From positions 31,060,177 to 31,124,176 of the forward strand of contig CM053331.1 of the NCBI GenBank assembly GCA_028583605.1: a stretch of DNA of 64,000 nt. Direction: 5' to 3'. The notes beneath the pieces are model-generated. The model searched no databases and was not told the origin of the DNA. It worked only from the letters and a program-made list of their open reading frames with translations. The DNA is from Dastarcus helophoroides (Eukaryota; Arthropoda; Insecta; Coleoptera; Bothrideridae). Numbering within the stretch: position 1 is the stretch's first letter; each line of letters opens with the position of its first letter. A program made the translations under genes and the position numbers. Positions 1-64,000 of the stretch are shown here, piece after piece.

Positions 1-2600
1 GTAAAATGGTCTAAAAGGGCATTGAAAAATACTTTTAATTCATTATTTATTCAGTTCTAATGCTGACTGCTTAAATTGCACCCAATAAAAGCGAACTTCA
101 TTAAAAATTAACAGCATTCATTAAAACCAAACCTAACCAATTAACTTCATGTAATTTCCAGGACTTGCCCTATTGATTTGCTTCAATCTCCTTTTTTTCC
201 AAATTACTTCTAATTTAAATTCGTTCCACACAAATGATCATCAATCTTAATAAAAAATAAAATCAAACGGCAAAGCACCAGCGGAACTTTCAGTTTACAG
301 TGTATTAATTATAAATAAGACGAGCATTTCAGGTTGTACAATTTATAATGGGCAATCGATAGCGTTTCATGTCTGATATATTGTGTGACAGAAACAATTT
401 TCCAAGCGGAGGCCGCTCTTCCAAAGGACTCGAAAGTCCACCATATTAAAAGTACATAAAAACTAATAAATTTAATTTCTGCAGTTGGATGGATGGTCGA
501 CTGATTCTAGCTGCATTTAATGCCGTTGCGATAGTTATTTGGACTCTTTGTATAAAGTTTAAGCTTCTCGCTTTTGTTGCCTCGTGTGCTTTTATTAGAC
601 TCGCCCAGCTTCATTGATTTGAGAGCGAAGCCTTTAGGATTTCTTGCTTTCACGTCTAATGTAGATAGAGCATCTAGGAAGTAATTGCCATTAACCCATT
701 ATTTAATTTGTAGAAAAAAATTTATTAGATCTAGATTTGTGGACAAAAATTTAATATAAAAGAAGAACGAAAATTTCAAAAGCCCGGATGAAAAAAAAGC
801 ACGTCGTTGATCAATAAAATGAATTCAGATCATGACAATGCAGAATCTTTTAAAATTATATGTGGAAAACTAACGATAAATAAGTATAAAATAATTCTAA
901 ATTTTTTAAGGTTAGAAGACTAAGAGAGGAAGAATTGACAACGAGAAAGTACCTTCAAATGATTTACAATATATTTTCAAAATCTTAGGCAAGAAACCCA
1001 ATTAAAATAATTTTTTTTTTGTTACGATTCACAATCAAATATCCAGCTACAAACACTTCTTGATCCAAGTTACGATGAGTTTATCGTTTGTGAAGAATAG
1101 GACACATATGCACTTGTAGAAAATTTCGTTTTTATTGGTTGTTAGCAAAACCAAACTCTTCAAGATAATTATCTTCACTGACTTGTAACTTGGCAAAATA
1201 ACTAAATAATTGAATTTTATTTTCGTACGCTGTAATATTTAAAATTCAGTAAATTGGACCTTCAACTATTTGGTTTGATGTTTTTAATTTTACTACGATA
1301 ATGATTTATGAAAACATCCAAAAAATTGCGTTAAGGCAAATCTGAAAATTTTTATATATTGCTGCAGATCTATTTCAGAGGGACATTCAGTGCGACTGCT
1401 AATTACGAATACCAGGTGAAACAATTCGGAAAAGTACCTCTCTAAATTTCATGGCTATTTATGCAGAGTAGGTTTCAATTTTTGCCAAATCCACCACTAC
1501 AAACAAGTACATATAATTACACTCCAGCTGAAATAACAATGCGTGTTTACAGTAACAACATTGGTTGTTTTAGCATTAAGATATTTTGTGAGGGTGGCGC
1601 CCGCAGCAGACTCAACAGCCGACAATTTGAACATCAACATCAATAAAGTTAACGGAAGTGTTTTGGTTGCCTGTAAATAGGGTAGGTTATGAATTGATTC
1701 ATTTATTATGGTAATAATGAGCCAGTGAAGCGCCATGCCACAACGGCACGTCTCTAAATCTTGGCGTTCGCCTCGTTGTAAACCCGCACAATATCACCTT
1801 GTGTGCAGTAAATTATCTGAATTATGTGCAGTTGCCGCCACAGGCGTTAAGATAACCTCATACATAAATGGAAGATGTGTTTCTTAAACAAAAAGATCTC
1901 TTGAATGCAACATTGGCCTAAATTACCTCGTGGAATGGATAAATGTGCATAATGTGCGCTCTTAGTTTGCAATAAATTGTCCTCACAACCAACTACTTAT
2001 ATCTAGCGAAATTATGAGGGCTGGGGACTGTGCCAGGGAATTATAGACATTTAAACAAAGACCCTGAGACAAAATTGGCATTTAACTGTTGTAACTAACT
2101 TCCATATTACTGTGTGGGCTCTTAAAACTGAAGTAGAGTCAAGAACTTTCATGAAAATTATTTTTCTGAAAATCGCCGAGTCAAGTCGATTTTTGAAATG
2201 AAAAGTCAACGCCCTAAAGATAAGAGATAAACGAATGGTTGCGCATTACCATTAACCTTAATTTGAACTACTGACAGGTTATAAAGTTTGGTCAATTCGA
2301 AATGCACAGTGCGAAAAATGAGAGATAACGTCAATAAAGACACATCTTGTGCGAATCGCTGTCAATTTTGGAGGTAATTTGTGTTTTGTATTAGGAAACT
2401 AATTTTTCTTTCAGATTAGAATCTCGTGCAGGTAACTATTGCAAAGAAACGATCATCAGCTTTATATAATATAGAAGTAGCTGTTTATTCATATAGAAGT
2501 AGACGTTAGTAAGCGAACATTCGATTAAAGAGTTGAAATCAAATGAATTTTGAACTTTAGGAAGCCCACTGTGGAACCATTTTAAATATTTTTAAAACAA
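1..2600. other. ordinary A+T-rich non-coding DNA
   Basis: No exon, RNA gene or recognisable mobile element was found here. Base composition is mixed, unlike the low-complexity block that follows. The short open frames near 1.5-1.7 kb overlap on both strands and have no recognisable domain. A somewhat more G+C-rich patch near 1.71-1.87 kb could be a conserved non-coding element, but nothing in the sequence proves it. Confidence 0.5.
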
Positions 2601-3439
2601 CACGAAAAGTGTTTTGCACATTTACTCAATTAAAATAAAGCCAGAAAAAGATGGATTTTCAAGCGGTATCAATATATAATAAAACCTTGAAGATTTTTTA
2701 ATTTTTTTTTAGGACCGAACTTTAATGTTTCCTTTTCATGTTACTGTGTGAAATGTTACTGTGGAAATGTTCGGCTTTGAGCAAAATATCTGGTTTAAAT
2801 GCCAAAACGACGAAAGATAGTCAAAACTTTTGAGATTAAGGTCGAAAATTCGAAAATAAACTTGATTTAAAGGATTGCTGTAAATCATAAGTTTTGTTTG
2901 AAATGTTTCTTTTGAAAATTTAGAGTTTACTTTAATTTAAACCTGCAATTGTTAATTTTGTTCGTTATTATATATATTAAAACCCCAAATCTGAACCCTT
3001 TTAATAATGTTAACCTGGAAATTTAAAAATCTCTTAAAAATTTAAGACATCCCAAAATTTCTATTTAGATTTTAAAATGGATAAACTGAGATTAATTCGG
3101 TTACAAATTTAGAGTTCGACCTTCTTCTAAAATCATTGGTTTAAACTTAAAAGTTAGACACCATTTATAAAATTTCGACTGTTAAATCAAAATTTGAGTG
3201 ATTCTACAATCAAAATTTGAAATTTAGAAGTAAAAATTTCAGTTTTTAAGAAGTTTCGACATATTTTTATAAAATTTGGGATCAAAATATTCATTTTGTT
3301 ACAAAAATTTTGGGATATACCAGTAAAAATTTTACTTTCTTATGAAATTATACGCTGTAAAGGCACATTTCGTACTCTTTTTACAAAAATTTCACCTTTG
3401 GTTATAAAATTTCAATAATATAGCAACATCCGACTTCAA

Positions 3440-5650
3440 ATTTTTTCTTTCCATTAAAATTTTGACATTTTTTATTGAGAGTGATACTTTTTTACCAAAC
3501 TCTAAATTAAGAATTAAATTTCGAATTTAAGAACGAAGTTTTTAATTTTTGAAATGCAAACGCTTTTTAAACTTTTTCAAAGTTGGAGAAAAATTGTGAT
3601 ATTAGGCTACGATTTCTCTGTCACTCATTTACTAACAGAAATTTTTCTAGGGTTTTACGTAACCCGAAATTTTATTATTTTAATTCATTATGTTTTAATA
3701 ATTTTAAAGAACTATTTAAATTTTCAAAAATTTTAAAAATCCAAAATTGTCGACCATAAAAAAGTCGAAATCTTCAGAAAAATCAAAATCACATAAAATA
3801 GTCAAAAAGTTAAAAATTCTACAAACTTTTTAAAAAAGTAAAAGTTTGAAATGTCAAACTTAAAAAAAAACACATTTTAAAAAAAGATGATATCTTGGAA
3901 AAAGGCCAAATTTTTTAACAGTATAAATTTTCGAAATAATCCAAATTTTGAAATATAGAGAGAATTTTAAAAAAAAGTAGAAAGTTGAAAAAATTAGAAA
4001 TAAATAAATACATATTTTAAATTTTTTTTAAGTAAAAACTTTAAAACAATTCAACGTTTTAGCATAATGTCAAAATTTTTAAAAATCACGAAATGTAAAA
4101 TAGACAAAAATTATAAAACTTCTAAAATATCCAAATTTTCAAACAAAAGGTGAAATTTTGTGGTCGTAGTTTTTAAGAAAATAAAAATTTTAAATCAAAA
4201 AAAAATCCAAAATTGACATTCTCTATTGATTCAAAAATTTGAAAAATACCGAAATTTTTCATAAATTCGAAAATCAAAATTCTAAAAATTATCGAAAATT
4301 TCAAAAAGTGGAAAGTTTGCAAAAGGTTCAGACATAAAAAAATCAAAATTTTACAGCCAAAACAGTCGAAAATTTGAAGGGGAATTGAAGTTTCAAAAAA
4401 TAATAGTTTGCAAAAAAGATAAAATTTTGAAAAATAATTAATTATTAAAAACAAAAGTTGGAATATTGGAGGTTAGTCAGAATTTTTCTAAAGAAAGTAA
4501 ATTTCCAAGAACGAAAAAATTTTCAAAAAAAATTTTTTCCACACAATTTCCAATATCGAAAATCGTTTAGGAAAGGTTTCTTTTCAAATTTTTTTTCCAT
4601 TTAAATTTTAACATTTCTGATTGAGAGTCATTTTTGTTACCAAATTCTATATTTAGAATTAAATTTCGAAACTAAGAACGGAATTTTTAGTTTTTGAAAT
4701 GAAAACGCTTTTTAAACCTTTATAAAGTTGGAAAAAATCCTCATTTTAGACCATAATTTCTCTGTTACTCATTTACTATCAGAAATTTTTCTAGGGTTTT
4801 ACGTTAACTCGAAATTTCATTATTTTAATTCATTTTGCTTTTAATAATCTTGGGAAGAAAATTCAAATTTTAAAATTCTTAAATTGTCGACCATAGAAAA
4901 GTCGAAATCCTTAAAAAAAATTAAAATCACATAAAATAGTGAAAATGTTAAAAATTCTTAAAATTTAAAAAAAAAGCGAAAATGCCAAACTTTATAAAAA
5001 CGCATTTTAAAAAAGATGAAATTTCGGAAAAAGGCAAAATTTTTTTACACTCTAAAATTTCGAAATAATCCAAGCTTTGAAATATAGAGAGAATTTTCAG
5101 GAAAAGTCGAAATTAAAAAAAATAGAAATAAATAAATACATATTTAAACTTTTTTGAAAGAATAGCTTTAAAAAATTAAACATTTTAGAATACTGTCAAA
5201 ATTTTTTAAGGTCACAAGTTTGAAAAATACACTGAAATTAAAAAACAAAAAAAAAACAAATTTTTAAAAGAAAGGCAAAATTTTGCGGTCGTAGTTTTCC
5301 AGAAAATAAAAATTGTAAATTTAAAAAACAATTGTCAACATTTTTAAAAAGGTCAAAGCAATTCTAAGAATTATCGAAAATTTCAAAAAGTGGAAAGTTT
5401 GCAAAAGTTCGAGAAGTAAAGAAATCAAAATTTGTCAGTCGAAACAGTGGAAAATTTGCTGAAGAATCAAAGTTTCAAAAAATAATAGATTTCAAAAAGA
5501 CAAAATTTTGAAAAATAATTGATTTTTAAAAACAAAAGTCGAAATGTTAGAGGTTCGTCAAAATTTTCCAAAAGAACATAAATCTCCGAGAACGCAGAAA
5601 TGTTCAACAAAAAAATTCTTTAACACAATTTCCAAAATCGAAAACGGTAA
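3440..5650. repeat. diverged tandem duplication, period about 1.14 kb
   Basis: Matching landmarks recur in the same order: CAAACGCTTTTTAAAC near 3558 and AAAACGCTTTTTAAAC near 4702, then TTTTTCTAGGGTTTTACG near 3642 and 4787, then the shared ATAGAGAGAATTTT near 3955 and 5086. The copies differ by many substitutions and small indels, so this is an old local duplication inside the A-rich block. Confidence 0.65.
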
Positions 5651-6498
5651 AATTTCCTAAAAATTTAAAACTTTTATAGAATTTGTAATTTTCATAAATT
5701 TGACATTTTGAAAGCCAGAATTTGAAAAAATGTGAAAATTAGAAAAAATTTCGGAATCAAGAAATATCGAAATTTAATGAAATCTGTCTTTGAAAAAACT
5801 CAACATTTTTTAAACAAAAAAACCATTAAAATTTCAGAAAAGGTGGACATTTTAAGGAAACTTCAAAAAAATGCCTTTTTTGAAATTTTGATTTGATTGT
5901 TCAAAAGCCCAAATTCCGAAAAAAAAACTAAAAATTTTGGAGAAAGTTGTAATTAAAAAAATGATATTTTCCAAAAACGTTGACATTAAAGAAAAACTCA
6001 ATATCAAAATTTTGAAAAGCTGCCGAAATTTGGAAAAAAAATTAAATTTTGAGAGAAAATAGAAATTTTGTAATATTCAACGTCTCAAAAAACTCAACCT
6101 TTTCAAAGCTAAACTTTTAAAAAATGCGACATTTAAGAAAGGTTACATTTTCAAAAAAACTCAGCTTTTAAAAACCTCGAAATTTTCTAAAAGGTGGAAA
6201 TTTTTAAAAATAATAAAAACCTAAGAAGCATTAAAATATTGAAAAATGTCCAAATGAAACATTTGGAATTGAAAATAAATTATAAATTTTGACAAAACTC
6301 GAAATATAAAGTTGAGATTTTGAAAAGCAATAAAGAGTTGTCAAAAAATCAATTTTTTAAAATAAAATAAAAATTTTGCATTAATCTTCCCAAAAATCTC
6401 GACATTTTTAAAGATGTTGAAATTTAAAAAAAATCGGAAATTGTTGAAAAACGGGCAGAATTATAAAAAGAATTGAAATTTTCAGAAAAAAAATTACA

Positions 6499-6750
6499 GT
6501 TGAAATACAAATGTTGTCCCATGAAACCAAGAAAGATTAAAAAACACAACAATGCGTTTCGATAGCCAAGCTATCATCTTCAGAGGGATACTTCCTTATC
6601 TTTAGAGCATCTCTTTGAAGATGATAGATAGCTTGCCTATCGAAACGCCTTAAAGCAAACTTTTTTGTGCCTTTTAATCTTTCTTGCTTTCAGGGGACAA
6701 GATTTCAGTGTTTCAGTTTTTGAAGATAATCAAGGACCAGTCGATTCCAC
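6499..6750. repeat. foldback repeat family 1, copy 1 (palindromic, hammerhead-like core)
   Basis: The family consensus starts near TTGAAATACAAATCTTGTCC, reads through CCTGAAACCAAGAAAGATT, and reaches GCGTTTCGATAGCCAAGC. It then turns back on itself through CTTCAGA and TGAAGATGA, and ends GACCAGTCCGTTCCAC. Here the left arm, read on the minus strand, has CUGAAGA, a bulged U, the perfect stem GAUAG-CUUGG-CUAUC, then GAAAC. The right arm is mutated (TTGAAGA). Confidence 0.7.
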
Positions 6751-8284
6751 CAAAAAAAATTTACAATTTTCAAAAAATTTGAAAATAACAAATGGCTTCA
6801 AATTTAGCATTTAAATTCTCTAAGAAGTAGAAATTTTCCAAAAGTGAAAAAAGTCAAAATTTTGAAGAAAGGTAAAATTTAGAGAGAGTCGATACTTTTC
6901 AAATATTAAATTTTTAGAACCTTTTTTAAAAACTCAACAATAAAAATTGAAATTTGGCTAAAATGACAAAATTGAAACAAAAACAAGAATAAAAAGATCC
7001 AAAAATATTAGAAGAAATTTTAAATTTAGGAATTTGAAAAGTTGAAAAATTCGAAAAAGATTAAGGTCTTCAATAAAATTGAAATACCTGCTCGAAAAGC
7101 AAAAATTTTCAAAAAAGGGGGAAATTTTCAAAACTTACACAATTTTCTTCAATGTTTGCTTTTTTCTCAAATATTTGTCTTTAAAATTTTCGACTTTCTT
7201 TAGAAAAAAAAATGTTAATTTTAAGTTAGTCTTGAAATATTGCTAATAAATTAAAGGATAGATTATTTTAAAAATGAATGTGAATTTTTTTTGTGTTAAT
7301 CGGTAAATTGAAAGAGAATATGCTCCAGAACCGTTTTACAAATCCCTATTTTTTTTCACGAAAATTAAACTGCCTAAAGACAGATTTTTTTAAAGATTTA
7401 TTTTTAATAATCTCTTAACTGCTTATGAAAATTTCAATTATAGGCTAAATATTTTTTTCTCTAAAACTTTTTGAAACAGGGGGACAATTGAAACAAATTT
7501 AAAATTTTTAAAATGTTTAAATAAGTCGAAATTTTCTGAAAGTATAAATTCTAAAAAAGTCGTAATTTTGGAAAAAGATAAAATTTAGAGAGAGTCAAAA
7601 CTTTCTAAATATTTAAGTTTCAATGCCTAAGCTAAACATTAAAAGTCAAAATATTCAAAAAGAGTAGCAATTTGGTAAAAATGTTTAAATTATACAAAGA
7701 CAAGATTAAGAAAAGCCCAAAATTTCAAACGAAATTTTAAATTTGGGAATTTGGAAACTCAAATTGTTTAAACAAAATTAGAATCTTCAATAAAATTAAA
7801 ATATTTGAAAAGTCAAGATTTTCAAAAAAGTAGCAATTTTTAAAATGTTAAAATTCTGAAGTGAAATGGAAATTTTGGGACATAAAACAAACAAAAACTC
7901 TAAAATTTAAAAAATGACACCTTCAAAAAAAGCAAAAGTTCTAGAAAGTAACAATTTTTTTTTAAACTTGAAATTTTAAAAAACGTTGAAATTCTAAAGC
8001 CCATATTTTGAAAAAATTAAAATTTGAACATAAAATTATAACTATGAAAAATAAAGAAAATTTCGAAAAATTTTGGAAGTTAAATTTTCATAAAATGAAA
8101 AAATATCAGAAAAATTCAAATTTTGAAAACAGTCAAAATTTTGGCAATGTCGAACTTGTGAAAACAAGCTGAAATTTTCAAAGCCAAAATTTAAAAAAAG
8201 TTCAAATGTTGGATAAACTCAAAATTTTGAAAAAATCTTTCTTTTCAAAATTGACACTGAGAAAATGTCGACATTTAAAAAAAA

Positions 8285-8292
8285 GTCAAAAT
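8285..8292. repeat. 8-bp target-site duplication, left copy (GTCAAAAT)
   Basis: Identical to 9286-9293 and directly abutting the inverted ends of the hAT-like element. Confidence 0.88.
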
Positions 8293-9285
8293 CAGTGGCG
8301 GCTGGCTACTTTTTGACAGGGGGCGCGTAGATGCAAAAATTAATTAGATAAGAGTTTAGGTGACTCCAGTGCCATAGCAAGGTATTAAATTTAAGACAAT
8401 ATACAAAAGGGTGATATTTAATAGTATTTTGAAGAATTAAATTTAATTAACATCTTATAACCTTCAAAATATTTTTAGGTTATCATCTGTAAATTATTTT
8501 CATTGAGTACAAAAAAAAAACATTTTCGACATTTCTGAGCCCCTTTAAAGTACGCTGTACGGTTGGGCGTCGTTACGGCTCTGGGTTACCTAATTAAAAT
8601 TGTTTGCTTTCATAGAAATAAAATTATATCACTTTTTCATGAAAACTGCATTTGAAAATAAAATATATTTTATTACAAAGTTTTAATTAAACTACAAAAA
8701 AACAAAAAAAAATGTTTGAACAAAATCCGCTCTACGATCTTTTAAAGAAATAAAGTGTATTACTTTTTTATCAAAATTGTTTAAATCGAAATTTAAAAAT
8801 TGATAATTAGACCCTAGAATGGGTACTGCTATCTCCTTGTGAATAGCGGTACTATTGGCAGTTAGGCCAGTAGCGGCATAATTAACAATCGCAATCAGAT
8901 CTGCCGGCACCTACGCATTTGGCATCATAAACCGTAAATACACACTCCAAACTCTGACTCGTACTTACCATTAGGCAATATCGCACAAGCGCAGAACGGC
9001 GTACCCCGTGGTATTCTGTAGTTTATTTCTCCGTATCCCGTTCATAGGCATAATTCTGCGTGCACTAACTTATTTAAATTTCCTTATAATATTTAATATA
9101 AATAAAACAAACGTTTTCGTACTTTATTCCAAGTCACTCACAAATATTATTAGTTAGTTAGTATATCATTATTTTGTGTCTAAAAATGTTATAAATACAA
9201 GTCTTTTACATTAAACAGAAAAGAATAGATCGCTCATTTCACGAGGAGAGGGAACTCTTGCGCTCTTTAAGACCAGCCGCCACTG
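8293..9285. mobile_element. non-autonomous hAT-superfamily element (993 bp)
   Basis: The ends are exact inverted repeats, CAGTGGCGGCTGG at 8293 and CCAGCCGCCACTG at 9273-9285. They are flanked by the identical 8-bp sequence GTCAAAAT at 8285-8292 and 9286-9293. An 8-bp target duplication and CAGTGG-type ends are the hallmark of hAT transposons. No transposase reading frame is visible inside, so it would have needed an enzyme supplied elsewhere. The insertion splits the A-rich low-complexity block. The perfect duplication and intact ends suggest a fairly recent insertion compared with most elements in this window. Confidence 0.9.
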
Positions 9286-9293
9286 GTCAAAAT
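9286..9293. repeat. 8-bp target-site duplication, right copy (GTCAAAAT)
   Basis: Identical to 8285-8292; the low-complexity block resumes immediately afterwards. Confidence 0.88.
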
Positions 9294-9530
9294 TTAAAAA
9301 AATATAAATTTTCAAAAAACAAGTCAAAGTTTAAAAAAAATCGACATTTGAAAAGGTGAAAATTCAAACAAAACATCGAAATTTCGGAAAGAGGTCGAAA
9401 GTGTGAAAGTAAAATCAAAATTTTGGTAAAAATATAGAAATCCTGATAGACGACTTTAAAAAAGTCGGCATTATAAGTGTTTAAGTTAAAAGTCATCACT
9501 TTAAAAAAAATTTATATTTTGATTAAATTA
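9294..9530. repeat. continuation of the A-rich low-complexity block
   Basis: Same AAAATTT word texture as 2.6-8.28 kb, resuming directly after the hAT target duplication. It fades into ordinary sequence by about 9.53 kb. Confidence 0.6.
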
Positions 9531-9637
9531 TCTATTTAAGAACGTAGGATTTTATTTATTACTTTTTAATGTGATTATTATTTAGTTTCGCTAATCATTT
9601 TTGTAATCCAGGTGAGACATAATTTTTTTTGTTTAAT

Positions 9638-9768
9638 GGAACGGACCGGTCCTTGGTTATCTTCAAAAATTGAAATACAAATCTTGTCCCTTGAAACCAA
9701 GAAGGATTAAAAAACACAACGAAAGCTGCTCGCGTTTCGATAGCCAAGGTGTTATCTTCAGAGAGATA
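9638..9768. repeat. foldback repeat family 1, partial copy (left arm)
   Basis: Begins with GGAACGGACCGGTCCTTGG, the inverse of the family's usual right end, and runs to the central CTTCAGAGAGATAT. The returning arm is missing. It lies head-to-head with the next copy. Confidence 0.65.
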
Positions 9769-9794
9769 TAATTTTCTTCAAACTTTAGAAGTTA

Positions 9795-9942
9795 TCAAAA
9801 ATTGAAATACAGAACTTGTCCCCTAAAACCAAGAAAGATTAAAAAACACAACAAAAGTTGTGGTTTTTTAATCTTGACTGGTTTCAGGGGACAAGATCTG
9901 TATTTCAATTTTTGAAGATAACCAAGGACCAGTCCGTTCCAC
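9795..9942. repeat. foldback repeat family 1, short copy lacking the core
   Basis: Arms CCTAAAACCAAGAAAGATT and AATCTTGACTGGTTTCAGGG face each other across a central AACACAACAAAAGTTGTGG. The segment carrying the hammerhead-like core is deleted, leaving a compact hairpin. The right end is GACCAGTCCGTTCC. Confidence 0.7.
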
Positions 9943-11635
9943 CAAACAAAAAAGAATTTACACATTTTCGTCAATTTGGTCAAAGAGTTAATGCTTTCTT
10001 AGTTTTTAAGGCTTTAAATGAATTTTGTTGATTAGTTCATTTTTTTCTGTGTTTTTAAGTAAATTTCAAACTATATACAAGTTTGTCTTTGACAGTTTGG
10101 AGCTTCTTAGAAGTTTCTTTAAAAACTGAAAGGATAAGTTTTCTTAAGATTCAGAATTCCATAAGAACAGTTTCACATAAATTTGGGGACCTTTGAACAA
10201 TTTTTTCAAAAAGTCTAGATATCTATGAATCTTTATTTTTGATTGTTTAGGTCTTCTTAAAGATCTAGAAAACCTGAAATGACCTTAGAACATTTTTTTT
10301 TCGGTGAAGTTACTCGATAATTCATTGTGTTACCTAATGATATGTAAATAGATGAAATAAGTGCTGTGCAAAAAAATTTCGTGGCAGCAACATGCAAATT
10401 ATGGGAAATTTCTCATGTCATCTGGGTTGCCTTTATGCCCACTCATTTTGACACATCTGCCATTGCTTATACTTGTTTAAAAAAGAAAATAACCTATTTT
10501 TGTACAACTTACCTGAGAACTTCGATGACTCAAGCAGGATGATCCACCTTGTTAATCTCATCAACTGAAGGAGCATCTGGTTTAAATTAGGAGCTAAGTG
10601 TTAAAACATTTAGATACAAGAGCAGAAGCTAATATAAAATGTATTTGTATGATTCATTACATTTAACAACAACAACGCATTTAATTCATATTTCGAAGGA
10701 ATTTTTTTTGTGCTAAATTGTCGATGAGTGTTATGTATTTAATGAGTGTAATGAGTGTTATGTAGTTAACGTTGTCGACGTCCATCATTTTGATTTAAAA
10801 ATCCCCGAGATCGAATGCAGATTTCATTGAAAATGTTTAAACTGAACTATTCAGTTGGGTCTGTAAATAAAATAATACACATTACATATCAATCAATAAA
10901 ATTTATTCGATATCACTGACAAATTAAATTTATTCAATATATTCGTTTCAAAATAATTGATATAATTTTTTTAGTCTTACCCTTAGGTATAATTTATATA
11001 TAATGATTGTTAGGCTGTGCTAGTAGAATTGTGCTAAAACATTAACGTTTTCAATTTCACATAATCAAAAGCTTACAATCATAATCTTAGGCCCAAACGT
11101 AAACTTTGAAAGTTAAAATATTTATGTACAATTAACAAAACGTTTTAACTACAGTCAACATTTACAGCTCTCAAAAAATAAAACTTAAGTAGTATTATGT
11201 CGGCGGTTAGAATTTTTCTAAATAATCTATGTTTACATGATAAAGCTTTAGCATTCTAGATATTTTTAATACATATTTCATATAATTGTGATAGTACGAG
11301 TGCATTTATAGTCTAAAAACAATCCATCCAGTTTAATAATGCATTCGTAATTTTAACATAAGCAGAAGTACGATACAGCCCAAAGTCACTGTAGTGAGGT
11401 AACTTTAAATTATGTATGATGGGTTTGTATCATAACAAACTCTATTAAATACAAGCGCCCTCGGCGTGATATGCGTTTAGGTATGTCCCTTCAACAAATA
11501 ATGTCAACTAAATGTTCTCTTTTTGTTGATCTCATTATTGGTACCATATTAATGAGGCCAGGAAAGGCCAAAGCCAGTCTGTGGTTTGTAAATTCTTCCA
11601 ACTTTTAGAAGATTCGACTGTTCCATTACAGAACA
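9943..11635. other. ordinary A+T-rich non-coding DNA
   Basis: No supported gene or repeat. A stretch at 10513-10564 has splice-like borders on the minus strand but was rejected as the Beat 3' exon. A poly(A)-signal complement (TTTATT) lies at 10902-10907. Confidence 0.45.
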
Positions 11636-12390
11636 TTTATTACATTGGATTCGTTCAGGAATTATATGAAATACATTTAAAAATATCTAGGAATAAATAC
11701 ACAATTATTAAAGAAATATATTTATGTAATATAGGAAAATGCCTAGATATGGTACAGACATATTTACAGATATGTACATTCGAATTTACCATAAACAAAA
11801 CGTATGATTGGTCTACAATAAAATTATGACACATCGTGAAAAATTGTACCCTAATTTCGGAAATATTACTGCCTCCGAAAAAAAACGCATTATTACTCCC
11901 CCAAAAAAACTGATGTTTTTTGTAAAACATCCATAAAATCAATTGACTACAAATTCTATAACTTTACACGAGCCTTGAACTTATATGAGTTTTCCAGCAT
12001 TGCGAAAACTGATTTTTTCTTGACAGAACATAGGTACAATTAACCGAAAAAGTTCAACACTTATGTGAATAAATGTGACAGTTATTAAATCACAAAGTTT
12101 GACAGTTATCGGGTAGGGAATCAGATGTGGCTCTAGAAAAATAGCGATTTAGGTTGTTTTCTACTCTTTTAGACCGATACGAAATACTTTGGTAGAATTC
12201 ATGACAAAATAATAAATTAAAATATTGACTACAAGGTCTTTACAAGATTTACAAAATAACAATTATTTATAATAGAAACGGAGATCATTTTTCGATTCAA
12301 TTCTTATTTGATGTAAGTCTTGGTAAGCACAATCACTTAAATAACTTGCAATTTGGTAAAATTTAGTACGTTTGAGTAACACTCACACAC
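11636..12390 (-). other. probable 3' untranslated region of the Beat-family gene
   Basis: This follows the TAA stop at 12391-12393 on the minus strand. The first AATAAA found downstream (TTTATT on the + strand, 11636-11641) would give a UTR of about 750 bases. Composition is ordinary and free of the low-complexity texture. The true polyadenylation site is not determined from sequence alone, and a longer UTR is possible. Confidence 0.35.
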
Positions 12391-12470
12391 TTAGGTCACA
12401 AATAGTACACATACTAAAAATAGAAGAACGTAACCGCTTCTTGATATGCTACTTGACGATGTGTTTTTGA
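12391..12470 (-). CDS. Beaten path-family protein, last coding exon (C-terminus with GPI-anchor-like signal)
   Basis: On the minus strand a strong acceptor (TTTTCTTTCCAG) precedes 12470. The exon begins with two bases that complete the codon split by the donor at 21403, giving Val. It then encodes KNTSSSSISRSG followed by YVLLFLVCVLFVT and the stop TAA (12393-12391). A serine-rich linker followed by a 13-residue hydrophobic tail ending the protein is the usual layout of a GPI-anchor signal, so the mature protein is probably membrane-tethered. KNT followed by S is not a sequon, but NTS is one. The phase match, the acceptor quality and a sensible C-terminus together support the call; the tail could alternatively be a poor transmembrane segment. 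The intron before it is 8932 bases and contains the whole 13.1-20.8 kb repeat block. Confidence 0.78.
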
Positions 12471-13109
12471 CTGGAAAGAAAATAGGAATTGTTATTGCGG
12501 TACTTTTACTTTTTAATGAATGTAAGACAAAGCCGTTGATGATGTGATGATTTCAGGGAGGAGCAGAGACACTAGCAGCTACAGTAATCACTGAATATTG
12601 ATGTTTCAAATTATCCGAAAAAGAAGGAATTTGTTTATGCCAGTAACAAATTCCTTGAAATTAGCAAAATATTAGCGGAATTATAATTGTAAAAGTGGAG
12701 CCTTTGATACTACACCGTTTATGTATTATGTTTCATTACAAATCAATGACTTTGTAAACAGATGTTTGATTGCAAAAATTAAGGGTTCATAGTAGCAAAA
12801 TAAAAGCTTTAAACATTGGTAAATATGCAGTACTCATTAGTCTAAAAACCTGTGAAAGCGGGTTTTATTTTGCATCCGAAAATATACAAATATAGAGGAC
12901 CTATCAATTAAGAAAATTAGTAAAAATATTTCTGCCAAAACATTTATTTTTTTAATAGCAAATTTTTGTCATTGTTTCGGCACTTGACTGGTTTGGGAAC
13001 TTCAAACTTATTTCTAATAATAATTAAATCTGCATAAGAAATTAAATATGAGACCGACTTTTCATTAACTATTACATACGGTTTTGAAACGGCATTTAAG
13101 TGTTTAAAC
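12471..13109. other. intron sequence of the Beat-family gene, no other feature
   Basis: Ordinary A+T-rich sequence between the last coding exon and the start of the 7.7-kb block. Nothing recognisable on either strand. Confidence 0.5.
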
Positions 13110-13619
13110 CACTGTTTTTTTTGTTCCAGTTTTTGGTTTTCGTTCTGGGAAAAAAATCATATCGATTCCGTTCCGGTTTTCCTACCGACAAAAATAGCGG
13201 TTTTTTTGGTTCAGTTTCGGGTGACTCATTTTTTAATTTTTTAAAAGATTTTAGTTAAATTGATTCTCTAAAATAATTTAGGAAATGTTCCCTTTTTTTA
13301 AATATTACAGCATATATGAATTTGAAGAAAATATTCCTCGATTTTGCGAGTTTGAAAATTTCAGGATAAAACTTTGGATTCTGGGTTCATTTTGAGTTCA
13401 AACTTCAAAAAAACCTCAACTTTATAAAAAAAAGTTAGCTGATATCCGTGCTTTCGCCTAGATGAAAAAAGAGAAAGGATCCTTTGGTTATTTACTTTTT
13501 GAAAGTTTCGACTTTTCTGAAGAATTCAATTTATATTGAAAATGTTTACTTATTTCGGAAATTTTGACAAAAAACCCACTTTCATAAAGTCGATCTTTTT
13601 TCGTTCGACTTCCAAATTT

Positions 13620-15857
13620 CTGAAATTTTAACTTGATTTTGAAAATTTCGACTTTTTTTCAAAATTTTAATATTTTGAATATTCCAAATTCCTCAAAATT
13701 TTATTCGGTTGGTTTTGATTTTTTTTAACATTTTAGTTTTATAACTTTTATTCTTATTACAGATTTTATTTTTTGAAAATTTTCAATTTTTTGAATATTA
13801 GAAATTGATTTCGAAGGTTGAATGTTTGACCTTATTTTTGTAAATATCAGAAACTTCAGAGCAAAATTTCATCTTTTTTTTGCAAATCTAGCTAGTGTTA
13901 AATTCTATTTTTTCAAAACATTTCAATTCTTTTTAAAAATTTGGATTTTTCAAAGTTTTAACTTTCTGCAAATATCACTCCGAGTGTTTGTTTTTTTTAT
14001 TGCACTTTTTTTCAATGTTCACTTTCTTGCAAAATTCTTACTTTCTAAAAATGATTACTTTTTTAAAAGTTTGCCTTCGATTTTTATTGAAAGTTCTTAC
14101 ACATTTTTCGATTTCTTTAAAGCATTTCGTCTTTATATTTTGAAATTCAAATGTGCTTTTTTTTTAGCTTCCATTTTATTCAAATGTTAATTTATTTTAT
14201 AAATCGTAAGACTTTTTTAGTTTGACCTTTCTCTAGGATTTTAATTTATTTTCCAAATTCTGAGTTTTTCGAAAATCTTTACACATAATTTCGATCTTTT
14301 CTCCAAATTGTTATTATTTTTTTAAATTTTGCTTTATCCTGTAAATTTAATGATGTTAAGTTAAAAAACTGATTTTTAAAAACTTTTATCCTGGTTTTAT
14401 AAATTTTTGACCTTGGTTCAACTTTTGACAACTTCTCAAAGCTTTGATCTTTTTGAAAACAAAGATTTTTTTTTAAATTTCGACTTTTTTTCGAGGTTTC
14501 GGCTAAACTTTTATTTAAAAAAATAGATTTTCCTTTAATGTCTTTTTTTTTTGAAAATTAAATTTTTCGGAAAATTTCGACATTTTTAATATTTTCAAAC
14601 CTTTTTCACAATTTGGACTTTTTTTGAAAATTTTGATCTTTTATCATTCAAATTTCGACTTTTTCTGGAAGCTTCAAATTTTTCAAAATTTGATTTTTTT
14701 TTGGAGAATTTCTCTTTTTTAAAAGCTTGTATTTTTTATAATATGATTATGTTGAAATATTTTTTTTCAAAACCTCTACCTTTTTTTCCGAAAATTTTCA
14801 CTTTTTTCAAAATTGCAACCTCTTGATATATTTGAATTTTTTCAGGATTTTAACCTTTTTTAAAAATTTTCACTTTTTATTATCAAAATTGGGACTTTTA
14901 TCGAAACTAAGTATAGCTTCATTCAAAATTTGAATTTTTTTCGATGTTTAATTTCAAATGTTCGAGTTTTTGAGATAACTTCGACATTTTTTCAAAATTC
15001 GCCCGTTCTAGAAATTTTTTGATTTTCCTGAAGAATCTAATTTTCACCAATTTTTAAATTTTAAACGAATTCTACAAAACGATTTCAAGACTTAACTAAA
15101 TTTTGATTTTAAAGCTATTTAGGTTCAGAAGAATCTGAAAAAACAAATCGCAGCTTCGAGGCTAAAGTCGAAATTTCAAGAAAAAAGTTAAATATAGCGT
15201 AAACAAAACCAGATAAAAATTGGAGGTTTAAATTACGCATTTTCTAACATGTCATCGTTTCAAGTTTACCCTCAACATATCGAATTCAATTTCAAGATCC
15301 CGGCTTTAAATTGGAATATAAATGTTGTATTTTTCTCTTGAAATTTTGACTGAAATTTTCAATTTCTGGAAAAAATTAGAAATGGCGAGATTTTATCGCA
15401 AATTTTGAGAAAAAGAGCTAAATCCAGGAATTTTGGAAAGTTTTCTGAAGTCGGCATCGTAAAAAATCGCATCGAAAAAAATGGCATATTGAAATTAAAC
15501 TAAAATCTGAAGGTAAAAATGCAAAAAACTGAAAATTTATATCAATAGCTTCAAAAAAAGAGGGGTGTTACATTATAAAAGGAAAAATATAAGTTTGAGA
15601 AAAAAAAACAAATTTTGAGTGTATATTCTGAAGAAAGAGTTGAAATTTTCGAAAAAAATCGAATTTGCGAATAAAATTGCCAGGAAACTGAGCTTCAATG
15701 AGAATGACTTCACTGCTTGAGTCCATATTTACAATAGCACATAAAATTTTCATTTTAAACTTGAAATTTTACAAAAAGAAAAGAAATATTTTGAGAAAAA
15801 AGTCCAAATTTCAAAAGAGAGCCGAACATTTTGAAAAAAATATTCAAGTTATACAAC
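13620..15857. repeat. tandem 2.3-kb unit, copy A (diverged)
   Basis: This copy shares ordered landmarks with copies B and C. Examples are AACATTTTAGTTTTATAAC near 13728, GTTTGACCTTATTTTTGTAA near 13823, and the sharply conserved tail GAAACTGAGCTTCAATGAGA near 15684. It differs from B by many substitutions and a net length difference of about 80 bases. The first two-thirds is T-rich on the + strand and the last third is A-rich. Confidence 0.75.
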
Positions 15858-18176
15858 TATTTTAACTTAATTCTGAAAATTTCGACTTTTTTCAAAATTT
15901 TAATGTTTTGAATATCCCAAATTTCTCAGAATTCTGTCTTATTTGGTTGGTTTAGATTTGTTTGAACATTTTACTTTTATAACTTTTGTTCTTGTTAGAG
16001 ATTTTATTTTTTGAAAATTTCAATTTTTTTTAAATATTTGCAATTGATCTCGAAGTTTAAATGTTTGACCTTATTTTTGTAATATCAGAAACTTCAGAGT
16101 CAAAATTTCATCTTCTTTTTGCAAATCTAACTTATTTTAAATTCTAATTTAGCAAAACATTTCAATTCTTTTTAAAAATTTGAATTTCTTCAAAGTTTTA
16201 ACTTTTTGCAAATATCGACTCCGAGTGTTTTTTTTATTCAACTTTTTTTTAATGTTTACCTTTTCGCAAAATTCAAACTTTCTAAAAATGATTACTTTTT
16301 GAAAAGTCTGCCTTCGATTTTCATTGAAAATTCTTAAACATTTCTCGATTTCTTTAAAGCATTTCGCCTTTATATTTTGAAAACTTTGAAATTCAAATGT
16401 ACTTTTTTTGGCTTCCACTTTTTTAAAATGTTTATTTATTTTATTATTCGTAAGAATTTTTTAGTTTAACATTTCTGTAGGATTTTAATTTATTTTCCAA
16501 ATTCTGAGTTTTTTTGAAAATCTTTACACATAATTTCGATCTTTTCTCCAAATTGTTATTTTTTTTTCAAAATTTTGATTTATTTTGTAAATTTAATAAT
16601 GTTTAGTTGAAAAACTGACTTTTAAAAACTTTTACCCTGTTTTTATAAATTTTTGACCTTGGTTCAACTTTTGACAACTTCTCAAAGCTTTGATCTTTTT
16701 GAAAACTGAGATTTCTTTTTAAATTTCAAATTTTTTTTAAGGTTTCGGTTTTTATGTAGTAAACTAAACTTTTATTTAAAAAAATAGATTTTCATTTAAT
16801 GTCTTTTTTTTGAAAAATTAAATTTTTCTTAAAATTTCGACATTTTTAATATTTTCAAACCTTTTCCACAGTTTAGACTTTTTTTGAAAATTTTAACCTT
16901 TGATCATCAAAATTTCGATTTTTGCTTGAAGCTGTAACTCTTTCAAAATGTGATTTTTTTGAAAAATTTCTACTTTTTAAAATTTTGTATTTTTTATAAT
17001 ATGATTATGTTGAAATATTTTTTTTCGAAACCTTTACCTTTTTTTTGAAAATTTGCACCTTAGGTCAATCTTTTTACTATTTCTCGAAGTTTTAATTACT
17101 TTTTTTGAAAATTCCGACTTTTTCTCGAAAATTTTCACTTATTTTAAAATTGCAACTTTTTGAAATATTTTAATATTTTCAGGATTTAAATCTTTTTTGA
17201 AAATTTTTACTTTTTATCATCAAAATTGGGACTTTTTTCGAAGCTAAATATAGCTTCATTCAAAATGTGCATTATTTTCGAAATTTCCATGTTTAATTTC
17301 AAAAGTTCGAGTTTTCGCGATAACTTCGACATTATTTTAAAATTCGCCCGTTCTAGAAATTTTTTTAATTTTCCTGAAGAATCTTATTTTCCAAATTACC
17401 AATTTTTAAATTTTAAACGAATTCTACAAAACGATTGTTTAAATTCGGAACAATCTGAAAAAACAAATCGCAGCTTCGAGGCTAAAGTCGAAATTTAAAA
17501 ACAAAAAGTTAAATATAGCGTAAACAAAACTAGATAAATATTGGAAGTTTAAATTAGGTATTTTCTAACATGTTTCAAGTTTACCCTTAAAATATCGACC
17601 TCAATTTCAAGATCCCGTCTTTAAATTGGAATATAAATGTTGTATTTTTCTCTAGAAATGTTGACTTTCTAGGAAAAATTAGAAATGGCGAGATTTTGTC
17701 GAAAATTTTGAGAAAAAGAGCCAAATCCATGAATTTTGGAAAGTTTTCTGAAGTCGGCATCGTAAAAAATTATTAGAATTTGAAACTTCGAGAAAAAAAT
17801 TGGCAGATTGAAATCAAAGTAAAATTTGAAGGAAAAAATTTAAGAAATCTAAAAATTTATATTAATAACTTCAAAACAAGAGAAGTGTTACATTATAAAA
17901 GGGAAAATATTAGTTTGAGAAAAAAAACAAATTTTGAGTGGATATTCTGAAGAAAGAGTTGAAATTTTCGAAAAAAATCGAATTTGCGAATAAAATTGCC
18001 AGGAAACTGAGCTTCAATGAGAATGACTTCACTGCTTGAGTCCATATTTACAATAGCACATAAAATTTTCATTTTAAACTTGAAATTTTACAAAAAGAAA
18101 AGAAATATTTTGAGAAAAAAGTCCAAATTTCAAAAGAGAGCCGAACATTTTGAAAAAAATATTCAAGTTATACAAC
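15858..18176. repeat. tandem 2.3-kb unit, copy B
   Basis: Nearly identical to copy C over most of its length at an offset of 2319 bases. A stretch that includes 16149-16418 matches 18468-18737 with no difference in its translation. It shows the same switch from T-rich to A-rich strand composition near its last third. Reading frames inside give low-complexity K/F/N-rich peptides and are not genes. Confidence 0.88.
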
Positions 18177-20480
18177 TATTTTAACTTAATTCTGAAAATT
18201 TCGACTTTTTTCAAAATTTTAATGTTTTGAATATCCCAAATTTCTCAGAATTCTGTCTTATTTGGTTGGTTTAGATTTGTTTGAACATTTTACTTTTATA
18301 ACTTTTGTTCTTGTTAGAGATTTTATTTTTTGAAAATTTCAATTTTTTTTAAATATTTGCAATTGATCTCGAAGTTTAAATGTTTGACCTTATTTTTGTA
18401 ATATCAGAAACTTCAGAGTCAAAATTTCATCTTCTTTTTGCAAATCTAACTTATTTTAAATTCTAATTTAGCAAAACATTTCAATTCTTTTTAAAAATTT
18501 GAATTTCTTCAAAGTTTTAACTTTTTGCAAATATCGACTCCGAGTGTTTTTTTTATTCAACTTTTTTTTAATGTTTACCTTTTCGCAAAATTCAAACTTT
18601 CTAAAAATGATTACTTTTTGAAAAGTCTGCCTTCGATTTTCATTGAAAATTCTTAAACATTTCTCGATTTCTTTAAAGCATTTCGCCTTTATATTTTGAA
18701 AACTTTGAAATTCAAATGTACTTTTTTTGGCTTCCACTTTTTTAAAATGTTTATTTATTTTATTATTCGTAAGAATTTTTTAGTTTAACATTTCTGTAGG
18801 ATTTTAATTTATTTTCCAAATTCTGAGTTTTTTTGAAAATCTTTACACATAATTTCGATCTTTTCTCCAAATAGTTATTTTTTTTTTCAAAATTTTGATT
18901 TATTTTGTAAATTTAATAATGTTTAGTTAAAAACTGACTTTTAAAAACTTTTACCCTGTTTTTATAAATTTTTGACCTTGGTTCAACTTTTGACAACTTC
19001 TCAAAGCTTTGATCTTTTTGAAAACTGAGATTTCTTTTTAAATTTCAAATTTTTTTTGAGGTTTCGGCTTTTATGTAGTAAACTAAACTTTTATTTAAAA
19101 AAATAGATATTCATTTAATGTCTTTTTTTTTAAATTAAATTTTTCTTAAAATTTCGACATTTTTAATATTTTCAAACCTTTTCCACAATTTAGTTTTTTT
19201 TGAAAATTTTAACCTTTGATCATCAAAATTTCGATTTTTTCTCGAAGCTGTAAGTCTTTCAAAATGTGATTTTTTTTGAAAAATTTCTCCTTTTTAAAAT
19301 TTTGTAATTTTTTATAATATGATTATGTTGGAATATTTTTTTTACCTTCTTTTTTTGAAAATTTGCACCTTAAGTCAAACTTTTTACTATTTCTCGAAGT
19401 TTTAATTACTTATTTTGAAAATTCCGACTTTTTCCTCGAAAATTTTCACTTATTTTAAAATTGCAACTTTTTGAAATATTTTAATATTTTCAGGATTTAA
19501 ATCTTTTTTGAAAATTTTTACTTTTTATCATCAAAATTGGGACTTTTTTCGAAGCTAAATATAGCTTCATTCAAAATGTGCATTTTTTTCGAAATTTCCA
19601 TGTTTAATTTCAAAAGTTCGAGTTTTCGCGATGTTTTAAAATTCGCCCGTTCTAGAAATTTTTTAATTTTCCTGAAGAATCTTATTTTCCAAATTACCAA
19701 TTTTTTAATTTTAAACGAATTCTACAAAACGATTGTTTAAATTCGGAACAATCTGAAAAAACAAATCGCAGCTTCGAGGCTAAAGTCGAAATTTAAAAAC
19801 AAAAAGTTAAATATAGCGTAAACCAAACTAGATAAAATTGGAAGGTATCTTCTAACATGTTTCAAGTTTACCCTTAAAATATCGACCTTCAATTTCAAGA
19901 TTCCGTCTTTAAACTTGGAATAATGTTGTATTTTTCTCTAGAAATATGACTTGAAATTTTCAATTTCTAGGAAAAATTAGAAATGGCGAGATTTTGTCGA
20001 AAATTTTGAGAAAAAGAGCCAAATCCATGAATTTTGGAAAGTTTTCTGAAGTCGGCATCGTAAAAAATTATTAGAATTTGAAACTTCGAGAAAAAAATTG
20101 GCAGATTGAAATCAAAGTAAAATTTGAAGGAAAAAATTTAAGAAATCTAAAAATTTATATTAATAACTTCAAAACAAGAGAAGTGTTACATTATAAAAGG
20201 GAAAATATTAGTTTGAGAAAAAAAACAAATTTTGAGTGGATATTCTGAAGAAAGAGTTGAAATTTTCGAAAAAAATCGAATTTGCGAATAAAATTGCCAG
20301 GAAACTGAGCTTCAATATGAAGGACTTCAGTACTTGAGTCCATATTTACAATAGCACATAAAATTTTCATTTTAAACTCAAAATTTTAGGAAAAGAAAAG
20401 AAGTATTTCGAGAAAAAAGTCCAAATCTCAAAAAAGAGCCGAAAATTAAAAAAAAGGATATTCAAGTTATACAACTAAAA
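18177..20480. repeat. tandem 2.3-kb unit, copy C
   Basis: Third copy of the unit. It diverges from B mainly by small deletions near 19200-19350 and 19630, and ends where B would run into the next unit (TATACAACTA near 20473). The block closes soon after with the CGGTTT-rich right border. Confidence 0.88.
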
Positions 20481-20849
20481 ATTCAATTTGGCTTGAAATT
20501 TTGATAATAAAATCAACATTTTCTTTGAAAGGGTGGACATTGTAAGTTTCTAATTGAATCTTTAAAAAATGTTCTTCAAAGTAAACTCGCAATTTTGAGA
20601 TGAAAGTTGCATGAGTTTGTGTAAAATTTTGAAAGGGAAATGTCAAAATCCCAAACTTTAGGGTAAAGTAAAATTATTTTAAGAACATACAAATTCAACA
20701 AACCGAAAAAAACAGTTATTTTTTTTCGGTTCTGTTCCGGTTTTCCTTCCTACAAAAATAACGGTTTTTTTCGGTTTCCGGTTTCGGTTCAGTTAAGTTT
20801 CGAAGCCCTGGTTTAAATAATTAAAAACTGCTCACAAATATTGCAATGT

Positions 20850-21150
20850 CAATTAGGTTTAAACATTTATCAGACTGAGAGTGTGGAAATTAAAGGCTGG
20901 TTTCGATCTTATTAGATCTCGTCAGTTTGGTATAGCCAACTCGAGTATCGACAAATGTTCCAGCAATTGGATATTGTAGAGTCACAAGAATCTATTAGTC
21001 TGTGCATTAAAATCTTGTATTCTAGGATCTTCCTAGAGAGCAACCGTTTTGCTAGGCATTTGTGTTTCAACCGTCGGCATTTCAGCTACGTATAATTCAC
21101 TATACATGTTTAGAGGGCTGCATACTGTAGTCTAGGTTGCATTCTATTTG
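20850..21150. repeat. retrozyme-like repeat, decayed copy 1
   Basis: Contains family landmarks in order: a decayed hammerhead (20889-20931, minus), then GTCTGTGCATTAAAATC, GAGAGCAACCG, GGGCTGCATACTG and GTAGTCTAGGTTGCATTC. It lies in the Beat intron about 250 bases beyond the 3' border of the middle exon. Confidence 0.7.
20889..20931 (-). ncRNA. hammerhead ribozyme, decayed copy
   Basis: Minus strand reads ACCAAA, CUGACGA, stem II GAUCU-AAUA-AGAUC, then GAAACC. The other half of stem III is AGC instead of GGU, and the 3' strand of stem I is UUUAAU instead of UUUGGU. The catalytic 5' half is intact but stems I and III are broken, so activity is unlikely. Confidence 0.6.
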
Positions 21151-21402
21151 TATATTCAACAATAGAAAAAATATTTTGACATACACATTCTCATTAAAAT
21201 TTTAATTTCCTTTTTAAATATTTTTTCAAAGCAGGTCTGCAAAACAGCTAGTAAAAATCTAATTAATTTTATTATTATGCGACAAATAGTCTCCCCTTAA
21301 TTATTTCAATCAAAAAATCAGATCAAATGATGATGGAAATACATGACACACACAGCATACCATCGAAAAATGTTGGGGTTTGAAGTAGGGTGGTCCACTC
21401 AC

Positions 21403-21628
21403 CAAGTAGAAGGGCTTCCCTCATATCCTTGATGGGTAAACTTTGAACTATACTTTCACGATCTCCTCGCCAAAGCACAGGAGACATGGAAGCCACGCAT
21501 TTCACTCTCATCGAACCTCCGAGGAAGTGACGACTACTCAAAGTGAAGCGGAGACCCAATGTCGATGATTCCAGCCCATGCCGGTAGCGAGTGATTGGAT
21601 GTTTGATTAAAGCTATAGGACTGACGAC
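21403..21628 (-). CDS. Beaten path-family protein, exon for the second half of Ig-like domain 2
   Basis: On the minus strand the acceptor TTTTGTTGCAG ends at 21629 and the donor is CTTG then GTGAGT at 21402. The 226-base exon encodes 75 residues in phase 0 plus one base of a split codon. Visible Beat-family features are the GLESSTLGLRF motif (residues 19-29), HFLGGSMRVKCVAS with the second Ig-domain cysteine (residues 34-47), an LW pair, and ESIVQ, ending REALLL. In this family these follow the WYIN segment encoded by the preceding exon, and here they join it exactly. Beat proteins are cell-surface or secreted Ig-family ligands that bind Side receptors and control motor-axon defasciculation and neuronal matching. 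No stop or frameshift is seen. Which Beat paralogue it is cannot be decided here. Confidence 0.88.
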
Positions 21629-21924
21629 CTGCAACAAAATTTTGATTTTTAGGGTGCATTTAGATTAAACACTTTATTCTGTACCTTTCTCTCTGACATA
21701 TGGCAAGTGTCAACTATCCTGAGAGATGCAAGTAGAATGCAAGCTAGACTACAAATTGATGCAGCTCTCCAGGCGTGTATAGTGAAACATAGGTAGCTGA
21801 ACTACCAACAATTGAAACCGCCGACCTAGCGAAGCGGTTGCTCTCTAGGAAAAAGTTCCCAGAAGAAAGGATTCTAATGCACACACCAACAGGTTTGAAC
21901 ATTTATTAGATTCGAAGTTTGGAA

Positions 21925-21967
21925 ACCAAACACCGGTTTCAGTCTTGTTAGATCTCGTCAGTTTGGT
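21925..21967 (-). ncRNA. hammerhead ribozyme, decayed inverted partner
   Basis: Minus strand keeps ACCAAA/UUUGGU for stem I, CUGACGA, GAAACC and GGU. Position 17 is G, which is not a cleavable NUH site. The 3' half of stem II reads AGACU instead of AGAUC, so the two pairs nearest the core are a wobble and a mismatch. Probably inactive. Confidence 0.65.
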
Positions 21968-21998
21968 CGGAACATTTGATACCATTCAAGTTGAATAC

Positions 21999-22041
21999 AC
22001 CAAACTGACGAGATCTAACAAGATCGAAACCGGTATTTGGT
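21999..22041 (+). ncRNA. hammerhead ribozyme, type I, consensus-perfect copy
   Basis: All hammerhead core positions are present in order. Stem I 5' strand ACCAAA is at 21999-22004. The core CUGACGA is at 22005-22011. Stem II GAUCU, loop AACA, then AGAUC (22012-22025) gives five perfect pairs starting with G10.1-C11.1. G12-A13-A14 are at 22026-22028. Stem III ACC/GGU is at 22029-22034. The cleavage base A17 is at 22035, and stem I 3' strand UUUGGU (22036-22041) pairs all six bases with 21999-22004. Cleavage would fall between 22035 and 22036 (GUA site). Stem III is the palindrome ACCGGU with no loop; short stem III hammerheads in newts, schistosomes and metazoan retrozymes are known to work poorly alone and better as dimers. 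Confidence 0.88.
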
Positions 22042-22239
22042 CTCCAAACTTCGAATCTAATAAATGTTCAAACCTATTGGTCTGTGCATTAGTATCCTGA
22101 GAGAAGTTATGTGAGACTTATCCACACAGCTCGAAAAACGAAGCCTCCCTAGTTGACACTTATGTCAGTAAAAAAAATATTTTATGTCATAGAGAAAAAA
22201 TATACGAAATAAAGTGTCCAACGTAAACGCACCGTTAGG

Positions 22240-23500
22240 CTTCTTTGTTCTACCAAATTAGCAAGAAAAACTATTTTGTTTTTATAAAAATTTTTATTCC
22301 ACTTTAGCAGTTGTTTCATTCATAACTATTAAACTATATTAACGGCAAATACAAAAAAAAAACAAAAGAGATATTATGAATATTCAAGAATTCCACACAG
22401 TAGTGGTTAAAATTGTCAATTGTTTGTTTCATTATCAAACTAGATACATTTGTGAAGTTAAATTCTATAAGATGCTCCAAGTATAGAACATATCTAACAA
22501 AGTTGTTAAAAGAGCAAACCTTCTTCATGAAGAATCTGATTTTCCTTTTGAGTTACATATGAATGCTAATGACAACTGTGCCGTAAATCATTATCTGAAT
22601 TCTGAACTTCAAGAAGGAGTTTCGACATTGTTTTGTTGTTTAAATAGTTTATATAGTGTCAAGTACGTACTTAAAAAATTTTGTTCGACCACCCTTATCT
22701 ACTCGCGAACTATGGAATTTTTTATGGGAATCCTTACCCACGCCCTTTAAAGAAAATCGTGGCTAGATGGTGCAAATATGTTAAATTTTAACTGAGTTAC
22801 ATATTCTAAAGGATAATAACCCATAAATTAAATTAAAGAGAAAGATATTTTTAAAAGTACAGATCAAAGTGCAATCTGTTTACTGATATTTAATGACCCC
22901 TTTCGTTGTTAAAACTGGTACATTATTTTACATGGAATAAACTCAATTAATTATCAGTCCATTTCCATTGAAATTTGATGTTATTTAATGATGAACTAAA
23001 TGCTGCTTTGATTTAAATTGCAGATACCTCATTAAATCTTTGTTTTTTTATAATTATTAAACATATAACTTGCAATTAAAATTGTGAGTGTCAATTATAG
23101 GCTTTCAAGGGCATTGTTTTTAATGTGTTGTATTTTCCATTTCGGGATAATTTGAAGGTCAAATTATTTTTGCTGCTGTTAAATATTCGTAAGGGTACTA
23201 CCTGGTTTAGAGCTAACTAGGTACTGTTACGGTTATTGAATATCTTTTAGGAACGTCTTTAACAAAACTGTTTCCAATAACTTCTTGAGTTTGTTTCGCA
23301 ACCTAACAATTTTGAAAAAAACCTTCACCCAAGTTGGACAACGTGTGATTTCTGAGAAACTAAATTCTCACCCCAACACTCTACGTTACACACCTTTATA
23401 TGATATTCGGGAGTAATAAACTTGTGATATACTAGTTACATATTTTTTATTTGTAAAGGTAAAATAATCAAACTAGATACACTAACCAGGAACTCTAACA
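22240..23500. other. intron of the Beat-family gene, no other feature
   Basis: Ordinary A+T-rich sequence. Short open frames at 22.33-22.75 kb show no recognisable domain or codon pattern. Confidence 0.5.
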
Positions 23501-23970
23501 AGTAGGGGAGACTGGGGTATTGTGGACCGCCTTTTTATGTTGGCTAAAAACTGGCAAAAAAATGTTTTTTTCTGAAAATTTCAAAGCTTCAATTTGTAGT
23601 ACAACTAATAATCTCTCTTTGGGTCGCGGCAGTTTGGTCAAATTGTATTAAATTATACAACTTAAAACAGTTGGTGCAAAAATTGCATTTTTGCAATTTT
23701 GAAAAATGTCAGGGAATTACGGACCACTTTGTAAATCGATTAAAAATGGAAAAATGTAGTACAAAAACTTCTTGTTTTTGATTCAGAATGGTAGAAGATT
23801 TATTACTAAAGAGAAACAAAGTGAAGTGGAGTGACAAATGGCAATAAAAATCATTTCGAAACGAAATTATTATTTTACCATATACATCAATAAACAAAAT
23901 TAGCTTGTGGGAAATGTAAAGAATCGAGTAATCTATGATTTTCTACGACAAAAGTGGTCCGTAATTGCAA
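23500..23970. repeat. possible unclassified interspersed repeat
   Basis: Starts with GGGGAGACTGGGGTATTG and contains GGACCGCC, GGACCACTT and, near 23950, AGTGGTCCGTAATTGC, which partly inverts the earlier ATTACGGACCACTT (near 23715). It has the look of a small repeat or MITE, but clear termini and a target duplication were not found. Confidence 0.3.
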
Positions 23971-24894
23971 AATAAATATTTTTTTTAATTTCGAATTTTG
24001 ATAAAAATTTCGGCTTTTTTTCAAATACTCTCGTTAAAATTAAAAAGATTTAGTGAATTCTGAAAATTGTTACCACGTTCTCAAAATTTCGGCCATAATC
24101 TACAAATTTCAATTTTTCCAGAAATGTTAATTTTGAAATTAAAATTTCGTATTTTCTTTTCAGAATTTGGCACTTTTTTTCTTAAAATTTTACATTTGGT
24201 CCCAAAATTCGGAGTTTAAGTCTACAGTTTATTCTATTTATCGATTTAAATTCGATTTTTTGCAATTCTCGAAGTTTTTTCCAAATGTAGACTTTTTTCT
24301 CAAATTTCTCATTTTAAATTAAATGTCTTTACTCTTCCTTTAAACATTTACCATTTTTTTAAATAAATAATATAATCTGCAAATTTCTAGAAATTTTAAA
24401 CTTACAAATCAAAATTTAATTTTTTTCTACAATTTTTGAATACTTTATAATTGTTCAGGATTTCATTACGATTTATTATCATTGAGTTTTGTTCGAAATT
24501 TTGACCCTTTTTCAATATATTTTAATTTTGCAGGCTTTCATCACGATTTATTATCATTGATTGACTTTCTCGCGAAATGTAGACTTCCTTTCCAACTACA
24601 TTTAAAAAGTGTTTTTTCAAAAATTTTAACGTTACAATGGATTTTTTGACTTTTTTTAACATTTCTGCTACAAATTCCGTATTTTGCATTTTTTTCTAGA
24701 AAGCAGTTTGAAAGCCGAAATTTCAAGTAAAATATAGAATAGGGGATTAATGTTGAAATTTAGAGAGTACAGTTAACATGGTGACTTATTTTCCAAAATT
24801 CCTGATTTAAACTTTTAATTTTTGCACCCCCAAAATTTTATACTTTTTCTGAATATTTTGACTTTTTTTAAAGAACCTTATTCTTTAATGCACT

Positions 24895-25145
24895 AGCCAA
24901 TCGGTTTAGAGATTTATTGATTTGAAGCTTGGAAACCAAAGACCGGTTTCGATCTTGTCATTTTGGTACATCCACCTCTGTACAACAGAATCCTTGTCTT
25001 CTAGGGACTTTCCTAGAAAGCAACCGCTTTGCTAAGTGGCAGTGTTTCAACTGTTGGTAGTTCAGAGCTTTCTAAGATTCACTGCTGCCTAGAGGGCTGT
25101 ATGAAATTGCAGTTCAGGTTGTATTCCACTTGCATACAATCCTAT
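24895..25145. repeat. retrozyme-like repeat, decayed copy 3
   Basis: Family landmarks in order: a deleted hammerhead (24935-24967, minus), ATCCTTGTCTTCTAGGGAC, GAAAGCAACCGCTTTGC, TTTCAACTGTTGGTAGTTCAG, GGGCTG and CAGGTTGTATTCCACTTGCA. It sits inside the T-rich block. Confidence 0.7.
24935..24967 (-). ncRNA. hammerhead ribozyme remnant with internal deletion
   Basis: Stem I (ACCAAA with UUUGGU), GAAACC, GGU and a cleavable C17 remain. About ten bases covering the end of the core and the 5' half of stem II are deleted, so it cannot fold as a hammerhead. Confidence 0.6.
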
Positions 25146-27479
25146 CCTCGATATTAGGATTCTTTTTTCTATTTTTCTTTTTCTATTTCAAAAGTCAAAT
25201 CTTTTATTTTAGGAATTTGTTTTTTACTTTGTTTGCGTAAAAAGTTAATTATTTTAAACATTTCTACGATTTTCTCGAAACGTCAGATACAAACTCAACA
25301 TTTCTTCCCTTTTTCTCGATCCTTTGCCTTAAAAATAGATTTTTTTTGTAAAACTCAAATTTTCGCAAGATCTAGACTTTTTTCACCTATCTTTGAGATT
25401 ACGTTGAGAATTTATAATATTTTTCCTACAATTTCAAATTCAAAATGGAGATTTCGCGTTTTTTTTACAACATTTTTTATTAATCCCAAATTTTCGGTTT
25501 TGTTCTAAAATAAATTTAAATTCAGAATCTGCAATTACTTTTTATTTAGAATTTTTCACATTTGTTTTAAAAATTTTTCTCTTAATTAGAAATATTGAAA
25601 TTTAAATTCCAGCTATAAAATCCAAATTTAAGGAAGTTTTATTTATTTTTAATTTCAGTTGTAGTTAAAAACCTGGTTTCTTTAATAAAGAAATTCCAAA
25701 TTTTTAGAAAAAATCAAATTGTCTTTGTCAAAAATTTTAAAAGAAAGCTTTCGATGATTTTTTTCAGCAAAATTTCGACTTTAATTCCAGAATTTCGACT
25801 TTATCTAAAAATATTAAACTTTGGAGCAATAATTCAAATGGTTATTAAAAAGTTTTGGAGAAAAATTTAAAATTGGAAGGATAACGTCCAAATTTCGAGA
25901 TATAGTGCCAGGAAAAACAAAATATTGAGAAAAATATAAAAAAAGGAATTAAGCCTTAGAAAGAAGTCAAAATTTTCAAAAATGTTTACTCCATTGTTAA
26001 TAACTTTCCCAAAAATTTTTGCTAGAAGTTTCGAAATTTTGATCGAAATTTCAAAAAAAGTTGAATGGTCAAGTTTGGGGTCAATATCTCTAAAATATAG
26101 TAAGTATAAGTTTAAGAACCTTTTTTGAATATTTTTCCTCTGAACATTTTGATTGCTTTCTCAAAATGCTTATTTTAACCTTAAAATTATTATTTTTTTA
26201 ATTTTGTACTTTATCAAACGAAACTTTTTTAACATAATCGTGATTTTCACAGAAAAAAATCTTAATTATTGAAGCGATGCAAATTTTAGGTAAAAGTAAA
26301 CATCTTGAAAAAATGTAATCTAATTAGATATGAAAATTTAGTCAAAATTTCGCCTTTATTCTTCAAATTATAAATATTCTAAAAGTTTAATTTTGTAAAA
26401 ATTTAAAAAAAAGCCCAAATTTCAAGGAAATAAAATCAAATTTTAAAAAATTTGAAGTTAAACCTCAAGAAAAAAATAATACTATAAAAAAATTCTCAAA
26501 TTTTCTACTTTAACCGCCAAATTTCGAGAGTTTTTAAAAATAAAAAATGTTTTTACAACAAATTTTAAGTTCTTTTTTACCAAATTTTGATTTTTTACAC
26601 CTTCTAATTTACAACTGAAAAGACCTAATTTTAAAATTGAAATTTTGTATTAAGATGTTCCAGTTTATGCTTGGAATTGGAAAATTTGGTTTTATGTTAA
26701 TAAACTTGATATTAATTTTTTATTTTCAAATTTTATCGAAAGCTTTTCAATTTTAAGTTAAGATAAATTTTTATTCAGTCTTTGGAATTAAAATGTTGTC
26801 CTTTTTCTAAAAAGTTTGACTTTCATTTTTAAATTTTAATTCTAGCGTCAAATTGTCGATTAACTGTGTCATAAATTATCACAATGACATGGAATTTGAT
26901 TAATTTTAAGCTTGTAGAAGATTTGAATTATATAAAAAAGTATCTTCAAAACCTAATTTTTTAATTAATTAACTAACTAACTATTACCAATTTTTCTGCA
27001 TGAAATAGACACACAAATGGATAATTTTTAAAATGCTACTATTTTTTATTCAGTTTTTATTCTTTAATCCACACTTTTAGAGAAATTTTGTTCCAATATT
27101 AAATTTAAATTTGCAAAATTTTCTCTTTTTTATAAATCTTATTTTTCAAGCAAAATTCTGCACTGTTGCTAAAAATTTCAAGTCTTGATTGTAATTTCTA
27201 GAATTTTAAAATTTTATTTTTCAAATTCAGTGTTTAGAAATAAAATTCTATCTTTATTTATTTCATAGAGATTTTAATAAATTAGAAATCTTCAGAAATT
27301 GTTATGTGGTAAATTTAGAGCTTTTTTTTATAATTTTAGGTTTTTTCTTTAAAATGTCAAATTCATACTTGACAATTTTTAGTTTCCTTAAACTTATACT
27401 TAAATCAAATTTAAATTAAAAGTTCGAAATTTTAAGTTCCAAGTCAGTTTTACCTTAAAAGATTACAACAAATGAGTTT

Positions 27480-28373
27480 TATTCTTTTTTAAACGCAGTT
27501 TAAAAATCATTAAATATGTTTTAAAGAACAGATAGCCCTGTTTATCTCTTTAAATCATAAATGTGTTTATCTGGGAGGACTTCTGTTTACCGATATCTTG
27601 TAAGCACAAATTGTCCCAGGAAACCGATTCAAATAGCAAGATCTAAGAGCTTCCTAATCAGTCACATTGTTAATCTAGTACAAAGCAAAACTACGTCAAA
27701 TATACTGTAATCTAACTGCGGTTTGCCAGGATTGCATCGCTATCAAAACAAAATCCTGACTAATAATGTTTGCAAATGCTGCAATAGGAAAACACTTTAG
27801 AGCGTATTTTTAGAATAATTGTCTTTAAACTGGAAAGTGTAGTATTTTATAATCATAAAGTGGTTATGCTTATTATAATAAAAGGCAGACTACTTATTAA
27901 AAACCAAAATTTTTTTTTTATCCTAACTGTTCTCGTGAAGATAGATCGGTTGAACATTCGCATGAAATCGCTTAAAGTTGCCAAAGACAAATTTTTAAGA
28001 AATTTTTAAATAAATATCCTCTTTAAATTAAAACAGAAAGTAAAAATTAAGCACTCAGAAAGCCTATTAAGTGTATAAGGAAATATGGAAATTAATATCT
28101 TACATAACAGAGGAATGAGATGAACAGCTAAATTTCTACATACTGCTGATTGATTGAAAATGTTTGGTTTCTTATAAAAGGATGCAAATTAACTAAACTT
28201 GTCATAAGCGTACCTATCTACACTACTAAAACTTGTAAAATAAACTTCAAAAAGTAACGTTTCAATTTGAAGCAAACTACTTCAGAATTTTAATGGAAAA
28301 GGTATGGACTACATCTTATCGAACGCGATATAAGTGATTGACTGGGTTTTATTTGTGTCGCTATTGAACGTAC
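27480..28373. other. intron of the Beat-family gene, no other feature
   Basis: Ordinary sequence leading up to the donor at 28373. Nothing else recognised. Confidence 0.5.
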
Positions 28374-28507
28374 CTGTTGTTCGTTAATGTACCAGTGAAG
28401 TGCCGATGCTGGATAGCTCTTCCCTGAAGTGCAGTTTAAATTTATCTCATCCCCTATTTGATATTGCGGCTCGACGCCAGTTATCACTGGATCATCCTCT
28501 GGTAAAG
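28374..28507 (-). CDS. Beaten path-family protein, exon for the first half of Ig-like domain 2
   Basis: On the minus strand the acceptor TTTTGTTTCAG ends at 28508 and the donor CAG then GTACGT begins at 28373. The 134-base exon has two bases completing a split codon, then 44 residues. It begins LPEDDPVITG and continues through GDEINLNC, TSGKSYPASALHWYIN and EQQ. P-x-I-T/S-G, G-D-x-(I/V)-x-(L/V)-N-C-T-S and the L-x-W-Y-I-N segment are the signature of the second Ig domain of Beat proteins: the first disulfide cysteine and the core tryptophan are both present. NCT is a potential N-glycosylation site. The exon ends in phase 0 and joins 21628 without interruption across a 6745-base intron. The upstream exon must end with one base of a codon. 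Confidence 0.9.
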
Positions 28508-29028
28508 CTGAAACAAAATATTTACTTTGTTAATAGTAATGCTAATGCTAATCCACCTTGCACTGGTGAGTTTTGTTGTTTTGATATTAATCCTATTGTG
28601 GATTACAACCGGGAACTGCAATTTATGTCAATTTGTTGTTTGAAGTAAGCAAGCAAGTAATGGCGATGGAAGTTTACTGTTTGATTTGACACAATAACAT
28701 TTTTCTTCACCTCTTTTGTTTTAGAGAATATCATAATTAGAAATTTTATTATGGAATTCTGCCAAGGGATAGAAAGATGGATAGAAAAAAAAAAATCCTG
28801 AAAGTCTGTAACTTAAAAGGTTCCACAAATAATTTAAATTTTAGAATTTTTCATCTACTGTTACATATATATATATATATATATAAATATGTAAAATAAT
28901 ATTTTACATTTGCTTTTATTCTCTAGTACATCAGACAAACTTTTCGAAAGACATATTTAAAATATAATCCGTTTCCCGTGGAGCCAAATGTTTAGCTTAA
29001 AATAGCTTTAGCTATTTTTTTTAAATAC
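28508..29028. other. upstream intron of the Beat-family gene
   Basis: Ordinary sequence containing a (TA)n run at 28865-28885. The preceding Ig1 exon was not found in or beyond this stretch. Confidence 0.45.
28865..28885. repeat. (TA)n microsatellite
   Basis: About ten uninterrupted TA units. Confidence 0.9.
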
Positions 29029-29275
29029 AGTCAACTCCCGCTAGAGTTGCGCCCATTAAAGTTATCCACTCGTTAAAGTTGACAAAATACGATCGTTAAA
29101 GTTGCGCGAATATTCCCCCTCTCTAATTTTCGAACAACAAATTAGACTTCCTAGTTTTAGCGCCACTTTTAAATAACCCACTCACAATCACTCGACAATG
29201 GTAGGAATGGTAGGGAAGCAGCAACTTTAACGGTCGATCCAGTCCGGTGAGCGCAACTTTAGCAAGTCTACTCCA
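29029..29275. mobile_element. non-autonomous Tc1/pogo-like repeat
   Basis: Opens with TACAGTCAACTCCCGCTAGA followed by repeated AAAGTTG(C) words (near 29060, 29083, 29098). The right side is the inverse, GCAACTTTAACGG and GCGCAACTTTAGCAAG. Ends of the form CAGTCAACTCCCG with a TA site are typical of pogo/Tc1-type elements. The right terminus is degenerate and no second TA could be fixed. Confidence 0.5.
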
Positions 29276-29921
29276 AATGTTTATTTGGACAAAAGTTATG
29301 TTTAATTTTATCAGAACCAATAAAGCATTTCAGAATAAGTATTTATTAAACTAATCATTCTCCCAAGTTTTACCAAACATTATGTTATTCATAAAGGGAT
29401 CCAACTTAACTGTTCATATCTTAAAAAACGTTCTGTCATATAATTAACACCGCAGAAGCTTTTTATTTAGAAAATAAAATAAATGAAATGTTAAAACTAA
29501 GCCCACTTTAAGAGACATAAACATTCTAGGTATAACAAATTATTTTTTTATTTGTTATTTCAATATTTAACTTTTTTTATGTTAAATCTGGTAAATTGTA
29601 TCACCTCAATTTTATGGGTCAATTCTATAGCAGGTAACACGTTTTTCGACAGCAATGTTATAGTTTGCTACGTATTACTATAGACAACAAATAGAAGGGC
29701 AATAAGGAAAAAAATAGCCATTTATAAGACAGATGACAACCTTATGAATGGTTGAGCTGGGCCTTTAGGCCATTCATCTCTGTTAAAAATAGTTAAGGTT
29801 GATAGATAAGAAATTGTGAGATTTATGATTAGATGCGCATGGGCCTTCGGATACGGTCCATCACGCACAAAATAAATATTCTTAGTATATAAGGGTTAAT
29901 TTTAGGATTAAGTGTTAGTAA

Positions 29922-30030
29922 CTCTCTAAAGATGATAGCTTGGCTAACGAAACGCGTTAGAACAACCTCTGTTGTGTTTTTTTATTCTTTCTTGGTTTTA
30001 GGAGATAAGATTTGTATTTCAATTTTTAAA
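29922..30030. repeat. foldback repeat family 1, right-arm fragment
   Basis: Reads CTCTCTAAAGATGATAGCTT, then GGCTAACGAAACGCG, ending TTTGTATTTCAATTTTT. The core is mutated (CUAAAGA) and the left arm is absent. Confidence 0.65.
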
Positions 30031-31566
30031 AAATTGGCGTCACTCGATGTAGTCAATTCAACACAACTTCCAGAATCAGTGCAACAAAAAGTTTCATACA
30101 TTTAACAATTAAATGCAGGAAATATCCAGAGTTAATTTTAAGAAATTGAACATGCAGTGAATAAATGTAAATAGAAATTGATATATTCTGTGTCCAGGGT
30201 AAAAACAAAATGTTTAACTGCAATAAAATTCCGACGCAAGAAAGAACTGAAACTATTTTACTTTTATGACATGACAATTGCATGCGGTTAAATACCAGAA
30301 TAACTTATTAAGTCACAAATTACGTCAAACAAATTTAGAAATTGGCAAATTCCGCATACATTTTTTTAATGTTACAATTTGTTTCAATTTTCAACAGTAT
30401 ATTACGTCCACTTAATGCAGTAGTAGAATATTAATTCTCGCAAATTTTTTCAAACATTGTATTATTCATTATGTTATTTTTAATACTTAGCTTAAGAAGT
30501 TTCGGTTTGACTTTTAAATCAGCAAAGTAGCGTCTTATTCCGAAAATCAGTCTAATAAATGTTAAAAGTGAACGCTTCCAAAAAAACGTCGTAGATGAAA
30601 ATTATTTTATTTACCAAAAGCTTCACATATTTCAATGTTGCATTCATGCAACGTAACAGTTGTAAATAAAACGTTGAAGACTAATAAAACTGATACATAT
30701 TAAAACAAACAAAAAAAACTCTACAGAGAAATATTTGGTAACTTAATTAATTAAATTTAATATTTAATTTAGTTTTTAAAATTAAATGAGGGCCAATCTG
30801 TTATTTTATACATGTAATATTATTACCACCGAATATTTTAATATGCATATTGATGTTAAATAGCTCCTTTTGCAGAAATTATTCTAAAGCACATCCCTTA
30901 ATTTGAAAACCTTAAGTCAGAAACCACCAAGATTAGCAAAAAATAAGTGAATTTTAAAAAGCTAACAAACAAAACGCTTTCCTAATTACAAACACAATGG
31001 CGATAGGTGTATTGTTCAATACAAATAAAAACAAAATTAATTCTCCAGTGTTTATCCAAACATTGTATTATTCATAATAGGTAAAATTGCCTACTGGTCG
31101 TGTATATTTTTCTATAATTATGAAAGTGTAATTATTATGAAAATAATGTTTTATTTAAAAGACGTCTTTTATAAAAAAAATAAATTCCAATAAAATCATT
31201 TAAAACCATTTGGCGTTATATTGAAATGACAAATTCATAAGTTAAGTTGTGTATTTATATTATGAATCCCATTTGATGCTAAGCTTTTGCTCTCCAGTAC
31301 ATTACACGTAACCAACATCGCAATTCGAAGAACTCCTCATAAACCCAAAAGCAGAATGGAATCCATTTCCCGTGGATAAAAGATTCGGCAAGTTTTTGAA
31401 AAATGAACTATTACTTTTATTGGGCGCTTATTCAAGCATGAATACCTCTCTCTGTAATAAATTACTGTAGTTTTGAAATGTGTTTCTTTCTTTTGGCGTA
31501 AACGTGCCGCGAATACAATCGGAGTGGTTTGAATGGAGTCCGGAAATCACTTATTGATTAGCCCAA

Positions 31567-31590
31567 TGTGTGTGTGTGTGTGTGTGTGTG
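31567..31590. repeat. (TG)n microsatellite
   Basis: Twelve TG units. Confidence 0.95.
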
Positions 31591-33162
31591 CTGACTCAGG
31601 CCGAACAATATCATGATATACCTACCAAATTAATTCGTAGATCGGTAACACAAAGTCCTTTGAGTAAATCATTCTGCTATTGTTATGGCATAGTGCCTTT
31701 TTTGACAACAAAAATAGCACTGTTTGCTAGAGAAAAAAGGGGGAGTTACAGAGGCCCTTTGAAATTGGACAATTTTTTTTTGCAATCGTAATATGTCAAC
31801 AACATCGATAACTTAAATGTTCTGTATCGCATTTAGTAATGTAATAAATAAATTTTCATAGTCTTGATTCGCGTGTACAGACTAAAATTAAATATTCATT
31901 TTTAATAACTGGTTTGAGACATATTAAAGCAGTTTACGTTACTCAGTGAAAATTTGATGTGCGTGAAGTAATATTAACATGTAATGACAAATACACCTGA
32001 CTATTTAGTTATTGATAAAACATTAAAAATTTCATACTGAATTGTCTCTAATAACATGGAATTTTCTTGCATTTAAAGAAAGACAAATTCTGGTTTATGA
32101 AATGGAAATGTTCACATGAAAGAAATATGTGACAAGTTAATTTTTATTTGCATTTAACTAACAAATTACGGTAGAAGAATAATGTATATAATTTCCTGCA
32201 TTGTTGACTATGTGTCAAAGGTAACAATGCCATTATTTTTTGCTTTTTTACCTAAAATGTATGGCATTTTCTACTTCGTATTATTAAAAATAATTAAATA
32301 AAGTTGCAAATTTGGAGAAGGCAAATTACTGCAATGATTATTAGTTTGTATCAGGTAAAGACACAAAGTAAACATTAAATTTGCTTGTTCGCCTCTAATC
32401 AATCGTAATAATGCTTTTACATTTATATCGATAAGTCGTGAATTATAAAATATTGAACATAAACAAATTTCTATAAACATTTCCAAGACAAAATCGAATA
32501 TTTTATTACCATCTTGGTCATTAATATTGTAAATGCTGATAAGGTTAATAAAATATAAGTTATATCAGTAGTCATTTGAAGAATTCTTCCATAGAAGAAC
32601 AAATTCACCTTTATTAGAAACAACATTATTAGAATATCGACATAAAACCTAAAATCATGGCGCCAAGCCATTTGCTTTTCTTTGAACTGAGTCCATAAAA
32701 GCCAATGTGTGTTTTAGAGCTGAACCTCAAACACGAAAACAGTACACTTTAGTATTGGTCAAACTTGGGCTTTTTAAAAGGTAAAAAGTTTTTAGTTTGC
32801 AATCATTATTGAAAAACATATCTTAAATATGATCTATTTTTATAACGATTTCGTTTCAAAATAGATTGCACTGTTCGTAATTGTTCATTAACTCTTTTCC
32901 CAACTTTAGCCCTCTGGGAAAAATGTACCTTTTAATTATTTTATGCATTGTGCTACTGTTTTTGTATATTGACCTTTTGAACCTAGAAAATGTTTTAATT
33001 TTGCAGACGCAATTCCAATGAAGGCATTTCCCGGCGTGTCGTAAATGCTGTTACACCTACTATAAGCAGTTCAAAATTGTTTTCAAAGTGACAAATTAAT
33101 AATATGGAACAAAGTTTAAGCTAAGAATAAGACAATCTCTGTCATTTCTTTGTGAAGTATTT

Positions 33163-33502
33163 ATATTTATATGCAGTTTTATTGGCTTTTTCTTCGCCAG
33201 TCACTCCTTTCACAATCCTTCGGAACCTTCTTTTAAGGAATGGCAATCTGTTATAGATTGCCGCAAACATAAATTGCGTTGGATCTTTGTTTGTCAATCG
33301 CTGTTTGTGACTCAACACTGTATAGTTTTAAGTGTTTTTCAGTGTTGAGTCACAAACAGCGATTGACAAACCAAGATCCAACGCAATCGCTGTTTGTGGC
33401 AATCTATAACAGATTGCCATTCCTTAATAGAAGGTACTAAAATTAAGGATTGTGAAAAGTGACTGGTGAAGAAAAAACCAATGAAACTGCACATAAATAA
33501 GA
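33163..33502. mobile_element. foldback/MITE-like palindrome of about 340 bp
   Basis: The left arm runs TATTTATATGCAGTTTTATT, then CGCCAGTCAC, CACAATCCTT, GGAATGGCAATCTGTTATAG and ACAGCG-type sequence. The right arm returns in inverse: CAAACAGCGATTG, CTATAACAGATTGCCATTCC, AAGGATTGTG, GTGACTGGTGAAGAAAA and GAAACTGCACATAAATA. The turn is around 33322-33345. No coding. A decayed arm of the same family lies at 57672-57790. No clear target duplication. Confidence 0.8.
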
Positions 33503-34215
33503 ATTAGACGTTAAAAAAATTATTATATAATTTAGGTCTAATAAAATAGTTTTATGTCGTATTACATAAAAATGAAACAAAGTTGAGTTACACTGAACTT
33601 GCAGCCTGCCCTACATTTCAAAATATAGAAATGCAATCCCAACTCAAAATTATTCGCCATTCGCGATGGTTAAATATTAGATGAGACACTTGTCTGTCTC
33701 AAAGCTAGAAGCGTTGTTGTTCTATAATTCAAGTGTGCCGGTCTCAAGTGAAAGTTAGAGAATCAGCCCGATACATATATTCGGCTCACTCCTTTTACTC
33801 CCTTCCCAAAGGGAAAATTTCAAAGGGCTGAGGTTTAAATAAAACACAAAGAGCTTTTTTCCTAAACATTTACTTTTGCAGCCGTAAATATTGTGTCACT
33901 GCCAACGACACCAGCTACGTTTCTGATGGGACATAGCAATAGTTTAAACTATTTTATCCCTTATTTCACATTTTCGTATCTCCTTCGTAATCCATATAAT
34001 CTAAATTATATGCGGATATATTTACTACTATTTTGATTAATAGCCAACCAACATGCAAAATCTGGTTATTCTAATTCCAGGTAATCTATTATCCATAGAT
34101 AAAGCGAAAAATGCCCTGGTGTGAGTTTGTAGGGATTTGTATTAATGAACTTATTGAATCAATTAATCAATTTGGTATCTTATTTCATAGACATCTCTGC
34201 CTTTTTTTGGCTTTT
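33503..34215. other. ordinary non-coding DNA
   Basis: No recognised feature. A splice-like CTTTTGCAG on the + strand near 33884 has no supported exon after it. Confidence 0.45.
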
Positions 34216-35639
34216 ATTTAGTCACAAGATTCAGCTAAAACCTTTACACATGCACATATCAGTGATATTTGAGAAGTCAGCTGGCAGAGTGTTTAGGTAA
34301 AAATTTTCATTAATAATAACCACGGTTTAAGAAAGCTTGGAAAAAACAAAAAAAAGTTTCTTCGACCTTTCAAAAGGGAGACAAATCGGACCAAAAACAC
34401 TAAAACATTACATGTGGCCACTGATAGCAACAAATGGTTTACGACTTCTTAGGTCGTAACGAGTGCAAGGCGATAAGCGACTGATTACCGCGCTGTTACC
34501 CACTTGGCATGTACAGTGATAAGGCAGGCTTAGCAAAGTAAATAAATTAATGTGCAATAAATTCTTACGTAATTATTTGGCCGCACAATTATTTCTATTT
34601 TCATATACTTTGATCTAATATGAAAATTATTGTATATCTTTGGTTTCATTATTAAAGCGGTGTAACGAAAAGGTAAACAAATTCTAAAACACAATGAAAT
34701 TAAAATTTGATTAAAATTCCACCAAACAAAAGTAATGATACAATGCATCCACAAAATCAATGGTCAATGCTCAAACAAGCAGTTATTTAATTTGGGAGCA
34801 TATTAAACATTGATCAGTTGTTAGGTATTTGTCTATGAAAAATGTGTCAACGATGGAATTTTTTAACAAAACACAACAGATCTCACAAAAGTTGTAGTGC
34901 ATTCACAGGAATATTAATTGCCTCTTTTTAAAACTATTTGGGAGTTGTAGGGTCTATAAGGAAAATATGTTTTGTCGGTAGATAACACATGATTTAAAAA
35001 CTGTCAGTTAGCTTGAGAGACTGCCTCAAAGATTCCCAAAATTTAAAACGTTTGTTATGATAATCAAAAAATATATCTTGAGTATTAGCCAGTTTATTGC
35101 ATTCGCACCCATTTATTTTTAAATTTTGCAGGGTTGGCGTTAAGCTTCTTCTAAAATCTGTTCCCACCGATTTTCATGCAAAAAAAGCAAATCGTCCACT
35201 GACATTTATGGCAAGCTCAGGGACAATCATTTAATGACGTGTATATTTTTATCTTTCAGGCATAACCTAAGAAACGTTTTGTTTCTCCCAATTCCCGATT
35301 GCTCACCTGTCGCATTTTTCTTCTTATTTGGCGATGTCGAAGGCGTTTGGTCTCAGTAACCACCCAAGAATTGGTCTAAACTGTTATTTTAATATTTGTT
35401 TTATATTTTTATTATTATTTTTTTAGTGTAAACATAAATATGCCTGAAATTTTAATGACACATTCGTGTGATATATTCATTTTTAAAGTGATGTTTCTTC
35501 AGGTGCGTTGAGTGACTAAAGATAGCGAAAAAACGGATGGGGTTGCCTTACCAACAACGCTAATTTAAGCTATTGACATGCTCTAATGTCTAGTAGACAC
35601 ATGTACCCATGAATAAATCCCGACGTGAACCAAAAAAAC

Positions 35640-35716
35640 GCGAGATTGGCAGCGAGGTTCGAATCTCGAACCCGTCACGCCCAAAGAAATTGCTCCACCA
35701 GTGTGCCACGGTCGCT
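35640..35716 (-). repeat. tRNA-like SINE head (pol III A and B boxes), copy 1
   Basis: On the minus strand GCGACCGTGGCACACTGG is followed by GGAGCAATTTC, then GACGGGTTCGAGATTCGAAC. The A-box-like TGGCACACTGG and the B-box-like GGTTCGAGATTC are about 40 bases apart, as in tRNA genes. No full cloverleaf can be drawn, so this is a tRNA-derived SINE fragment or tRNA pseudogene rather than a functional tRNA. Confidence 0.5.
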
Positions 35717-36486
35717 TGTTGATTTAAAAGCTAAACTTGCCTGAGAATCTAACCCCACCTCTGAAGTTAAATTAAATCTGCAAAAATGTCTATATTATAA
35801 TTGTCTAAATTGTGTTTTAGTATGATTATTAATATTTCCATTCTGTTCCTAAGCGAAAGCAAATGAAAGAAAGAAAAAACGCTGGCAAATTGCCGATGGC
35901 CGTCAATTTGAAAGACGGATGCAAGATTAAAATCGGCGTAATAAAGATATGCTTTACACAACGCACATAATTCGCCTGCGCATTGCCAACAATTTAGACA
36001 GAGTGACAGGAATTAGTAACATCTGGTTAAGCGTTTGGCGATGCTGTTATATTTTAAATGACATTTCCTAAAACCTTTAATAAATATTTTAATTTGGGTA
36101 ATATTATAACACTCACAGTTAAAAGTTTTAACTTTTGTGCTTTTAGAACTCAGGTATTTCTTGTAAAATATGAAATAGAGTATATCTTTGTTATTATAAA
36201 ATGAGTGTCACTAAAACACTGAACTAAACACTGTGGCTTGTGATTAAGTCCAAGAAGGTTTCACCCAGTATCGATTTGAATCTCAATGCAGATGACGTCG
36301 ATGCATCTGTTGCTAATCTTTTTAGATTAGTACGCTTATAAATGCCAGTTCTGCTGGCGAAATACCTATCGCGTAATTATTTATTTAATTGCCGATGTGG
36401 TAAAGGGGTGAAACCTTCTTGGACATAAAATGAGAGATTTAACTGGGGAATAATTGTAATGAATACATTGGATAATATCACGATAG

Positions 36487-36682
36487 ATAAAAAACACGAC
36501 AAACGTTGCTTTAATGCGTTTCGACAGCCAAGCTGTCAGAGAGATATCTTTCTTAGGATGACTGCTTGGCTGTCGAAACACGTTAGAGCAACGTTTGTCG
36601 TGTTTTCTAATCTTTCTTGTTTTCAGGGGACAAGTTCTCTATTTCAATTTCTGAAGATAACCAAGGACCAGTCCGTTCCAGC
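36487..36682. repeat. foldback repeat family 1 copy (in duplication copy 1)
   Basis: Inverted arms AAAAACACGACAAACGTTGC and GCAACGTTTGTCGTGTTTTC surround a shortened centre. The stem-loop GACAGCCAAGCTGTC is perfect in the left arm, but both hammerhead-like cores are mutated. The right end is GACCAGTCCGTTCC. It is at the same site in both duplication copies, so it was inserted before the duplication. Confidence 0.8.
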
Positions 36683-37170
36683 AAGCGATAAGTAAACGGA
36701 AAGATTAGGATAACACCAGGATCTAGGCTAGCTAGTATTAAACGCCTGTCACCTGAGTTTAATTTAAGTGATATAAACCTTTAAGTGTGTACTCCGCAGA
36801 TATCAAAATATATATAAGCGTTTTAGATTAGTTCCAGAACAATTAAATTACTTTATATTGAATAGGATCAGGAAAAATTTTATTACCGTTATTTCCTTTT
36901 AAGTTTTCACTTCTGTTGGCGGTCCACATGACTGCCTCATTTTGATTTCTAATAATTACTTATATAACATAGACGTTCTGTATAATTTGCGTATGAAAAA
37001 AAAATGTATATTATTACAAAAGGATAATCTTAATAGAAAGCAACACGTATTGCTTTCAGTCAGACTTGACGTGAAAAATGTCGGTTTAAAATCCAATCAG
37101 AAACCATCTACAGCAACTTACGTATCGCTCTGAGACAGAAGATATTTCATGCCTGTCGATAAAGAGAGGA

Positions 37171-37416
37171 ATGCATCACAAATTTTTCAGGGCTGGAGAG
37201 ATAGATTTTTCGCAGAATAGACACAGACGGAACATGTGTAATAACTTTCATAGCATTTATAGGAAGGAAGCAACAAATAAAACGTTCTTCCATCTTTTTA
37301 TCACCCACACTTCACCGGATTCGAAGTCTGCAGTAAAAATGTTTGTTAGGTTTCCACGAACGAGCCAAAGTTTATTTTTAACTGCAACACGGCTATCGGA
37401 AAACTTAGTAAACTAG
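37171..37416 (+). other. 81-codon open frame of unknown status (copy 1)
   Basis: Open from ATG to TAG and preserved, with two amino-acid differences, at 43683-43928. It has no recognisable domain. Because the whole surrounding DNA is nearly identical between the two copies, conservation of this frame is not evidence of coding; it may be a remnant of a mobile element. Not claimed as a gene. Confidence 0.2.
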
Positions 37417-37699
37417 AAGATTTCAGTTTAATGTCAATTTATTGCACATTAGAAGCTTAGTTTGATAAACTGGTAAAATATTTTGTTTGTCGTTTTGTAA
37501 GAATATTTCTATCATAAAACGAAATAGATATATCATCGTTTTTATAGGGCCTGTAGTTCATTTGGATACTGAAATAGAAATCGCTAAACTGAGACACATA
37601 AACAAAATATTAAAATATGATAACGAAGGCTTCCACGGCCAGAGTTGGTACAGGATAAACTTCTTCCGTGATTGGACTGTGTCAAAGAACTACTAAAAG

Positions 37700-37744
37700 T
37701 GTTCGACGTTTCGCCCACCATCGTAGGGGGCTTCTTCAGGAACA
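37700..37744 (-). ncRNA. hammerhead ribozyme, Penelope-like-element type, best copy
   Basis: Minus strand from 37744: stem I 5' strand UGUUC, then CUGAAGA (37739-37733), one extra A, then stem II beginning GCCC and closing GGGC (37731-37713). GAA follows, then stem III AC/GU with no loop, C17 (37705), and GAACA (37704-37700). GAACA pairs all five bases with UGUUC. Core nucleotides C3, U4, G5, A6, G8, A9, G12, A13, A14, A15.1, U16.1 and a cleavable C17 are all present. The extra A before stem II is the one departure from the simplest consensus. Stem II has four closing pairs, one mismatch and one more pair. Hammerheads with GAAACGUC are characteristic of Penelope-like elements. Confidence 0.78.
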
Positions 37745-37779
37745 AAGAAAAGAAAACAATAAATAAAAAGGGGAAATAT

Positions 37780-37935
37780 AAGAAGATTCTCTTTGATGAT
37801 ATTTCAATTATATCCAATATTCCCAATTACTATAATAGAAACATACGCGAGGCCATTGAAATCCAAAAATTCCCCAAAAATATCAACAGATACGACGGTT
37901 ACATGCTTTCCTCCATCGGAAATCTTCGGGAGTGA
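37780..37935 (+). pseudogene. C-terminal fragment of a Penelope-like element protein (GIY-YIG end)
   Basis: The translation contains NYYNRNIREAIEIQK, then NINRYDGYMLS, ending NLRE and the stop TGA (37933-37935). This resembles the extreme C-terminus of PLE proteins, where the GIY-YIG nuclease region ends with a conserved R-x-x-(R/K)E-A-I-E-I segment followed by N-x-x-x-G-Y-x-L-S. Only about 50 residues remain; the reverse transcriptase and nuclease core are gone, and the open frame upstream runs into ribozyme-containing non-coding DNA. Not functional. It links the adjacent hammerhead to a PLE. Confidence rests on motif recall, not on a search. Confidence 0.6.
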
Positions 37936-37980
37936 TCGCGCAGACGAATGGTATATAAAGTTTCCCTTTCCCTCTTTCCT

Positions 37981-38108
37981 CTCAGAAGAGTTTCGCCACT
38001 GGTATGGTGGACATACTGATTTACCGTGCTCTTCTGTCTAAACTTTCTTATCCTTTGTACCAATTTTCAATTCAGAAGAGTTTTGCCTCTGGTATGGTGG
38101 ACATGCTG
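37981..38108. repeat. 90-bp tandem dimer, copy in PLE remnant 1
   Basis: CAGAAGAGTTTCGCC near 37983 recurs as CAGAAGAGTTTTGCC near 38073, and GGTATGGTGG at 38001 recurs at 38091: an exact 90-base period. The same dimer occurs near 44323 and 59518. Confidence 0.85.
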
Positions 38109-40742
38109 ACAAGGAAAGGTCGCGAAGTGTCCGGCGCCGATTTTGCTAATTTTTGGATATGTTTTAAAGGATCAAAATCTAAGAGACACGTATTTTTTTT
38201 TATCGGCTGAAAAACGGTTTTAAGGGTAGTTTTACCCCCTCAAAATTGGGGCAAAAAATGCAGATTTTGCTGTTTCTCACATACAAAAAGTCGTTTCTTT
38301 TTTCAAAAGTTTTGTTTCGACGAGAAATATAAGAAAAAAAATGTTTCAAAATTTTCCCACCCCCCTCATGGGGGCAAACTACCCCATTTAGAAGTTTTTT
38401 AATCATAAAAATGGTAATTACGACAGAAAAACTTTGAAAAAAATATATGTTATTTTATACATTAAAACTAATTTTACCTGTTTTTGGATTTTGTCTAAAA
38501 AAAAATTTTTGGGGGGTAAACACCACTTACACGAATACGTATATGATAGGATGTATTTTTAGGATTTTTGTTTTATTTTTTTTTCTGAAGCGAAGTATTT
38601 CGTCGAGAAACTAATAAAATAATTTTTTAAGATTTTTTCGGTGACCCCTTATCCCCACCCTCCACCCTTCCCTTATAAGAGGCTGAGCTATCTACCTAAA
38701 AAACCGGAAAATTCGAGATTATTATTATCCATCTACTATCTATATACACCGAAAAAAAGTTTACCAAATTTTTTTACCCCCACCCCTCCTGATAGGGGTA
38801 AATTACCCCCTTATGAAATTTTTAATTAACAAGGAAATAGTCATTATAACAGGTCAATTTTGAAAAATAAATGTTATTTTATACATCAAAATTAATTTTA
38901 CCTGTATTTGGGTTTGGGTAAAGGAAAATATTTTGGGGGTGAACACCCTTAACGCAAATATTTATATACAATAGGAGATATATTTGTATAATTTTCGGCT
39001 CGTTATTTTTGAAATGAAGTATTTTAAAGAAGGTAGAAAAATATTATTTTTAAATTTTGGTTCTACCGTTCCCACCCTTCGTGTTGGCATACCAGTAGAA
39101 TGAGCCAGTTAGCTATCTACTTGAAAAACTGGAAATTCTAGATCGTTGCTGTCTCTCTAGATACCACAAAACAGAGCTTAGAAAGGTTTTAAATTTTTGC
39201 ATTTCCCATCCCAGGTGACTTATCCTTCTGATAGAAATAGGACGCGAGGTGTGGCTGGAAAAATTCGGAAAAATTATTTTTATTGTTTCTTGTTGAAATA
39301 TTTCGTTCCAGGAAAAAAGAAACGAATATCTTTACCGCCATAATAATATGCACTTAAATGTTTTGGTAAATTCCCATATTTCTTGTGTAGGTATATCTAA
39401 TATACAAAACTTCTAAATTTTTATAAAGTTCAGACAACTGACCGCAGTTTTTATATAGATATTTTATACACATATTTGCTCTAAAGGGTGTTTACCCCCA
39501 AACATTTTTCTTCGACAAACCCCAAAAAAATTCAATAAAATAAGTTTTGGTTATAAAATATAGTGTTTTTTTTTCAAAATTTTACTGTTATAATGACAAT
39601 TTTTTGAATACTTAAAAACCTCAGAAAGGAGTAGTTTATCCCCTTACGAAGGTGCAAAAATTTAAAATTTTTTTCGGTGTATAAAAAGAGATCGTAATGA
39701 TCTCGAATTTTTCGATTTTTTAAGTAGATGACTCACCCTCTGGTAATATAAGGTGGAGAGAGAGGAAGAGAGGTGACTGGAAAAGTTCAAAAAAATTAAT
39801 TTTCTAATTCGTCGTTAAAATATTTCGTTCCAGATAAAAAACGAATTAAAAATCATAGAAATACATCCTATTATATACGTGTTTGACCTAAAGGGTGTTT
39901 ACCCCTAAAATATTTTCCTTCACCAAAACCCAAATAAAAGTGAAATTAATTTTGATGTATAAAATAACATTTATTTTTCAAAATTTAGCTGTTATAATGA
40001 CTATTTTCTTGTTAATTAAAAATTTCATAAGGGGTAATTTACCCCTATCAGGAGGGGTGGAGTTAAACAAATTTTGTAAACTTTTCTTTTGGTGTATATA
40101 GATAGTAGAGGGATCATAATAATCTCGAATTTTCCAGTTTTTTAAGTAGGTAGCTCACCCTCCTATAAGGGAAGGGTGGAGGGTGGGGATGAGGGGTCAC
40201 CGAAAGAATCTTAAAAACTATTTTTTTAGTTTCTCGTCGAAATACCTCGCTTCAGAAAAAAAAATAAAACAAAAATCATAAAAATACATCCTATCATATA
40301 CGTATTCGTGTAAGTGGTGTTTACCTCCCAAAAAAATTTTTTTCGACAAAATCCAAAAACAGGTAAAATTAGTTTTGGTGTATAAAATAACATATATTTT
40401 TTTCAGAATTTTGCTGTCGTAATTACCATTTTTATGATTAAAAAACTTCTAAATGGGGTAGTTTGCCCCCATGAGGGGGGTGGGAAAATTAAAAAAAAAA
40501 TTTTTCTTTTATTTCTCGTCAAATCAAAACTTTTGGAAAAAAAACGACTTGAATATCATTTGTGGTATTCGAGAAAAAGCAAAATCTGCATTTTTTGCCT
40601 CAACTTTGAGGGGGTAAAACTACCCTTAAAACCGTTTATCAGCCGATAAAAAAAAATACGTGTCTCTTAGATTTTGGTCCTTTAAAACATATCCAAAAAT
40701 TAGCAAAATCGGCGCCGGACACTTCGCGACCTTTCCTTGTTA
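38109..40742. mobile_element. 2.63-kb giant foldback element
   Basis: Two arms of about 1.3 kb face each other around 39425. The outer ends are ACAAGGAAAGGTCGCGAAGT at the left and CTTCGCGACCTTTCCTTGT at the right. Paired landmarks include the AAATCGGCGCCGGACA class, ACGTATTTTTTTTTATCGG with its inverse, and CCCCTCATGGGGG on both sides. Each arm is itself built from two or more diverged units of about 420 bp. Tandem-built arms are known from Drosophila FB elements. The only open frames are mirror images of each other and are not genes. No clean target duplication was seen. Confidence 0.88.
38345..39200. repeat. diverged ~420-bp units inside the left foldback arm
   Basis: TCCCACCCCCCTCATGGGGG near 38355 recurs as CCCCACCCCTCCTGATAGGG near 38777. 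Likewise GTTATTTTATACATTAAAAC near 38448 recurs as GTTATTTTATACATCAAAAT near 38872, followed by TTTTACCTGT in both. A third, weaker unit follows near 39060. The mirror units lie in the right arm. Confidence 0.65.
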
Positions 40743-42162
40743 GTCACATTTATTTAAAATTCAAGCCTCAGCTAAAACCTTTACACATTCACATATCAAT
40801 GATATTTGAGAAGTCAGCTGGCAGAGTGTTTAAGTAAAAATTTTCATTAATAATAACCACGGTTTGAGAAAGCCTGGAAAAAGCAAAAAAAGTTTCTTCG
40901 ACCTTTGAAAAGGGAGACAAATCGGACCAAAAACACTAAAACATTACATGTGGCCACTGACAGCAACAAATGGTTTACGACTTCTTAGGTCGTCACGAGT
41001 GCAAGGCGATAAGTGACTGATTACCGCGTTGTTACCCACTTGGCAGGAACAGTGATAAGGCAGGGTTAGCAAAGAAATAAATAATTGTGCACGAAATTTT
41101 TAGAAAATTATTTTGCCGCACAATTATTTCTATTTTCATATACTTTGATTTAATATGAAAATAATTGCATCCACTGTATATCTTTGGTTTCATTAATTAA
41201 GTGGCGTAACGAAAAGAGAAACAAATTTTAAAACACAATGAAAGGAAAATTTGATAAAATTCCACTAAAAATAAATAACAAAATCAATGTTTAATGCTCA
41301 GACAATCAGTTTATTTAATTTGGGAGCATATTAAATATTTATCGGTTGTTAGGTATTTGTCTATAAAAATGTGTCAACGATGGAATTTTCTAACAAAACC
41401 CAACAGAGCCCACACAAGTTGCAGTGTATGTGTAGGCATATTAAGCCCCACTTTTTAAAACAATTTGGGAGTTGTAGGGTCTATAAAAAAAGATGTTTTG
41501 TCGGTAGATAACACATGGTTTAAAAACTGTCAGTTAACATGAGAGACCGCCTCAAAGATTTTCAAAATTTAGAACGTTTGTAATGATCATCAAAAAATAT
41601 CTCTTGAGTATTAGCCAGTTTATTAAAGTCGCACCCATTTCTTTTTAAATTTTGATCTATTGGCGTTAGGCTTCTTCTAAAATCTTTCACCAGCGACTTT
41701 CATGCAAAAAAAGCAAATCAGCCACTGACATTTCCGACAAGCTCAGGGAGAATCATTCAATGACTTGCATATTTTCATCTTTCAGACATAACCTAAGCAA
41801 CCTTTTCTTTCTACTAATTCCCGATTGCTCACCTGTCGCATTTTTTTTCTTATTTAGCGATGTCGAAGGGACTTGGTGCCAGTAACCACCCAAGAATTGG
41901 TCCAAATTATGATTTTAATTTTTGTTTTATATTTCTATTATTATTTTTTTGCGTAAACATAAATATACCTGAAATTTCAATACCATATTTGTGTGATATA
42001 TTCATTTTTGAAGTGACGTTTCTTCTGGTGCGTTAATTGACTAAAGATAGGGAAAAATTGAATAGTTTCACCTTAGCAATAACACTAATTTGAACTATGG
42101 CATACTCTAATGTCTAGTAGACACATATATTCATGAATAAATCCCGACATGAACCTAAAAAA

Positions 42163-42228
42163 CGCGAGATTTGCAGCGAGGTTCGAATCTCGAACCCGTC
42201 ACGCCCAAACCAGTGTGCCACGGTCGCT
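42163..42228 (-). repeat. tRNA-like SINE head, copy 2 (internally deleted)
   Basis: Same sequence as at 35640-35716. A deletion of about 14 bases between the A-box-like and B-box-like parts has removed AAATTGCTCCACC-equivalent bases. Confidence 0.5.
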
Positions 42229-42987
42229 TGTTGATTTGAAAGCTAAAATTGCCTGAGAATCTAACCCCACCTCTTAAGTTAAATTAAATATGCGAAAATG
42301 TCTATATTCTAATTATCTAAGTTGTGTTTTAATGTGACAATTAATATTTCTACTATCTGCCTAAGCAAAAGCTTAAAAGAAAAAAACGCTGGCAAATAAC
42401 AGGTAGCCGTCAATTTGAAAGACGAATGCGAGATTAAAATCGGCGTAATAAAAATATGCTTTACACGACGCACATAATTCGCCTGCGCATTGCCAACAAT
42501 TTAGACAGTGTGACAGGAATTAGTAACATCTGGTTAAGCTTTTGGTGATGCTGTTATATTTTGAATGACATTTCTTAAAATCTTAAATAATTATTTTGAT
42601 TTCGGTAATATTATAACACAGTTAAATGTTTTAACTTTTGTGCTTTTATGACTCAGGTATTTCTTGTAAAATATGAAATAGAGTATATCTTTGTTATTAT
42701 AAAATGAGAGTCACTAAAGCACTGAACTAAACACTGCGGCTTGTGATTAAGTCCAAGAAGGTTTCACTCAGTATCGATTTGAATCTCAATGCAGGTGACA
42801 TCGATGCATCTGTTGCTAATCTTTTTAGATTGGTATGCTTGAAAATGCCAGTTCTGCTGGCGAGATACGTGTCGCGTAATTATTTATTTAATTGCCGATG
42901 TGGTAAAGGGATGAAACCTCCTTGGACATAAAATGAGAGATTTAACTGGGGAATAATTGTAATGAATACATTGGATAATAACACGAT

Positions 42988-43189
42988 AAATAAAAAACAC
43001 GACAAACGTTGCTCTAACGCGTTTTGACAGCCAAGCTGTCATCTTCAGAAAGATATCTTTCTGAAGATGACAGTGTGGATGTCGAAACACGTTAGAGCAA
43101 CGTTTGTCGTGTTTTCTAACTTTCTTGTTTTCAGGGGAAAAGTTCTCTATTTCAATTTTTGAAGATAACCAAGGACCAGTCCGTTCCAG
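42988..43189. repeat. foldback repeat family 1 copy (in duplication copy 2)
   Basis: Complete palindrome. In the right arm CTGAAGA (43061-43067) is followed by TGACAG, a loop, GTC, GAAAC and ACGTTAGAGC. The left arm has the perfect stem GACAGC/GCTGTC, but its conserved GAA is AAA. The hammerhead-like core is therefore recognisable but imperfect in both arms. Confidence 0.82.
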
Positions 43190-43682
43190 CAAACGATGGA
43201 TAAACGGAAAGATTAGGATAACACCAGAATCAAGGCTAGCTAGTATTAAACGCCTGTTACCTGAGTTTAATGTAAGTGATATAAACCTTTAAGTGTGTAC
43301 TCCGCAGATATCAAAATATATATATAAGCGTTTTAGGTTAGTTCCAGAACAATTAAATTACTTCATATTCAATAGCACCAGGAAAAATTTTATCAGCGTT
43401 ATTTCCTTTTAAGTTTTGACTTCTGTCGGCAGTCCACATGACTGCCTCATTTTGATTTCTAATAGTTAATGATATTATAACAACGATATTCTGTATAACT
43501 TGAGTTTGAAAAAAAATGTATATTATTACAAAAGGATAATCTTAATAGAAAGCAACACGTATTGCTTTCAGTCAGACTTGACGTGAAAAATGTCGGTTTA
43601 AAATCCAATCAGAAACCATCTACAGCAACTTACGTATCGCTCTGAGACAGAAGATATTTCATGCCTGTCGATAAAGAGAGGA

Positions 43683-43928
43683 ATGCATCACAAATTTTTC
43701 AGGGCTGGAGAGATAGATTTTTCGCAGAATAGACACAGACGGAACATGTGTAATAACTTTCATAGCATTTATAGGAAGGAAGCAACAAATAAAACGTTCT
43801 TCCATCTTTTTATCACCCACACTTCACCGGATTCGAAGTCTGCAGTAAAAATGTTTGTTAGGTTTCCACGAACGAGCCAAAGTTTATTTTTTACTGCAAC
43901 ACGGCTATTGGAAAACTTAGTAAACTAG
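43683..43928 (+). other. 81-codon open frame of unknown status (copy 2)
   Basis: Counterpart of 37171-37416, same length, two residues different. No recognised domain; see copy 1. Not claimed as a gene. Confidence 0.2.
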
Positions 43929-44211
43929 AAGATTTCAGTTTAATGTCAATTTATTGCACATTAGAAGCTTAGTTTGATAAACTGGTAAAATATTTTGTTT
44001 GTCGTTTTGTAAGAATATTTCTATCATAAAACGAAATAGATATATTATCGTTTTTATATGGACTATAGTTTATTTAGATACTAAAATAGAAATCGCTAAG
44101 CTGAGAAACATAAACAAAATATTAAAATATGATAACGAAGGCTTTCACGGCCAAAGTCAGTACAGAATATACTTCTTCCGAGGTTGGACCGTATCAAAGA
44201 ACTACTACAAG

Positions 44212-44256
44212 TGTTTGACGTTTCGTCCACCATCGTAGAGGGCTTCTTCAGGAACA
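44212..44256 (-). ncRNA. hammerhead ribozyme, PLE type, mutated copy
   Basis: CUGAAGA, the extra A, GCCC, GAA, ACGU and C17 are present. Stem II closes with GGAC instead of GGGC, and stem I has one mismatch next to the core (AAACA against UGUUC). Probably weak or inactive. Confidence 0.65.
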
Positions 44257-44540
44257 AAGAAAAGAAACAATAAATAAAAAGGAGAAATATAAGGGAATAT
44301 GCAAAAATGAAACTCTTCTAAGGAGTTTCGCCTCTGGTATGGTGGACTTACTGATTTACCGTGCTCTTATGTCTAAACTTTCTTATCCTTTGTACCAATT
44401 TTCAATTCAGAAGAGTTTTGCCTCTGGTATGGTGGACAAACTGAGTTACCGTGCTCTGATGTTTGGAAATTGGCCTTTTCATTCTTTAATTTTTGCATAT
44501 TCCCTTATATTCCCTTTTTATTTATTGTTTCTTTAGTCTT

Positions 44541-44585
44541 TGTTCCAGTAGAAGTCCCCTACGATGGTGGGCGAAACGTCGAACA
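44541..44585 (+). ncRNA. hammerhead ribozyme, PLE type, core-damaged copy
   Basis: Stem I is perfect (UGUUC with GAACA), and GAA, ACGU and C17 are intact. The catalytic CUGAAGA is changed to CAGUAGA, so it should not cleave. Confidence 0.65.
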
Positions 44586-44639
44586 CTTTTAGTAGTTTTT
44601 TGACACGGTGCAATCCCGTAAGAAGTATAAAATATTAAA

Positions 44640-45110
44640 ATTAGTAACTTTTTCGAAATTCCAAATTTAAATACACATTTTGCTCACAATAAAAGACGCG
44701 ATTAAAATAAATCTAAAAATTGGAAATTCAACAAATTCATCTCGCGTATTTAATCTAGCCTTGACTATAGGCTGGCAATTTTGGAGAAAGTATTATGAGC
44801 CTAAAGAAGAACCTTCAAATTTCTTGCAATCAGATTTGTGGTTTAAAATTTAAAATTTTTTTAAGATTTTGACATACAAGTTTACGTTTCGAAATTGAAG
44901 TCAAAGTTTTGAAAAAAAAAGGTCAATATTTCAAACTTATACACACATTCTTTATTTAAAAACAGCCCACTTTCTCCTAAAATTTCTAATTTAAACTTGC
45001 AATGTTTGGATAATAAGACTTTTTGGTTTTAAGGTTTGAGAAATTATAATTTAAATTTCAAGTTTTTCTCAAAATATAAAGTTTTGGTTTTAAAGTCAAA
45101 ATATTGATAT
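44640..45110. repeat. A+T-rich low-complexity stretch
   Basis: Same degenerate AAATTT texture as the larger blocks, with no gene. It ends near CAGGGTTGGGCATTC at 45116. Confidence 0.5.
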
Positions 45111-45244
45111 AACACAGGGTTGGGCATTCAAAGTGAAAGCATCGAAGAACTTTATAACTTTTGACGGCGTTATCAAATCGGCTAATGATATATATATATA
45201 GCTCTGGCAACGTCAGTCGAAGCAGATTTACACCATAGAATAGT

Positions 45245-45770
45245 ATACAGTTCGAAAGAACGTGCTAAAATTTTTGAAGTTTTATATTCAAAATACCTTT
45301 CTAATTATAAGAAATTAACGTGCATTCTTAAAAAAAGTTAAAGCAAACAATGCTCTAGGTGATAACACAATAAAGCGTTTAACGCAAAATTTGTAAGCTA
45401 TGCTAATTTTAATGAAATCAGTTGCATGCCCAGAAAAAGAGCAAGACGTTACGATTAAAATATCGAAAATTTGAATATTTTTTCTTACAATATTGACATG
45501 GCTTAACAACTAAACACAGCTGGCGATTTTGCCAAATGACGATTTTTGCTGGCCACGCAGATCACCAGATTTATTTGTGGGCTTTTTAAAATCTAATGTA
45601 CACGACAGCAAGCTAAGACTTTAGCTCAATTAAAACTAACATACGAAGTGAAATAACCGCCATATCTGCCGAAACGTTGACCAACATGATGAAAAACCTT
45701 AAAAAAGTACCACATTTGGCAGTTAATGTCAAAGATGGTCATTTGTATTGTTGCGCGTTATGGGTTCAAA
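45245..45770 (+). pseudogene. relic of an IS630/Tc1-type transposase
   Basis: Near the start, in one frame, SKERAKIFEVLYSKY resembles the N-terminal helix of insect Tc1-like transposases. At 45550 WPRRSPDLFVGFLKSNVH matches the WPPRSPDL...FLKSKV segment that contains the third catalytic Asp. Then ISAETLTNMMKNL lies near 45670. The middle of the protein, including the other catalytic residues, is missing, and stops and frameshifts are frequent. It is dead. Confidence 0.6.
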
Positions 45771-46090
45771 ATTAAAACCACGTAAATTGTAACCACTTTA
45801 TTTCCAAACTGATTTCGGAACACTACAATTATAACTTAAACAATTGATTAATTAACTCATTAACACTGTTTAATAAAATAATTTATTTCCTATTTAACTA
45901 ACTAACTGAGGGAAAGAGGACCGCGTATTTATAGGTACTGTTACGATTTCTAGAGGGAATGTAAAGATAAGACTTATCGTTTGCGGAAATTTCTGGAGCG
46001 CTTATCTGCTATTTGATTCATTATCGTGGCTGCTTTCCCTTACCAAATTTTTATAGAAAAATTTCTTACTAAATTTTATAACTACATTTT
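45771..46090. other. non-coding, no recognised feature
   Basis: Ordinary A+T-rich DNA between two transposase relics; may include their untranslated ends. Confidence 0.4.
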
Positions 46091-46091
46091 G

Positions 46092-46320
46092 TTATAGTAT
46101 GATATCGTCTTCAAAAATTAATTGGAATATACGAGCTCTGTAAATTAAGTAATCAGACTGACAACATAGCGTTTGATATGGCAACACTGGAAGCATGTCA
46201 TATAAAGGGGGACAGATGGGCATGTAATACGCGTTCACTATGAGTTTAAACTCGATCGAAGTCATTTGATTGTTCTTTATCGTTTTTCCCGTGAAAGGGG
46301 TTTTCGCAGTGAGTTCCAAA
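46092..46320. other. possible 5' part of the mariner relic
   Basis: Precedes the mariner catalytic fragment directly and has a mixed composition different from the surrounding low-complexity DNA. The element's N-terminal coding part is not recognisable, so it may have been lost by internal deletion. No terminal inverted repeat could be confirmed. Confidence 0.3.
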
Positions 46321-46745
46321 AATGAGTGACAAGGTCAGGCAATGAATCAACCAAAAGGTTCTCGAAAGACTCCCTAAAAATGTCAGGCGTGTAAGACCAA
46401 ACATGAAGAACAATTGGATCCTGCATCATGACAAGGCGACTTGTCACACATCAATTTCCATAAACGAGTTTTAAGCCAACAAAAGCATTCCGGTAGCTCC
46501 TCAGCCTCCTTGATCACTTGATTTCAGACTTTGTGACTTTTTTCTGTTCCCAGGATTAAAAATTCGTCTTCTAGGACAACATTTTGGGCCACCTGAAGAT
46601 ATTCAAACGGCTGTAGCCAACCAGCTGAAGGCTATTCCACTAACCGAATTCCAGCACTACTATGAAGAGTGGAAAAATCGTCTCAAACTCTGTGTGATTT
46701 CCCAAAGAAATAATTTTAGGGCCTGGTGTCATTTTTTTTCTCCTA
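46320..46745 (+). pseudogene. mariner transposase relic (catalytic C-terminal half)
   Basis: A single frame reads NNWILHHDKATCHTS and later LCDFFLFPGLKIRLLGQHF, then PPEDIQTAVANQLKAI and YYEEWKNRLKLC. These are the mariner HHDNAPAH and APCDFFLFP catalytic blocks and the ending W-x-x-R-x-x-C. The second Asp (in HHD) and third Asp (in LCDFF) are separated by exactly 34 positions, the mariner DD34D spacing. Two in-frame stops lie between them, and the proline-rich PYSPDLAP stretch is degraded to PP-stop-SLDFRL. The N-terminal DNA-binding half is absent. It is an old inactive copy. Confidence 0.82.
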
Positions 46746-46769
46746 CAAACTATTATCCGTCGCTGCTTT

Positions 46770-47566
46770 AGATCGGATTAGGGAACAGCAGATAGAGATC
46801 GGGATCTCAAAATCGTTCTGGAATAGGGTAAGAAAAATCTGGTTCACTTCAACGCCTCAAAAACTCAGGCCGCGGTTTTCTCTAAGAAAACATTAGAGGA
46901 TAATGCAATAAACATACTAATGGACAGTAAAATATTTTTGATGGGATCTAATCTGTCTATCCTAGGAGTGAATGCGAGCAATAATTTCTCTTGGGACAAT
47001 CATGTGCTCGCCACTGCTAAGTGCGCCTCCCAGAACCTAGGCTTTCTTTTTAGAGCTAAAAAGTTCTCCACATATCATCAGCTGTTTACTCTATATAAAG
47101 CTCAAGTTAGGCCAACAGTAAAACATTGTTCTTATGTTTGGAGTTTAGCTCCAAAGCACCCTTTGGCTCCTTTGGACTCAATTCACGGAAAAGCTATTCG
47201 CCTAATTAATGACAGCAGTATTACCAAATTTCTCGAAGCACTAGAACACAGGCGAATGGTTGCTGACTTATCTCTTTTCCACAAGAATTTTCATGGAAGT
47301 AGCAGGAACCAATAGGTCTGATCCCTCCAAGGGTAAGATTTTTAAGGCATACAAGACAGTTGGGTGCAGCAAATTACTGTATGGTCCAGCTTGACAGAGT
47401 GAGGACTTCTGTTTATGTAGACTCTATTATCTGTAGAACTTCCAAGCTGTAGAACTGGTTATCGAACAAAATTTTCCCCAAAATTTACAACCTATCCTTG
47501 TTTAAGAAGGTAGTTCATCGCCATCTATCCTTGTTTTCGCATCCTACTCGCGGTGTCCGAAGGCAT
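46770..47566 (+). pseudogene. non-LTR retrotransposon ORF2 C-terminus (5'-truncated, inactivated)
   Basis: The frame reads DLKIVLE, a TAG where Trp is usual, then GKKNLVHFNASKTQ, ILGVNASNNFSWDNHV, LGFLFRAKKF, LYKAQVRPTVKHCSYVW and LDSIHGKAIRLIND. This is the conserved stretch downstream of the reverse-transcriptase catalytic region in jockey/CR1-like insect non-LTR elements. After about 47290 a frameshift moves the family tail to another frame: IPPRVRF, TSKLWNWL, FPKIYNL and FKKVVHRHL, ending near 47566. Both the upstream reverse-transcriptase core and the endonuclease are missing, consistent with 5' truncation during insertion. Confidence 0.85.
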
Positions 47567-47771
47567 ATTTGAAAATGTCAGGCTCATTATTTAATTTACA
47601 CACTTCGTAAATGAACAACGCAAATGAACAACGAAAAAATTATTTTTTTTAACATTTTTTTGTAAAAACAAGTACTTTCAGTACTTTCACTAGAGATGAC
47701 CAACCGTGTAGCAAATTAAAATCATTATCTCAGTATCAAAAAGAAAATTATAATTTTTGAATTAAACCTTA

Positions 47772-49171
47772 TACAGGCTGTTTCTAAATTCATGCGACAA
47801 AATTCACGAGGTGATTGCTCGTATAAAATTAAGATGGGTCTTTCCAATAACAAAATGTTCTCAGCCCACCCCTTTCCGAGATATCACCCTTAAAAGATGG
47901 TGACTAAAATTGAGTTTTTATTTTTTTCTAAAATTTTAGTAAAACTAGAAACTTGAAATTCTGTAATTTTCGTGCACTCGCAAAGGATTAACCACGGGTA
48001 TTTTTTCAATATTCCTGTTACGGGGGTGAAATTAGCAACCCTTACTTTATTTCATATCAAAACTTTTTTTCGAGATGAAGTTTTATGAAATAAAATTTAA
48101 CTTAAAATCCTTGTTTTATTTAAAACTTTTTTTTTCTTAATTTTTTTCCCAAAACCAATAGCTGCAGAAAAAAAAATAAACACCATAATTTATAATTTTT
48201 TTAATACATTGAGTGGAAAACAGTAAAGATGTAAAATGTAATACGATTTATAATAAATGCTGGAAATGACCACCTTCAGTCAAAATACATTCTAAATTTT
48301 AGATAATCCTGTTACCAAACAATCATAAAGATGCTCATCGATGAGTCGAGATCTATATCTTGATTTTATTGAGTTTATGTTTGAAAACAATGATTCGCAT
48401 AAATATGTCGAACCGAAAAATGATTCAATTTTATATAATATCGCAAACATACGTATTTCATAAACCTAGGCACTCAAAAATATTTAAACTCTAACAAATA
48501 AATAAAAGCAATTTAGATTTTTAATTAATGTTTATGAAAAAATTCTGTCTATGTCGAATAGTGGCGGGCACATACGAATCGTTCCGCGGGCGCCATGGTG
48601 CCCGCGGGCACGAGGTTGGGAACCCCTGTTCTAAAACATTGTAATTAAAAACAAGGTAGATGTGGTCATTTCCAGCATGTATTATGAATCGTATTACATT
48701 TTACATCTTTACTGTTTTCCACTCAATGTATTAAAAAAATTATAAATTATGGTGTTTATTTTTTTTTCTGCAGCTATTGGTTTTGGGAAAAAAATTTAAG
48801 AACAAAAAAAGTTTTAAATAAAACAAGGATTTTAAGTTAAATTTTATTTCATAAAACTTCATCTCGAAAAAAATTTTGATATGAAATAAAGTAAGGGTTG
48901 CTAATTTCACCCCCGTATAATATAACAGGAATATTGAAAAAATACCCGTGGTCAGTCCTTTGCGAGTGCACGAAAATTACAGAATTTGAAGTTTCTAGCT
49001 TTACTAAAATATTAGAAAAAAAATAAAAACTTAATTTTAGTCATCATCTTTTAAGGGTGATATCTCGGAAAGGGGTGGCTGAGGAAATTTTGCTATAGGA
49101 AAGACCCATCTTAATTTCATACGAGCAATCACCTCCTGAATTTTGTCACATGAATTTGGAAACACCCTGTA
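47772..49171. mobile_element. 1.4-kb foldback element of Tc1/mariner type
   Basis: The left end TACAGGCTGTTTCTAAATTC is matched in inverse at the right by GAATTTGGAAACACCCTGTA, each with TA at the outer edge (47772-47773 and 49170-49171). The arms are about 500 bp. Paired landmarks include GAGGTGATTGCTCGTAT with its inverse, TGCACTCGCAAAGGATTA with its inverse, and CTGCAGCTATTGG with CCAATAGCTGCAG. The centre, 48276-48664, is occupied by a foreign hAT-like fragment. No transposase is encoded. Confidence 0.85.
48308..48628. mobile_element. hAT-like element end inserted in the foldback centre
   Basis: The right end GAGGTTGGGAACCCCTG (to 48628) is the inverse of a typical hAT terminus, CAGGGGTTCCCAACCTC. 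It is preceded by the G+C-rich self-complementary GGGCGCCATGGTGCCC. TTCTAAAA follows it and TTCTAAAT lies at 48300-48307, a possible 8-bp duplication with one mismatch. The left terminus is degraded. Confidence 0.55.
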
Positions 49172-49199
49172 TATTGAAATAAAGTCGGGTCTTTTTTAC

Positions 49200-50340
49200 C
49201 TGGTCTTAACGATTGTAATTTCAGGAAAAAAATCTCAACATTAAGATATAAATTTCGAAAAATTAATTAAAATGTCTAATTTGTATCCAAAATTTTAAGT
49301 TAAAATTATATTATTGGATATTTTTGAATTTAACCTAATATTTTGGACCTTTATAAAAAAATTAAGCTTAAAGCTTAAATAGCTTGAAACAAATTTGATA
49401 AAAGAGTAAATATTTTAAATTTTAAGTTAATAAAGTTTTCTGATGTTTCGAAAATGATAATTTCTACTTTCGATTCGAAATTTTGGAAAAGTCAAAGTGT
49501 CGAAATTAAAGTTCAAATATCGAGAAAAGACTAGAAATTTCAACTTTTTCTTTTAACATTTTAAGTTAAATTTAAAGTGAAATTGACATTTTGAAGCCAC
49601 TTATAGGTTCATTTTTCAATGTAAGTAAAATTAATTTTAAATATTGCAATGTTGTTAACATTTAAAATATAGTTACTGTGTTTTTATCTATAATATCTGT
49701 ACACAAATACACTCTTCTTTTGATAGTGTTAAATAGTAATAATATTTGCTTTCTAAATTACTACCAACATAATTTTGCTCAATTTTTCTCCAGATTTTCT
49801 CTTAAAATCAAAACTTTGGTAGTCGACCATCCGAAGTTAAAACATGTGAAGAATCAAATTAAAAAAAATTAGAATATTGTTTCAAAATTTTGGCCTTTTA
49901 AGTCAAAAATTAAGGATTACTTTGATAATAAAATCAAAAGTTCGTAGTCTTTGAAATTTCAAAAAAAAGTTTTTCTCCAAATTTCTGATATACATAATAG
50001 ACTTTCTTAATCAAAAATTAATGTTTGAAGAAAAACCTTTTACATTTAATTCAAGAAATATTGCATTTCAACCTGCAATTTTATTTCATTCAAATTTTAT
50101 CTGAAGTCTATAAAATTCAACTACAAAATAAAATTTCCCAAAATATGTCAAAATTACCAAGAAAAAAGAAAACAATTTAAGGTTAAAGAGAGAAATACAA
50201 CAATACCAATACGTTAGGAAAAAACAAAGTTAAAAACAAATATCTTCCTAATTTCGCATTTTAAATAGAATTTTTTAAAATCGGATGTCAAAATTTAAAA
50301 CAAAACTTGAAATTCCAATTTAAATAAATAAAACTGCGTC
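49200..50340. repeat. A+T-rich low-complexity stretch
   Basis: Degenerate AAATTT texture with weaker strand bias than the main blocks. The open frame at 49678-49872 is low-complexity and not supported as a gene. Confidence 0.5.
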
Positions 50341-50344
50341 ATCG

Positions 50345-50741
50345 TTAACAATGTCATATGCAAGTATGCAACCTTAACTACAAATTCATGCAGCATTCCA
50401 GGCGTTTATAGTGAATAGGTAGCTGAACTACCAACAGTTGAAACACTACCATCTAGCGAAACGGTTGCCCTCTAGGAAAGTTCCCAGAAGACGGAGTCTA
50501 ATGTACAGACCAATAGGTTTGAACATTTATTAGATTCGAAGTTTGGAAACCAAATACCTGTTTCGATATTGTTAGATCTCGTCAGTTTGGTATATCCAAC
50601 TCGAATGTTAACAAATGTTCTGACAAGTAAGTACTAAAGAATTCACGGACGTCAAACGTGTGACTTCGCAGGACTACCGCCACCTATTGGCCCCTAGAAA
50701 AACTATAGCCACTGCCAACAAGTCGTATTCAAGTAGAATAC
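50345..50741. repeat. retrozyme-like monomer 1 (about 371 bp) with hammerhead
   Basis: ACCTTAACTACAAATTCATG at 50371 recurs in altered form as ACCTAGACTACAAACTCGTC at 50742, giving a period of 371 bases. The monomer holds TAGTGAATAGGTAGCTGAAC, CTAGCGAAACGGTTGC, a hammerhead on the minus strand (50549-50591), TGTTCTGACAAGTAAGTAC and CTACCGCCACCTATTGG. It has no reading frame. Tandem non-coding monomers of this size, each with a type I hammerhead, are the pattern described for metazoan retrozymes. Confidence 0.78.
50549..50591 (-). ncRNA. hammerhead ribozyme, near-intact copy
   Basis: Stem I ACCAAA with UUUGGU is perfect. CUGACGA, GAA, A15.1, U16.1 and a cleavable A17 are present. Stem II is GAUCU with AUAUC, giving one C-U mismatch in five pairs. 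Stem III is AC/GU with AG as the turn. Confidence 0.75.
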
Positions 50742-51088
50742 AACCTAGACTACAAACTCGTCCAGCTCTCTAGGCGTTTATAATGAATCATAAGTAGCTG
50801 AACTACCAACACTTGAAATACTGCTACCTAGCGAAGCGGTTGCTCTCTAGGAAAGTCCCAGAAGACAAGGATTCTAATGCACAGACATGTTTCCAAACTT
50901 CGAATCTAATGAATGTTCAAACCTATTGGTCTATGCATTAGAATCCTTGTTTTCTGGGAACTTCCTAGGAGCAACCGCTTCGCTAGGTGGCACCGTTTCA
51001 ATTGGTCGTAGTTCAGCTACCTATGATTCACTATAAACGTCTGGAGGGCTGCATAAATTTGTAGTCGAGGTTGTATTCTACTTGAAAA
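50742..51088. repeat. retrozyme-like monomer 2, rearranged into a palindrome
   Basis: Begins as a second monomer, but near 50896 the ribozyme segment is missing and the sequence turns back through GTTTCCAAACTTCGAATC and CCTATTGGTCTATGCATTAG. It returns through GCAACCGCTTCGCTAGGTGG to GAGGTTGTATTCTACTTG, the inverse of the opening CAAGTAGAATACAACCT. Confidence 0.75.
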
Positions 51089-53630
51089 CTACGTTAGTCA
51101 AGTTGCAACCTTTATTTAAAGCGTTCGGCTTAAAAAAACTATGTATTTTTCTACTCTGGGAGTTACCACATCAAACAGCACACTACAAATATTTTTCGAT
51201 CCAAGTTACGATGGCCGCACCCTTTGCGAAGAATAATATACAATTGCAACCAAGTTATTTATAACTTAGGTAATTAAAGTAAGTTTTATGCTTGCATTAT
51301 GGGTTGAGTACAAGCAACTTCGGCCCAAATGCGATTTGGTATGTCACAAACCCAAAAATTCAGATCAAAATTTTGTTTGATATTTTAGGTTAAAATTTGA
51401 AATTGCGCATTTAAAAATCCTATTTCAATTTTATATTTAAAATATAAGAAAAAATGAGTAAGTATATTCAGTTTACCTTTGACTATATCCTCAGTTATTG
51501 TAAATTCCGTTTTCGAAGAAGTTTGAGTTGAAATCAAATTCTTCCTAATTATTCAGTAGCCTCGAGTACTTTGAATATTCTACGACAATAAGTTCAGAAT
51601 GAAAATTGTAGTGTAGACTTGTGAGAGCATCCACCTTTCGTACGCCCACCTCGTAATTTTCTAGTTAAAATGGTGTATAATTTTAATACATGATGAAATG
51701 AAACGATAAAATCTAAGGTAAGAGCCAACATTAAATTATTATTATCACCCTAGCTCTTATTAACCGGTCAAATGGAGGGTTGGCCTAACATTCGATACAA
51801 ATTTAATCATTACGTAGTGATGTTATCAGCAACGTTCCATCTATATTTAGAGAATCAATTTTCGTGCTGAATTTATCAAGAATATTGAATAAAATTGTAC
51901 CTTTCAATTAGGTGCCAATTTGGCTTCCTTTGCAGTATATAATTCTTTCATAACGTCTCTTCTGCCCTTAATTCCTACAGTCAATATTTACTTCTCTGAT
52001 AATTAAAGCAAGGAACAACGATATCGCCATGGGTTTAGTCTCATCTCAGTAGAAAATCTGCTTTTGTCAGTTTTCTGATTTACTCGAAACTTGTAACAGT
52101 GGTCCAACAATCGGCCCGAACAAGAAGTATTTCTAAACAAACAGCACCAAGTTAGGAACTTTTCGTTCTAACTTTATTACCATTGGATGCATCCACCTAA
52201 CTTCGGTCCGAAAGTTCGGTTTATTTCTAAACATTTCCAACGCTCCAATACACAAGGAGAACTAAGGACGTTAACGTTGCACGGCTGCACGGATAAATCT
52301 TTGCCATGTCACAGAGACATCCTTGAAATGTTTTAGTTCGGTTGGTGAGAAAATTTAAAATGCACATCCGACATTCTCGGGCGCAAAAACTGTCCCTTTT
52401 CGTTTTTCTTTGGGGTTTCTTTTGTCAACAGAACGAACAAGCAACGTGAATCTTTTAGACTTGTGTTTCTAGACTGGAATACACTTTCCTTCTAAATAAT
52501 GGAAAACTAACTCTACTTCTTGACATTTAACGTATTGTAATATAATTTGCGTTACTCACGTTCTTGTCTGCGTAGATTTCACGTAAGGAAATTTTTAGTT
52601 ATTGTAAGAACCTTTTACTACTTCACTACTTTATGAGAGGAAATAAATAACAAATGAAATGAATGACAGAAAGTTGAGTACCAACCATTTGATGTCCTAA
52701 AATTTTCTTTCTATTCGTTTACCTGTTACATACCACTGACACAGTAATGATTTGCTCTACATAGCTCGACCAACTGATGTAAACGCGTGACATTTTTCCA
52801 GTGCCAAGCATACTACATAATAACAATTTTAAATAAATAACGAATGTTATCACTATTTAGAGACAGAATTCCCTTTTCGAAAATTCCCTCAGCATAAATT
52901 AAAATACTTTCAGAGTAGTAAACTGGTCATCGCAGATGAGAACTTGATAAAACCTCGAATAGAAACACAGTCCGTAAGCCATTTTAATCCCCTAAGCTCG
53001 CACTCGATACGAATCTGATAAATTTGCAAATATACAAAGCGGATATTGTGTTTGGAATGGAAGGAGTGTTTTTGCGTCGATTTCGACAAAAAGTCGTAGG
53101 TTTTTTTGGCATCTAACAAGTTTTAAGCTAAAATTTATCCGTTGAATAAAGTAATCAATTTTCCGGATGGTCTACTTTACCAAACATATAAAAGCGGCCC
53201 CTGGGTAACATAAATACGCGAGCCTTTAATTTTAAATTAACCATAAAACTCCGACGCATTCATAATGGTTTTCTATTATTATTCGGGACTATTTGTTGAT
53301 TTATATGTCGTGATCTAATCATGTTATTTGTTTTATAGAACCTTATGCATAAGAAATAAAAAGTAATCGTTGTTTAAACCAAAGTTGCACATCCCCTGTC
53401 TTGGCGTTAACGTTGATGTGTATAATAATTGGTACACCTGCGGTTGCAAAATGGGTCGGTACAGATATGTTTGTAGATATTTTGCGCTTTGGTTCTTCTT
53501 CTTATGTTGCATCTCCTATCGGAGGTTTGCTATCATCACAGCTATTTTAATCTTGTTAACTGCAGCTCGGAATAGCTGGTTGTTGCTGCTTTACATTTTC
53601 CCAATTGCAAAAAAAACTTAAAATGTAAGA
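51089..53630. other. ordinary non-coding DNA, no gene recognised
   Basis: Mixed composition, free of low-complexity texture and of recognised repeats. Open frames on both strands show no domain. Parts with higher G+C (about 52.0-52.5 kb and 53.35-53.6 kb) could hold conserved non-coding DNA or an unrecognised short exon. Confidence 0.4.
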
Positions 53631-55134
53631 GAGAAATTTTAATGACGAGAGATATTTGGAAAATATGATAATTTCAAAATTTTGAGTAAAGGTCCAAATT
53701 TTGGCAAATATATGAAACTGAACAAAGCGAAAATTTCGAAATATTGCTTTTTTTTAAAAAGGTCATAATTTTAAAAAATACCAAAGTTTCAAAAAGGCAA
53801 TTTTTCCCGAACCAGAAGACTAAATTTTGATAAAGACATGGAATTAAAAAGTTGTTGAAAGAGTCAAAGAAAACCAAAATTTTCGGAAAAAGATCAATAC
53901 ATTAAATAGTAAAAAAAAAGCTGATAAAAGAAGAAGACCAAATTTACCAAATGTCAAAATGTTGAAAGAAACTTGTAATTATGAAGTCCAAATTTTCAAC
54001 TCATTAAAATCTTTAAAGTACTAAAATTTTTACAGCTTCAAAAGTTTGAGAAAATCGAAATTTGTTTAACTTTAAAAAATTACAAAAAGCACAAATATTA
54101 AAACATAGAGATCATTTTTAGGAATTGAAATATACAGCGGAATCCAAACTTCGAGAAAATGTCGAAATTTTGAATTAAAAAAAATCAAAATTTTAATAAA
54201 CTTGGGAATTCTTAAAAGGTGAAAATTTTAAAATGCCAAAGTTTAGAATTAGTAAATGTTCTAAAATGTCGAAAGGTAATATTTTCAAAAGGGTCAAAGT
54301 TAAAAAAAAAACAGCAGACGAATTGTTTAAAGTAAACCAAAGTTTGCCAAAAGTTAAAATTTTGATAAAAGGTCAAAATTTTCAAAAAAGTCAAAATTTT
54401 TAGAAAAGTCTTAATTTAAAAAAAAATTAAGATTCCCAAAAATTATGAGAAAATCCAAAATTGTAATAAAAATGAGAATTTAAGAATAGTGAAAATTTAG
54501 ATATATCAAAATTCTTGTCAAAAGTACTAGTTTTAAAATTAAAATTTAAAGAACTAGAAAAAATACTGAAAAAATGAGCTTTTAAAAAAGTAAAAGCATT
54601 GATCCATCAAAATTCTTATAAAGTTAAAATTACAGCTAATAAAAATTTTGAAATTGGGCAAACTTTTCATACAAAATTTAATGAGATCCAAAATTTTGAT
54701 AAATATTTCAATGTAAAAGAGTAGTGTTTTAAAAGCCGAATTTCGTGAGAAAAGCTGAACATTTGCAAAACAGTCATAACTTTGAGAAATAGTCGAAATT
54801 TAAAAATGAAAATTTTTGAGAAAAATTAAATTTATTATAACTGGAAGTTTCAATAAAGTGCGAATTTTGAAGTGTTGACATTTAAACAAGGAAAAACAAA
54901 TAATCAAAATTTTTAAAAAGTCGAAATTGTCAAAAAAAATTGTAAATACCCAAATTTTGGTGAAATTCAAAATTGTGATAAAAATGAAAATTTGGAAATA
55001 AAGTAGAACTTTTCAAATGTCCAAAATTTTTGAAACCCGTCTGAATATACTAGTCATGATTTCGAGAAAAAATAAAAATTTTGATAACAATGGTAAACTG
55101 AAAAAAATAAAATTTATCTTTTAAAACACTGGAA

Positions 55135-55930
55135 ATTTACAAAAAAATTGATAGTTTGAAAAAGTTGCAATATTCATAAAATATTTACAAAAATTTAAAA
55201 TTTGAAGAAAATTGGAAAATTTTATAAAAACGAATATTTCAAAAAAATAAAAATATTTAAATGGCGATATTTTTTAAAAGAGCAAAAAATTTTCAAAATT
55301 TTTATGTAAACATTTCAACAAAATTAAATTTTGATGAAAGGGAGAATCAGAAAATTGTCGAAATTTAAAAAAAAATGAAATTTACAAAAACTCAAAATTA
55401 TCAAAAAATTGGGATTTTGAAAAAGTTGCAATATTAAAAAAATATTTTCAAAAGTTCAAAATATGTAGAAAACTGAAAAATTGTATAAAAACAGGAAATT
55501 CAAAAGAATGAAAATTTTTGAATGTCGAAATTTTTTTAAAAGAGCAAGAAAATTTTGAAATTTTGATGTGAAAATTTCGAAAAAATGAAATTTTGATGAA
55601 AGGAAGAATTAAATAAATCTCAAAATTTTAAAAAATTCGATATTTACAAAAAATTAAAATTATAAAATGGAAGCTTGAGAAAGCTGCAATATCCCAAAAA
55701 AAAATTAAAAAATACAAAATTTGAAGAAACCTGGAAAATGTAATAAAAATAGGAATTTCAAAAAAAAAAATAAAATTTATAAATGTCGACATTTTTTTAA
55801 AAGAGCAAGAAATTTAGACACAGTTTAAAAAATTTTGAAATTTTGATGTAAAAATTTCAAAAAAATGATGAACGGAAGACTCAAAAAAGAGTCGAAATCT
55901 AAAAAAATTTGATATTTGCAAATAATCAAA
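55135..55930. repeat. tandem triplet with ~259-bp period
   Basis: AAAGTTGCAATATT occurs near 55162 and 55423, and AAAGCTGCAATATC near 55680. Each is followed by a TGGAAAAT/CTGAAAAAT word, then TTTTTTAAAAGAGCAA and TTTTGATG. The copies are diverged. Confidence 0.7.
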
Positions 55931-56109
55931 ATTATGAAAAACTCGAAATTTTCAAAATTAAAATTATGTGAACTCAATATTTTAGAAAAATGCCGAGATT
56001 ATTTAAAAATAAAAACTTGAAATTAACCATGAATATCTTATAGAAATATCAAACATTTTTAGAAAATTGCGAAATGTTATTAAAATTGGCAATTTTTCTC
56101 AGACTGGAA

Positions 56110-56321
56110 AATTGAAATACAGAACTTGTACCCCGAAACCAAGTAAAATTAAAAAATACAACAAAGGTTGCTCTAACGCGTTTCGCAAGCCAAGCTGTCA
56201 TCTTCAGAGAGAAACTGACAGTTCGGCTGTCAAAACGCGTTAAAGCAACCTTTGTTGTGTTTTTTAATTTTTTTTGGTTTCAGGGGACAAGTTTTATATT
56301 TTAATTTTTGAAGAAAACCAA
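56110..56321. repeat. foldback repeat family 1 copy
   Basis: Left arm ATTGAAATACAGAACTTGTA to GCTCTAACGCGTTTCGC. Read on the minus strand, the left arm gives CUCU before CUGAAGA and AGAG after U17, a four-pair stem I, but stem II is broken (GACAG against CUUGC). The right arm has lost CUGAAGA. Confidence 0.78.
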
Positions 56322-56563
56322 ACTCAGAGTGGAAGTTTTCATAAATATGAGCATTTTATAAAAGTCGTTGAAATGTTAAACTTTCAGAGAAAAAGTCAGT
56401 AGGTATACTGGAAATTTCGAAATGTTATTGTTTTCAAAAAACGTCACAAGTTTCAAAAAGTCAAAATTTTTAAAAAGTCGAAATTTTGAGAAAAAGTTGA
56501 ATTTGTTAGAAGTTTGAGCCATTTTTGGCTTTTTTTCATATAATAAATAAAATTTTTCATAAT

Positions 56564-56819
56564 TTAACCATTTCGGAACCACTAGGTCATATATGTGCCA
56601 TGGGATTTTGATGTGCTCTTTTGGGTGAATTTTAATCCAAAAAAGTTATTTTTTGGAACATATTCAGGTTCTTCAAAGAGCTTTACTTTCTTGGGTGAAT
56701 TTTAACCCAAAATAGTTATTTCTTGGAACATGTTTGAGTTTTTGAATTAAAATTGACCTAACATCAAAGTTTCCTGGGCTATATATGTCCCAATGGTCCC
56801 GAAAAAGTTGAAATGTTAA
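56564..56819. mobile_element. small TTAA-flanked element (possible piggyBac-type MITE)
   Basis: The left side has TTAA (56564-56567) then CGGAACCACTAGGTCATATA. The right side has TATATATGTCCCAATGGTCC then TTAA (56816-56819). CGGAACCACTAGG and the inverse CGGGACCATTGGG are imperfect inverted repeats, though the spacing to TTAA differs. Inside, GGGTGAATTTTAA recurs twice about 77 bases apart. TTAA is common here, so the family call is tentative. Confidence 0.45.
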
Positions 56820-57204
56820 AAAAATTTCAATATTTAAAAAACTGAAAAATGTTCCAGAAAAGGTTATAATTTAAAAAAAATGAGATTCTTAGAATATGAG
56901 GCAGTGAAAAAAAGGCCAAAATTTTGTAACAGGTTCGAAATTTTTAGAAGAGGTCGAAACTTTGAAAAATTTGAACTTAAAAAATTACAGCAATTGTTAA
57001 AACAACGAACATTTTTAGAAAAGGCCACAAAAAAATGAAAATTCTGAAAAAAATTAGATATATTAAAATGTCTGCGTTGCAAAGAAGTCGAGATTTTTAG
57101 TTCAAACACGTGAAATTTTTTTTCAAAGTCACTTTTTTTAAATTCGAAGTTTCTACAAAAATCTAATCAATAAATATTTCAAAATTTTCAACAAAAGTAA
57201 AAAC

Positions 57205-57482
57205 TCATGCGCAGACCAATAGGTTTGAACATTTATTAGATTCGAGGTTTGGAAACCAAAGACCGGTTTTAGTCTTGTTAGATCTCGTAAGTTTGGTATA
57301 TCAAACTCGAATGCTAACAAATGTTCTGACAAGTAAGTACTTAAGAATTCGCAGATCTCAAGCGTGTGACTCTCAGTACTACCGCCACCTATTGTTTCAT
57401 AGAGAAACTATGGCCATCGCCAACAGTGTCGTATGCAAGTAGAATACAACTCAGACTGCAGTCTAGGTTGTGTCCTACTTGC
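57205..57482. repeat. retrozyme-like repeat, decayed copy
   Basis: GCGCAGACCAATAGGTTTGA, a decayed hammerhead, TGTTCTGACAAGTAAGTAC, CTACCGCCACCTATTG, then a terminal hairpin: CAAGTAGAATACAACTCAGA turning at CTGCAG into TCTAGGTTGTGTCCTACTTG. Confidence 0.78.
57255..57297 (-). ncRNA. hammerhead ribozyme, decayed copy
   Basis: Stem I is perfect and C17 cleavable, but the core reads CUUACGA (G5 lost) and GAA is AAA. Stem II 3' half is AGACU. Inactive. Confidence 0.62.
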
Positions 57483-57671
57483 AAAAAAAATATTCAAAAA
57501 GAAAAAATATTTAACAAATTTTAAATATTTCAAAAAGAACCAAATGTTTGGAAAAAAAATCTTAATTATTACTAAAAAAATCCGAATTTCGAAAAAGAAG
57601 TCAAGAATAATCTAAAATATGAAGTGAGTCCCAAAAAGCAATTGAAAATTTAGTCCCAAAAAGCAATTGAA

Positions 57672-57790
57672 AATTTAAAATCCAGTGCAATTGCTGCTTG
57701 GGGCAATCTATAAAAGCTTGCTAGTCCTTAGCAAAAGTTGACTGGAAACCTAAATTTGTGGGAAGAAGGAACTGACGAAAAAAAAATCAT
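57672..57790. repeat. decayed arm of the 33.2-kb palindrome family
   Basis: ATCCAGTGCAATTGCTGCTT and GGCAATCTATAAAAGCTTGC, then AGTCCTTAGCAAAAGTTGACTGG, parallel the right arm at 33382-33470. The inverted partner arm is absent. Confidence 0.55.
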
Positions 57791-57799
57791 TAAAAAAAT

Positions 57800-58140
57800 G
57801 ACTTACATTGACACAACTTCGCAAAAAAGGTAGAGAGTATCGACACTGCAAGTTTAAAATCAAAAAAAAAAATGAAGATTACAAACTTTAACTTCAAATT
57901 TCGAGAAAAAGTAAAACAAATCCAACAAAATAGATATTTATTGAATTTTTTTGGATTTGAAATGTTTCCCCGATATCTTCATTTTGTTTTCGAAATTAAA
58001 AATTTTAAACTTAGGATGTTTAATTTTTTCCTAAAGACTTGAACTTCAAAGTGAATTTGGAAAATTCTAAATTTCAAGATTAAAATAAGAATTTAGAAAG
58101 AGCTCTAATCTCCTTATTTAATTACTTTAAAATCACTCTA
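57800..58140. repeat. A+T-rich low-complexity stretch
   Basis: Degenerate AAATTT-type sequence with no gene. Confidence 0.45.
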
Positions 58141-58259
58141 ATACAGGGTCCGTGAAAGAATTTTTTTTGACCTATTGAAATGTAGGTCAAAGAAAAAAGA
58201 AATATCAGGCTTAATTTATGACAAATAATTGACCTTGGCAATATGGTCTACAAAACAGT

Positions 58260-58770
58260 ACAACGCGTGGTTTGCATGATCACAATTACAGGGCACAAAA
58301 TGAAATGATCGGTCACTTTCAAGGATAGAAAATGGCCGCCTTCGGACAAAACGCAATCGGCACATGAACGGCATGTTTCCTAATCAATATGGCCGTGTTT
58401 TCTGCCACCGAACATCGAACAAAATAAAAATAAGACAGAATGTAAGAGACGGAAAACGAACAAACGACGCACAGCTTAAAACTTTGCGTGCTTTTCATAT
58501 TTATCGCACTTATCAAATGACCATAATAAACTAGACTGTTTTATTGCTTCGGAAAAAATCATGGCTGCTTCCAATTGTGTTGCTTACTCGACGAAATTTA
58601 TTGCAACGTCCCCAAAACTCATTTTAATACTTTGACCCCACGGAAGTTGTCGCCTATTAAGCGCGTTGACCGAGGGGCCGTGATGACATCATTATTTCGC
58701 TTTCGAACAAAGCGATAAAGACATTTCTTCGTGGCGTAAAAATGTCGCGTTTTGGCGGATGCGCCGGAGT
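58260..58770. other. more G+C-rich unique island
   Basis: About 500 bases of mixed composition with several CG-containing words (GGCCGCC, GCGCGTTGACC, GGATGCGCCGG) between low-complexity stretches. A minus-strand open frame at 58319-58516 has no recognisable domain or splice borders. It might be a regulatory or conserved non-coding element; the sequence does not decide. Confidence 0.3.
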
Positions 58771-59164
58771 TTTAATTCTATTCTAAAATGTCGACATCTT
58801 TTTTTGACTTTGACACTTTCGAGTTTTTTATGTTTTGGTTAATATTTCTATTTTCTTCAAAAAAGGTTGAAATTTAGAAATTGAAATTTGTTTCATTTTA
58901 ATTCCGAGTTTATGAGTTTAAAGTCGAAATTTTATAAAACAAATTTACGATTTGGAAATTTAGAAAATAGTGAAAATTTGTAAAAGAGGAATCACAAAAG
59001 TTTTCTCAAAAGTAATATATTCTCAAAATTTGGACTCCTGAAAGTAAATAGGTTTAAAGTCAAAAATATTTTGTGAAAATGGCAGTTTCGTTTTTCTTTT
59101 TACATAAATTACACATTTCTTTATAAAATTTTATTTTTGTCGAAAATTTCGGGTTTAATTTTGA

Positions 59165-59412
59165 CACAAACTTTGGCTCTTTCGGATTCAATTCAAAGAG
59201 AAGAACTATTCGCCTAATCCACGATGACAGTTTGACCGATTCTCTCCACACTGGAGCACAGGCGGCTGGAGACATGTATTTTTTCAAGTACTAGAAGATG
59301 CTCGTAGAAACTGTTGGATCTGATCTCCCCAAGTGTTATATTCTCGTGAGATCCAGCTTGACACAATGAGAACTTCTGTTGATGAAGGCTTTTTCCTATA
59401 GAACTTCCAAAT
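59165..59412 (+). pseudogene. non-LTR retrotransposon ORF2 fragment, interrupted by a PLE-derived insertion
   Basis: TLALSDSIQRRTIRLIHD followed by SLTDSL and a degraded HRR-like stretch matches the same region as LDSIHGKAIRLIND at 47175-47215, so it belongs to the same or a related family. It continues in broken frames to the GAACTTCCAAATCC near 59400 and resumes after the insertion at 59867. Confidence 0.72.
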
Positions 59413-59428
59413 CCATCCTATTGGCAGT
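59413..59428. repeat. 16-bp target-site duplication, left copy
   Basis: CCATCCTATTGGCAGT, identical to 59851-59866. Confidence 0.85.
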
Positions 59429-59478
59429 ACAGGATATACTTCTTCCGGGATTGGACCGTGTCAAAGAACTACTAAAAG

Positions 59479-59523
59479 TGTTCGACGTTTCGCCCACCAT
59501 CGTAGGGGTCTTCTTCAGAAGAG
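59479..59523 (-). ncRNA. hammerhead ribozyme, PLE type, mutated copy
   Basis: CUGAAGA, the extra A, GAA, ACGU and C17 are intact. Stem II begins GACC instead of GCCC, and the 5' strand of stem I has been replaced by the adjoining 90-bp repeat. Only two pairs remain next to the core. Confidence 0.62.
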
Positions 59524-59690
59524 TTTCGCCTCTGGTATGGTGGACATACGGAGTTACCGTGCTCTTCTGTCTAAACTTTCTTATCCTTTGTACCAATTTT
59601 CAATTCAGAAGAGTTTCGCCCCTGGTATGGTGGACATACTGAGTTACCGTGCTGTGATGTTTTGAAATTGGCCTTTTCATTTTTGCATAT
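59518..59690. repeat. 90-bp tandem dimer, copy in 59.4-kb element
   Basis: GAGTTTCGCC at 59521 and 59611, a 90-base period, each followed by TGGTATGGTGGACATAC. Confidence 0.85.
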
Positions 59691-59725
59691 TCCCTCATAT
59701 TTCTCTTTTTATTTTTCTTTTCTTC

Positions 59726-59768
59726 GTTTCTGAAGAACCCCCCTACGATGGTGGGCGAAACGTCGAAC
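59726..59768 (+). ncRNA. hammerhead ribozyme, PLE type
   Basis: CUGAAGA (59730-59736), the extra A, stem II with CCC/GGG pairs but a C-C mismatch next to the core, GAA, ACGU and C17 (59764). Stem I GUUU with GAAC gives three Watson-Crick pairs plus one G-U. All core bases are present, but stem II is weakened. Confidence 0.68.
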
Positions 59769-59850
59769 ACTTTTAGTACTTCTTTGACACGGTCCAATCC
59801 CGGAAGAAGTATATCCTGTACTGACTCTGGCCGTGGGAGCCTTCGTTATC

Positions 59851-59866
59851 CCATCCTATTGGCAGT
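59851..59866. repeat. 16-bp target-site duplication, right copy
   Basis: CCATCCTATTGGCAGT, identical to 59413-59428. Confidence 0.85.
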
Positions 59867-59869
59867 TCT

Positions 59870-60687
59870 CCAAGTCATAATAAAATTATCCTTTGCTTTA
59901 AATAAATGTCATTTTTGATTTGAAATTTAAAATTCGAGACAATAATTCCGATTCGAATAAAAAAAAATCAAGAATCAGTGGGATTATCGAATTTTGAAAC
60001 AAAATCTTGAGAAAGTTGTGCAAAATTTGGAATAGTCAGGAGTTTTAGAACAAAATATTTAAAAATATTTAAAGTTTCATCAAAAACTAAACAAATCCGT
60101 TAATAAAAATTTCTCAACATTTTATCTAATTCTAAAACTTGTTGAGTATACAGTCGTTCAGAAAAAAATTAGAATTTTAAAATAAATGCTTGTTGGCATA
60201 AAATTATCATTAACAAGAATTAATTTCCAATATTTTTCAATATTTCGTCCCCTTTCAAGTTGTGCAAATAATTCCATATGCATTTAAATAGATAAAATCA
60301 AAAGAAAAACGCCTCAAAACGAAACTTTATTCAAAATTTATGGCCCATAAAGCTCGCAGTCATAAAATTTCGCCCTGACCATTGCTTGTATATTGCCATA
60401 AATTGTAGATTTTGTCCGTTATAATTTACGATAAAAAAAATGCCTGCGTTATACTACATTTATTTATTAAAAGCAAATTTTTAAAATCTTGATCAGAAAA
60501 CGACAATTTAATATTCGATAAATTCCCCCAAAAAGATGGAAGCGAAGCTGCTTCGTATTAAATTTTTAGCTTCTCCGGTATTAAATATAGTTTGGATAAT
60601 TGTATAAAATAGTGTAATGGCATTTAGGATTTTATACACTTTTTCAGCGTATTTTCACTTTTTTGTCATATTTCCAATTTTTTAGGT
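59870..60687. other. non-coding DNA with a small unique island
   Basis: Mostly low-complexity A+T-rich sequence. About 60.24-60.44 kb is different: it holds CATATGCATTTAAAT and four TTTATGG/CATAAA-type words (near 60338, 60346, 60361 and 60399), resembling Caudal/Abd-B-class binding sites. No gene. Confidence 0.35.
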
Positions 60688-60745
60688 CAGTTTTCCTCAA
60701 CCGGTGAATCGCGACACACAAATGTGTTGTGAGGTGAGACTGGAA
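60688..60745. mobile_element. solitary hAT-like terminus
   Basis: CAGTTTTCCTCAACCGGTGA followed by ATCGCGACACAC resembles hAT ends of the CAGTGGTTCTCAACCGGTG class. The other end was not found. Confidence 0.45.
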
Positions 60746-60872
60746 ATTAATAAACTGTTTTATATTAAATTCTGTTACTTTGTTCTAGCTATCAAAATTT
60801 ATTAAGGAACGAAAAAAGTGCAGCTAAATAAATAGAAGATAGGTGCATTTAAATAAAAAAAAAGGTTGGAAG

Positions 60873-60958
60873 GGACTTGACCTTGGTTATATTTAAAAAT
60901 TGAAATACAAATCTTGTACCCTGAAACCAAGAAAAATTTGTATTTCAATTCTTGGAAG
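60873..60958. repeat. foldback repeat family 1, short deleted copy
   Basis: ACTTGACCTTGGTTATATTT, AATTGAAATACAAATCTTGT and CCTGAAACCAAG are followed directly by the inverse TTGTATTTCAATTCTTGG. The core is deleted. Confidence 0.7.
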
Positions 60959-61149
60959 AATTTTGGATAAAATATGCTACTGGTTTGAGAAATAATGCAA
61001 TTAAATACATGCCGTAATATGAAGAAAAAAGATAATTGTAATAAAGGCAAGTAGGAATCATGTTATTATCAAATCGGTATATGAATGTCTTTTACTAGTT
61101 TTTATCAAATGTAAACTCAAATTGTTAAAAAGTTTGAGAAAAGGCAGCA

Positions 61150-61392
61150 ATTAATATACAAATGTTGTCCCCTGAAACCAAAAAAAATTAGAAAACCCAG
61201 CAAAAGTTATTGTAACGCGTTTCAATATCCAAGTCAGAGAAATAATACAGTATATCTCTTTACTATAGTATCTCCCTCTGAAGATGACAGCTTGGCTATC
61301 GAAAACGCCGTTGGAGCAACTGTTGTTGAGCTTTATTATTTTTTGTTGGTTTCAGGGGACAAGTTTTGTATATCAATATTTTAGGATAACCA
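61150..61392. repeat. foldback repeat family 1 copy
   Basis: Right arm CUCCCU, CUGAAGA, bulged U, GACAG-CUUGG-CUAUC (one mismatch in five), then GAAAACGCCGUU. The extra A after GAA and the altered stem III make it imperfect. The left arm core is lost. Confidence 0.78.
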
Positions 61393-61399
61393 ACAAAAT

Positions 61400-63240
61400 A
61401 AAAGGCAATTATCAAAAAAATCCAAATTATGTATTTTAAATTTACGCATAAAAAACCCAGATGTTGAGAAAAAGTAAAAGTTTCTAAAAATAACTCGAGT
61501 GTTAAACAAAAATTTTCAGGTAAAATATAAATTTTGAAGTTTCGGTTTTAAAGTTAAATTTTTAGATAAAAAGAAAAACATATCACTTTTAAACTGGAGA
61601 TCAAAAAAAATTCGAAAGGGGAACATCGAAATGTGTTCAAAAAATGCTGGGATTTCAGGTCTTAAAAATTTCAGCCCTAAACAAGGATTATTAGGAAAGT
61701 AATTTTAGTAAAAATATGTAGCTATAATATGTTTGAAAAAAAATCGAAACTTCAAATTAACCTAAATTTGGAAAAACAGGAAATTTCTTTTAAGCAAGTT
61801 TTTAAGGAAAATTTTTTGTAACAAAAAATAGGGAAGAATATTATTTGAAAAATAATTCAAATTTTAAAATAGTCGAACTGTTGGGAATTATTCGCAATTT
61901 TGATAAAAAATTCAAAAGGAGTTATATAAATTTTATTTTAAAAATATTTAACAAAAATTGAGAAAATATCATATTTTGAGATAAATGAAAGAAATAAGCA
62001 AAATCTAGGAAAATAAGTAGTTTTAGAGAGGAAAAATAAAAATTTCAAAGAAAATTGAAAAAATTTTCGAAAATTGAATTTTACAGTAATAACTAGAAAT
62101 TAAAAAAAAAAGTGAAAATTTCAAGAAAAAAATGAAACTTTGAAATCGAAATGTATTTTAAAAAATGCTGGGATTCCAGATCCTAAAAATTTTAGCCTTA
62201 AACCCAATAATTAAGGAAGTAACTAAACGAAACGTTGGAATTTTACGTAACAAGTTTGAAAATAAAATCGAGATTTCAAATTAGTGGAAATTTGAAGAAA
62301 CACGAAATTTAAAAGGACATTTCTTTTAAGCAAGTTTTTCAAGAAAAAACTGAGAATTTTTATATGAAAATTAGAGAAGAAAATATTTGACGAATAATTC
62401 AAATTCGAAAGAGTCGACTTTTTGGGAATTATTAGTAATTTCGTCTAAAAAATTCAAAAGTTCTATAAATTATATTTTATAAATATTTAACAAACATTAA
62501 GAAAATTCCCTATTTCGAACCTATTTCGAGATAAGTAAAAGAAATTAAAAAACTTTCAAAAGAGTTGAGTTTTAAAAAAGAAAAATTGAAATTTCAAAAA
62601 AAAAACCTAAAAATTTTACAAAGAACCAATTTTAGAGTTAAAACAAAAAATTGAAAAGAGAAATTTTAGTTTCAAGAAATAAAATCAAAATTTCGATGCT
62701 TGAGATTTTTTATAAAAAAAATTTAAGAATAGACAAAATGTCCAGAAAAGTTAAGCTTTTAAATAAAAATCTGAGGTAAGGCCGCAATTTTAGAAAAAAA
62801 ATTAAAATTTTATGAGATTTAAAGTTATCGAATTTTTGCAAAAAGTTAAAAACTGAAGAAGAAATTTGAAATTGTTATAAAAGTAATTTTAGAGAAAACT
62901 GAGAATTTCGAGGAGGAATGTCGAAAGTTTTATATAAAATACTGAATTATTAAGAAAAAATATTTTTTAAAGCAAATTAAAAATTAAAAATTTTAAAAAT
63001 ATTGAAAATCGTACAAATTATGGATAAACTTTACTTTTTTTAAATAGAATTATTTGGAAAATCGACATTTTGAGAAATATCTACTCTACATTTCAAGAAA
63101 AAAGAGAGAATTTCCATCAGTTATAAGAAAAAAGGATTTCTATGTCAAAAATGGGAAAAGAAAATCTAAAGAAAATTGCGATTTTAAAGAAGAAATTTCA
63201 AAAAAAAGTTGACATTTCCACACCTTACTTCGTAGAATTC
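61400..63240. repeat. A-rich low-complexity block
   Basis: Same texture as the other A-rich blocks. It contains a diverged internal duplication: AAAATGCTGGGATTTCAG near 61643 and AAAATGCTGGGATTCCAG near 62162, followed in both by AAGCAAGTTTTT. No gene. Confidence 0.6.
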
Positions 63241-63260
63241 TTTAATATTTATAACAATTA

Positions 63261-63541
63261 AGTTTTATTAACGATTGAAAAGCAACAAATATTAAAATTC
63301 CACAATATTTTGATAAATATTTGCTAACATCGGACCAGGTTTTCGACAAGAATTCGGATTAGACGGAATATCCGTATGGGTCTGCGATCCGTAGAGCTTG
63401 TTGGCATAACAACTGCTAAATAATTTGCTGGCATAGTCGCCAATGATGCAGTATTGCGAAACCTGGTCTGATGTTACCAAATATTTATTGAAATATTGTG
63501 CAATTTTTAATATCTGTTGCTTTTTACTCGTCAATAAAATT
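63261..63541. mobile_element. 281-bp MITE-like palindrome
   Basis: Arms of about 85 bp. The left runs AGTTTTATTAACGATTG, AAAAGCAACAAATATT and AACATCGGACCAGG. The right is the inverse: CCTGGTCTGATGTT, AATATCTGTTGCTTTT and ACTCGTCAATAAAATT. The unique centre (63350-63450) is more G+C-rich than the surroundings. No coding and no confirmed target duplication. Confidence 0.75.
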
Positions 63542-63544
63542 CCA

Positions 63545-64000
63545 TTGTTACGAAAATAAAAAAGTTAAAATTTACATAAAGAAATCAAAATTTCGATATA
63601 CTGAAACTTCTTTTGAAAAAATGTATCGAAATTTCAAGAAATTTTGAATTTTTCTACATCTAAGTTTAAGAAATTGTTAACACAAGTAAGCAAAGTTGAA
63701 TTTTCAGAAAAGTAAAATCGAATTTCTACAAAAGCAACATTTAAACAAAAATCAAAATTTCATCCAACATATTTAAATCTCTGCAACATTTCTTATTAAG
63801 AAATTTTGAAACTTGAAGGAAAAGATTTCGTGAAATTTTGCAAACAACCAGAAAATTAGTAGAAAAATGACGAAATTTAATATTTTTATATACATTTTTT
63901 AACAAATTTAAAATTTTTCCGCGAAATTTAATTCACAAACTTCATCTTTTTAGCAAAATTTTAACTTTTCTCGTCGATTTTAAGATCAAAATGTTAACAA
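63545..64000. repeat. A+T-rich low-complexity stretch to window end
   Basis: Degenerate AAATTT-type sequence continuing past the window edge. Confidence 0.5.

Follow-up and report, generated by a model that had tools for sequence, protein, structure and literature searches.

The hammerhead ribozyme at positions 21999–22041 of the window (the whole 64-kb stretch of Dastarcus helophoroides DNA that was analysed) belongs to a dispersed family of short elements, most examined insertions of which consist of two opposed arms joined head-to-head with two fixed and unlike 3′ ends. By its sequence, the family looks like an animal retrozyme, a non-autonomous retroelement. We favour, at a probability of roughly 70%, a retrozyme-type element whose multimers would be cut by the ribozyme and whose insertions would be primed on both target strands at two sites, with a Penelope-like element (PLE) as the likely source of the enzyme. 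The original prediction had described an intronic ribozyme; the motif is real, but its membership in a mobile family with inverted insertions had been missed. Coordinates of the features are collected in Table 1.

Table 1 Features of the window that bear on the hammerhead and its family
Feature	Position	Strand	Remarks
Type I hammerhead core with stems Ia, II and III	21999..22041	+	Expected cleavage after 22035
Hammerhead including stem I internal loop and stem Ib	21987..22058	+	Rfam HH9 match; fold of 21988–22058
Opposite-strand hammerhead copy of the left arm	21925..21967	− (sense strand of the Beat-type gene)	G17, one stem II mismatch
Focal insertion, head-to-head, 366 bp	21727..22092		Left arm and right arm of the retrozyme unit
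Left target-site duplication TATCCTGAGAGA	21715..21726		Perfect, 12 bp
Right target-site duplication TATCCTGAGAGA	22093..22104		Perfect, 12 bp
MITE-like element hosting the insertion	21653..22233		36-bp terminal inverted repeats, 75% complementary
Second, older copy, head-to-head	20854..21154	− 20854–20961, + 20989–21154	Ribozyme damaged
Third copy, head-to-head	24886..25137		Ribozyme core deleted
Fourth copy, about 1.4 tandem units (−), then inverted part (+)	50347..51092	Ribozyme −	Stems II and III weakened
Fifth copy, − arm with degraded ribozyme and inverted micro-arm	57204..57483		Micro-arm 25–27 nt (57457–57483)
Open frame with upstream Beat exon	28290..28529	−	Best PDB match Beaten path Vc (9nsf, E 1.3e-6)
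Open frame with downstream exon, read as Beat-type	21323..21664	−	Unnamed beetle homologs

The focal hammerhead, its predicted fold and its host site

Read 5′ to 3′, the 43 nt of the core are ACCAAA, CUGACGA, GAUCU, AACA, AGAUC, GAA, ACC, GGU, A and UUUGGU. They give a 6-bp stem I (ACCAAA/UUUGGU), a 5-bp stem II (GAUCU/AGAUC) closed by the loop AACA, and a stem III of ACC/GGU followed by A17, so that every element of the consensus-perfect type I hammerhead that had been proposed was found exactly where it had been placed. The invariant core (CUGANGA ... GAA, the A15.1–U16.1 pair and H at position 17) is present. The architecture had also been called minimal, which is not so: of the three stems, stem I is open, carries an internal loop opposite loop II and runs on past this loop into an outer stem Ib (ATTC-AAGTT/AACTTcGAAT in the focal copy, and at most 9 bp with one bulge in the genomic copies). 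Stem III is the palindrome ACCGGU, with one A–U pair at most beneath a CCGG loop, and supports in general terms the argument for dimeric action; an axolotl hammerhead with such a stem III was cut as a monomer to just 6% in an hour (PMC7229834).

A descriptor of the core and stems found one motif on both strands of the window compared with 8 motifs in 400 first-order random 64-kb sequences (0.02 expected per window), and on this basis a chance match was rejected as the source of the focal hammerhead. A search with Rfam models had been suggested as a check, and its outcome was divided. No match was obtained in the window at the gathering threshold, while the best match at the site was Hammerhead_HH9 (RF02275) with an E value of 3.5e-5 in the 3 kb searched and a score of 31.2 bits, below the curated gathering score of 52; its alignment spans the full 77 positions, with the stem I internal loop and stem Ib included. 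Some miRNA-like Rfam matches at hammerhead sites scored below their own gathering scores, and we read them as long hairpins of the inverted arms. The identical 43-mer recurs in about two dozen further copies in the sampled loci of the same genome, and exact-pattern scans of viral contigs gave 0 matches. Assignment to the retrozyme or newt kind of type I hammerhead, as originally predicted, is supported.

In the focal insertion, the left arm (21727–21967) corresponds to unit positions 377 to 134 on the minus strand and the right arm (about 21967–22092) to unit positions 104 to about 228 on the plus strand; the inverted arms are 93% complementary over 100 bp and are separated by a 31-bp spacer. 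The 12 of 12 matching letters of the two flanking TATCCTGAGAGA copies were equalled by only 0.07% of 3000 random flank pairs. The terminal inverted repeats of the MITE-like host lie at 21653–21688 and 22198–22233, and an empty version of this element with a single TATCCTGAGAGA is found at another locus (L015:1657–1850). Among the sampled loci, the MITE flanks were matched only by L015, L017, L022 and L024 (L045 and L046 repeat the focal and L022 places). The focal, L022 and L024 insertions lie in copies of a single MITE family at the identical TATCCTGAGAGA position and point the same way; their inner junctions differ. A target preference, or simply an abundant target, could account for this.

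The suggested location in a Beat-gene intron held, with the gene read as Beat-type. The upstream frame (28290–28529) has a Pfam C2-set_2 match over the cut-off. The downstream frame (21323–21664) has 27 protein matches, the best named of which is from the firefly Abscondita terminalis (84% identical), with other relatives in Tribolium, Zophobas and further beetles and some labelled CD80-like C2-set; none of the 27 is named Beat, and this frame has no Pfam match and no significant PDB match. On our reading these two frames would be exons of one Beat-type gene, with a splice acceptor TTTTGTTGCAG, read by eye, before the downstream exon near 21630 on the minus strand. Because the exons are on the minus strand and the intact hammerhead is on the plus strand, the ribozyme is antisense to the Beat-type gene, and the Beat-type pre-mRNA would therefore carry only the damaged opposite arm, whose hammerhead is not expected to cleave because of the G at position 17 and the stem II mismatch.

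Folding predictions point the same arms against each other. For the RNA of the whole insertion, the minimum free energy (MFE) was −184.6 kcal/mol versus −133.1 kcal/mol with the hammerhead stems forced, and the predicted pair probabilities of the hammerhead stems were 0.0, the arms pairing with each other instead. A 71-mer (21988–22058) alone was predicted to form 10 of 11 stem Ia and stem II pairs at probabilities of at least 0.81; in its best predicted fold the core ACUG is paired with the stem III CGGU, a pairing that arises because the folding program cannot form a loopless stem III. With the right flank added and the left arm absent (21990–22150), stem Ia pairs were predicted at only 0.05–0.30. 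When one copy was folded as a circle, the MFE was −109.6 versus −85.2 ± 8.8 for 100 first-order random sequences (z −2.8). Within the focal insertion, the sole further copy is antisense, so no dimer can form there in cis. Thus, although the palindrome favours dimers, as had been proposed, self-cleavage is doubtful at this locus, since a sense partner in cis is lacking and the arms pair mutually. The intact focal copy is probably occluded in place, as a fossil antisense insertion rather than an active ribozyme in its own context. This calls for caution more generally, as a consensus-perfect genomic hammerhead may be silenced by its own antisense arm.

Copies in the genome and the form of their insertions

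The window's own assembly (538.9 Mb, 50 contigs) was searched with the focal region (670 candidates, the best 40 of which were scored and gave 87 matches) and, because this first query is itself inverted, with a one-direction query that still required the hammerhead region (397 candidates, the best 40 scored, 44 matches). These first-look candidates suggest hundreds of copies in 539 Mb. The sample comprised 36 fetched regions and 30 loci from the one-direction query, many of them the same places; it consists of the best-scoring rather than random copies and is biased by the head-to-head form of the first query.

The unit is about 377 nt long (369–377 nt; GC 41% in a 369-nt copy) and occurs in tandem runs of 6.7 units (L041), 5.2 units (L030) and 3.4 units (L027). 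Hammerhead-like patterns were matched 79 times in the sampled loci and the window, a number that includes a few unrelated matches and at least one match at a locus edge that entered it twice, and 36 of the matches are strictly intact. An Rfam scan of 12 loci (E up to 0.05) returned HH9 in 24 of 27 rows, 22 of which were in the retrozyme family (best 36.8 bits). Across 29 distinct rows from 35 chosen copies, the stems were kept in 96.9% of cells; covariation was weak, with two-sided change in one pair among the 29 distinct copies, where little variation was available. The type I hammerhead, tandem units within 150–450 bp, GC below 50% and duplications longer than 4 bp are those of retrozymes, and the family is placed with animal retrozymes by the size and tandem repetition of its units, its low GC, its type of hammerhead and the presence of a PLE in the same genome. 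A second hammerhead family was also seen at L018:27–99 (GCACUG CUGACGA GCUC AAAUGA GAGC GAA ACAUC GAUGU C CAGUGC), with an HH9 score of 39.7 bits, above that of the focal family; a decayed copy at L009:3708–3774 scored 27.9 bits.

Within the window, four of the five copies are plainly head-to-head, and the fifth has a micro-arm with 21 of 25 letters matching between the arms. All four non-focal copies have damaged ribozymes. HH9 matched the fourth at 22.7 bits (E 0.007) and did not match the fifth. Besides the focal duplication, the fourth copy has a duplication of 10 of 12 letters, which 3.7% of random pairs reach; the values across the second, third and fifth copies (8, 8 and 6 of 12) are those of chance. 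A 24-bp hairpin at 20700–20777 (arms 96% complementary, 30-nt spacer) adjoins the second copy and has a miRNA-like Rfam match below threshold. Elsewhere in the window, the frames 16149–16460 and 18468–18779 are letter-for-letter repeats about 2.3 kb apart and the frames 17190–17498 and 19501–19740 are nearly identical at the same distance, which together point to a tandem duplication; several frames of about 35144–38200 recur in the same order at 41670–44600, about 6.5 kb away, as a second local duplication.

To describe the insertions, we used the reference unit L027:1882–2258 and searched L009–L074 together with the five places in the window. This gave 83 composite insertions, or 53 distinct ones after 8 near an edge and 22 duplicate places were taken out. 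Simple head-to-head insertions make up 37 of these and double head-to-head insertions 2 (together 39 of 53), along with 13 single insertions and 1 tail-to-tail case, L044, which has one short 82% piece. Loci of the one-direction query gave a similar division (n = 32: 18 head-to-head, 2 double, 12 single and 0 tail-to-tail), in a count that omits 3 truncated composites and takes overlapping loci twice; unlike ends were found in 14 of its 18 head-to-head composites. In 3 of the 13 single insertions there is a possible opposed arm of 9–27 nt ending at site 2 (P = 0.025, 0.06 and 0.225). Arms shorter than about 30 nt escape BLAST, and these three micro-arms were kept out of the counts, which would otherwise be 42 of 53.

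The outer 3′ ends lie mostly at one of two sites about 149 nt apart, site 1 (unit near 228) and site 2 (unit 377/1). Among the 37 simple head-to-head insertions, 30 combine site 1 with site 2, 3 carry the same site at both ends (site 1 in 2 cases, site 2 in 1) and 4 have some other end. Where the ends are cleanest, CTAATGCACAG opens the cDNA at site 1 and TGCAAGTAG at site 2; other starts are displaced by a few bases, and a small number lie elsewhere. Perfect 12/12 duplications flank 16 of the 53 insertions versus 0.04 expected from the flanks of different loci, and duplications of at least 10/12 flank 28 versus 1.83 expected, leaving 25 below 10/12. The perfect ones are 12 bp (10 cases), 13 bp (5) or 14 bp (1) long, and 13 of them belong to simple head-to-head insertions. 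Head-to-head arms with a short duplication, two internal start sites and an extra stretch at one end are the marks of Penelope-type architecture, and all are seen here.

The inner parts of the insertions are more variable. Arms meet with short overlaps or with 1–27 bases of filler, an arm is longer than one unit in 13 of the 37 simple head-to-head insertions, and in 35 of them the two arms have at least 50 unit positions in common. The cleavage site is covered by 65 of the 74 arms, and no excess of cDNA stops was found there (3 of 74 inner ends at unit 165–175 versus about 2 expected, by hand count). Some junctions recur (L012/L016, W2/L014 and those within L031); the counts are therefore not all independent and binomial values are too small. 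We also observed that cDNA 5′ ends cluster upstream of the ribozyme, at unit 98–110 in 16 of 37 site-1 arms and at 109–135 in 15 of 37 site-2 arms, which could be the RNA 5′ end, a structure block or one inherited junction.

Proposed priming of the two target strands and the likely enzyme

In the account that we prefer, tandem genomic copies would be transcribed as multimeric RNA, which the hammerheads, as in published animal retrozymes, would cut into units of about 377 nt that may circularise; the hammerheads probably work in pairs because stem III is a palindrome. The template of insertion would be uncut, multimeric or circular RNA. The 35 of 37 insertions whose arms share at least 50 unit positions cannot come from one pass over a single RNA copy and must have had a circle, a multimer or two RNAs as template; and since most arms cross the cleavage site and inner ends are not gathered there, the templates were mostly uncut at the hammerhead, or rejoined. 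An endonuclease/reverse transcriptase would cut the two target strands about 12 bp apart, each of which would then prime a separate cDNA, from site 1 for one strand and from site 2 for its partner. The two cDNAs would be joined head-to-head, often with short overlaps or filler.

A PLE would be the likely supplier of this enzyme. In the assembly, 91 GIY-YIG matches were found among the best 150 of 1070 candidates scored, all over the cut-off, and the one PLE-like locus examined has a 417-aa frame with RVT_1 and GIY-YIG domains and similarity to 225 proteins. This locus had only short, chance-level sequence matches to the retrozyme unit, and a scan of it for hammerheads found none. The PLE is therefore named by analogy, the one PLE locus compared sharing no unit sequence. 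The unit itself, at 377 nt, is too short for a frame with reverse transcriptase and GIY-YIG domains and would not be an autonomous PLE. Two published studies are in line with it. In rotifers and other animals, inverted pLTRs often form the borders of PLE inserts, mostly in a head-to-head arrangement; duplications measure 8–10 bp in several of these inserts and are missing from others, one end may carry an optional 31-bp tail, and the pLTR sequences are capable of being moved in trans (PMC3846280). In the other study, a purified PLE protein was found to cut and extend the two strands of the target; it began at sites inside the RNA, with the tail between two such sites, and the hammerhead was dispensable in the assay (PMC11167929).

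We tentatively go one step further, at odds slightly under even, to an obligate asymmetric double priming, in which the two target strands would start at two different fixed sites of the retrozyme RNA. This is suggested by the 30 mixed pairs versus 3 equal pairs, and would fit a PLE reverse transcriptase dimer with one subunit per site. In the PLE assay, start sites were alike on the top and bottom strands (PMC11167929), a result that does not predict the unlike pairing of the beetle insertions. If true, such priming would offer evidence from a genome that animal retrozymes are mobilised by PLE machinery, and would account for their inverted copies, through which they also become built-in hairpins.

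Among other explanations, the one that holds up best, though we judge it unlikely, is that a LINE mobilised the retrozyme and that its inverted copies arose by ordinary twin priming. Both mechanisms yield 5′ inversions with duplications, the short overlaps at the junctions are as in twin priming, and in the older copies 20854–21154 and 24886–25137 the two exceptions among the 37 head-to-head insertions, the arms share just 6 and 11 unit positions, the form expected of a single pass. We also read a fragment at 46827–47315 of the window as LINE-type, for which Pfam gave no match among the window frames. In human L1, about a quarter of insertions are inverted, and the share of 39/53 is far above this. 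The insertions with displayed ends have no A-tail between the cDNA start and the duplication, the overlap of at least 50 unit positions in 35 of 37 cases is impossible in one pass over a single RNA copy, and the two fixed start sites resemble the PLE report (PMC11167929).

Slightly less probable is that PLE machinery was at work but that a single cDNA, priming itself on an antisense transcript, gave rise to the head-to-head form. Such self-priming has been offered as the explanation of head-to-head PLE copies with junction palindromes (PMC3846280), and the fifth window copy has such a palindrome. Alone, this would leave unexplained the two different fixed outer ends in 30 of the 33 classed pairs, and both target strands were extended in the PLE assay (PMC11167929). 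We give a little less weight again to the unit being the pLTR of a Penelope-like element, present as truncated or solo remnants, rather than a retrozyme. The head-to-head structure, hammerhead and duplications would all fit PLEs (PMC3846280, PMC11167929), but the copies end at two sites inside the unit and the bare unit occurs in tandem runs; no PLE-like frame was recognised by eye near the sampled copies among the longest 60 frames of at least 110 aa, masked ones skipped; and PLE hammerheads are described as minimal (PMC7229834), unlike the focal one with its stem I internal loop.

Two further ideas were rejected. A foldback element at the DNA level, or a palindromic MITE, with a hammerhead in it by coincidence, would account for closely complementary arms around a short spacer within an element with terminal inverted repeats, but is very improbable, since the outer ends differ (site 1 and site 2) and are not mutual inverted repeats, the outer MITE is known without the insertion and few sampled loci match its flanks. 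Least credible of all is that the ribozyme works within the intron to regulate the Beat-type gene, in the manner of the conserved intron hammerheads of amniotes; its intronic place and best fit to HH9 might suggest this, but the idea fails on the wrong strand, the G17 of the sense copy, the many dispersed copies, the perfect target duplication and the mutual sequestration of the arms.

Comparison with known systems

The beetle family shares with animal non-LTR retrozymes a type I hammerhead, a unit of 150–450 bp, tandem copies, GC below 50%, duplications longer than 4 bp and PLEs in the same genome, and with those of the newt and axolotl type a weak stem III with a palindromic tetraloop (PMC7229834). 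It differs from animal retrozymes in that most of the copies examined consist of opposed head-to-head arms whose two fixed 3′ ends are unlike each other; neither 'inverted' nor 'head-to-head' occurs in the main text of PMC7229834, which reports animal retrozymes from insects in general terms. In the open-access literature, PMC11722881 and PMC8490949 included, we found no account of retrozyme insertions that are head-to-head and end at two fixed unlike sites, and no beetle hammerhead ribozymes in its top-ranked papers; the words insect, beetle and arthropod are absent from PMC3088659 on hammerheads. Plant LTR retrozymes are likewise non-autonomous retroelements with hammerheads, but these are of type III, with LTRs and 4-bp duplications (summarised in PMC7229834). 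In contrast to Rfam RF02275 (Hammerhead_HH9), the focal copy is without a stem III loop and belongs to a dispersed repeat.

Among other hammerhead repeats, the W-elements of Schistosoma mansoni (PMC8490949) also have functional hammerheads, signs of mobility and a presumptive target duplication. According to the available portion of that report, some contain inverted repeats, which flank predicted miRNA or snoRNA parts, and they are satellite-like, unlike the beetle family; 'head-to-head' is absent from its text. The W-elements are the nearest precedent we have seen.

With PLEs, the family has in common head-to-head units, short duplications, an optional 3′ stretch at one end, a hammerhead, two internal start sites and extension of both target strands, the last of which would apply to the beetle family on the both-strand priming account (PMC3846280, PMC11167929). 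It differs in that the 377-nt unit cannot hold a PLE frame, the hammerhead is canonical rather than minimal, the perfect duplications are 12–14 bp rather than 8–10 bp (PMC3846280), and the interval between start sites is about 149 nt, compared with a PLE tail of 30–40 nt. PLEs have been named as strong candidate movers of retrozymes, on the grounds that the two have features in common and occur together (PMC7229834), and LINEs or PLEs were still being given in this role in a 2024 review (PMC11722881). Judged from sequence, the known kind here appears to be the animal non-LTR retrozyme, and what appears new, and is the more valuable part, is the inverted insertion footprint. With its opposed arms, unlike fixed ends, 12-bp duplications and empty site, this footprint would tie a retrozyme to PLE-type internal initiation on both strands, and so bears on which enzyme moves animal retrozymes, a question that can be tested with one RNA and one protein.
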